Assembly: GCA_003151775.1 (NCBI GenBank) | Contig: PLYK01000002.1 | Coordinates: 1 to 35,565, forward strand | Direction: 5' to 3' | Source of the DNA: Geobacter sp. | GTDB lineage: Bacteria; Desulfobacterota; Desulfuromonadia; Geobacterales; Pseudopelobacteraceae | DNA length: 35,565 bases | Shown here: positions 1 through 35,565 of the stretch, piece by piece | How the letters are laid out: each line of letters opens with the position of its first letter | Numbering within the stretch: position 1 is the stretch's first letter | Translations under genes and position numbers: made by a program | The notes under the pieces: model-generated | Databases searched by the model: none | The model's input: only the letters and a program-made list of their open reading frames with translations | What the model was told of the DNA's origin: nothing

Positions 1-2
1 AC

Positions 3-137
3 AAGCCCTCTGATTCGGGTGCAGGGTGGGGATTGGCCATCATGCGTGAACGGGCGGAATCGGTGAGGGCGCGTTTCAGCCTGGATTCGAGACCCGGCCG
101 CGGCACCGTGCTTTCCGTCGAAACCGGGGAGGTGTGA
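3..137 (+). CDS. Sensor histidine kinase, C-terminal fragment (window edge)
   Basis: The window opens inside a reading frame (codons in phase with position 3) that ends at the TGA at 135-137. The 44 visible residues include GWGLAIMRERAESVRA followed by a segment ending SRPGRGTVLSVE. This is the last part of an HATPase_c domain (the G2 box region and final beta strand), and it looks most like the NarX/LiaS-type HisKA_3 kinases, where GLAIMRERA is typical. The rest of the kinase, including sensor and dimerisation domains, lies upstream of the window, so the signal it senses cannot be told. No response-regulator gene follows; the next 400 bp have no convincing gene. The ORF track misses it because it has no start codon in the window. 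Confidence 0.75.
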   Translation, partial: KPSDSGAGWGLAIMRERAESVRARFSLDSRPGRGTVLSVETGEV

Positions 138-266
138 TATAGGAGAGTGATCCATTACGGTTTCGTACGTCGGAACAGGGCCTCATGTCGGTACTTTTAA
201 ACATCTGATATTATGAATAAAATTAGTTTTGGGAGCTGTTTTGGACGTGAAAGTTGTGTTGATAAT

Positions 267-433
267 CTTGCAATAGAAAACATTGAAAAGAAAAACTATT
301 CAATTGAAAGTTGCATCGCTTCTCGCTATCGTTAAAAGACTTAAATAACAGAAAATGCAATGATACATGATATTTAATGCTGACTTAACATTCAACAGAA
401 TAAATATTCACACGTAATGTTTTCTATTGCAAG
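267..433. repeat. AT-rich element bounded by 18-bp perfect inverted repeats
   Basis: CTTGCAATAGAAAACATT at 267-284 is repeated as its exact reverse complement at 416-433, with about 130 bp of AT-rich DNA between. The stretch 138-563 has no convincing gene; the 105-aa minus-strand ORF there has no recognisable features. The arrangement suggests a small non-autonomous element (MITE-like) or a relic of one. A very long stem in an RNA leader is the alternative. No target-site duplication was identified. Confidence 0.5.
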
Positions 434-563
434 TTTTGGAGAGCAATTTGTTAAGCTCATAATGAGGTTAAAACTAAAATAATCTTTTATTATAAAGAGA
501 TAGCAGTCGCGACATGAGACCCAGTTTCGACGTACAAAACCTATTGGTAAGTGGGAGGGGCAG

Positions 564-755
564 ATGGACCAGGAGGCGTTGGAAAAAGGGAAAGTCAAAA
601 TGCACGAATTCGTTTCCGGCGGCTGTTTGGTTACGAGTGAGTCGAAGACCTTTCTTAACGACTGGTACCGTACCGACCGAAACCCATGCTTGGTTTGCAC
701 GATGGACAAAGACCAGTGCCCGTTCTACGCAAAAATTCGCTCTCGGTCACAGTGA
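564..755 (+). CDS. Small cysteine-containing hypothetical protein (63 aa)
   Basis: The ATG at 564 has a good Shine-Dalgarno sequence (GGGAGGGG, 4-5 nt upstream), which favours this frame over the overlapping 129-aa ORF that starts at 514. The protein is acidic to neutral, with no signal peptide or membrane helix. Cysteines occur as GGCLV near residue 20 and as CLVC...DQCPFY near the C-terminus, so a bound metal or a redox pair is possible. I do not recognise a named family. It stands alone, preceded by AT-rich DNA and followed at 870-890 by a short G+C hairpin (CCCCGC...GCGGGG) before the IS3 element. Its function is unknown. Confidence 0.5.
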   Translation: MDQEALEKGKVKMHEFVSGGCLVTSESKTFLNDWYRTDRNPCLVCTMDKDQCPFYAKIRSRSQ

Positions 756-1003
756 CGCCCCGACCACCCCACCCAACCCCTGCACCGACAGGAACACCAC
801 CACCCCAAAATCACACAGAAACGACCCCAGAACGAACGAAAGCCCGCAACGGATGCCGCAGGCTTGCTTGACCCCGCAGAGGCGGGGAATAGGGTGCGTT
901 TAAACAAACGACACTAAAGTTGCATAGGATTCCGAACAATATAGTGGACCCCATTTCCTGGACAATAGTTTAAGATGGTGCCTGCGATAAAAAGGAGCAG
1001 GCA

Positions 1004-1297
1004 ATGAGCGAACGGAAACGCAAAAGCTTCACCAGTCAGTACAAGACAAAAGTGGCACTTGAAGCGATCCGAGGCGTCAAGACTGTGAACGAAATCGCCC
1101 AGGAATTTGGTGTCCACCCGACTCAGGTCGGCGAATGGAAACGAGAACTGCTCGCTCATGCGCCCACCGTTTTTGAGACTAAGCGCGGTCCTAAAACCGA
1201 TGATCCGTCAGCCAGCCCTGAGCGACTTTATTCCGAGATCGGTCGGTTGAAGATGGAGTTGGACTGGCTTAAAAAAAAGTCCGGGATCGACCAATAG
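1004..1297 (+). CDS. IS3-family transposase OrfA
   Basis: This 97-aa protein is the DNA-binding half of an IS3-type transposase. The N-terminal helix-turn-helix is visible as YKTKVALEAIRGVKTVNEIAQEFGVHPTQVGEWKRELL (about residues 11-46), followed by a leucine-zipper-like helix (RLYSEIGRLKMELDWLKKKSG) that mediates OrfA and OrfAB dimerisation. An AGGAG sits 7 nt before the ATG. The last codons contain a run of eight A residues, the usual site for -1 programmed frameshifting into orfB. In the family OrfA binds the terminal inverted repeats and modulates transposition by the OrfAB fusion. Confidence 0.9.
   Translation: MSERKRKSFTSQYKTKVALEAIRGVKTVNEIAQEFGVHPTQVGEWKRELLAHAPTVFETKRGPKTDDPSASPERLYSEIGRLKMELDWLKKKSGIDQ
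1269..1280 (+). promoter_or_regulatory. Probable -1 programmed ribosomal frameshift site (A8 run)
   Basis: TTAAAAAAAAGT lies near the end of orfA. The frame one base back is open from here through the orfB start at 1333, so a -1 slip would yield the OrfAB fusion usual for IS3 elements. This is inferred from the A-run and the phase relation; no stimulatory hairpin was modelled. Confidence 0.6.
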
Positions 1298-1332
1298 CGG
1301 ATCGCAGACCTTGGGTTAGCCTGCTTGATCCC

Positions 1333-2222
1333 ATGGCGCTAACCCGGCAATGCGTACTAGCTGGCATCGCCCGTTCAACCGTTTATGCTCCACGTTTAGC
1401 CGCTGTCCCGGACAACTTGGAGTTAATGCTTCTCACATTGATTGATGCCGAGTATACGCGTCACCCGTTCTACGGTAGTCGCAGGATGGTGGTACATCTG
1501 GGCAAAGCCGGGCATCTGGTCAATCGTAAGCGGGTTCAACGGCTAATGGGGTTTCTGGGGCTGGCTGGCATGGCACCAGGCCCCTGTACCAGCAAGCCTC
1601 ACCCTCAGCACAAGATTTATCCGTACCTGCTCAGAGCGTTAATGTGACACGGCCCAACCAGGTCTGGAGTACCGATATCACGTATGTCCGCCTGGCACGT
1701 GGATTTGCCTATCTGGCAGCAGTAATCGACTGGTACTCGCGGAAAGTGCTGGCATGGCGATTGTCGAACACACTGGACAGCGATTTCTGTGTTGACTGCC
1801 TGGAGCAGTCGCTACGGACTTACGGCACGCCAGACATTTTCAATACTGACCAAGGCTGCCAGTTCACAAGTGATGCCTTTACCGGCGTCCTGAAGTTGCA
1901 CGACATTGCTATCAGCATGGACGGACGCGGTCGGGCGCTGGATAATATCTTCGTAGAACGGCTCTGGCGCAGCGTCAAGCACGAGGATGTGTACCTAAAA
2001 GGGTACGTCGACATGCTCGGATTACAGTGGGGCCTGGCCGAGTATTTCAAGTTTTACAACACGGAGCGGCCCCATCAATCGTTGGGCAACCGTACACCAG
2101 TTGAGGTCTACCACACGGCCAGCGGCGGCGGAGCAAGAATCGTAGACAAGTTTGTTGAGCGTAAAACCACGCTCAAAATCGGGGCAGCGCCGGTCAGCTG
2201 CGCGACCGGGGCACCACCTTAA
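1333..2222 (+). pseudogene. IS3-family transposase OrfB, frameshifted
   Basis: The rve/DDE integrase half of the transposase is split between two frames: 1333-1647 (helical N-terminal part, MALTRQCVLAGIARSTVY...) and 1644-2222 (catalytic core). The core retains the DDE triad: the first D in VWSTDITYV, the second in FNTDQGCQFTS, and E in IFVERLWRSVKHED, followed by YNTERPHQSLGNRTP. Around 1638-1646 the reading CTCAGAGCGTTAATGTGACACGG drops out of frame at a TGA one base away from the continuing frame, which fits a single-base indel. Without correction no full OrfAB can be made, so the copy is likely dead unless the indel is a sequencing error. Confidence 0.85.
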
Positions 2223-2257
2223 ATTCGATGTTTTATTGTCTTGACTATAGGGTCCAC

Positions 2258-2422
2258 TCAAGAGAATGGGCAAGAAAGTGGAAAATACTTGATGAATCAT
2301 ACGAATATGCTGTCCTGGGGTTAGAAAAACTTGGGAAAAGAATTGCTACTTCATTTCTTGAATTCGTTAAAGTGAAGTTTTCATTTTCACCGGAGGAGAC
2401 ATTTTATAAGGAGATGGGCTGA
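2258..2422 (+). pseudogene. C-terminal fragment of an unidentified gene, cut by the IS3 element
   Basis: Immediately after the IS right end an open frame continues to a TGA at 2422. It encodes about 54 residues with a plausible amphipathic, charged composition (REWARKWKILDESYEYAVLGLEKL...). The ORF track starts it inside the IS at 2228 with a weak start, so the piece looks like the tail of a gene whose 5' part was lost at the IS insertion. I do not recognise the family, and no matching N-terminal part is visible left of the IS. Confidence 0.35.
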
Positions 2423-2424
2423 TT

Positions 2425-2622
2425 TCACTGAATGCCCCACACGAGGCGAGTATCTGAATCCAGCAAAAGATCGAGGCAGGCCAGCTCGTCGTCGAAAGGG
2501 GTCAGGGGGTCCCGGGAATCGACAATGTCGCCCAGGGAAACGTGCTCCGCCTCGGGCTTGTAGGCGAGGAAGGCCCGGACCATGGACAGGTCACCGTGTA
2601 TGTCGCCGATTATGATTGCCAT
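2425..2622 (-). pseudogene. Calcineurin-like metallophosphoesterase, N-terminal fragment
   Basis: The product begins MAIIIGDIHGD and continues with LGDIVDS, which are metallophosphoesterase blocks I (GDxHG) and II (GDxxD). The next block, normally WGNHE or WGNHD, is broken: the frame reads TRLVWGIQ and stops. Only about 65 of the expected 200 or more residues remain, so the metal site is incomplete. The start overlaps the end of the upstream small membrane protein gene (TGATG), so it was the last gene of the minus-strand operon. The truncation point lies beside the IS3-disrupted fragment, suggesting deletion linked to that insertion. The closest type is the PrpE/Ap4A-hydrolase-like class. Confidence 0.6.
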
Positions 2623-2873
2623 CACGGCATCCCCATGAAGTGCAAAAACAATGTTAACCCGCCAACACTCACCACGAAAACAACCCAGCCAACCGCCGCC
2701 GCAACCAAAGCATCTTTATCTTTGTCAGTTCGTGTACAAGCTGCCATACCAAATATCAGCGCACACACCGCCGCAGATATCCCGATAGTCCAGTACAGGA
2801 CTGGCCTGAGGTATGGCCCCAACATGAGGAAGGGTATCCGGATTTTGAAGCCTCGACTTGGCATATCCCTCAA
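2622..2873 (-). CDS. Small two-helix membrane protein
   Basis: The 83-aa product has two hydrophobic segments: PVLYWTIGISAAVCALIFGMAAC (about 24-46) and AAAVGWVVFVVSVGGLTLFLHFMG (about 58-81). A short charged loop, RTDKDKD, joins them. It is probably an inner-membrane hairpin with both ends on the same side. The TTG start overlaps the stop of the upstream phosphoesterase gene by 4 nt; an ATG at 2864 is an alternative start. Tight overlaps on both sides place it in the same transcript as the two phosphoesterases and the DUF2384 protein. The family is unknown. In this setting it could be a membrane effector, an anchor or an immunity factor, but nothing in the sequence decides between them. Confidence 0.6.
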   Translation of the reverse strand: MRDMPSRGFKIRIPFLMLGPYLRPVLYWTIGISAAVCALIFGMAACTRTDKDKDALVAAAVGWVVFVVSVGGLTLFLHFMGMP

Positions 2874-3673
2874 TCAACCGTCAACAACCGCTCAATCCGC
2901 GGTTTCTCGTACTCCGCCCCGGCGGTGAACACTCGCAGATTCGGCAGGATTTCAGCGTAACCTGAGCTATGCGTATGCCCGCAGTAGACCGAGATATCAA
3001 TAAGTGGGTAGTTCAGCGCGAACTCTCGCAATACCTCTCCGGTAGCTCGGCATCCGAAGTGAGGCAGGTACTCATCCGTTGAGTTCTTCCCCAGGTACCA
3101 GCAGGCCTCAGAGAAAGGAGGAACGTGCAGGGCGACGATGATCTTTCGGTATGATGCATCGATAGCTCGCGTCAGCTGCCCCCGCAGGTGCGCTGCGGCA
3201 TCATCGCCCAACTCATGCTGGACCTCCAGCCGGGCCCTCTTTGACGGTTTCACCAGCTCCTTGATCCGGTAATAGTCGTTGATCATCACCTCTGATCCCT
3301 CCGGATCTCCCATCCGGCCATCGGCCAGGCCCTCGTGGCCGACCAGGCAGGTGGTGTAGGTGAGGGGGATGCAGGCAGGGCAAGCCGATAGCCAGGTCAA
3401 GAGTGGGGTCTCTGATATCAGCTTACCAACGGCATCGTTAACCTCGCGGATTGAGGACCCGTAGTAGTCATGGTTGCCAAGGACAAAATAGACCGGCATC
3501 TGCAGGGTCGTCGCGAAGTGATCGAGATACCGTGTGATATTGAGCGAGGTTGCTATGTCCCCAGTGATCAACACAGCATCGGCGCCGGACGTGCGGATAT
3601 CGGCGCAGAGGCGGTTGACCTCTTCGCGGCCCACGAAGTTGAGATGTATGTCGGTTAGCCAGGCGAGTTGCAT
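2870..3673 (-). CDS. Calcineurin-like metallophosphoesterase (267 aa), in the toxin position of a DUF2384 operon
   Basis: All the metal-binding blocks of the family are present: DIH at residues 8-10, GD at 38-39 (LITGDIA), GNHD at 66-69, a single H in VALHVPPF, and GHTH near the C-terminus (VYCGHTHSSG). The protein should therefore be a soluble two-metal phosphatase, phosphodiesterase or nuclease; the substrate cannot be told. There is no signal peptide. Its ATG shares one base with the stop of the upstream DUF2384 gene (TAATG), so the two are translationally coupled. In the usual locus a DUF2384 protein is followed by a RES-domain toxin, so by position this enzyme is a candidate effector. 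It could instead be a nucleotide-signal hydrolase with a housekeeping role. Confidence 0.85.
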   Translation of the reverse strand: MQLAWLTDIHLNFVGREEVNRLCADIRTSGADAVLITGDIATSLNITRYLDHFATTLQMPVYFVLGNHDYYGSSIREVNDAVGKLISETPLLTWLSACPACIPLTYTTCLVGHEGLADGRMGDPEGSEVMINDYYRIKELVKPSKRARLEVQHELGDDAAAHLRGQLTRAIDASYRKIIVALHVPPFSEACWYLGKNSTDEYLPHFGCRATGEVLREFALNYPLIDISVYCGHTHSSGYAEILPNLRVFTAGAEYEKPRIERLLTVD

Positions 3674-4422
3674 TAGGAATAAACCCCGTATTCGATGCGG
3701 GTCAATATTGCCAGGACCGATTTTACTCCTTCGTCGGTATCGAGCAAATCAGCAGGGACCTTGCCGCCAAGGGCCGGAATAGGAGAGTTGAGCCATTGAT
3801 TAGCATTATCAGGGGTTTCAAGGACCTCTATTGCACATGCCAAAACATCATCTCTCTCAATTATCCTTGCCATACGCCGTTTCGCTGTCCTGATTAGCAT
3901 TGTGAAGCGAGCTTCCGCATCAATCATCTCGTCAGAGTATATTCCTGATCCAGTATCTTCTGGAAAATTGTCCCATCCTCCGTCTTCTTTGACTATTTTA
4001 ACGAGATGTCTCTTCGCAAACGCCAGCACGCGCATATCCTCTTCACTGAGTTCATAATCAAAATTCCTCACCTTCCGCCCAACGTCCGGCCCGAAGTCGG
4101 TATCCACAGGATCAGACATATTCTCTGGTGTGATACTGGCGAGCAATTCTAAGCCACGCTCCTTCTTACCTAAGCCTCTTTTTGCCCGAATTATGAAGCG
4201 AGCTTTCGCGTCAACCCCCTCCAACATTTCCAACAGTTGGTCATCCTCCAGGTTGTACAGATCCGGAGGACATTCTTTTGACCCGATAGGAGAGACTATG
4301 AATTGCAGTTTATGTTTCTCAATGACCGCCATAAGCATCTGCCCCAGACGCATGTCCGGGTACTTCTCCCAAACCGCCTGGAGTTTTGCCATAACTGCCG
4401 GTATGCGCGATTTATCCCTCAT
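3673..4422 (-). CDS. Xre/MbcA/ParS toxin-binding (DUF2384) domain protein, atypical long form
   Basis: The last 50 residues (LETPDNANQWLNSPIPALGG...DLLDTDEGVKSVLAILTRIEYGVYS) are a textbook DUF2384 domain, the part of Xre/MbcA/ParS antitoxins that binds RES toxins. The N-terminus (RIPAVMAKLQAVWEKYPDMRLGQMLM...LYNLEDDQLLEML) resembles a small domain common in mobile and TA-like loci (W-x-PDxRLGQ ... ED-x-LL). The middle (about 90-195) is charged, helical and unrecognised. Normal antitoxins are about 120-150 aa; this one is about 249. I prefer the start MRDKSRIP at 4422, overlapping the upstream stop, over the tracked start at 4473. No Xre-type HTH is obvious. The gene is directly coupled to a metallophosphoesterase rather than a RES gene. 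Role: probable antitoxin or regulator (inference). Confidence 0.75.
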   Translation of the reverse strand: MRDKSRIPAVMAKLQAVWEKYPDMRLGQMLMAVIEKHKLQFIVSPIGSKECPPDLYNLEDDQLLEMLEGVDAKARFIIRAKRGLGKKERGLELLASITPENMSDPVDTDFGPDVGRKVRNFDYELSEEDMRVLAFAKRHLVKIVKEDGGWDNFPEDTGSGIYSDEMIDAEARFTMLIRTAKRRMARIIERDDVLACAIEVLETPDNANQWLNSPIPALGGKVPADLLDTDEGVKSVLAILTRIEYGVYS

Positions 4423-4711
4423 TTGCATCGTCACCGTGTTCCCTGATGTCCTTTTCGAGTTTTTCAAACGCATAATCCGGCACGCGGTCTCCCGCTTCCC
4501 GGTGACGGCGCAGGTGCTCTATCATCTCAGTACGTGAGTCGGTATTGAAATTAGTATGGAATATTGCGCCATTCATACACTCGAATGGGCTACCCTTTTC
4601 GTGATGATGTACTTCGGTTGTCGGCATAAACTGACAGAGCATGCAGGTAATTCCGCCTTCGACATCGTAAAACACATAAACATCACTACTCACAAAACGA
4701 GCTAAAGCCAT
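4412..4711 (-). CDS. Small Cys/His protein in the DUF2384-phosphoesterase operon
   Basis: The ATG at 4711 overlaps the stop of the upstream zinc-finger gene by 10 nt, which favours it over the tracked 126-aa start. The resulting 99-aa protein begins MALARFVSSDVYVFYD and has CMLCQF, then HHHEKG, then FECMNG. These candidate metal ligands (C-x2-C...H-x-H...C) fit a small zinc-binding fold. The second half is a charged helix (RTEMIEHLRRHREAGDRVPDYAFEKLEKDI). Its stop overlaps the DUF2384 start. I do not recognise a family. The overlaps imply co-translation and perhaps a complex with its neighbours. Confidence 0.6.
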   Translation of the reverse strand: MALARFVSSDVYVFYDVEGGITCMLCQFMPTTEVHHHEKGSPFECMNGAIFHTNFNTDSRTEMIEHLRRHREAGDRVPDYAFEKLEKDIREHGDDANEG

Positions 4712-5034
4712 TTCTTCTTCCGATCCATCAGCGGCAACGAGCGGGGCGTGTTGTACCAAATGTCGTATTGCGGTACGACAATCACTGACCACTGATCCTC
4801 TATAAATTCAGCTTCTACAGTACCTTCATCCCTATTGACCCCCACAGTTACAGCGTTTAGCTTTCTATGCAACTCCTCTATGTGAGGAATCGAGATCACA
4901 TAATCATGGCAAGCAGGGCACCGGCGTACCCTGATATCTCTGAGCACGATGTTGAGGATCATAAACCCGCCCACGGCGTAGTACGTGTCGTCTCGGGTCT
5001 CAATCAGCTCACTGTTACAGGTCAGGCATTTCAT
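4702..5034 (-). CDS. YgiT/MqsA-type zinc-finger protein
   Basis: The first 50 residues show the YgiT-type pattern: MKCLTCNSEL, a hydrophobic strand region (GGFMILNIVLRDIRVRRC), then CPACHDYVISI. Two CxxC pairs thus frame a beta region, as in the MqsA antitoxin N-terminal zinc domain and in stand-alone YgiT-type proteins that sit in TA-like loci. The C-terminal half (about 60-110) lacks the MqsA HTH and is unrecognised. It is the first gene of the operon. GGAGG-like sequences precede the start, and a 17-bp inverted repeat (GACAAC-5-GTTGTC) lies 66 bp upstream. The function is probably regulatory or antitoxin-like, by family analogy only. Confidence 0.65.
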   Translation of the reverse strand: MKCLTCNSELIETRDDTYYAVGGFMILNIVLRDIRVRRCPACHDYVISIPHIEELHRKLNAVTVGVNRDEGTVEAEFIEDQWSVIVVPQYDIWYNTPRSLPLMDRKKKWL

Positions 5035-5099
5035 CCCCCATTTTGTATCATCCCTCCCTGCCGGTCAACCGATAAGTTACCGGGAAATCAGGCTTCTTC

Positions 5100-5116
5100 G
5101 ACAACCTATTGTTGTC
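5100..5116. promoter_or_regulatory. Inverted repeat, candidate operator of the minus-strand operon
   Basis: GACAACCTATTGTTGTC has perfect 6-bp arms and a 5-bp spacer and lies 66 bp upstream of the first operon gene. Autoregulation through such a repeat would suit a TA-like operon. No clear -35/-10 pair was assigned. The rest of 5035-5339 holds no credible gene. Confidence 0.35.
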
Positions 5117-5339
5117 ACTTTGGTCAATCGAGTGAGGTTATATGGGGGTTTTCGTGTGCAGGTTTGTCGTGGATATTTTGAGGATATTTCGTAAGGAGGG
5201 GGAGGGTGGTTGAAGATTAAACCATGAGTATAATACTGTTGGTTAAATGCTGTGCAGGCCCGGCGCCGGGGGACGGTGGGGTGGGGAAAACGCGAGACTG
5301 GCGGTCAGTAGTGACGGGGTCAGAGTGCAGGGGACTCCA

Positions 5340-5837
5340 TTACAGCAGCTCTCTACCGACTGGCTTGCTATCCAGCCAGGCGAGATCTTCTGCGCTGATC
5401 TCAGCCGATGCGTCACATTGATCCAGTAGCTCGTCCAGGCTGTAATGCGGGCGCGGCCCGCCGCTTTCAATCTCTAATTTGTTGCGAATCTTTGCGAGCC
5501 CTTCAAGAGACCACATCGAGTTAACCGGAGGTTCTCCATTGAACTCCCTTGATGGCCTTGTAGGCCAACTATCCGCGAGATCTGGCCGTTTCAGGCAGGA
5601 GCAATGGAGAATTTCATAGATAGTGACAATATGTAGCGCTCTCGTGACCATGTCCGTTTTCGATGGTAATGGTCTTTTCCCGGACCCGTATTCAGCCAGT
5701 ATTTCTCGACTGTCAGTGGCGATGCCTAGCAATTTGCATCGCTGTTCAACCGTAAGTTCCCAGGCATCAAATACTTTTGAGACCAACTGGCCAAGTTCTA
5801 TGCGAGCAGACTTATCGAGATCAGTATTTTTTCCCAT
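5340..5837 (-). CDS. Xre/MbcA/ParS-like antitoxin-family protein, without a RES partner
   Basis: The N-terminal half (ELGQLVSKVFDAWELTVEQRCKLLGIATDSREILAEY) matches the Xre-like HTH of MbcA/ParS antitoxins (W-x-L-T-x-x-Q-x-x-x-LLG). The following TRALHIVTIYEILHCSC and WPTRPSREFNGEPPVNSMW...GLAKIRNKLE match the DUF2384-type region (a W-x-x-x-PN-x-x-F-x-G-x-x-P variant). The C-terminal 50 residues (PRPHYSLDELLDQCDASAEISAEDLAWLDSKPVGRELL) are an extension; 'LDELL..C' followed by a W-D motif resembles the end of other TA-associated proteins. The family normally neutralises a RES-domain NAD-consuming toxin, but no RES gene follows. It may therefore be an orphan, a regulator of the nearby operon, or paired with an unrecognised partner. 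No clear Shine-Dalgarno sequence is present. Confidence 0.65.
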   Translation of the reverse strand: MGKNTDLDKSARIELGQLVSKVFDAWELTVEQRCKLLGIATDSREILAEYGSGKRPLPSKTDMVTRALHIVTIYEILHCSCLKRPDLADSWPTRPSREFNGEPPVNSMWSLEGLAKIRNKLEIESGGPRPHYSLDELLDQCDASAEISAEDLAWLDSKPVGRELL

Positions 5838-5929
5838 ACATTTATCATAATCAAAAACATGGACTCTGCAAGGTTTTCGTGTGCAGGCCCAGTCCCGGGT
5901 GGTTTTCGCGAGAACGCCGGACCGCGGCA

Positions 5930-5952
5930 GTTACTCGAAAATTTCGAATAAC
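5930..5952. promoter_or_regulatory. Near-perfect 23-bp palindrome, candidate operator
   Basis: GTTACTCGAAAATTTCGAATAAC is symmetric about position 5941, with only one non-matching pair outside the central base. It lies about 90 bp upstream of the Xre/MbcA/ParS-like gene (minus strand) in a stretch without genes (5838-6246). An HTH protein such as that one could bind it, but this is inference. Confidence 0.4.
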
Positions 5953-6082
5953 TGGATCATGGCACCTGTCAGGTCTGGTCCCCGTGATGTTTTCGGGGGA
6001 TGGTGATGTCAGTGCCTCCAGTCTGTGGAGGAAAGTCAATTGTCGACATGATCATATGGAATATGGTAGAAGTTAATCATGT

Positions 6083-6246
6083 CAGTATCTTCTACGCATC
6101 TTTAAGATCTGTGTACCGTGGGGCTGAGTAATGTCTATTTTTTGCTTTACATCGAAAGCGATTATTGATATAAAAATAGATAACACACCCGCCATGCCTC
6201 TCAACGATGCACACTTTGGTGGGTTTTTTACGTCTAGGGGCTGCCA
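6083..6246 (+). ncRNA. Candidate structured RNA upstream of the Abi_2/AbiF-type gene
   Basis: This 160-bp stretch has no ORF on either strand. It ends in a stem-loop, ACCCGCCA (6187-6194) with TGGTGGGT (6217-6224), followed by a T6 run, just 17 bp before the Abi start. A terminator directly in front of the gene implies a short transcript ending there. AbiF-type HEPN proteins are reported to be encoded with an upstream RNA that acts as antitoxin, and position and structure here fit that. The 5' end is not determined; the AT-rich sequence around 6130-6180 may contain the promoter. Confidence 0.45.
6187..6229 (+). terminator. Rho-independent terminator upstream of the Abi gene
   Basis: An 8-bp stem with one G-U pair (ACCCGCCA/TGGTGGGT) encloses a 22-nt loop and is followed by TTTTTT. 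It probably forms the 3' end of the candidate RNA rather than ending an upstream protein gene, since none is present. Confidence 0.6.
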
Positions 6247-7221
6247 GTGACAGCCTTCGATAAACCTGCAACTACTCCCTCCGAACAGCTCGACAAGTTA
6301 CGCCAACGCGGATTAATCATTGACGACGAACCTCGCGTCCTGCGTTATCTCTCCAATATCAGTTATTTCAGGTTATCCGCATATACCCGTCCTTTTTACG
6401 TGCCAGATGAAAAACCACATCGTTTTTTACCTGGAACCACTTTTGACAATGTTCTGACGTTGTATATTTTTGACAGGAAATTACGCCTCCTGCTTCTTGA
6501 AGCCATTGAGCGCTTAGAAGTCGCTTTGCGAGCACAGCTAACTAACGCTCTGGCTGAACATTACGGACCTCATGGATATCTTGACCCTGGAATATTTGAT
6601 ACTCGTTACAACCATAGCTGGCTGCTTGAAAAGATGGATAAGTTAGTACAAGAAAGGAATGTAGAGGTATTTCTTCATCATTACCGCTCACAGTATGCCA
6701 GTGCTCCTTCGCAGCCACCTGTCTGGATGGTCACAGAGCTTCTAACCTTTAAGGAAGTATCTATTTTATTAGCTAATCTTCGTCATGAAAAGGATACCCA
6801 GCGCATTGAACGGCATTTTGGTTGGAAATTCAGAGTTCTCAAATCTTGGTTTCGAAGTCTTTCGGATCTACGCAATCTGTGTGCCCACCATATGAGGATA
6901 TGGAATCGCGAATTTGGCAGTCGGCCTGAGATGCCTGTAAGACGTCCAGCCAACTGGCCCAACATTCCAGTAGCAATCCCTACCGGTTCCCAATTACATC
7001 CTGAACAGACTCTTAATCCGCAAAGCCGTTTATATATGCAGGTGGTGGTCATTGAATCTTTGATGAGGATAGTGAGCCCCAGAAGCAGTTGGTCTCAACG
7101 GTTTGTATGCTTGCTCGATCAACATAAAAATATATCCCGTCCTCACATGGGGTTTCCTTCAAATTGGGAGGAAGAACTTTTCTGGCTGGATATAGTGAGC
7201 AAAGCCAGGAGCCGAAGCTGA
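6247..7221 (+). CDS. Abi_2 (AbiD/AbiF-type) abortive-infection HEPN protein
   Basis: The 324-aa protein matches the Abi_2 family along its length. The N-terminus has LDKLRQRGLIIDDE and LSNISYFRLSAYTRPF. Then come ILYIFDRKLR-like and LEAIERLEVALRAQLTNALAEHYG, with a C-terminal SLSDLRNLCAHHMRIWNREF. The last holds the HEPN RNase motif RxxxxH (R209-N-x-x-A-H214). The predicted action is RNA cleavage causing growth arrest on phage attack or RNA imbalance. The start is a GTG with an AGGGG 7 nt upstream; family alignment of the first residues supports it. It stands alone after the candidate RNA. Family members are proposed relatives of the Cas13 effectors. Activity is untested, but the catalytic motif looks intact and the length is normal. 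Confidence 0.85.
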   Translation: MTAFDKPATTPSEQLDKLRQRGLIIDDEPRVLRYLSNISYFRLSAYTRPFYVPDEKPHRFLPGTTFDNVLTLYIFDRKLRLLLLEAIERLEVALRAQLTNALAEHYGPHGYLDPGIFDTRYNHSWLLEKMDKLVQERNVEVFLHHYRSQYASAPSQPPVWMVTELLTFKEVSILLANLRHEKDTQRIERHFGWKFRVLKSWFRSLSDLRNLCAHHMRIWNREFGSRPEMPVRRPANWPNIPVAIPTGSQLHPEQTLNPQSRLYMQVVVIESLMRIVSPRSSWSQRFVCLLDQHKNISRPHMGFPSNWEEELFWLDIVSKARSRS

Positions 7222-7340
7222 CATCACCTCACCAGCCCCACCAAATACTCCCTCACCAGCCCCTCGATGACCTCTATAATCTCCGATTGCCCGGTTGATT
7301 GCCCCTTCCCTTGTCCGGTCGCTGGGCCGGTTTTGACCGG

Positions 7341-8254
7341 TCAGGAGTATTTCCCAACTTCAAATCCTGCCCAGTCCGTTATCTCCGGAATGTCGTTAAA
7401 ATTTATATCTTCTTCCGGCATCGCTTCCAGGGCTTCCAATTCTGCCAACTGTTTTTTGGTAAGTCCCTTCTTCACCCTGGACCTTTTGACGGCCTCTTCG
7501 ACATCGGCGGGGGTTAACCCCAGTTTTTCCATCTTGGCGCGAACACCTGTTAGAGAGGCTTCCCGCTGTCTCTTGATTAACTCCGCCGGCGAGATCGCAT
7601 TCATCCTGGCCATGTGGCCGGTCTTTGCCACGACAACCGCCGTTAACTGGTCTTTTCCCGCCTTCTCATAGTCCTTACGACTACCCAGCGGCTCCAGGTG
7701 GATACCACTCCTTACAGTGTCCGGACCCGGATCCACAATCTCCCACTTCAACCCCACGAGGTCAGCACCTGAAGACAGCAAGTCGGGCCGCAGACGAACG
7801 CCGGCCGCGGCTGCGTAGGCGTAGAGTGCATGATCGCTGGTGGCCACCGCGTTGGCGGGGAGGGAGGAGAGGGCGTCGACCAGCTGCCGGGGGGCCTGGC
7901 CGACGTAGAGAGCTTTGTTCATCCGCTGGTCGCGGACCAGTGCCGCGGTGAGACCTTTCAAACGGAATACCGCCATATCCTTGCGCTCGTTGAATTTCTT
8001 AAACACCTCCTCGGTCTCCGACGTCCGCCGGCCAAGACTCTTCTGTGAACCGTCGGCCGTAGTCCGGATCAGGTACTCCCTCTCTCCCTGGCGCTTCCAA
8101 AACATGCCGCCGGCGACGTCAGGCGAAGCGGCGTGCCGCCGAGCGTCTTCCCAGGCAGAGTAGCATGCTCGGGCGTCGATGTAGTGGCGGGCGGCGTCTT
8201 CGTCGAGGTCGGTCCAAGGGGGAGGGGAGGGCGGGTGTTGAGTATGTCATTCAT
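7341..8254 (-). pseudogene. GSU2403-like nucleotidyltransferase-fold gene, decayed and rearranged
   Basis: The start MNDILNTRPPLPL (8254) is in one frame. The continuing homologous sequence TDLDEDAARHYIDARACYSAWEDARR...GGMFWKRQGEREYLIRTT is in another, joined across a C-rich run (8215-8240), so a frameshift has occurred. The conserved part goes on to ALYAYAAAAGVRLRPDLLS, where the family normally continues with an R-DIDLL nucleotidyltransferase motif. Here that is replaced by SGADLVGLKWEIVDPG, so the catalytic core has been lost or re-joined. The C-terminal 100 residues (helical, VRAKMEKLGLTPADVEEAVKRS..., then DINFNDIPEITDW) look like a different protein. The same frame stays open beyond the TGA at 7341 to 7224. 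The intact family is thought to be part of a two-gene, TA-like module. Confidence 0.55.
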
Positions 8255-8453
8255 CGGCTTTCTCATAACTGCTAACCTATACGGAAAATAGTGGTGCATC
8301 AAGTCTTACGATGAGTGGTTGAGAGATCTGGATGGAATTGACAGTCGAATGAAGGGAAATAATAAGTATTATAAGAATAAGCTTGAAGTATCTGGTATTA
8401 TAACTTATATGAATTATACGTAGCTCATTATCTAACTTGGAAGGACAACGCGA

Positions 8454-9005
8454 ATGGCGACATTGATTGAAATGGCATCTGAAATTGTATCTGCGCACGT
8501 ATCAGCAAATCAAATGAGTACTGAGGAATTGCTTGCCGAAATCCAGAAAGTACACGCAGCTCTGAAGTCGCTTGAAGCAGGTCAAACAGTTGAAGGTGGG
8601 GCTTTTGAGGCTAAACCGGCACTTACTATAAAGCAGGCGTTCAGGAAGGACGAAGTTATCTGTATGATATGTGGGAAAGGCGGTTTCAAAACACTTACCC
8701 GCCACCTGAACCAGGCACATGAGCTGAAGCCCGGCCAATACCGCAAGCAGTTCAATATCCCTTCTTCACAGTCCCTGACAGCCAAGAATTACAGCGAAGC
8801 AAGACGCCAGTCGGCTCTTGATCGTGGCCTTGGTGACAACCTGGCGAAGGCACGGAAGGTGAGAGCCGAGAATATTGCGGCTGCAAAGGCTCCAGCAAAA
8901 GCAGCGAAACCCGCAAAAGCCATAAAGGCTGTAAAGGAAGAGAAACCGGCTAAGCCGGCGAAAGCAACTACCGTTGTGCGCAAAGCTGCAGCGAAGGCAA
9001 AGTAA
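8454..9005 (+). CDS. MucR/Ros-family transcriptional regulator with Lys/Ala-rich tail
   Basis: The central region EVICMICGKGGFKTLTRHLNQAHELKPGQYRKQFNIPSSQSLTAKNYSEARRQSA matches the MucR/Ros zinc-finger domain: C-x2-C, then H...H, followed by the GLTPEEYRxKWxLP-like segment. The N-terminus (LIEMASEIVSAHVSANQMSTEELLAEIQKVHAAL) is the usual oligomerisation part. The last 50 residues are a low-complexity tail of K, A and P (AKAPAKAAKPAKAIKAVK), histone-H1-like, which would add nonspecific DNA binding. The gene starts 8 nt after a GGAAGGA-type Shine-Dalgarno sequence and ends with a terminator, so it is a single-gene unit. MucR proteins act as global, H-NS-like silencers at AT-rich targets; a role on the surrounding accessory DNA is possible but inferred. 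Confidence 0.85.
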   Translation: MATLIEMASEIVSAHVSANQMSTEELLAEIQKVHAALKSLEAGQTVEGGAFEAKPALTIKQAFRKDEVICMICGKGGFKTLTRHLNQAHELKPGQYRKQFNIPSSQSLTAKNYSEARRQSALDRGLGDNLAKARKVRAENIAAAKAPAKAAKPAKAIKAVKEEKPAKPAKATTVVRKAAAKAK

Positions 9006-9038
9006 CGTAGACTGAAAAGCCTGCGGTGTAGGTTGAGA

Positions 9039-9068
9039 GGGAGCTTGGTTATAAGGCTCCCACTTTTT
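9039..9068 (+). terminator. Rho-independent terminator after the mucR-like gene
   Basis: GGGAGC pairs with GCTCCC around an 11-nt loop, followed by ACTTTTTGTTT. It lies 34 bp after the stop codon. Confidence 0.7.
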
Positions 9069-9109
9069 GTTTGGGAGTCACACTATACCTACCTTTAAAA
9101 TTAGGGTTT

Positions 9110-9409
9110 TTACGCGGAATGAGGAGAAACACATCCTAACCGTTTCTCCTGTCTTGAATAATTGGCTGCCAGCAGAGTCCATGTAATGTTGGCAAGAGAC
9201 AAGAAAACTCCACCGGCAAAAGAGAACCACTGCCCCAGTGCCGGATAAAAGTAGAGGTTCCATATCCCCCATACAGCGAAGAAAGCTTGGGTCGGCCAGT
9301 AGAAGCCGGTGACTGACTTGTCCCGCAAGATCTGCCTGACGTTGATCCAGCAAAGGAGTCCGCCAAGGATTTCAAAAGTTCCGTTTATCATATCAGGTGT
9401 TAATTTCAT
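9110..9409 (-). CDS. Small polytopic membrane protein (99 aa)
   Basis: The start ATG overlaps the recombinase stop (ATGA), so I choose MKLTPDMINGTFEILGG and not the tracked 125-aa start. Three hydrophobic segments are visible: GTFEILGGLLCWINV, FFAVWGIWNLYFYPALG and SFAGGVFLSLANITWTLLAA. Between the first two lies a short basic loop (RQILRDKSV). It resembles small membrane proteins with a FFxxWGxWNLYYYPxLGQ motif that occur in prophage and plasmid DNA; no function is known to me. Coupling to the recombinase suggests a mobile-element accessory role, for instance membrane exclusion, but this is speculation. Confidence 0.65.
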   Translation of the reverse strand: MKLTPDMINGTFEILGGLLCWINVRQILRDKSVTGFYWPTQAFFAVWGIWNLYFYPALGQWFSFAGGVFLSLANITWTLLAANYSRQEKRLGCVSPHSA

Positions 9410-10050
9410 TGCTCCCCAATCCTCTCTAAACCACGTTCCCCCGCCTGATGCATCGCCCAAATCCGCGTGACCTGGCTTATGCTGCACCCGGCCAGTTTGG
9501 CCGTCCGGCTTATCGAGTGTTTGGCCGTACGTAAAGCAACTATGCGCTCATGCATTGTCGGGTCCGCCTTCCGGCCAGCGTACTTACCTTCGTCCTTGGC
9601 AATCTCTATACCCTGCCGCTGCCGGTCGCGCCTGGTCTCGTAATCGTCAAGGGCCATTTGAAGTGCCAGCTTCAACAGCATCTCCTGGATCGCCTCCAGT
9701 ACGATCTTCGACACACCGTCGGCCTCGGCCGCCAACTCGGACAGATCCACAACACCCGGGACGGACAGCTTGGCGCCCTTGGCCCGGATCGATGCTACCA
9801 GCTGCTCGGCCTCGTCGAGAGGAAGCCGGCTGATCCGATCGATCTTCTCGGCAATGACTACGTCACCCGGCCGGAGATCAGCGATCATGCGCAGCAACTC
9901 AGGCCGATCGGCCCGGGCACCGGAGGCCTTCTCCGCATAAACCCCGGCAATATAATATCCAGCCGCCTGGGTATCGATCTCGATCTGGTGCTGCCGGGTG
10001 AGATCCTGTTCTTCGGTCGAGACTCTGAGATATATTCGCGCGACTTTCAT
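9406..10050 (-). CDS. Serine recombinase (resolvase/invertase family)
   Basis: The N-terminal catalytic domain begins MKVARIYLRVSTEEQDLTRQ, with the nucleophile Ser in YLRVS. It continues with the arginine-bearing region ADRPELLRMIADLRPGDVVIAEKIDRISRLPLDEAEQL. A long helix (EAIQEMLLKLALQMALDDYETRRDRQRQGIEIAKDEGKYAGRK) leads to a C-terminal HTH (SISRTAKLAGCSISQVTRIW) of the Hin/resolvase type. Length (214 aa) is normal. I chose the ATG at 10050 because the RVS motif then sits at the usual distance; a GTG at 10056 is possible. Inverted copies of TTGGATAG just upstream are candidate binding or crossover sites. It probably resolves or inverts DNA for the local mobile element. Confidence 0.88.
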   Translation of the reverse strand: MKVARIYLRVSTEEQDLTRQHQIEIDTQAAGYYIAGVYAEKASGARADRPELLRMIADLRPGDVVIAEKIDRISRLPLDEAEQLVASIRAKGAKLSVPGVVDLSELAAEADGVSKIVLEAIQEMLLKLALQMALDDYETRRDRQRQGIEIAKDEGKYAGRKADPTMHERIVALRTAKHSISRTAKLAGCSISQVTRIWAMHQAGERGLERIGEQ

Positions 10051-10081
10051 GATCACCCCTATATAATATGGGTATACCTCA

Positions 10082-10167
10082 TTTGGATAGCAGAAAAGTA
10101 CCTATCCAAAAATACAATGAGCAACTTAAAATGTATAGGTGATTATTAGATACTCAAATTGGATAGG
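10082..10167. repeat. Inverted TTTGGATAG repeats upstream of the serine recombinase
   Basis: TTTGGATAG (10082-10090) and CTATCCAAA (10102-10110) are perfect 9-bp inverted repeats separated by 11 bp. A third copy of the core, TTGGATAGG, lies at 10159-10167. They are 32-117 bp upstream of the recombinase start. Spaced copies near a resolvase promoter suggest recombination (res-like) or operator sites. Confidence 0.5.
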
Positions 10168-10169
10168 TT

Positions 10170-10611
10170 GAGCAAAATGGACCTCGAATTTTGAGCAAAA
10201 CCGTCCATTGAAAATACGTGAACCACAAAACTGTCAAAAAGAGGTTGAGTGGACCTTAGACTGACAAGAATTTCAGATCAACCAGGTCCCCTTTTCAGGT
10301 GTACCACAAATTGACATTTACAGCCGATTCATTCCCCGGCCACGGTTTGGCTATTCGCCATGCCTTCAGGAGGGGCCCTCACATAAGTGAATAGTAGCAA
10401 TGAATTATTAATATCGTCACGTTAGCGAAACATTCCTGGTCTATACTTCTCCAGAACTTGGTTAATTCTTCGACATCTCCGGAAGGACCGGGAAGCCTGC
10501 TACTGACGTTTTTTTGTTGCGGGCTTTTCCTGTTTACAACCTCGCGAAGCTGGCATCTGTGGTGCCTTGGCGACGTAGGTAATGAATCTCTTAGGGTCAT
10601 ATCCAAAACAT
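10170..10611. other. Gene-free accessory DNA with possible IS remnants
   Basis: About 440 bp without a credible gene. It holds TGGAC...GTCCA (10178-10207) as a loose inverted repeat. AGTGGACCTTAGACTGACAAGAAT near 10248 resembles the right end of the IS3 element at 2235-2258. Both look like fragments of insertion-sequence ends; neither is complete. Confidence 0.3.
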
Positions 10612-10640
10612 ACCCCGCTGCTTGCGGCGGGGTGCTTTAT
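10612..10640. terminator. G+C hairpin before the lipoprotein gene
   Basis: ACCCCGC pairs with GCGGGGT around TGCTTGCG, followed by GCTTTATTA. It could terminate leftover transcription from upstream. The T-run is weak, and the motif is also of the kind that recurs between genes in such genomes. Confidence 0.45.
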
Positions 10641-10681
10641 TATAGAGACTGAAAAAGTCTTTATGAAAATGGAGAATCTCT

Positions 10682-11068
10682 ATGGGCAGAGTGAAACAAT
10701 TGGTCAAGGCAATTACTGTTCTGTTGTTGGTGCTGTCTATTTCGGCATGTGTTACAAACACTCACCAACAATTCTCCAAGGCAACCATTGTTGCAAGGAC
10801 AGGTGCCACCATACACCTTTTTAATGGTGTAAAGAATATGGCAAAGAAAGAATTCTGTTTTAACGAAATAATTACAGTATATCGTTATTTTGGCTGGCGC
10901 TACAAGTGCCCCGGTGAAGTTGGAAAGATCAAAATTACGGGCTATGTGGGTGACCACTACCTTGAAGGGATTGTTGTCGAAGGGAATATACAAGATGATG
11001 ATGTCGCGATGAAACCCAACGATGAGTATACGAGCATCATAATATTGCAGGAATCGGGTTATAAATGA
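10682..11068 (+). CDS. Small lipoprotein, function unknown
   Basis: The product (128 aa) has a lipoprotein signal: MGRVKQLVKAITVLLLVLSISAC, with lipobox L-S-x-S-A-C near residues 18-23. The mature part is about 105 residues, mostly predicted beta strands (ATIVARTGATIHLF, ITVYRYFGWRYKC, KIKITGYVGDHYLEGIVVEGNI). It ends with an EYTSIIILQESGYK segment. Residue 2 after the Cys is V, not D, so outer-membrane sorting is likely. A GGAGA lies just before the ATG. It is monocistronic and 210 bp ahead of the TonB cluster. I do not recognise the family. Confidence 0.65.
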   Translation: MGRVKQLVKAITVLLLVLSISACVTNTHQQFSKATIVARTGATIHLFNGVKNMAKKEFCFNEIITVYRYFGWRYKCPGEVGKIKITGYVGDHYLEGIVVEGNIQDDDVAMKPNDEYTSIIILQESGYK

Positions 11069-11278
11069 GTTTATGGGGTAGTTACAGAAAACGGATTGTA
11101 GAGTACGTTAAGGAGGGCGGGAGTCAAAGAAACGGTAGTAGATTTATTGTTTACAGTTTGACAAGAGTTTTTAAACGGGCTAGTCACACTATTTGGTAGG
11201 ACGAATATAAGAATAGTAACACATTGAATACGCGCTGGAATATATTTATAACACGATTAGATTTGAGAAATCAGCATA

Positions 11279-12058
11279 ATGAATAAATTGAAGATACAAA
11301 ACCTCCCCATTATGAACGCAGTTATGGTTTCGCTGACACTCCATGTCCTGGCAGGATGGGTTTTCCTGCAAGTTTCGCGAGACATAACGAATCATAGAGT
11401 TGTACCGCCTGTCGAATTTTTCGTCGTCCCCCCCCCGACACCTGAACACGTAACACCGGTTGTACCCCAGCCTGCGGTGAAACCGGCACAAAAAAATGTG
11501 GCTGCACGCCTTCAGCAGGTTCCTCCGCCAACGCCGGTCGCAACAAGCAAGCCGGCCAACGAAAGCCCCGTGGTACCGAGCCAGATAAAGCAAAAGATTG
11601 AAGCAGCGCCTCCGCCATCTGCCGTCCCACCCATTGCAGCATCCCCGCAAGCTAAGGCACCGTCTCCCCTCCATGCTGCCGGCCCGGCATCAGCGGCCGT
11701 CGCTGCCGCTCCTTCCGCTTCAAGTTCACAGGCTTCCTCGCGGAGCACCACGGAAAGAAACAATGACACCGGAACGGTCATCGGACCGAGCTTCGATGCC
11801 GGCTACCTGAACAACCCCGTTCCGCCGTATCCCGCCGCCGCCAAAAAACTGAAGCTGCAAGGGACCGCCGTTGTTCGGGTACTCGTCTCTCCTGAAGGGC
11901 AACCGAAGAATGTCGCATTGGAAAAAACGTCGGGGGTACGGATACTCGATGAGACCGCCGTGGAAACGGTAAAGCGTTGGTCGTTCGTTCCGGCACGGTG
12001 CGGTAGCAACCGCATTGCGGCATGGGTCGATGTCCCCATCAAGTTTCGATTGAACTGA
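11279..12058 (+). CDS. TonB-family energy transducer
   Basis: The architecture is classical TonB. An N-terminal membrane anchor (IMNAVMVSLTLHVLAGWVFLQV, about 11-32) has the His typical of the TonB/TolA helix. A periplasmic linker of about 130 residues is rich in P, A, V and K. The C-terminal domain starts LNNPVPPYPAAAKKLKLQGTAVVRVLVSPEGQPKNVALEKTSG and ends in a W-S-F-V-PAR segment (about 170-259). It would couple the ExbB-ExbD proton motor to outer-membrane receptors. It is followed 25 bp later by a TonB-dependent receptor, with exbB, exbD and a second receptor downstream in the same direction, so the cluster is probably self-contained. Confidence 0.9.
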   Translation: MNKLKIQNLPIMNAVMVSLTLHVLAGWVFLQVSRDITNHRVVPPVEFFVVPPPTPEHVTPVVPQPAVKPAQKNVAARLQQVPPPTPVATSKPANESPVVPSQIKQKIEAAPPPSAVPPIAASPQAKAPSPLHAAGPASAAVAAAPSASSSQASSRSTTERNNDTGTVIGPSFDAGYLNNPVPPYPAAAKKLKLQGTAVVRVLVSPEGQPKNVALEKTSGVRILDETAVETVKRWSFVPARCGSNRIAAWVDVPIKFRLN

Positions 12059-12083
12059 ACTTCTATTTCACAGGAGACAATTA

Positions 12084-14183
12084 GTGGGTGCGGAGCGCAG
12101 AAGATGGGTGTTGTTCAAACAATGTGCTGTATGTATTCGAAGACTCTTGGTAGTGATTATGGCTTCTTTTCCGATGACCGCTTTTGCCGGAGGCGTACAG
12201 ACGCTGGTGCCGGTGGAGGTGATCGACTCGGCGGAGAACCTTATCGGCAGCGCCGACTCCTCAACAGAAGGCACGGTCACCCCCAAGCAGATGGAAACCC
12301 GGCCACTGCTCCGCACCGGAGAACTCCTGGAAATGGTTCCCGGACTGGTGGTCAGCCAGCACAGCGGCGAAGGGAAGGCAAACCAATATTATCTGCGGGG
12401 ATTCAACCTCGACCATGGCACGGATCTGGCGACCACGGTGGCGGGCATGCCGGTCAATATGCCGACCCATGCCCACGGCCAGGGGTACTCCGATCTGAGC
12501 TTCCTGATTCCGGAGCTGATCAGCGGCATCCAGTACCGCAAGGGGCCATACTATGCCGACGAGGGGGACTTCTCCGCTGCCGGTGCAGTGCATATGGATT
12601 ACATGAACGAATTGAGGAAGAACATCGCTTCGACGACTGTCGGCACGGACGGATATGAGCGGCTGTTTGCCGCCGCTTCCAACAATCTGCTGAAAGGCAA
12701 ACTGCTCTACGCGCTGGAACTGTCTCACAATAACGGCCCATGGGAAAATCCGGATAACTACCGGAAGATCAACGGCGTGCTTCGCTACAGCCAAAACAAT
12801 GGACGGGATGACTTCGACATTACCGCCATGGCGTATTACGGCAAATGGAACGCCACGAACCAGGATGCGGACCGCGCCATTGCGGAAGGTCTGATATCCC
12901 GCTTTGGGACGCTCGATCCAAGCGACCAGGGGAATTCATACCGTTACAGTCTGTCCGGTAACTGGCAGCATACGGAGGAAAGCTCCGTCACCAAGGTGAC
13001 CGGCTACCTGATCGCCTATGGCATGGACCTGTATAATGATTTTACCTATTTCCTGGATAATCCCTCCCAGGGAGACCAATTCCATCAAGAGGACAAACGA
13101 ATCATTTCCGGCCTGAAGGCCAGCCGGACATGGCTGGGCAAACTGGCCGGCCATGACATGGACAACACCATCGGCGTGCAGATCCGCAACGACAATATCC
13201 CTTCGGTAAGCCTGTACAACACCCAGGCGACCAATCTGCTCGCAACCATCGTTCAAGACCATGTTTCGCAAACCAGTATCGGATTCTATTTCCAGAACGG
13301 CTTCAAGTGGGCGGAGAAGTTCCGGACCGTGGCAGGCGTGCGCGGCGACTATTACCACTGGCAGGTGAACGCCAATGTCCCGCAGAATTCCGGTGAAGCC
13401 GATGCCTTCCTCGCCAGCCCCAAACTGAGCATGATCTTCGGCCCTTGGGAAAAGACGGAGTTCTTTATCAACGGCGGTTACGGCTTCCACAGCAATGACG
13501 GAAGGGGCGTGACCGAAACGGTCGATACGTCGTCAGGCCAGCCGGTCTCCAAGGTTACCCCGCTGGTCAAGGCGTACGGAGCCGAGGTCGGCACACGTAC
13601 CGCCATAATCCCGCACCTGCAAAACGAACTGACGTTCTGGTTCCTCAACATTGGTTCGGAGCTCACCTTTGACGGTGATCACGGGGTCATCTCGCACAGC
13701 TATCCGAGCCGCCGCTATGGCGTAGAATGGGCAAACTTCTATACGCCGGTCCCCTGGTTCACGCTGGACGCCGACTTTGCCTGTTCCTATGCCCGCTTTA
13801 AAGATGATCCCTTCGGCTCCTACATTCCCGGGTCTCCGGAAGGGGTCATCTCCGCAGGCGCTGCCATCGACGATATCCGCGGTTTTTTCGGGAGCCTTCG
13901 GCTGCGATACTTTGGGGCACGCCCACTGATCGATGACAACAGCGTCCGCTCAAATCCCAGCACAATCGTCAATGGCCGTGTCGGCTACAAATTTCATGAC
14001 AAGCCTTTTGCAGGGTGGCGGCTTTTTGTGGATGTGTTCAACATCTTCAACGTGAAAACAAGCAATATCGACTATTACTACACCTCAAGACTCCCCGGGG
14101 AACCGCCCGGCGGCGTAAACGATGTCCACACGCACCAGGAAGAGCCTCTAGAAGCGCGGGTCACCCTGGAAATGAAATTTTAG
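12084..14183 (+). CDS. TonB-dependent outer-membrane receptor 1
   Basis: This 699-aa protein has a GTG start with AGGAGA 9 nt upstream and a signal peptide ending near MASFPMTAFAGG. The plug domain follows, with ELLEMVPGLVVSQHSGEGKANQYYLRGFNLDHGTD and GMPVNMPTHAHGQGYSDLSFLIPELISGIQYRKGPYYADEGDFSAAG. About 500 residues of beta-barrel follow, ending VTLEMKF with the required terminal Phe. No obvious TonB box at the N-terminus was pinned down. The HAHGQGY-DLSFLIPE region is typical of a broad proteobacterial receptor family without known ligand. One conserved His-rich stretch in the plug and a HTH near the C-terminus (NDVHTHQEEP) hint at metal or metal-chelate ligands, which is inference only. 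Confidence 0.9.
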   Translation: MGAERRRWVLFKQCAVCIRRLLVVIMASFPMTAFAGGVQTLVPVEVIDSAENLIGSADSSTEGTVTPKQMETRPLLRTGELLEMVPGLVVSQHSGEGKANQYYLRGFNLDHGTDLATTVAGMPVNMPTHAHGQGYSDLSFLIPELISGIQYRKGPYYADEGDFSAAGAVHMDYMNELRKNIASTTVGTDGYERLFAAASNNLLKGKLLYALELSHNNGPWENPDNYRKINGVLRYSQNNGRDDFDITAMAYYGKWNATNQDADRAIAEGLISRFGTLDPSDQGNSYRYSLSGNWQHTEESSVTKVTGYLIAYGMDLYNDFTYFLDNPSQGDQFHQEDKRIISGLKASRTWLGKLAGHDMDNTIGVQIRNDNIPSVSLYNTQATNLLATIVQDHVSQTSIGFYFQNGFKWAEKFRTVAGVRGDYYHWQVNANVPQNSGEADAFLASPKLSMIFGPWEKTEFFINGGYGFHSNDGRGVTETVDTSSGQPVSKVTPLVKAYGAEVGTRTAIIPHLQNELTFWFLNIGSELTFDGDHGVISHSYPSRRYGVEWANFYTPVPWFTLDADFACSYARFKDDPFGSYIPGSPEGVISAGAAIDDIRGFFGSLRLRYFGARPLIDDNSVRSNPSTIVNGRVGYKFHDKPFAGWRLFVDVFNIFNVKTSNIDYYYTSRLPGEPPGGVNDVHTHQEEPLEARVTLEMKF

Positions 14184-14193
14184 GAGTATTGCG

Positions 14194-15111
14194 ATGATAC
14201 GTATAATGATGGTCATAGCTTTGATCCTGTCCCTTGCTGGTTGCGGTGACAGCGGGTCTGCTCCCACTTTTACCGAAACGGCAACCGGAACGGTGATGAC
14301 TTCTTCCGACGGCAGCACATGGTCCGGCCCGGTATCGATAACGGCAGACAAGGAGTTGAATAGTATCACCTACGGCAGTAGCCAATTCGTTGCAGTTGGT
14401 CAGGATGGAACCATTTTGACCTCTGCCGACGGCGCCGCCTGGACCAGCCAAAAATCAGGCACCATAAATTCTCTCTATGGGATCACCTTCGCCAACGGGC
14501 AATTTGTCGCTGTGGGGGATGCGGGCACTATACTCACCTCTCTCGACGGCGTCTCCTGGTCTGGGCAGAGCTCCGGCGCGCCGGCCCAATTAACCGGCGT
14601 AACCTTCGGCAACGGTAAATATATTGCGGTCGGGGCAAGCGCCATCCTGACCTCTCCCGACGGCGTGACCTGGACTACGCAGCTTTATGGCCCGACACGG
14701 TACTTTTACAGCGTTGTCTTCGGAAACGGTCAATTCGTTATTGCAAGCGATTCCGGCGGCATCATGACCTCCACCGACGGCGCTACCTGGACTGGCCGAA
14801 AATCGGGTACCGCCGGCAACCTGTACGGCATCACTTTCGGTGGCAGTCAGTTTGTTGCCGTGGGCGTGGAGACTATCCTTACCTCTCCCGACGGTGTTGT
14901 GTGGACAGCCCGTTCATCAGGTTCGACAAGCAATCTGGTCGGCTTAACCTATGCCAACGGCCAATATATTGTCGTCGGTAATACCATCGCAATAAACAGC
15001 ACAGGGTTCATCCTGACTTCTCCCGATGGCGTCAACTGGACCAGACAAGCGACGACAAGCAATCTGTATGGGGTTGCTTTCGGCGCCGGCAAATTTATCT
15101 CGGTTGGATAG
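14194..15111 (+). CDS. Lipoprotein with repeated 'VAVG..GTILTSPDG..WT' units (beta-propeller-like)
   Basis: The signal MIRIMMVIALILSLAGC ends in a lipobox (L-A-G-C at about 14-17). The rest is six to seven repeats of about 40 residues, each with a version of TFGNGQFVAVGDAGTILTSLDGVSWSGQSSGT. The S/T-x-DG-x-x-W motif is the Asp-box-like signature of BNR/HCF136-type propellers, so a single seven-bladed propeller on the membrane surface is likely. It starts 11 bp after receptor 1 and precedes exbB, so it is co-transcribed with the TonB system. Placement suggests a receptor-associated surface lipoprotein that binds substrate. Adhesin-like repeats are the alternative. Cys-17 is followed by G-D. 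Confidence 0.75.
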   Translation: MIRIMMVIALILSLAGCGDSGSAPTFTETATGTVMTSSDGSTWSGPVSITADKELNSITYGSSQFVAVGQDGTILTSADGAAWTSQKSGTINSLYGITFANGQFVAVGDAGTILTSLDGVSWSGQSSGAPAQLTGVTFGNGKYIAVGASAILTSPDGVTWTTQLYGPTRYFYSVVFGNGQFVIASDSGGIMTSTDGATWTGRKSGTAGNLYGITFGGSQFVAVGVETILTSPDGVVWTARSSGSTSNLVGLTYANGQYIVVGNTIAINSTGFILTSPDGVNWTRQATTSNLYGVAFGAGKFISVG

Positions 15112-15185
15112 TCGGATAGCGGAACGATACGCGGTTTGGTGCTCGGACGGGTTATTTAAAACTAATGTTCTCGGAGGTATTTCTT

Positions 15186-15857
15186 GTGGGCCTTTTGATC
15201 GGCACCGGTGTTGTTGTCAGGATTGTCCTGCTCATTCTCATGGGGTTCTCGGTCCTGTCGTGGACCATCATCATGTTCAAGTTTTTCCAGATCCATAAAG
15301 CCAACAGCAATTCCGAGAATTTCATGGATTTTTTTTGGAAATCCAAACGCTTTGACGCCATCGCTTCCCAGGTGGACCGTTTCAACAGTTCGCCTTTGAC
15401 GATGCTCTTCAACGAGGGATACGGCGAGTTGGGCAAGTTTATGGAAGGGAGAGACAAGGCCGACACCAGCATCCTCAGCACCGACCTGGGGGGTATCGAA
15501 AACGTCTCCCGCGCCTTGCGCCGCGCCACCAATTCGGAGATCACCCGTCTCGAAAAATACACCACCTTCCTGGCGACCACCGGCTCCACCTCGCCGTTCA
15601 TCGGCCTGTTCGGGACGGTCTGGGGCATCATGACCGCCTTTCAGGGGATCGGCAAAACCGGTTCCGCCTCGCTGGCCGTGGTGGCCCCCGGTATCGCGGA
15701 GGCGCTGATCGCCACTGCCATCGGCCTGGTGGCCGCCATCCCGGCCGTCATGGCCTACAATCATTTCCAGCACAAGATCCGGGTGATGATCAATGAGATG
15801 GACAGCTTCTCCACCGAGTTTCTCAATATAGTGCAACGAAACGTGGCAGGGAAATAA
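15186..15857 (+). CDS. exbB: ExbB/TolQ-family proton-channel protein
   Basis: The family fold is clear: a first membrane helix (VVVRIVLLILMGFSVLSWTIIMFKFFQI), a long cytoplasmic region, then FLATTGSTSPFIGLFGTVWGIMTAFQGIGKTGSASLAVVAPGIAEALIATAIGLVAAIPAVMAYNHF. The last holds the two conserved pore helices and the G-x-x-GTVxGI motif. The start is the GTG at 15186 because GGAGGT sits 7 nt upstream; the tracked ATG at 15165 lies upstream of that site. With ExbD, encoded 3 bp downstream, it forms the pmf-driven motor for TonB. ExbB rather than TolQ is preferred because TonB and receptor genes flank it and no tolA, tolB or pal is present. Confidence 0.9.
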   Translation: MGLLIGTGVVVRIVLLILMGFSVLSWTIIMFKFFQIHKANSNSENFMDFFWKSKRFDAIASQVDRFNSSPLTMLFNEGYGELGKFMEGRDKADTSILSTDLGGIENVSRALRRATNSEITRLEKYTTFLATTGSTSPFIGLFGTVWGIMTAFQGIGKTGSASLAVVAPGIAEALIATAIGLVAAIPAVMAYNHFQHKIRVMINEMDSFSTEFLNIVQRNVAGK

Positions 15858-15860
15858 GCG

Positions 15861-16274
15861 ATGGCGATGGGCGGACGTAATGACAACAGGGGCACGATGT
15901 CGGAGATAAACGTCACCCCGCTGGTTGACGTCATGCTGGTGCTCCTGGTTATCTTCATGGTGACCGCGCCGATGATGCAGCAGGGGGTCCAGGTAAACCT
16001 TCCCAAAGCCGACACCAAGGCCATGAATCCGGCGGAGGAAACGGTCGTGGTCACCGTGGACAAGAACAACAAGGTCTTCATCAACAAGGAGGAAACCCCG
16101 GTAGGTGATCTGCGCTCCAAGCTGACAGACATGTTCGCCACGCGGACCAAGAAAGAGGTTTTCCTCAAGGCCGACGCGAGCGTCCCCTACGGCGAGGTCG
16201 TCAGGATCATGGCCGACATCAAGGGTGCCGGGATTGAGCGGCTCGGCATGGTGACGGAACCGGCTCCGAAATAA
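15861..16274 (+). CDS. exbD: ExbD/TolR-family protein
   Basis: The 137-aa protein has a short cytoplasmic start (MGGRNDNRGTMSEINVTPLVDVMLVLLVIFMVTAPMMQQGVQVNLPKA). This includes the conserved N-V-T-P-L-V-D-V helix with the essential Asp that carries protons. The periplasmic domain follows (VVVTVDKNNKVFINKEETPVGDLRSKL...VFLKADASVPYGEVVRIMADIKGAGIERLGMVTEP). It starts 3 bp after exbB, so the two are coupled. Together they form the proton-driven motor for TonB. Confidence 0.92.
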   Translation: MAMGGRNDNRGTMSEINVTPLVDVMLVLLVIFMVTAPMMQQGVQVNLPKADTKAMNPAEETVVVTVDKNNKVFINKEETPVGDLRSKLTDMFATRTKKEVFLKADASVPYGEVVRIMADIKGAGIERLGMVTEPAPK

Positions 16275-16320
16275 TCCAAAACCGGTAGCGTGAAGGTGCG
16301 CTCCAAGGAGGCAGGTATCA

Positions 16321-16950
16321 ATGGGACTCATAAGAATCTTACTGATGGCGGTGGTGCTGGTCATATTGGCCTCAGCCGCAACATTCGGGCATGGTCTCGG
16401 TATAGAAATGGATCAGCAAGGCAGGGAACTCTCCAGCAAGGACCAGTCAGACCTTGCGGAATGGGAAGCATTGGATCAGCAAGTCAGGGACTTCTCTAAT
16501 AAAGGGCAGTACGACCGTGCTATGGTGGCGGCGGAAAAGGCGCTGGAGATTGCCAAACAAAGCGCTTATCTCAGCGAAGCGGGCGCTGTGGGCGTGAGCA
16601 CATCCAGTCTGGCAATCGGTTACTATAATCAGGCCCAATATGCGCAGGCCGAACCGCTATTCCAATTATTGTTAAACATGTATGAAAAAAAGCCGGGTCC
16701 TGATAACCCCACGGTCGCCGCCATCCTCAACAACCTGGGGAGTGTTCATGAACACCAGGGCCACATTGCGCAGGCCGAAACACTATACAAACGCGCACTG
16801 GAAATTGATGAAAACGTTCTTGGTCCCGATCACGCCAATGTGGCTGTCGCTCTCAAAAATTTAGCAGGCATATACAGGTTGACTCATCGAGATGTTGATG
16901 CCGCCAGACTCGAACAACGGGCGGCAGCCATTGAGGCTATCAAGCGATGA
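16321..16950 (+). CDS. Exported tetratricopeptide-repeat protein
   Basis: A signal peptide (MGLIRILLMAVVLVILASAATFGHG) precedes three to four TPR units. The visible ones are QYDRAMVAAEKALEIAKQS, IGYYNQAQYAQAEPLFQLLLNMYEKKPGPDNPTVAAILNNLGSVHEHQGHIAQAETLYKRALEIDENVLGPDHANVAVALKNLAGIY. The 42-residue spacing with GPDHPxVA is the kinesin-light-chain/NPH3-like TPR type. An AAGGAGG motif precedes the ATG. It lies between exbD and receptor 2. Related TonB clusters often carry a TPR protein (as in the TPR-ExbB-ExbD-TonB sets), so a scaffold role for the energy complex is plausible. Confidence 0.82.
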   Translation: MGLIRILLMAVVLVILASAATFGHGLGIEMDQQGRELSSKDQSDLAEWEALDQQVRDFSNKGQYDRAMVAAEKALEIAKQSAYLSEAGAVGVSTSSLAIGYYNQAQYAQAEPLFQLLLNMYEKKPGPDNPTVAAILNNLGSVHEHQGHIAQAETLYKRALEIDENVLGPDHANVAVALKNLAGIYRLTHRDVDAARLEQRAAAIEAIKR

Positions 16951-16976
16951 CGGGTCATTGTCAAAGGAGAATCTGC

Positions 16977-19208
16977 ATGTACTCGCGCGTTTTTGACATT
17001 CTTATTGTCATGTTTTGCCCTTGTCCGGTCATTCGCTTTGTCGGAACCGGTTTCCGTGCCGGCCGGCACGTGAGCCTGTCCGCGTTAGTGGCATGCCTGC
17101 TGGGGAGCGTTGGCGCCCAGGCCCAGGAACTATCCGGGCAACAGACAGGTACGGACCAGGCGCAAACCAACATCACCACCCTTCCCACGGTTACAGTAGA
17201 GGAAAAGGCCCTGGACAACGCCCGTGCCCAGATCTCCCCCAATCTTGGCGCAACCAGTTATACGCTCGACAGCGAAAAGATCGATTCGCAATCGCAAGGA
17301 GAGTTCGCACCGTTCGACCAGACCTTCTACCGTTTTCCCGGTGTGGCTCAGGACGAACTCGACAAACGTCTTCATGTGCGCGGCGAGGAAGCCAACCTGC
17401 AATATCGTATCAATGGCCTGCTTCTTCCGGATGGGCTTTCCGGTTTCGGACAGGAACTTTCCTCGAAATTCCTCGATTCCGTATCGCTGATAACCGGCAC
17501 GCTGCCGGCCCAGTACGGCAACCGGACTGCCGGGATTGTCGACATTCAGACTAAGAGCGGCCAGGACCTGCATGGCGGCACGGTATCGGTTTATGGCGGC
17601 GGTTACAGCACGCTTATGCCGACAGTCGAATACGGCGGCAGCAGCGGCCGATTCTCAGGTTATGGGATTGCCGGCTATCTGCACAACAGCATCGGCATGG
17701 CCAACCCGACCCCGAGTTTCCGACCGTCGCACGATGATACGGACCAATTCAAGGGGTTCGGCCATTTTTCCTATCTGATCGACGATACCAGCCGGCTGAC
17801 GTTGATCCTCAGTGGCGCCTACGGCACGTTTCAGCTCCCCACGACCGGCGGCCAGGCGCCGCAATTCCCCTATGGCCCGATTACCGCCTTCAACTCCTCC
17901 AACGTGAACGAGAACCAGTACGAGCAGGCATATTACGAAATTTTAGGTTACCAGAAGATCTTAGGGGATATCGACCTGCAAGTGACCCAAACGACCCGTT
18001 ACAGTAATATCTCCTTCAAGCCTGATACGGTTGGCGACGTGATCTTCAACGGCATCGCTACGGATACCAGCCATCAACTTGTTTCCAACAACCTGCAATT
18101 CGACGTCAGCGACCGCATCAACGATCAACACACCCTGCGGGGCGGCATGTCCATCAGTGTGCAGCAAGCAAGGGTAAACTCCACGGATACAGTGCTGCCG
18201 GTCACTTCGACCGGCTCAGGCTCGCCCGCCTATGGCTTGCCCTTTCCGATTGTCGATAACTATCATAAAACCGCAGAGCTTTATGGTGCGTACCTGCAGG
18301 ACGAATGGCGTCTTACTCCTAAGTTTACGGTCAACTACGGAGTGAGGGGCGATTTATGGACCGCCTTTATCACCGAGTCTCAAATCAGCCCGCGCATCAA
18401 CTTCGTCTACAAGCCGGTCCAGCCGACAACGCTGCATGCGGGCTACGGCCGCTATTTCACCCCTCCGCCCCTCGAACTCATCCAGTCTGCGGACGTGGCG
18501 AAATTCAACGGCACGACCAACGCCGTGGATCCCTCCTTTGCTGCAAACGCGGCGGTTGCGGTTAAAAGCGAGCGCTATCATTACTTCGATGTGGGGGTCA
18601 ACCAGGACATTACGCCCAATCTCCATGTCGGAGTGGATGCGTACTATAAGATTAAAAAGTATGTGCTCGATGAGGGACAGTTTGGCCCGGCAATGATCTT
18701 TTCGCCGAATAACGGGGATCAGGCTCACGTCCGCGGCGTGGAAGTGACCGTTTCCTACGAAAAAAACGGTTTTTCGCTCTGGGGCAATGCCGCACGCAGC
18801 CAAGCCATGGCGAAAGGCATTGTAACCGGGCAGTGGCAGTTCACGCCCGACGAAGTCGCTTATATGCAAAACCATTGGTATCACCTGGATCACGATCAGG
18901 ATTGGACCGCCTCGGCCGGAACATCCTATAAATGGGACAATACCAAGGTGTATGCCGACATGCTGTACGGAAGCGGGCTCTACGGCGGCCCCAACAATGC
19001 GACTGAGATGCCGAGCTATGAGACGGTCAACCTCGGCATGACCCACACCTTTGTCCTGAGCCCCGGCAATGAGCTTAAAGTGAGGCTCGATGTGACCAAC
19101 GTGGCGGATCTCAAGTATGAGATCCGGGATGGGGGCGGGATCGGGGTTTTTGCGCCGCAGTATCTTCCCCGGCGAGCAGTTTATGTTGGGCTCTCGAAGA
19201 ATTTTTAA
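16977..19208 (+). CDS. TonB-dependent outer-membrane receptor 2
   Basis: The start ATG at 16977 has an AAAGGAGA motif 6 nt upstream, so the tracked start at 16947, inside the TPR gene, is rejected. A long signal peptide ends around LVACLLGSVGAQAQ. The N-terminal strand TLPTVTVEEKA is a TonB-box-like segment. The plug (FDQTFYRFPGVAQDELDKRLHVRGEEANLQYRINGLLLPDG...FLDSVSLITGTLPAQYGNRTAGIVDIQTKSG) follows, then a barrel ending AVYVGLSKNF with terminal Phe. The total is 743 aa. It has the large-ligand receptor look (R-G-x-x-x-x-x-QYRINGLLLPDG), but no ligand can be assigned. The operon ends with it; the strong terminator is 125 bp downstream. Confidence 0.9.
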   Translation: MYSRVFDILIVMFCPCPVIRFVGTGFRAGRHVSLSALVACLLGSVGAQAQELSGQQTGTDQAQTNITTLPTVTVEEKALDNARAQISPNLGATSYTLDSEKIDSQSQGEFAPFDQTFYRFPGVAQDELDKRLHVRGEEANLQYRINGLLLPDGLSGFGQELSSKFLDSVSLITGTLPAQYGNRTAGIVDIQTKSGQDLHGGTVSVYGGGYSTLMPTVEYGGSSGRFSGYGIAGYLHNSIGMANPTPSFRPSHDDTDQFKGFGHFSYLIDDTSRLTLILSGAYGTFQLPTTGGQAPQFPYGPITAFNSSNVNENQYEQAYYEILGYQKILGDIDLQVTQTTRYSNISFKPDTVGDVIFNGIATDTSHQLVSNNLQFDVSDRINDQHTLRGGMSISVQQARVNSTDTVLPVTSTGSGSPAYGLPFPIVDNYHKTAELYGAYLQDEWRLTPKFTVNYGVRGDLWTAFITESQISPRINFVYKPVQPTTLHAGYGRYFTPPPLELIQSADVAKFNGTTNAVDPSFAANAAVAVKSERYHYFDVGVNQDITPNLHVGVDAYYKIKKYVLDEGQFGPAMIFSPNNGDQAHVRGVEVTVSYEKNGFSLWGNAARSQAMAKGIVTGQWQFTPDEVAYMQNHWYHLDHDQDWTASAGTSYKWDNTKVYADMLYGSGLYGGPNNATEMPSYETVNLGMTHTFVLSPGNELKVRLDVTNVADLKYEIRDGGGIGVFAPQYLPRRAVYVGLSKNF

Positions 19209-19307
19209 CCCAGATTTTCCATTAAGGCACGAGATGCTGCCGAGGCAATTCCGCGTAGCTTGTCGTCCGGTTGACGAGGCAATATCAGGGCTGCTTACAC
19301 CCCACGC

Positions 19308-19323
19308 GCCCTACCGGGCGCAC
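19308..19323. repeat. Short G+C hairpin GCGCCC-TACC-GGGCGC
   Basis: A perfect 6-bp stem with a 4-nt loop lies in the gap after receptor 2, directly before the bidirectional terminator. It may add to termination. The rest of 19209-19443 contains no gene. Confidence 0.4.
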
Positions 19324-19332
19324 CATGAAAAA

Positions 19333-19355
19333 AGCCCCTAGAGTCTCTAGGGGCT
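19333..19355. terminator. Bidirectional rho-independent terminator
   Basis: AGCCCCTAGAG pairs perfectly with CTCTAGGGGCT around a single T. A6 on the left side serves as the T-run for the minus strand. The hairpin separates the plus-strand TonB cluster from the convergent minus-strand PEP-CTERM gene. The plus-strand tail is weaker (AGATGATAAATTT). Confidence 0.75.
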
Positions 19356-19443
19356 AGATGATAAATTTATACACTCTTTAAGGTATTGACTCAGCCAAAA
19401 GGGGCAATTTTATATCATCATACAACAGCTTTATTTGTTTCAA

Positions 19444-20073
19444 CTACACCAGTTTGCGGCGTTTGCCGTAAACGCAGAGCCCGAACAGGCCGACGCCCAG
19501 CAGTGCGCAGGTGGCCGGCTCCGGAACCGGGGCTACGTTGGTGGTTGCATCCAGTGACGTGGCAGAGGTGTTGCCGTCATTATTCAGATTGATCATGGCC
19601 ACAGTCCCCGGAATACTGGGATCGGTGACGTTGAGCAGAGGGGTGCTGCCGAAAGCATCACCATACAGGCCGAGAGACAAGGTGCTGACAGCCGGGGTGT
19701 TTGCAACAGGGGTAGATGTGAACGAAACCAGGAAGCTGAGGGTGTTGCCAAAGGTGATGGCCTGGTTGTAATCGTTGATGCTGTTGGTGTTTTGGAAAGC
19801 GACGCTGCCGGGCAGAGTACCGGAAACAGCACTGCCGTTCACAACGTCAACGGTATCCTGAGCGCCTAGCGTGCCGTCGGTTGCGAAACCGGAAACCGTA
19901 GCTGTAGAAGCGACCGCTTTGTCGATGGTAGCATACTGAAGGTACAGATAGCCGGTATCGCCGTTGAGGCTGGAGGTATCAACCGTCACGTCGTAGCTCT
20001 GCAAAGCGAAGGCCGAGCTGGCCGCGAACATGACGATGGCTATGACGAGAAACTTGATCTTGAGAAAGTTCAT
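19444..20073 (-). CDS. PEP-CTERM sorting-domain exoprotein
   Basis: A signal peptide (MNFLKIKFLVIAIVMFAASSAFA) precedes a Ser/Thr/Ala-rich, beta-strand-rich body. The C-terminus VPEPATCALLGVGLFGLCVYGKRRK is a full PEP-CTERM signal: a VPEP motif, a hydrophobic helix and a basic tail. In the family this is cut by exosortase (EpsH/XrtA) as the protein is exported, in strains that make exopolysaccharide. No exosortase gene is in the window, so the enzyme must be elsewhere. The gene lies 32 bp after the phosphatase gene on the same strand, with AGGAG before the ATG, so both may be co-transcribed. Confidence 0.85.
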   Translation of the reverse strand: MNFLKIKFLVIAIVMFAASSAFALQSYDVTVDTSSLNGDTGYLYLQYATIDKAVASTATVSGFATDGTLGAQDTVDVVNGSAVSGTLPGSVAFQNTNSINDYNQAITFGNTLSFLVSFTSTPVANTPAVSTLSLGLYGDAFGSTPLLNVTDPSIPGTVAMINLNNDGNTSATSLDATTNVAPVPEPATCALLGVGLFGLCVYGKRRKLV

Positions 20074-20105
20074 TGGTCTATTCTCCTATTGGTTGGAAGA
20101 TTGTA

Positions 20106-21914
20106 TTATTCCTGGAAAACAATTGGGTTAAAGGTAATAGCGGCGTTAGTCGTGTTGCTGAAGGTCAGCGGTACGGTTACCGAAGTGCCGGCGGGAATGC
20201 CGTTGGACGTAGCGCGGATCATCGGCTCGCCGTTTTGCGAACCGGTAGCGTTGGTCAGCCTGGCGTTGCTTTTGAGGGCAACGCTGCTGGCGTTGACGGT
20301 GGATTTGCCGGTGGCCGGATTGTTAGCGATCATCGAGGTTTGAATAGAAGAAACACCTGCATTTTGCGTTATTTTGCTGGAGGTGGCGTACATGTTGGAC
20401 GGGGTGCCGATCATGTTGAGGTCGATCATACCGTCCAGGACCACGTCGACGGCACCGTTGATGTCCGTCGTGCTGTTGTTGGTAACGGTCAAGGTGCCGT
20501 AGTAGAGCTTGGTGGCGCGGTTGTAGACGAGGTTGCTGGTGGTCGCGGTGACCTGCGGCGTAACGTTGGCGGTGAAGTGATGGAGCACGGTGGTCTCAAT
20601 CGGTTGGAGGTACAGATGGCCGGAGATTCCGTCGTTTGCCGGGAAGGTATTCGACAACGGGTAATCCGTAGTTAGTGATGTTTGGCCGGTGACCTGGTTG
20701 GCGGTCATGGTTAAGGTATTGCCCTCCACGTCGAAGGTCATGAACTCATCGGCCGGCCAGGCGGTGATGACGTGCGGGTAGGAGCCGGTGTTGGTCATGT
20801 CGGGCTGATAGATCGGTGCGCCGCCGCCGCCGCTGGTCATGTGCGGCATGTTGAGCGCGATCGGGTCGGTGCCAGCCTGTGCGGCGTTATAAGCGCCGGC
20901 GCGGGCATAGTTGTGGCTGTGGCCGCCGTAGAGGAAGTCCACATTGTACTGCTGGAATATCGGCGACGATGCCTGCTCATAAATTCTCATGGCGGTACTG
21001 TCGGCGTCGGAACCGGCGGTATAGGTTCCCTCATGGAAACAGACGATCTTCCACGGTTTGGTGGTGGCGGCGAGATCGGCGGTAACCCAGTTATACTGTG
21101 CGGAGCCGGGGGTGAGGGGAGAGTACACGTCGATGAAGGTGATGTGAACCGGGCCGTAATCCATGGACCAGTACAGGTTGTTGTAGGTTGACGTCTTGCC
21201 GCTTTGAAGCGTCTCGTTCGGATACGGGAAGGGGAAGTACTTCGGGAAGGTGGTGCTGTAGCCCGAGGTGTTGTCGTGGTTGCCCTTGACGCCGTCGATC
21301 GGGGTGCTTGCGGTGAAGGCGCGGGAGGCGCGTTTGGTCAGGTCGAACCACTCGGTGGTCCAGTTGCTTTCGGCGTCAGAGGCTACCCAGTCGCCGTTGT
21401 GAATGGACAGACGCTGATAATCGCCATTGCCGGGCAGGCCATAAAAGCCGGTGATGGCCTTCATGATGTCGTTCAGGACGAACGGGTTGCCCCTGGAGTC
21501 GCCCTGGCCGATGAATCTGACAGACGTTGCGCTTTCTGAAGGGGCGGTAATGAACGAACCGGTGCCGTAGACGCCGTTGGTGTCGTCGGCCACCTGGTAG
21601 TAATACATGGTGTTCGGCTGCAGCCCGGTGATCTTGTAGCGGTGCTGGTTGACCACGCCGCCCCTGCCGGGGGTGGTGTTGCTCTCTTCCGGTACGGTCA
21701 CGCTGTTCAGGCTGTAGGTGGTGTCGGTGCCCCAGCTCAGTGTGTTGGTTGTCTCTGTGGCGCTATCCTGCCAGAGCACGGTCATCGTGGTGTTGGGCAT
21801 CTCGTAGATGAGATAGGGTGATTTCAGGATGCCGGCGAATGCGCTGGTGCCGAGCAGGGAGAAGGCCGAGACGAGGCCCAGGGTCTGCAGGGTTTTCTTT
21901 GTAGTGAGTTTCAT
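20106..21914 (-). CDS. Secreted purple-acid-phosphatase-like metallophosphoesterase
   Basis: A signal peptide (MKLTTKKTLQTLGLVSAFSLLGTSAFA) is followed by an FN3-like N-terminal domain (VTVPEE...HRYKITGLQPNTMYYYQVADD), characteristic of purple acid phosphatases. The catalytic domain has GQGDSRGN, IHNGDWV, VKGNHDNT, CFHEGTY and GGHSHNYARAG, so the metal ligands are all present. From about residue 400 to 602 there is a C-terminal beta-rich domain (VTVTNNSTTDINGAVDVVLDGMIDL...), similar to a cell-surface DUF11-like or transglutaminase-like accessory fold. It has an excellent Shine-Dalgarno sequence (AAAGGAGATACA). Likely role: extracellular phosphomonoester hydrolysis for phosphate gain. The substrate is unproven. 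Confidence 0.85.
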   Translation of the reverse strand: MKLTTKKTLQTLGLVSAFSLLGTSAFAGILKSPYLIYEMPNTTMTVLWQDSATETTNTLSWGTDTTYSLNSVTVPEESNTTPGRGGVVNQHRYKITGLQPNTMYYYQVADDTNGVYGTGSFITAPSESATSVRFIGQGDSRGNPFVLNDIMKAITGFYGLPGNGDYQRLSIHNGDWVASDAESNWTTEWFDLTKRASRAFTASTPIDGVKGNHDNTSGYSTTFPKYFPFPYPNETLQSGKTSTYNNLYWSMDYGPVHITFIDVYSPLTPGSAQYNWVTADLAATTKPWKIVCFHEGTYTAGSDADSTAMRIYEQASSPIFQQYNVDFLYGGHSHNYARAGAYNAAQAGTDPIALNMPHMTSGGGGAPIYQPDMTNTGSYPHVITAWPADEFMTFDVEGNTLTMTANQVTGQTSLTTDYPLSNTFPANDGISGHLYLQPIETTVLHHFTANVTPQVTATTSNLVYNRATKLYYGTLTVTNNSTTDINGAVDVVLDGMIDLNMIGTPSNMYATSSKITQNAGVSSIQTSMIANNPATGKSTVNASSVALKSNARLTNATGSQNGEPMIRATSNGIPAGTSVTVPLTFSNTTNAAITFNPIVFQE

Positions 21915-22092
21915 TGTATCTCCTTTTACATTGGATAGTTGGCTTTGTTGCGTTTCGTGATGCTCTCCTATTCTTCATCCGGTTGTGCTCGAGGTATTTT
22001 TGTGATCGAAGCCCCCCTTTCATTGAATTTCCACTGTGCTGTCCATTACGGCGAACATGACACGGTCAGTGCTGGACGAAAAAGCTGATGGA

Positions 22093-22782
22093 TTAATCTT
22101 GTGTAAACCTTCCTCTCGATTGCGACATCTCCTGGGTTCTTGTGCCCGACGGCAACGGTTGGGGCGCAGACGTCGCCCCTGTGACCGTAAATTCCCAGAT
22201 TCGGGCTATTGCGGAAAACTCGAACTGTCCTTTCGCCGGAACAGAGTCGAACAGCCTCTGCAGGGCGTCGCCCGAGGCGTTCGAGCGGTACAGATAGGCC
22301 AGATTCAGGTGTTCGTTCTTTACCTCGTCAAACAGCATGTTGTATTCGATCCGCACTGCGTTTTGCGGGCGGTCAAAGTGGATGTTCTCGATAGAAAGCC
22401 AAATGGAGTAGATTGCGATGTCATTTCTCGTCACCCTGGTGACCTTCACCGGATATTGTTTGCCGTTGACCGACACCGACAGCTTTTTATCCAGATACGG
22501 CTGAATGAATTCGGTCGCTATCCGTTGCAGTTGAGCATCTGAAGCTGACGCATAATTGGAATATCTGTGCTTCAGACCGCCCATATCGGAAAAGAGCGGT
22601 TCATTCAGGTCGATCGTAGCAATGATGCCTTTTGTCCCCACACGCCATTTCGATCCGCCCAAGGGCGTCTTGTAGGTGCTGCCGGGCATGGCTGATCCAA
22701 GAAGAAAGACCGCGCCGAGAAGCAAGAAGAGCAGTAAGTAATATTTTTTCCCCAGTGAACGTATCACGTCAGTTCTCCTCAT
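22093..22782 (-). CDS. Signal-anchored hypothetical protein (229 aa)
   Basis: One hydrophobic N-terminal segment (KKYYLLLFLLLGAVFLLGSAMPGS) could be a signal peptide or anchor. The remainder is about 190 residues of mixed alpha/beta: KWRVGTKGIIATIDLNEPLFSDMGGLKHRYSNY, QLQRIATEFIQPYLDKKLSVSVNGKQYPVKVTRV, then IRIEYNMLFDEVKNEHLNLAYLYRS. The end, TSAPQPLPSGTRTQEMSQSRGRFTQD, is polar and probably disordered. I do not recognise a family. It lies 167 bp behind the riboswitch-controlled exported protein and ahead of the phosphatase, all on the minus strand. All four genes encode exported products, so a shared surface function is possible. Confidence 0.6.
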   Translation of the reverse strand: MRRTDVIRSLGKKYYLLLFLLLGAVFLLGSAMPGSTYKTPLGGSKWRVGTKGIIATIDLNEPLFSDMGGLKHRYSNYASASDAQLQRIATEFIQPYLDKKLSVSVNGKQYPVKVTRVTRNDIAIYSIWLSIENIHFDRPQNAVRIEYNMLFDEVKNEHLNLAYLYRSNASGDALQRLFDSVPAKGQFEFSAIARIWEFTVTGATSAPQPLPSGTRTQEMSQSRGRFTQD

Positions 22783-22815
22783 TATTTCGATTCAATATGA
22801 AAACGACAGTTATTT

Positions 22816-22931
22816 ACCGCAAAGACGCAAAGGACGCTAAGAAACCAAAAGCTTATGAAAATAACCGGGGTTATGGACTTTAATCCAAATATGATTTTGT
22901 TTTTCCTCCGCGTTCTTTGCGACTTTGCGGT
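22816..22931. repeat. Imperfect 116-bp palindromic repeat (ACCGCAAAG...CTTTGCGGT)
   Basis: ACCGCAAAGACGCAAAGGACGC (22816-22837) matches the reverse complement of GCGTTCTTTGCGACTTTGCGGT (22910-22931) at 20 of 22 positions. The interior (about 70 bp) has no gene. This looks like a dispersed intergenic palindrome or MITE of the kind that recurs in such genomes. It lies in the gap between two minus-strand exported-protein genes and could form a hairpin in their transcript. Confidence 0.65.
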
Positions 22932-22949
22932 TCAAATGCTTTTTAAAGA

Positions 22950-24002
22950 TCAATTCGTCACGATTGCAATTTCCGCCGCCTTGCCGTGTGAAGCATTTCC
23001 CGAATCCGCCAGGTAGTTTGCGGTGAAAATGTATTCGATTAGAACCTGACGGTTTGGTTTGCCTTCCCATGTGCCTGCGGCGACCCGTTCGGTACGGAAG
23101 CGGTCAAGCTCGGCAAGGAAATTCTTCTCGGCGATGCCGTTGTCGATCTTGACTTGGGGAGCCACCACCAGGGGAAGTTCGTATATCTTCCCGCCGGTCC
23201 TGATAATCAGCCTGGCATCCCAGGTGCCTTTGTTCGGCAGCGCGGTTATTACCCAACCCCTTCCATCCTCCTTCGCCAGGTTCACCAGTTTCGCATCCGA
23301 CAAGGCGATATCCGGCGTATCTGCCGAGTCCCGCAGCAGGGCGGGAGCGATCCTAACGAGCGTTTTCCCGTCGGAAAGGAGTACGGTCGGTTCCTGAATG
23401 TTCCTGTCGCCCGGACTGCGATTAAAAAGCGCGGTAAAGGCTTTCAGCCCTTTTTTCCCTTTGAAATCCTTGAAACGCTGCAGTACGCTTTGCCCTGGAA
23501 TCACCTGTTCAGCGCTGCCGCCGGCGGCTCCGGTCTCAGCTAACGCCGCTTTTTCCTCATCCTGTGGCTGTGGCAGCAAGACATCAGGGGAGGAAGCGTA
23601 CGGAAGGGTTTGGGTGGGGGAGACGGTCCCGTCCGGACCGGCAATAGTGCCGGTCACGGAATAGATCCTTCCCGGCCGATCACCCTTTTTATCGAAGCTC
23701 AGATGGTATGTCTGCGTGTCGAAATCTCCTTGGACCGCCTTGATGATCAGCGTGTCGGTGATGGCATCGTTGATGTCGGTCACGGAACCCTGCTCCACGC
23801 TCACCCGGGGGTTGGTAAAACCCAGTGAATCATAGGCAATGGTCAGTTCGACCTCCGAATTGGGTTTGATATCGGCTCCTTCGATGATGAATTCCTTGTC
23901 GCCGTCCGCGGCGACGTAAAAGGTTACCTGCGCCAATGACGGCGTCGGGTGCAGGAGGGCAAGCAAAAGGCCCATGAGGCATAGATGTTTTTTCGTCTTC
24001 AT
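22950..24002 (-). CDS. Riboswitch-controlled exported protein with cohesin-like N-terminal domain
   Basis: I use the ATG at 24002: GGAGAAGAGAATAGCCCT precedes it and a normal signal peptide follows (MKTKKHLCLMGLLLALLHPTPSLAQ). The tracked start at 24173 would run through the riboswitch. The mature N-terminus VTFYVAADGDKEFIIEGADIKPNSEVELTIAYDSLGFTNPRVSVEQG resembles a cohesin/adhesin-type beta sandwich. The middle (about 165-210) is Ala/Glu-rich and helical, and the C-terminal half is mixed alpha/beta. No catalytic motif is visible. The GEMM riboswitch and terminator directly upstream link expression to a cyclic dinucleotide, the usual control of surface, biofilm or electron-transfer proteins in Geobacter-like bacteria. 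The exact role is unknown. Confidence 0.72.
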   Translation of the reverse strand: MKTKKHLCLMGLLLALLHPTPSLAQVTFYVAADGDKEFIIEGADIKPNSEVELTIAYDSLGFTNPRVSVEQGSVTDINDAITDTLIIKAVQGDFDTQTYHLSFDKKGDRPGRIYSVTGTIAGPDGTVSPTQTLPYASSPDVLLPQPQDEEKAALAETGAAGGSAEQVIPGQSVLQRFKDFKGKKGLKAFTALFNRSPGDRNIQEPTVLLSDGKTLVRIAPALLRDSADTPDIALSDAKLVNLAKEDGRGWVITALPNKGTWDARLIIRTGGKIYELPLVVAPQVKIDNGIAEKNFLAELDRFRTERVAAGTWEGKPNRQVLIEYIFTANYLADSGNASHGKAAEIAIVTN

Positions 24003-24096
24003 AGGGCTATTCTCTTCTCCATTGCTGATGCCGGAACCTGACACAACGGAGGGGCTGTTGCCGGCTACACTGCCGGGCCGAAGTACAGAACGGCGC

Positions 24097-24142
24097 AAAA
24101 AAAGCCGGGCGCGCTTTCCTGAGAGAAAGGCAACCCGGCTTT
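24097..24142 (-). terminator. Intrinsic terminator forming the riboswitch expression platform
   Basis: On the minus strand AGCCGGG (24140-24134) pairs with CCCGGCT (24109-24103), followed by seven Us. The 5' arm is the 3' part of the aptamer (GCCGGG), so ligand binding and termination compete for the same bases. That predicts an ON switch, with ligand favouring read-through. Confidence 0.75.
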
Positions 24143-24206
24143 CCGCTTGGGACCCGTGGCTTTCCGTCCCCACCTCGCGATGGGTTTGGCGAATATGATA
24201 TGGCTG
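24129..24206 (-). promoter_or_regulatory. GEMM-I-type (cyclic-di-GMP/cGAMP) riboswitch
   Basis: Read on the minus strand the sequence has the GEMM-I core in order. CCAAACC opens it; a P1b-like stem CCCATC/GGTGGG is capped by a GCGA tetraloop; GGGACGGAAAGCC follows; then a CGGG...CCC arm and GCCGGGTTGCC. These match the conserved blocks of the c-di-GMP-I class, including the GNRA loop. The 5' side of P1 (ATATCATATTCG) is divergent, so I cannot read the ligand-selecting position. Geobacter members of this class bind c-di-GMP or 3',3'-cGAMP. The aptamer lies about 125 nt upstream of the exported-protein start. Confidence 0.78.
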
Positions 24207-24252
24207 AAAAAAGACAAAAGCCCGCTACAAATGTCATTTCATAGCGGGCTTT
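24205..24252 (-). terminator. Second, upstream terminator hairpin
   Basis: On the minus strand AAAGCCCGCTA pairs with TAGCGGGCTTT, then TTTTGTCTTTTTT. It lies between the radical SAM gene and the GEMM aptamer. A short GACCTC-CCC-GAGGTC hairpin precedes it. It could end the radical SAM transcript or be the expression platform of a preceding degenerate aptamer. Confidence 0.7.
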
Positions 24253-24443
24253 CCGAGACCTCGGGGAGGTCGGCAAAGTACCCAAAATCAGGGGTTCATT
24301 ATTTTTTAGTTCAAACTGTGACGCACAATAACATGAGATTATTTCGTCAGTGTTACAACACAGATAATATTAGAAAACATAAAAAATATCGGCTTATATC
24401 CTGTTACCTTCTGAAATTAACCTACCTTTAGTGGCCCCATTAC

Positions 24444-25589
24444 TCAGATGTTCAGAAACGGGCACTCCGGGTCGGGGGCGTCGAAATCGCCGGCAACGAA
24501 CCCGGACACGGCGCGGCACCCCCCCTTGCAGATCTCCAGGTAATCGCAGGAGATACAGGGCTCCGGGGCGCGTTTGGGCCATGCGCGCAGGCGCGTGAGC
24601 TGTTCCGAGCCGCTCCAGAGACGGGGAAGATCAAAGATGCTTTCCTCCCCCTTCAAAAAGGAGCAGCCGGCAAATCTGCCGTCGGAGCGGACTCCCAAGA
24701 GGACGTTGGCGGCCTCGCAGCCGTAGACCGAGAACTGTTCCATCAGCGCCTTGTCCGGTTTGTGCCAGCAGAACATCGGGACGAACGAACAGTCGATCTT
24801 GGCCGCAACCCCGTACTTACGGGAAAGGTCCCTGATCATGGGGTAGAATTCCCGGTTCTGCGCCGGCGTCAACCGCCTTTCGAAATAGTCCGCGGTCGCC
24901 CGCCCGGTTGGTTTGAGCCGGAGGAACTCCACGTCGGTAAGCCCCCTCCCTGCGGCAAAGCCGAACACGCTTGTCAGCCGGTCGAAATTGACGCGGCTGA
25001 CTACGCAGTTAATGCCGACCTTGATCCCGGCAGCGAGCAGGAGATCCACCGCCATCACCCTATCCGCGAGCGGCCCCGTTCCCTGGGCAGCTTCAGCCAG
25101 GGCCTCGCTGTCGTCGATGCTGACGTTGACCTGGCCGAAGACGCGGCACTGTTCGGCGATCTCTCTGGTTATCAGGTGGCCGTTGGTGGTCAGGTTCGGG
25201 ACCATGCCGCGCTCGCGCACGTAGGAGGCCAAGTCGAAGAAGTCCGGCCGCTCCAGGGCCTCGCCACCACCCAGCGCCATGTGGAAGACACCCATCCCGG
25301 CAAGGAGATCGACGGCCCTGCGGAAATCGTCGGCCGACATCTCACCAGTATCCCTCTCCCCTGAGTCCATGTAGCAGTGTCCGCAGTTCTGCGAGCAGGC
25401 GTTGGTGACGGAAAAATGGACCTCCAGTGGGGCGCTGAGCAGGGCGGTCGTTGCATCATCTACCCAGAGCGGGCTCTCGGAGTGACCCAGACTGCGCATG
25501 AAGTCCTGGTCCACGTGCACGAGCATGGGAGGCTCTTCCAAAGCCAGGACCCCTCCGAACGACTCCAGGCGGTACTTCATTCCGGGCAT
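24444..25589 (-). CDS. Radical SAM/SPASM enzyme, probable peptide maturase
   Basis: The radical SAM cluster motif CxxxCxxC is C65-S-Q-N-C69-G-H-C72 (FSVTNACSQNCGHCYMDSGE). The GGE-like SAM motif is ALGGGEALERPDFF. The C-terminal SPASM region has YGCEAANVLLGVRSDGRFAGCSF and then CISCDYLEICKGGCRAV...DPECPFL, enough cysteines for one or two extra Fe-S clusters. The N-terminal 50 residues (YRLESFGGVLALEEPPMLVHVDQDFMRSLG) may be a leader-binding extension. Its start overlaps the end of the 72-aa peptide gene, so enzyme and peptide are co-translated. SPASM enzymes of this sort commonly install thioether, C-C or epimerised residues in ribosomal peptides. The modified substrate here is presumed to be the adjacent peptide. 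Confidence 0.85.
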   Translation of the reverse strand: MPGMKYRLESFGGVLALEEPPMLVHVDQDFMRSLGHSESPLWVDDATTALLSAPLEVHFSVTNACSQNCGHCYMDSGERDTGEMSADDFRRAVDLLAGMGVFHMALGGGEALERPDFFDLASYVRERGMVPNLTTNGHLITREIAEQCRVFGQVNVSIDDSEALAEAAQGTGPLADRVMAVDLLLAAGIKVGINCVVSRVNFDRLTSVFGFAAGRGLTDVEFLRLKPTGRATADYFERRLTPAQNREFYPMIRDLSRKYGVAAKIDCSFVPMFCWHKPDKALMEQFSVYGCEAANVLLGVRSDGRFAGCSFLKGEESIFDLPRLWSGSEQLTRLRAWPKRAPEPCISCDYLEICKGGCRAVSGFVAGDFDAPDPECPFLNI

Positions 25590-25795
25590 CCCTGTTCCTC
25601 TCCGAGGGGGGGCGTCTCCGCCGACTCCTCCGGCAGCTTTGCCTCTTTTGGTTTTGTCGAGCAGATGATCGCGGCCATGGTGTTGAAGAGGACCGTGATG
25701 GCGGCCCCGGCAGTGAAGAAGACGATCATGTCGACGCCGATGCTGCTGGAGTTCGGGTTGTAGCCGGTTTTGATCTTGAGGATTTTCCCTTGCAT
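25577..25795 (-). CDS. 72-aa peptide, candidate substrate of the adjacent radical SAM enzyme
   Basis: MQGKILKIKTGYNPNSSSIGVDMIVFFTAGAAITVLFN... has a polar N-terminal 20 residues, one hydrophobic helix (VDMIVFFTAGAAITVLFNTMAAIICS) and a charged, Glu/Pro-rich C-terminus ending EEQGCPE. AAAGGA precedes the start, and the gene sits 4 bp after the TPR gene. Its stop overlaps the radical SAM start by about 13 nt. Position and size fit a precursor peptide, though the helix could mean a small membrane subunit instead. Only two cysteines (in IICS and GCPE) are available for thioether chemistry. I do not claim a known RiPP class. Confidence 0.6.
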   Translation of the reverse strand: MQGKILKIKTGYNPNSSSIGVDMIVFFTAGAAITVLFNTMAAIICSTKPKEAKLPEESAETPPLGEEQGCPE

Positions 25796-25799
25796 GTGG

Positions 25800-26960
25800 T
25801 TACATTCCTTTTCTGAATTCGCCGATGAGGTAGTCGTACTTGACGCCGAAGACGCTGACGATCTCCGGTCCGGCCGGGTTGTAGGCGATGAACAGGAAGA
25901 CGACCGCCACGGTCATCACCACGGCCAGCAGCGGGCTGACCAGGCGGAGCGCCCGGCGTCGGGTCTGCCAGAACTCTCCCCTGGTCAGGAGGATCAGCCA
26001 GACAATGACCGGAAGGTTGAGGGCGGCGAGCGTGTAGATCTGGGTATCCTTGATGACGTACTTATAGCCGTCGGTCTCCATGGAATAGAAGAACGGCATC
26101 TTGGCTGCCGAGAGCACGACCCATAGAACGGTCCAGATCAGGAGGGTCCTGATCGAGGCCCGGTCGATCCGTTGCCACGGTTTCATAAGCAGTACCGGGA
26201 ACCAGAGCGCCGCCACGATTACCCAGGCTACCCACTTCCAAGTCGAGTTCATCTCCCAGTATTTGTGGTTGTCATCTGCTATGATCTGGTCGGTGGACGA
26301 GAGTTTGTGCCCCGGAGTCTGTGCGGCGACGGCCTGCAAGGCGGCATAACTCTCCTTGGGTTTGTGCATGCGGTCGTAGGCGTAGGCGATTTCCTTCTCA
26401 ACATCAACCTTCAACGAGAAATCGGGGTAATCCTTGAGCAACTGCTCGTAGTTTGTTACCAGATACTGATCCCCCTTGTTGGCGAACCTGATTTTCTGGT
26501 AGCTCTTGAATGCTTGATCCTGGTTCGCCGTCTTTGCAAGGGCAGCAAGATTCTCCAGTTTCTGTTTGAATATGGGGGCCTGCCGGTAGTCGGCGTACTT
26601 CTTCAGGTACTCATGGTTCCATCTGATCGCTTTCTTCAGATCAACCAGGTTGTCCTCATAGATGGTGCTGAGCATCTGCACCGCGTAGCGGCGCTCAGTG
26701 CTTTTTGGGTATTTCCCGGCAATCTTCAAAAAGACGGACTCTGCCTCGGCATAGCGGCCATGGAGAAACGCATCCGAGGCCTTCTCCTTCAACGCGGCAA
26801 CCTCAGAAAGCTTCGGCTTTTGCTCGACAATCTCCGGAACCTTCGACTTTTGCTCGTTTGCCACGGGACTTTCCTGCTCCGCCAGGCCGGTTGCGGGCCA
26901 CCGGACAAGGAATACAAAAAACACCAGAACAAACAGTGAGAATGGCCTGGAGTACCGCAT
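25800..26960 (-). CDS. TPR-containing inner-membrane protein of the radical SAM operon
   Basis: A signal or anchor helix (RPFSLFVLVFFVFLVRWPATGLA) starts the chain; the ATG at 26960 places it at residue 1, so I prefer it to the track start. TPR-like helices follow (about 50-200): HGRYAEAESVFLKIAGKYPKSTERRYAVQ, YRQAPIFKQKLENLAALAKTANQ, YEQLLKDYPDFSLKVDVEKEIAYAYDRMH. The C-terminal third has four or five membrane helices (WKWVAWVIVAALWFPVLLM, LLIWTVLWVVLSAAKM, ALNLPVIVWLILL, LVSPLLAVVMTVAVVFLFIAY). It is the first gene of the operon. A scaffold, export or docking role for the modified peptide is plausible; no transporter or peptidase motif is present. Confidence 0.72.
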   Translation of the reverse strand: MRYSRPFSLFVLVFFVFLVRWPATGLAEQESPVANEQKSKVPEIVEQKPKLSEVAALKEKASDAFLHGRYAEAESVFLKIAGKYPKSTERRYAVQMLSTIYEDNLVDLKKAIRWNHEYLKKYADYRQAPIFKQKLENLAALAKTANQDQAFKSYQKIRFANKGDQYLVTNYEQLLKDYPDFSLKVDVEKEIAYAYDRMHKPKESYAALQAVAAQTPGHKLSSTDQIIADDNHKYWEMNSTWKWVAWVIVAALWFPVLLMKPWQRIDRASIRTLLIWTVLWVVLSAAKMPFFYSMETDGYKYVIKDTQIYTLAALNLPVIVWLILLTRGEFWQTRRRALRLVSPLLAVVMTVAVVFLFIAYNPAGPEIVSVFGVKYDYLIGEFRKGM

Positions 26961-27278
26961 GGCAACACCCTTCAACGGCTGCATTTCAGTTTTTGTCGAC
27001 ATGTCCCTCGCCTCGCTCAATTATTGCTGTTTAATTTGTGCGCAAACTTTATTTTTCATATGATTTTGGAAGTGAATGAATATCTAAGCAGGAGCATGTC
27101 CCTGCGCATAGCTGCAAGACATTAAGAGGTTCTTCAGCGCATTTCCTGATTGAGTTGTCGGAAAAATAATCTTACGAATAGCTCTGGACTATAGTCGTGA
27201 AATATTGCAGGTACATTTCGGAAGAGTTACTATTTAGTGTCCATCCGGAAACCCCAGTTTGAGACGCACTGGACGGAG

Positions 27279-27436
27279 AGTGGTCCATTCCGGGGGCTGA
27301 ATTCATTTGAATTCAAAGTCTCAGCTTAACCAAAACACTGCTAAATCTATTTTCATCAATAATTATAGCTAGATATACTGAAGTCGCAGGCGCTCGAAAA
27401 GTATGCTGATATTTCCAGCCCCCGGAATGGACCACT
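27279..27436. repeat. MITE-like element, 158 bp with 21-bp perfect terminal inverted repeats
   Basis: AGTGGTCCATTCCGGGGGCTG (27279-27299) recurs as its exact reverse complement at 27416-27436. The interior is AT-rich, with no gene. The ends resemble insertion-sequence termini (IS21-like guess), so it may be a non-autonomous derivative. The right end sits exactly where the coding of the B12-binding fragment breaks off. The remaining gap 27021-27278 holds no gene; GTCCA...TGGAC (27238-27274) is a further short inverted repeat beside it. Confidence 0.65.
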
Positions 27437-27668
27437 TCCCTGCATACTGAAAACTCATGCTGCTGATGCCGATCAACCCGGGGCAGAACTTAGTCAAATA
27501 TTCCTTCAACCAGACACGGATATTTTTATGTACCAGCACCAGATCGACAATCCGGACCTCATGTTCAGTGAGATGAGCGGCGATGGAGCAGAGCCCCAGG
27601 TTGGGCACCTTGATGATCCGATGAAAATTATTGGCCGCATCAGGCATGGCCAGGAGCAGTATCTTCAA
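27437..27668 (-). pseudogene. B12-binding radical SAM protein, N-terminal fragment
   Basis: From a TTG start with AAGGAAG upstream the product reads KILLLAMPDAANNFHRIIKVPNLGLCSIAAHLTEHEVRIVDLVL...LIGISSMSFQYAG. This is the Rossmann-type cobalamin-binding domain found at the N-terminus of B12-binding radical SAM proteins (P-x-x-GL-x-x-IAA-x-L...V-x-x-x-D). The frame then enters the MITE end (KWSIPGAG) and runs to a stop within it. No radical SAM domain follows on the far side of the MITE, so at least 300 residues are missing. The gene is dead. Confidence 0.7.
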
Positions 27669-27815
27669 GGTTACTTCCTTCTTGGGGTTCTGCGCCCAAA
27701 CCGGCGAAAATTTCAGCCCCCCGGTTTTTACCGTCACTTCGAGCATCCTTCACGAGACTTTGTCGACGTGACGGGCAATGTGACTGAATTTGGTCAAATC
27801 TGGTCTTGTTTTATG

Positions 27816-27845
27816 GTGTCACGCGAACAGTCGTTTAGGTGACAC
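27816..27845. repeat. 7-bp inverted repeat around the resolvase start
   Basis: GTGTCAC and GTGACAC, 16 bp apart, lie just upstream of and overlapping the leader of the resolvase gene. This is a possible operator or recombination half-site of the element that carries the gene. Confidence 0.4.
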
Positions 27846-27847
27846 TT

Positions 27848-28468
27848 ATGCTCATTGGCTATATGCGGGTATCAAAGGCTGATGGCTCGCAGACCACAGA
27901 TCTTCAGCGCGATGCGCTCATCACAGCGGGTGTTGCTGCTGGTCATCTATATGAAGATAGGGCATCAGGCAAACTTGACGCCCGACCCGGGTTGGATGCC
28001 GCTTTGAAAGCTTTACGAGAAGGCGATACGTTGGTTGTCTGGAAATTGGATCGGCTTGGACGGAATCTCAGGCACCTGGTCAATACGGTTCATGATCTGG
28101 AAAAGAGGGGGATAGGATTTAAGGTTCTGTCCGGGCATGGGGCTTCGATTGACACAACAACCCCTGCCGGCAAGTTGGTGTTTGGCATCTTTGCCGCCCT
28201 CGCTGAGTTTGAACGGGAGCTTATATCCGAACGCACAAAAGCTGGTCTGGCATCAGCCCGTGCCCGCGGAAGGTCCGGCGGGGCGCCCTATAAGATGACT
28301 GCAGCTAAACTGCGACTCGCTATGGCGGCAATGGGACAACCGGAAACCAAGGTGGGAGAACTCTGCAAAGAACTAGGGATAACACGCCAGACTCTATACC
28401 GTCATGTAGCACCTGATGGCAGTCTGCGAGACGACGGAATGAAATTGTTGGGAGAAAGACGGAAATGA
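27848..28468 (+). CDS. Serine resolvase/invertase family recombinase
   Basis: The 206-aa protein has the resolvase layout: GYMRVSKADGSQTTDLQRDAL with the catalytic Ser in RVS, then YEDRASGKLDARPGLDAALKALREGDTLVVWKLDRLGRNLRHLVNTV with the conserved arginines. Further on come ATIDTTTP-like GASIDTTTPAGKLVFGIFAALAEFERELISERTKAGLASARARGRSGG, the long helix and basic arm, and a C-terminal HTH (KVGELCKELGITRQTLYRHV). I prefer the ATG at 27848; the tracked GTG at 27839 lies within the inverted repeat. It is not closely similar to the recombinase at 9406. No transposase follows, so it may be an orphan of a Tn3-like element. Confidence 0.9.
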   Translation: MLIGYMRVSKADGSQTTDLQRDALITAGVAAGHLYEDRASGKLDARPGLDAALKALREGDTLVVWKLDRLGRNLRHLVNTVHDLEKRGIGFKVLSGHGASIDTTTPAGKLVFGIFAALAEFERELISERTKAGLASARARGRSGGAPYKMTAAKLRLAMAAMGQPETKVGELCKELGITRQTLYRHVAPDGSLRDDGMKLLGERRK

Positions 28469-28636
28469 TAGTTTAATAATATATAGTTGTTTCAATTCTT
28501 AATCAGCAGTTTTCGTTTTTAGTGCGAATGTTGGGGTTCCCCCATGTTGTATGCTTTTCCGTCAATAAAAGGTTAAAATTCATGCCACCTACTGGCACGG
28601 AATTTCCGGCGGTTAGGGCTTACACCCCCCTACTTT

Positions 28637-28804
28637 CGGCATTTTTTACACATTTTTACATATTTTACCATGATAGGTATCTGGTATTGGTTAGTTAATT
28701 CAGCCAAACCCAAAGCCCACCTGCATTAAGAACCCTTCGTGTTACCCAGCAGCAAAATATCTTACGTCGGCATTTTTTACACTTTTTTACACGATGTACC
28801 ATGA
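28637..28804. repeat. Two 37-bp direct repeats with TTTTTTACAC core
   Basis: CGGCATTTTTTACACATTTT... at 28637-28673 and CGGCATTTTTTACACTTTTT... at 28768-28804 match at about 32 of 37 bases, both ending TACCATGA; their starts are 131 bp apart. A third short copy, TCGGCA, follows a TCTTACGTTG string at 28842-28857. They are in a 450-bp gene-free stretch (28469-28921). They may be protein-binding sites or a duplicated promoter region of the decayed gene downstream. Confidence 0.5.
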
Positions 28805-28921
28805 GCGTAATTAAAGTTAATAAAATTCTTCAATATCAGTATCTTACGTTGTCGGCACTAATTATGCTGTAACATTAATATGAAATTAATTTTAGTAGTA
28901 GTTTTAAAGGAGCGTAGAAGT

Positions 28922-29214
28922 TTGAAGAGAACCGTAGCATTATTGACAGGGGTACTGATGATGGCAGCTGGGAGCACTTGGGCGAATCCCACTCTGGTCC
29001 TTCAGCCTTGGCTATGATCACTCGATAGTCGGCAGGGTGAAAGAAAACGGTAGCTACCTGCAAGGGACCATGATCGCCCAATTGGGAACCCTTCTCATTG
29101 GGTATGCATCCCGCGCGAGCGACAAGGTCAGCTTCAACGTCACACTTGGCGCTGGACTGACCGATGCCGCCCCCAGGCGTCCAACTAACGTTCAAGATTC
29201 CCCACAGCCTGTGA
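28922..29214 (+). pseudogene. Outer-membrane 'transporter'-type gene, decayed
   Basis: A TTG start with AGGAG upstream begins a signal peptide (KRTVALLTGVLMMAAGSTWAN) that stops after about 31 residues. In a second frame the sequence GYDHSIVGRVKENGSYLQGTMIAQLGTLLIGYASRASDKVSFNVTLGAGLTDAAP continues. In a third, VQLTFKIPHSL ends at the TGA at 29212. The pieces together give the C-terminus of a Phenol_MetA_deg/transporter-type beta-barrel (D-F-Q-LTFKLP-Y-like end). At least two frameshifts and a large internal deletion have occurred, since the family is normally about 250-300 aa. Confidence 0.6.
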
Positions 29215-29281
29215 GGCGGCACAGCCATAAAACAATAATAACGGCGGCCATCGGTCTCTACTCATCAGATTGGAGTAAACA

Positions 29282-30775
29282 ATGCCGCGACTGGATATCA
29301 GACTCAAAACCGATCTCTCTGCCACTACGGTTTGTGGCACCGGTCCGGAACGAACCGAAGAAAAGGTCCGTTGTAAGGAGCTGAGCCTCTCTGGCTGCCT
29401 GTTGGTGGGGCTGAAGACCGAGCCTCAATCTATTTTTGCTTTAAGCCTCGTGCTCCCGGTGCAGGGGCGGATCGAGCTAGCCGCCGAACTGGTCAAGACA
29501 TCTCGAAATTGCGCAGTGGTCCGTTTTTTCTTCCCCAACCGCCAGGCGTTGTCCTCCCTTTGGGGCTACATGAGGAGACAGGCCGTCGAACTGGACATCT
29601 GCCCCTACTGCGGCAAAGGATTGGACGGCGCCCGGGACACCTGCACCGTCTGTGGCCAATACCTGCGGTTCACCGAAAACAGCTATCTGGACCAGCACCT
29701 GCAGGCGACCTTCCCCGACCGGATAAAGGACCGGCTCACCAAGCTCGATCCGAGCTTCTTGCAGCAAGTGATCGCATTCATGGACAACAATATCATGGGA
29801 CTTAACCAGGAGGCCTCGGAGGAGGAGTTCGTCGGAACCGCACCGGCAATCCTCAAGGTTTTCGACATGATCAGGCGGGCGGCGTCTACCGAGATGAACA
29901 TCCTGATCCTGGGCGAGTCCGGCACCGGCAAAGAGCTGACCGCCCAGGCCATTCACGAGAAGAGCGTAAGAAAAGACAAGCCATTCATCATTGTCAACTG
30001 CGCGGCAATTCCTGATGGGCTCTTGGAGGCAGAGCTGTTCGGCTACGAAAAAGGCGCCTTTACCGGAGCCGTGGCCTCCAAACAGGGGCGTTTCGAATTG
30101 GCCGATGGCGGTTCTATCTTTCTCGACGAGATTGGCGACCTGCCGGCAGGGCTCCAGGCAAAACTGCTTCGTTTCCTTGAGGATCGGACCATCGAGCGTG
30201 TCGGCGGAAAAGCCGGAAGACGGATCGACGTTAGGATTATTGCTGCCACGAATTGTGATCTCGCCGCCATGGTTAAGAAGCAGAACTTCCGAAATGATTT
30301 GTTCTTTCGTCTTAACAGCTTCACCATTGGGCTGCCGCCCCTGCGCGAGCGGGGCGAGGACAAGGTTATCTTGGCCAAGTACTTCTTCACCAAGATCGGC
30401 CGGGCCGAACAGACCCATCTGGCTGGGTTTTCCGAGGCCGCTCTGAGGACGATCCGAAGCTACGATTGGCCCGGCAACGTCCGCGAACTGGAGAACCTCC
30501 TCGAACGTGCGATGATCGTCGCCGAGAGCAACGTGCTGGATATCGATCCGAGCTGGATTTGCTCCCCTCTCCCCCTGGGAGAGGGGCCGGGGGTGAGGGC
30601 GAGAGGCTCTCTTCGCGATCAGGAAAAGCAAAGCATCCTCGACGCCCTCGAATCGTGCGGCGGCAAGATCTACGGCGCCGATGGCGCGGCCGCGCGGCTC
30701 GGTTTGAAACCGACGACACTCTACGGCAAGCTACGCAAGCACGGCATCCGCAGTCCCAAAAACGATGGACAATGA
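29282..30775 (+). CDS. Sigma-54-dependent transcriptional activator with PilZ-like and zinc-ribbon N-terminus
   Basis: The AAA+ domain is complete: Walker A GESGTGKE, GAFTGA loop (YEKGAFTGAVA) for sigma-54 contact, Walker B GGSIFLDEIGDLP, sensor R in NDLFFRLN and sensor II WPGNVRELEN. The Fis-type HTH (YGADGAAARLGLKPTTLYGKLRKHGI) is at the C-terminus. The first 100 residues look like a degenerate PilZ-like barrel (KTDLS...CKELSLSGCLLVGLKTEP). A zinc ribbon, CPYCGKGL...CTVCGQYL, follows (about 108-130). No response-regulator receiver domain is seen, so control is probably by a ligand or partner through the N-terminus. An in-frame 15-residue palindromic insertion (SPLPLGEGPGVRARG) separates AAA+ from HTH. 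GGAG precedes the start. Confidence 0.9.
   Translation: MPRLDIRLKTDLSATTVCGTGPERTEEKVRCKELSLSGCLLVGLKTEPQSIFALSLVLPVQGRIELAAELVKTSRNCAVVRFFFPNRQALSSLWGYMRRQAVELDICPYCGKGLDGARDTCTVCGQYLRFTENSYLDQHLQATFPDRIKDRLTKLDPSFLQQVIAFMDNNIMGLNQEASEEEFVGTAPAILKVFDMIRRAASTEMNILILGESGTGKELTAQAIHEKSVRKDKPFIIVNCAAIPDGLLEAELFGYEKGAFTGAVASKQGRFELADGGSIFLDEIGDLPAGLQAKLLRFLEDRTIERVGGKAGRRIDVRIIAATNCDLAAMVKKQNFRNDLFFRLNSFTIGLPPLRERGEDKVILAKYFFTKIGRAEQTHLAGFSEAALRTIRSYDWPGNVRELENLLERAMIVAESNVLDIDPSWICSPLPLGEGPGVRARGSLRDQEKQSILDALESCGGKIYGADGAAARLGLKPTTLYGKLRKHGIRSPKNDGQ
30564..30606 (+). repeat. Palindromic repeat element inserted in frame in the activator gene
   Basis: CCCCTCTCCC and GGGAGAGGGG pair perfectly around CCT, followed by CCGGGGGTGAGGG. 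This is a dispersed palindrome that in this phase encodes SPLPLGEGPGVRARG, a string seen translated in many unrelated proteins. It lies in the linker between the AAA+ and HTH domains, where it is tolerated. Confidence 0.7.
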
Positions 30776-30967
30776 CCAACCATCGTCGCGCCGACCAAGG
30801 CGCGTTGTTTTCGTTTATCACGCTCAAATGCATCTCTTCTCGCGGACGACCTTCAACTCCTTTTGTGTCATCCACATCAGATCAATTTGCCAAGGGATGA
30901 TTCCATCGGCATCGGCTTTGCATTGGTTGCTGTGGATTTTGATTCACAACCCGAACGGAGCCGAGTC
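30776..30967. other. Gene-free gap at a change of gene content
   Basis: This 190-bp stretch separates Geobacter-like genes on the left from planctomycete-like genes on the right. I see no repeat, tRNA or integrase site in it, and no reading frame with coding character. The small ORFs on the plus strand are extensions of neighbouring frames. See the finding on this boundary. Confidence 0.4.
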
Positions 30968-31279
30968 ATGGCGTATGTCGTCTGCGAACCGTGTCACGAT
31001 TGCAAGTACACCGATTGCGTGGTCGTGTGTCCGATGGAGTGCTTTTACGAGGACGGATCGATGCTCTATATTGATCCAGTGAACTGCATTGATTGCGAGG
31101 CATGCGTGCCGGAATGCCCGGTGGAAGCGATCTATCATGAGACGAACGTGCCACCCTTGTGGGCACATTTCGTCGCGCTGAACGCCGAGCGCTCGGCGGC
31201 GCTGATCGCCTCGGGCAAGGGGCATATCCGTGAGAAGCAAGAGCCGAAAGAAGGGATCGGTTGCAAGAGACGCGCGTGA
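30968..31279 (+). CDS. 7Fe/8Fe ferredoxin (FdxA-like)
   Basis: The 103-aa protein begins [28 protein letters not shown] and has a second motif [16 protein letters not shown]. The first set (C-x-x-C ... C-x-x-x-C-P) plus the canonical C-x2-C-x2-C-x3-C-P give ligands for a [3Fe-4S] or [4Fe-4S] and a [4Fe-4S] cluster, as in FdxA ferredoxins. The extension after residue 60 ([18 protein letters not shown]) is the usual C-terminal arm. I use the internal ATG at 30968; the longer ORF start adds an unlikely N-terminus. It is a single gene convergent with mcsB. The role is soluble low-potential electron transfer. Confidence 0.9.
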
Positions 31280-31297
31280 GATGCGAGACCGACGCCG

Positions 31298-32365
31298 CTA
31301 GTTCATGTTCCCATCAATCTCCCGCAACCGATCCCTCAAGAAGCGGGCCCGTTCGGAATTGCGTTCCTCGCTGTCGAGTTCCTTGCCGAGGATTTTCTGC
31401 AAGTGGGCCGGCTGGGTGTGGATGAAGAGATCGTTGACCTCGTTGATGTTGATGTCGTCGATCAGGCCGAGGTTGACGCCGAGGCGGACGCTGGAAAGGA
31501 GGTCCATCGTTTCCTCGGAGGTCATCATCGCCGCGTTCTTCAGGACGCCGAAGGCGCGCTTGACGCGGTCGAGGACTTGGGCGTGGTTTTCGCGCGTCAG
31601 CGTCTGGCGCGCCTGGCGTTCGTAAGTGATGATCTGCGGGATGACGTCGCGGATCTCGTTGATGATCGTCGTCTCGCTTTTGCCGAGCGTTACTTGATTC
31701 GAGATCTGGTAGAAATCGCCTGACGCGCGGCTCCCTTCGCCATAGAGGCCACGGACCGCGAGGTTGATCTTTTGCAGGGCGCGGAAGACCTTCTCGATCT
31801 GCTTGATCAGAACCAGCGCCGGCAAGTGGAGCATGACGCTGGCGCGCAGGCCGGTGCCGACGTTGGTCGGGCAGGCGGTGAGATAGCCCAGCTCTTCGCT
31901 GAACGCATAGGGGACGCGCTCTTCAAGCTTGTCGTCGAGGCGGTCTGCGTCTTGCCAGGCTTCGTCGAGGGTGAAGCCGGAGCGGATCACCTGGAGGCGA
32001 ATGTGGTCCTCCTCGTTGACCATGACGCTGATGATTTCGTTGGGGGCGACCGCGACGCCGCGCGGGCCTTCGCTGTTCGCCAGCTCCCGGCTGATGAGCT
32101 GGCGTTCGACGAGCAGCTGGCGGTCCAGCGGCGTCAGGTTGGCAAGGGTGAGGTAGACGAGCCGCGGGTCGAATTCGAGCTTTTCGAGGCGTGCTTTCAA
32201 GTACGTCTCAATCTCGGCCTTCTGGTGGGTATTCGCGCGGTTGGTGAACGGGAACGACGACAGATTGCGCGCGAGCCGAATGCGACTCGAGATGACGATG
32301 TCCGCCTCGGGGCCGAACGCGCGCAGCCATTCACCGCTCGAGTGGGTCATGCTATCCAGGTTCAT
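31298..32365 (-). CDS. mcsB: Protein arginine kinase McsB
   Basis: The ATP:guanido phosphotransferase domain is present in full. It shows VISSRIRLARNLSSFPF (about 25-41), NEEDHIRLQ, the catalytic-Cys segment LTACPTNVGTGLRASVMLHLPAL, and EGSRASGDFYQISNQVTLGKSETTI near residue 220. The last 100 residues form the extra helical McsB domain (LLSSVRLGVNLGLIDDININEVNDLFIHTQPAHLQKILGKELDSEERNSERARFLRDRL) that distinguishes it from creatine and arginine kinases. Its start overlaps the upstream mcsA stop by 14 nt. Family function: phosphorylates arginine on damaged or regulatory proteins, marking them for ClpCP. No ctsR or clpC is in the window. Confidence 0.92.
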   Translation of the reverse strand: MNLDSMTHSSGEWLRAFGPEADIVISSRIRLARNLSSFPFTNRANTHQKAEIETYLKARLEKLEFDPRLVYLTLANLTPLDRQLLVERQLISRELANSEGPRGVAVAPNEIISVMVNEEDHIRLQVIRSGFTLDEAWQDADRLDDKLEERVPYAFSEELGYLTACPTNVGTGLRASVMLHLPALVLIKQIEKVFRALQKINLAVRGLYGEGSRASGDFYQISNQVTLGKSETTIINEIRDVIPQIITYERQARQTLTRENHAQVLDRVKRAFGVLKNAAMMTSEETMDLLSSVRLGVNLGLIDDININEVNDLFIHTQPAHLQKILGKELDSEERNSERARFLRDRLREIDGNMN

Positions 32366-32849
32366 CCGCGGTTTCCTTTTGCCTTATCAGGTCACGCAAT
32401 CGAGCGGCATCCTCGTAGGCTTCCTGCTCGACGGCGGTTCGCAATTGTTGTCGAAGATCGCGCAACTCAGTCTGCACGGCAGCGTGCCCCAGGGCGTGCG
32501 CCGGAATCTTGCCGACGTGCTTCACGCCGCGGTGAATCCGCTCCAGCAAGGGCAAGAGCGGCTCACGAAACACCTGGTAATCCAGCGGGCAGCCGCAACG
32601 TCCCGCCGCCTTGAACTCCATATACTTTATCCCGCACGATGGGCAGGTCAATCGCGACAGCTCATCGGTCTGCCCGCCGACGTGCTGGCCGATCACCGAC
32701 TGCAAGATTGCGGTCAGATTCATTTCCTGCTGCTTGAGCAGTTGCTGCTGCTGGGCACAGTCCTGGCAGAAGTGCGTCTCCTTCTTCTTGCCATTGACGA
32801 TCTCGGTCAGGTGGACCGTGGCCGATTGTCCGCAACTTTGACATTTCAC
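32352..32849 (-). CDS. mcsA: McsA-type activator/adaptor of McsB (copy 1)
   Basis: The 165-aa protein has two N-terminal zinc-binding modules, MKCQSCGQSATVHLTEIVNGKKKETHFCQDCAQQ and LTCPSCGIKYMEFKAAGRCGCPLDYQVF. A C-terminal UvrB/UvrC (UVR) motif follows, QLRTAVEQEAYEDAARLRDLIRQKE. CxxC, CxxC, CxxC and C-x-C pairs are all intact. In Firmicutes McsA binds and activates McsB. The gene is directly coupled to mcsB. A second McsA-like gene lies just upstream. Confidence 0.88.
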   Translation of the reverse strand: MKCQSCGQSATVHLTEIVNGKKKETHFCQDCAQQQQLLKQQEMNLTAILQSVIGQHVGGQTDELSRLTCPSCGIKYMEFKAAGRCGCPLDYQVFREPLLPLLERIHRGVKHVGKIPAHALGHAAVQTELRDLRQQLRTAVEQEAYEDAARLRDLIRQKETADEPG

Positions 32850-32865
32850 GAGAGAATCCTTACTC

Positions 32866-32913
32866 CTTGCCGCTTAGCGTTCGCAGGGCGCCCTGCGAAC
32901 GCTAAGCCGCAAG
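32866..32913. repeat. 48-bp perfect-core palindrome between the two mcsA-like genes
   Basis: GCTTAGCGTTCGCAGGGC is followed directly by its exact reverse complement (32872-32907). After a C-C mismatch the symmetry resumes for five bases on each side (CTTGC/GCAAG). It has no loop. This looks like a REP-like dispersed palindrome or a cruciform-forming site. It lies in the 68-bp gap between two genes of one transcript and could form a hairpin that attenuates expression of mcsA and mcsB. Confidence 0.7.
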
Positions 32914-32917
32914 CGGT

Positions 32918-33403
32918 TCATGCTTCTTCCAGCGTCTTGAGCTGGTCGCGCAGGCGGGCGGCTTCTTCGTAGTCCTCGCGATCGACGGCGCGTTTCAGAC
33001 GTTGCCGTAGCTGGGTCATCTCCGCCTCGGCCTGCTTGTTTTTCGGGAAGTTGCGCGGCGTCTTGCCGCAATGCCGGGTCTCGCCGTGGATGTTTTCCAA
33101 TAATGGCATCAACTCGGCGCGGAAGACATCGTAATCGCGCGAGCAGCCTAGGCGATGATTGTTGCGGAAATCGACGAACTTGATGCCGCAATCGGGGCAC
33201 TCTTGCTGGCCGAAGAGCGCCTCGTCAAGTTCGCTTACGGGTTCGGCGGTCAGCGCCTTGCTGCCGGCGCCTTTGCCCTGGGTGTCCTGGAAGTATTTCT
33301 GCGCGCACCCTTCGCACAGGTGGTGCTCTTCGAACTTCCCCTCGCCGAGGATTTCGGTGATGTGCACCGTTGCCGGGCTGGAACAGCGTTCGCACTTGTG
33401 CAT
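32918..33403 (-). CDS. McsA-like UVR-motif protein (copy 2)
   Basis: From the ATG at 33403 the product is 161 aa: MHKCERCSSPATVHITEILGEGKFEEHHLCEGCAQKYF, then CPDCGIKFVDFRNNHRLGCSRDYDVF, then LLENIHGETRHCGKTPRN and the UVR motif QRLKRAVDREDYEEAARLRDQLKTLEEA. The layout is the same as the neighbouring 165-aa protein. The tracked 240-aa start adds 79 residues of low-quality N-terminus in the GTGACA-repeat region. Two adjacent McsA-type genes with one McsB point to a duplicated adaptor, perhaps with different client proteins. The order is this gene, palindrome, mcsA, mcsB. Confidence 0.85.
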   Translation of the reverse strand: MHKCERCSSPATVHITEILGEGKFEEHHLCEGCAQKYFQDTQGKGAGSKALTAEPVSELDEALFGQQECPDCGIKFVDFRNNHRLGCSRDYDVFRAELMPLLENIHGETRHCGKTPRNFPKNKQAEAEMTQLRQRLKRAVDREDYEEAARLRDQLKTLEEA

Positions 33404-33450
33404 GGTCGATTCCCAGAGGCCTCGTTCTAGCGCCATTCTAACAGCGACGA

Positions 33451-33479
33451 GTGACAGGTGACAAGGGACAAGTGACAAG
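33451..33479. repeat. Short degenerate GTGACAAG tandem repeat
   Basis: GTGACAGGTGACAAGGGACAAGTGACAAG holds four imperfect copies of a 7-8-bp unit between the McsA-like gene and the GNAT gene. This low-complexity string is of the sort found dispersed in planctomycete-type genomes; no function is known. Confidence 0.45.
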
Positions 33480-33494
33480 AAATGGGCGCCATTC

Positions 33495-34382
33495 TCAGGG
33501 GAAGAAATGTAGCAACACTTCGTTGGATTCGATCGTGGTGAAACCGAGTTCTGAATAGAGGCCCAACGCCGGCGCATTGCGATCGTCCACGGCGAGGAGA
33601 AGTTTCGCGGCGCCCTCCGCGGCGAGGGCGTGCAAGGCATGAATCACCATGGCGCGGCCAAGACCCTGGCGGCGAAACTCCGGGACGACGCCGACATAGG
33701 CCAGCTCCCACGTCAGAGCGTCGGGCATCTCGACCAGCATCAACACGCCGACCGGTTGAGCGCCGAGATACGCCACGCGCCAGAAGTCGGCATGAAATTT
33801 CCCCTGCCCGCGATGGCCGGCAAGGATTTCGTCCATGGTGCGCTTGTCATTGAGTTCCGGGCAATCGAGAGTGCCCTCATAGGAGCGTTCGAGCGTGGCC
33901 GCGAAGTCACGGATCAAGGAAGGGCGATAGTTTTCGTAACGAAGTGCGGAGGGGAGGGGAGCCGGCAGGTCATCGAGATCGCGCTTCAATTGGTGGAGAC
34001 GCGTGATCAGGCGAAAGCCTCGCCGGACGAGCGGCGCGCTCCACGACAATTCTTCCGGCTTCGTCAGCGCCTGGGCAAGCTTGCAGCCGATCGATCGGCA
34101 CCAATCGAGCGCGGCTTGCACCAGCGCGTCGGCGATGTCATTGGTCGCCGTCGGCAGCCAGAACAAAGCCGACGCCCCGGCCAATGGCACGCAGACCTGG
34201 GCGCCGACGATGTCGCTACCGCTTTTCGCGATCCAGATGCCGCGCGGGTCGAGGACGCCGTTCTCCAGAAAGTTCACGCATTGGTTGACGCGCTCGGCGC
34301 GCTGATCGGCCGGTGTGCGCGCGAGAGCCCAGGTGAGCGCGGCGGTCCAGTCGTCGGGTCGAACGGGTTCGATGTGGATCAT
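33495..34382 (-). CDS. GNAT-family N-acetyltransferase
   Basis: The protein (295 aa from the preferred ATG MIHIEPVRPDDW; 314 aa from the tracked start) carries a GNAT fold in its C-terminal half. It reads DALTWELAYVGVVPEFRRQGLGRAMVIHALHALAAEGAAKLLLAVDDRNAPALGLYSELGF. The acetyl-CoA motif A is R-R-Q-G-L-G-R. The first 130 residues look like a degenerate second GNAT domain (LTWALARTPADQRAERVNQCVNFL...IVGAQVCVPLAG), so the layout is that of two-domain GNATs such as MshD-like enzymes. The substrate is unknown. It lies between the stress-signalling genes and the McsA genes. Confidence 0.8.
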   Translation of the reverse strand: MIHIEPVRPDDWTAALTWALARTPADQRAERVNQCVNFLENGVLDPRGIWIAKSGSDIVGAQVCVPLAGASALFWLPTATNDIADALVQAALDWCRSIGCKLAQALTKPEELSWSAPLVRRGFRLITRLHQLKRDLDDLPAPLPSALRYENYRPSLIRDFAATLERSYEGTLDCPELNDKRTMDEILAGHRGQGKFHADFWRVAYLGAQPVGVLMLVEMPDALTWELAYVGVVPEFRRQGLGRAMVIHALHALAAEGAAKLLLAVDDRNAPALGLYSELGFTTIESNEVLLHFFP

Positions 34383-34460
34383 GGCTTGCGAGAGGTGCGC
34401 GAAACCGTCAAGCGAGCTACTACGACGCTTGACTGGCATCGGTAACGATCGATTACGCGC

Positions 34461-34910
34461 CTACCGGCACACTTCGGCGTGGAGATGCGCCTTCTTGCGG
34501 ACCTTACACATCGTCAGGCGATTGCCGGGCGGATGGACCGTCACTTCGGTCATGTAATGTCGCATGAGGAAAATGCCGCGGCCGGATGGGCTTTCGAGGT
34601 TTTCGTCGGCAAGTGGATCGGGAATGGCGTTGGGATTGTAACCAGGGCCTTCGTCGGTGACGCTGACATCGAAACGATCGGGAAGGATCCGATAGCGGAC
34701 CTGGACCTTTTTGCGGTGGTCCAGCCCGTTGCCATGTTTGATGGCGTTGACGATGGCCTCCTCCAGCGCCAGGCGGATGCCGAAGACCTCTTTGTCCTCG
34801 TAGTGGCATTGCCGCAATTGTCGTTCGATCATTTCCTGAAGATTGCGGGCTTCATTGAGATCGCTGGCGATGACGAATTCAACGGATCCATCCGGCAAGC
34901 TGGTTCGCAT
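34461..34910 (-). CDS. RsbW-type anti-sigma-factor serine kinase (HATPase_c_2)
   Basis: From the ATG at 34910 the 149-aa product has the HATPase_c_2 blocks. The N box is FGIRLALEEAIVNAIKHGNG, followed by RILPDRFDVSVTDEGPGYNP (G1 box, DEGPG) and PSGRGIFLMRHYMTEV (G2 box, GRGIFLM). In the family this kinase binds a sigma factor and phosphorylates a STAS-domain antagonist. The tracked 197-aa start adds an unlikely basic leader. It sits 208 bp after a STAS gene on the same strand, so the two are likely partners. No sigma-B/F-type sigma factor is visible in the window. Confidence 0.88.
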   Translation of the reverse strand: MRTSLPDGSVEFVIASDLNEARNLQEMIERQLRQCHYEDKEVFGIRLALEEAIVNAIKHGNGLDHRKKVQVRYRILPDRFDVSVTDEGPGYNPNAIPDPLADENLESPSGRGIFLMRHYMTEVTVHPPGNRLTMCKVRKKAHLHAEVCR

Positions 34911-35118
34911 AAGGGGCCTCAAGAACCTCGTAGGCGATGAGAGTTTTACCTTCAGAGGAAATGGACGAGCCGTCCGTGAAACCGAATCTCGCTCCAGCAA
35001 CCTCTGATACCAACCGACAGGAGCCATCCGGACCCGGCAGGACGAAACGGACATGAAATCATTTCATCCTATCGGCCCGAGTCCGCGATATTATACACTA
35101 AATCCGCGCAAGTCCAGC

Positions 35119-35481
35119 CTAAAAAGTTTGCAGCGCGGTCTGTTCGTCCTTCTGGATGTTGAACAGCTTGTTCAGCTTGGTGATCTCGAAGACCTCGAAA
35201 ATGTCGTCATTGATATTGCACATCACCAGCTTGCCGCCGACAGCCTGGACCTTCTTGTTGAGCGTGATGAACTTGCCCAGGGCGGCACTCGACAGGTACT
35301 CGACGTTGCTGAAGTTGAGCAGCACTTTCTTGCGGCCCAGCTCTTCGACAAGGCTGAACAAATCTTCGCCGATCTTCTGGATATTCTGCTCGTCGAGAAT
35401 CTTGCGATCGATGAAATTCACGATGGTGATTTCGCCGGAATCTTCGACTTCCAGTCGACGGCGCCGCGGAGGGGTTGACAT
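35119..35481 (-). CDS. STAS-domain anti-sigma-factor antagonist (RsbV/SpoIIAA-like)
   Basis: The 120-aa protein has the STAS fold with a LLNFSNVEYLSSAALGKFITLNKKVQAVGGKLVMCNI core. The Ser in YLSSAALGK is the expected phosphorylation site used by RsbW-type kinases. The N-terminus (RRRRLEVEDSGEITIVNF) is basic. The first 84 bp upstream (35482-35565) hold AGGAGA-type sequence before the ATG. Family function: when unphosphorylated it binds the anti-sigma kinase and frees the sigma factor. With the neighbouring kinase it forms a partner-switch pair. Confidence 0.9.
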   Translation of the reverse strand: MSTPPRRRRLEVEDSGEITIVNFIDRKILDEQNIQKIGEDLFSLVEELGRKKVLLNFSNVEYLSSAALGKFITLNKKVQAVGGKLVMCNINDDIFEVFEITKLNKLFNIQKDEQTALQTF

Positions 35482-35565
35482 GAAAGTTCTCCTTCGAGGT
35501 CAAATCCGGCCCGGTGGACGACTGGTGTCTAGGGATTTAACCCAGCTATGCCATGTTAAGCTAGA

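Follow-up and report, generated by a model that had tools for sequence, protein, structure and literature searches.

The window analysed here, i.e. the whole stretch of 35,565 nucleotides, stems from a Geobacter-type draft assembly that is 84% complete. It contains a gene for a 72-aa peptide with a predicted membrane helix, placed between the genes of a TPR membrane protein and a radical SAM/SPASM enzyme. Small peptides destined for cleavage and export are known substrates of radical SAM enzymes, as are soluble subunits. The question raised by this locus is whether the enzyme and the peptide belong together and, if so, what such an enzyme might do to a peptide of this kind.

Gene layout and the peptide family

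All three genes lie on the minus strand, in the order TPR membrane protein (25800-27002), peptide (25577-25795), and enzyme (24444-25589, 381 aa). The TPR gene starts with the ATG at 27002, with a Shine-Dalgarno-like stretch (GAGGCGAGGG), and its stop is separated from the start of the peptide gene by a gap of 4 bp (25796-25799). The overlap of the peptide and enzyme genes is 13 bp with the first ATG of the enzyme, and 4 bp (ATGA, which contains the TGA stop of the peptide) with the second ATG at 25580, which is favoured by the alignment and is the likely start. The original prediction had described the same three ORFs, with this gene order, the 4-bp gap, and a short overlap, and the ORF positions bear this out; only its end of the locus, at 26960, lies about 40 bp short of the TPR start.

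Homologous triplets are present in Geobacter, Geobacteraceae, and Geomesophilobacter, among them that of a cultured strain, Geomesophilobacter sediminis Red875 (L021). The peptide is 62-68% identical in three further Geobacteraceae-type genomes, each of which has the same triplet, and it is found in several phyla, so that chance can be ruled out as an explanation of the triplet. With the four Geobacteraceae peptides as queries, 15 peptide loci were retrieved from a collection of species-representative genomes; they belong to Geobacteraceae/Geobacter, Raymondbacteria, Planctomycetota/Phycisphaerae, Deltaproteobacteria, Bacteroidales, Fibrobacterota, and Caldisericota. The loci sampled are mostly from metagenome-assembled genomes. 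A peptide search in 97 relatives yielded matches at chance level only (0.01-0.08); both L010, which has in-frame stops, and L011, which lies in a non-coding frame, were rejected.

Alignment of the peptides for conserved core residues, which had been proposed together with the original prediction, revealed a hyperconserved stretch, G[KR][IV]L[KR][VI]Kx-GYNPNSSSx[GA][ST]. Of the hydrophobic helix that comes after it, only the character is conserved. In the window, this juxtamembrane motif reads GKILKIKTGYNPNSSSIG (peptide residues 3-20; 25736-25789, minus strand). The family was extended to 37 peptides, gathered by pattern and profile searches and aligned on the motif, a procedure by which strongly diverged members would be missed. 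N-P-N-S-S is invariant in all 37, the third Ser is either Ser or Gly, and the stretch can also be written NPNSS[SG]x[GA]. The position directly before it (-1) is variable and can be Y, H, F, M, or P. Neither a conserved Glu in the motif of the 37 peptides nor a conserved Cys in the alignments of the family was found. Among the Geobacteraceae peptide genes, many synonymous codon differences have accumulated, and motif codons 3-22 show 0-2 replacements per pair. The peptide gave zero matches in NCBIfam or Pfam and none to PDB sequences, and a text search of the open-access literature for GYNPNSSS or NPNSSS retrieved no paper.

The membrane helix of the original prediction was recovered by hydropathy as a single predicted helix at about residues 19-44 (25664-25739, minus strand). 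The stretch before the motif is basic, with a charge of +1 to +5, and in several peptides both sides of the helix carry positive charge. By the positive-inside rule, with these charges as the sole basis, the motif is predicted to be cytoplasmic.

The number of peptides per enzyme is not fixed: several genomes encode two, and one (G912) encodes three, and the helices of the paralogues show family-specific conservation. The Caldisericota peptide has an altered motif, LNPNPNSSGHG, and its neighbour is a non-TPR protein. Extra peptide copies were observed in L091 (5706-9843, minus strand), overlapping the gene for a protein of 1287 aa for which 14 membrane helices are predicted, and in L093 (52-3466, minus strand), overlapping the gene for a protein-kinase-like protein of 1012 aa. 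These two copies suggest that the peptide family has other partners as well.

The enzyme and its linkage to the peptide

The enzyme matches the Radical_SAM family (PF04055) with 60.7 bits and carries both signatures of a radical SAM/SPASM protein. The first is the CxxxCxxC motif that binds the radical SAM 4Fe-4S cluster (C65, C69, C72; 25374-25397, minus strand). The second is the seven-Cys SPASM pattern C-x9-15-G-x4-C ... C-x2-C-x5-C-x3-C ... C, realised here as C291-x12-G-x4-C309, C345-x2-C348-x5-C354-x3-C358-x17-C376 (24462-24719, minus strand). All ten cluster cysteines are invariant in 24 homologues. The same is true of a further cysteine outside the SPASM seven, C267 in the sequence IDCSF (24789-24791, minus strand), which could be a hydrogen-atom donor or a further cluster ligand. 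For comparison, Cys372 of the PoyD epimerase has been proposed as a hydrogen-atom donor (review, PMC8326336). The AlphaFold model of the enzyme has a pLDDT of 77.5. Its first 53 residues are conserved and modelled with low confidence, and a recognition domain of the PqqD-like, winged-helix type might sit there.

The linkage of the two genes was evaluated from both sides. Outside Geobacteraceae, all 12 genomes in which the peptide had been found have exactly one strong enzyme match each. A search for the enzyme that made no use of the peptide retrieved 6 of 294 Planctomycetota genomes and, in the Fibrobacterota group, 7 of 151. Of these 13 genomes, ten were new, and three (G148, G151, G141) had turned up in the earlier peptide search. 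An independent peptide search then identified exactly these genomes in both sets; one additional match (E 0.007) falls outside the motif. The chance of such an exact overlap is about 1e-12 per set, a value that is uncorrected for relatedness.

The peptide and enzyme genes are adjacent in nearly all loci, the exceptions being contig breaks and G318. The latter seemed to be a case of an enzyme without a peptide and was rejected as such, as its peptide sits on another contig. In G835, the enzyme is split across two contigs, and the triplet is complete. The original prediction would have been undermined by enzyme homologues that mostly lack the peptide; instead, the peptide is present in every enzyme-bearing genome, and the proposed linkage is strongly supported by the identical genome sets.

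The TPR protein and the wider neighbourhood

The TPR protein combines a signal peptide and a TPR region with four membrane helices at its C-terminus. The TPR region resembles BamD/YbgF weakly, by fold (best E 5e-3). The window protein is homologous to the TPR-TM proteins of other phyla (hhalign probability 96.5, E 8e-10), with identities of 10-20% between phyla. A TPR-TM protein of this kind adjoins the peptide/enzyme pair in 21 loci, where the gene order takes one of three forms. The order TPR-peptide-enzyme is found in the window and in G101, G107, G113, G827, and G835, as well as in G408, G175, and G196, which have weaker TPR matches and the same four-helix layout. The order peptide-TPR-enzyme is found in L023, L025, L029, L030, L031, G145, G146, and G147 (in G145 the peptide is at the end of a separate contig), and enzyme-peptide-TPR is found in L022, L032, G912, and G803. 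That the same members occur in differing orders is better explained by a functional unit than by common descent alone.

A secreted purple-acid-phosphatase-like metallophosphoesterase (Pfam; 20106-21914, minus strand) is an associated, non-core neighbour in the window. Such proteins also lie near the triplet in those other Geobacteraceae loci whose contigs are long and, where enough flanking sequence is available, in most loci of other phyla; they were not seen in every locus. The triplet is followed by the gene for a secreted protein of an unnamed family (22950-24005, minus strand), a neighbour that is conserved in Geobacteraceae only. Upstream of this gene lies a c-di-GMP-I riboswitch (24126-24200, minus strand), and the phosphoesterase gene is located further downstream on the same strand. 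The riboswitch is also present at L016 (6790-6864, minus strand), the arrangement is conserved in Geomesophilobacter, and the riboswitch was not found in the loci of other phyla that were tested. Control of the triplet by c-di-GMP is unsupported, as the riboswitch is located between the enzyme gene and the gene that follows it.

Several further features of the surroundings were recorded. In G827 and G835, TonB-dependent receptors are immediate neighbours of the triplet; in the window they are further off, in a TonB uptake cluster (11279-19208, plus strand) of TonB, two TonB-dependent receptors, an ExbB-type channel protein, and a TPR protein. A 229-aa protein (22093-22782, minus strand) is homologous to the N-terminal half of a Geomesophilobacter HupE/UreJ-domain protein and has no membrane domain; Geomesophilobacter has short and full-length copies in tandem. 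Directly after the enzyme gene, the Geobacteraceae loci L021 (about 11409-11987, plus strand) and L017 (7171-7752, minus strand) encode a membrane protein of about 193 aa without a Pfam match, which is missing from the window. Upstream of the triplet, a perfect 21-nt inverted repeat (27279-27299/27416-27436), possibly the ends of a mobile element, lies just before a serine-recombinase-like gene (27839-28468). An abiF RNA and the Abi_2-family protein encoded directly downstream of it (6188-7221, plus strand) likely form an abortive-infection type defence unit.

Role of the peptide and comparison with known systems

The motif is nearly frozen across phyla while the membrane helix of the peptide drifts, and a single enzyme can be shared by two or three different peptides, both of which would be expected of a motif read by the enzyme. 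Modification of the peptide by the enzyme would be the simplest account, because no part of the peptide other than the motif is strongly conserved, the motif is common to paralogues with different helices, and the enzyme belongs to a group whose structurally solved members act on peptides. Retention of the modified peptide in the membrane is favoured because neither a protease nor an exporter was seen at the loci and no PqqD was found in the genome. The frozen motif, its position directly before the helix, and the constant TPR partner would be easier to reconcile with a modified structural or cofactor subunit than with a secreted product.

We therefore moderately favour a reading in which the enzyme is the dedicated maturase of a membrane-retained peptide that is a small subunit of a TPR complex with a phosphoesterase-linked function. 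The cytoplasmic enzyme would recognise the basic, strand-like GxILxVKx stretch of the peptide and modify the adjoining GxNPNSS, probably at a backbone or side-chain carbon of Asn or Ser. The peptide would be neither exported nor cut, and would be inserted into the membrane with the motif on the cytoplasmic side. There it may form a complex with the four-helix membrane domain of the TPR protein, and this complex could serve a periplasmic or cell-surface function tied to the secreted or membrane-bound purple-acid-phosphatase-like protein, a link suggested by the gene neighbourhood.

As to the chemistry, a reaction at the backbone or at Asn/Ser side chains is suggested by the invariance of Asn and Ser in the motif. 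Thioethers are excluded by the lack of a conserved Cys, the variability of position -1 speaks against Tyr as the reaction site, and the motif for formylglycine formation is absent from the peptide. Epimerisation on the one hand and oxidation or crosslinking of Ser/Asn on the other have similar, low probabilities. More tentatively, the SPASM enzyme might convert NPNSS of single-pass membrane micro-subunits into a functional group, e.g. D-residues or a protein-derived cofactor, that is required by a TPR-anchored machine in the membrane with ties to secreted purple-acid-phosphatase-like enzymes; this would be a protein-maturation system not described before.

Alternatively, the peptide might be a membrane anchor or recruiter, with GxNPNSS docking the enzyme and the nascent TPR protein or the phosphoesterase as the true substrate. 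The juxtamembrane, predicted cytoplasmic position of the motif would suit this role, and the TPR protein accompanies the enzyme almost as regularly as the peptide does. However, two or three peptide paralogues per enzyme would then be needless, the TPR proteins are too divergent between phyla for an equally conserved modification site, and the copies in L091 and L093 accompany other proteins; we consider this explanation unlikely.

The original prediction saw the hallmarks of a ribosomal-peptide modification pathway in this locus. The linkage of peptide and enzyme stands, whereas an ordinary natural-product pathway is unsupported, given a frozen motif before a membrane helix and a constant TPR partner. 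In such a pathway, the TM-like stretch would be removed and a modified GYNPNSSS fragment would be released by unlinked proteases and exporters as a natural product or signal. A radical SAM enzyme with a small peptide is the classical RiPP layout, and radical-SAM peptide cofactors such as mycofactocin are also patchy in distribution and well conserved (PMC3023750). However, the motif is N-terminal to the helix, and the family-specific conservation of the paralogous helices suggests that they matter in the mature protein. In addition, no exporter or protease gene was found beside the pair in the compared loci, in line with the original prediction, and such functions could be encoded elsewhere in the genome; the absence of PqqD, predicted for the locus, extends to the whole 84%-complete assembly (no PF05402 match). 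A secreted product thus appears quite improbable.

The phosphoesterase of several phyla forms a single protein with a CxxC thioredoxin-like domain and a membrane domain bearing a CcdA/DsbD-like GLLDGINPCAF motif, and this fusion adjoins a TlpA/ResA-like lipoprotein. The DsbD-like assignment stays at the level of the motif and a weak profile match, since a PDB search with the membrane-domain alignment matched purple acid phosphatases only, via one long row. These neighbours, and the redox cofactors that other SPASM enzymes make from proteins or peptides, might suggest that the modified peptide carries a redox or catalytic cofactor in the membrane and shuttles electrons between the cytoplasm and an enzyme of the periplasm, either a thiol-disulfide enzyme or a phosphoesterase, but key cysteines of the relay are missing in L025 and partly in L031, and no relay was seen beside the Geobacteraceae triplets, which makes this idea similarly improbable.

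A radical SAM enzyme with a dedicated small peptide is a known type of system. A near-frozen, membrane-retained peptide with a TPR membrane partner is new, as far as the open-access literature, NCBIfam, Pfam, and PDB go; no description of a radical SAM system with a membrane peptide, a metallophosphoesterase, or a TPR protein was found in that literature. If the dedicated-maturase reading is true, radical SAM chemistry would extend to membrane protein subunits, with a specific and readily testable substrate, and a function would be proposed for three families that are nameless in NCBIfam or Pfam, i.e. the peptide, the TPR-TM protein, and the enzyme subfamily.

The nearest named enzyme family by score is that of mycofactocin maturation (MftC, TIGR03962), which the enzyme matches with 155.8 bits against a cut-off of 265. 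The peptide motif, which precedes a membrane helix, is presumably unlike MftA, and a PqqD-like partner corresponding to MftB is missing from both the locus and the genome. The likeness consists in a small, conserved, and tightly co-occurring peptide (PMC3023750). The second-best score is obtained for the Geobacter-associated radical SAM/SPASM enzyme of GeoRSP (TIGR04303, 136.5 bits, cut-off 400), which is rejected on this score and for the same lack of a PqqD-type protein. PqqE (TIGR02109, 84.2 bits, cut-off 381) would require a PqqA-type Glu/Tyr peptide, which is absent, and the scores for heme-maturation enzyme families are below the cut-off as well. A sacti- or ranthipeptide is excluded in the absence of a conserved donor Cys in the peptide family, and anaerobic sulfatase maturation in the absence of its target, [CS]xPxR, as the conserved stretch contains no PxR. 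The best structural matches of the enzyme model are SuiB (streptide), PqqE, SkfB, TigE, and anSME, at 16-21% identity; the enzyme is closest to this group in sequence, too. All of them modify peptides or proteins, but their targets (Lys-Trp, Glu-Tyr, Cys, and [CS]xPxR) are not conserved in the peptide motif, and the substrates differ.

The comparison that we favour is with QhpD and its substrate QhpC, where a SPASM radical SAM enzyme likewise stands beside a small polypeptide that is a subunit of a cell-envelope enzyme and not a natural product (PMC7876137). As a subunit, QhpC is soluble and periplasmic, contains Cys-Asp/Glu thioethers, has its leader cut by QhpE, and is exported by QhpF (PMC7876137). 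In contrast, the window peptide has a membrane helix and comes without a conserved Cys, a protease, or an exporter. The window system would thus be comparable in logic to QhpD acting on QhpC, yet stand outside that system.
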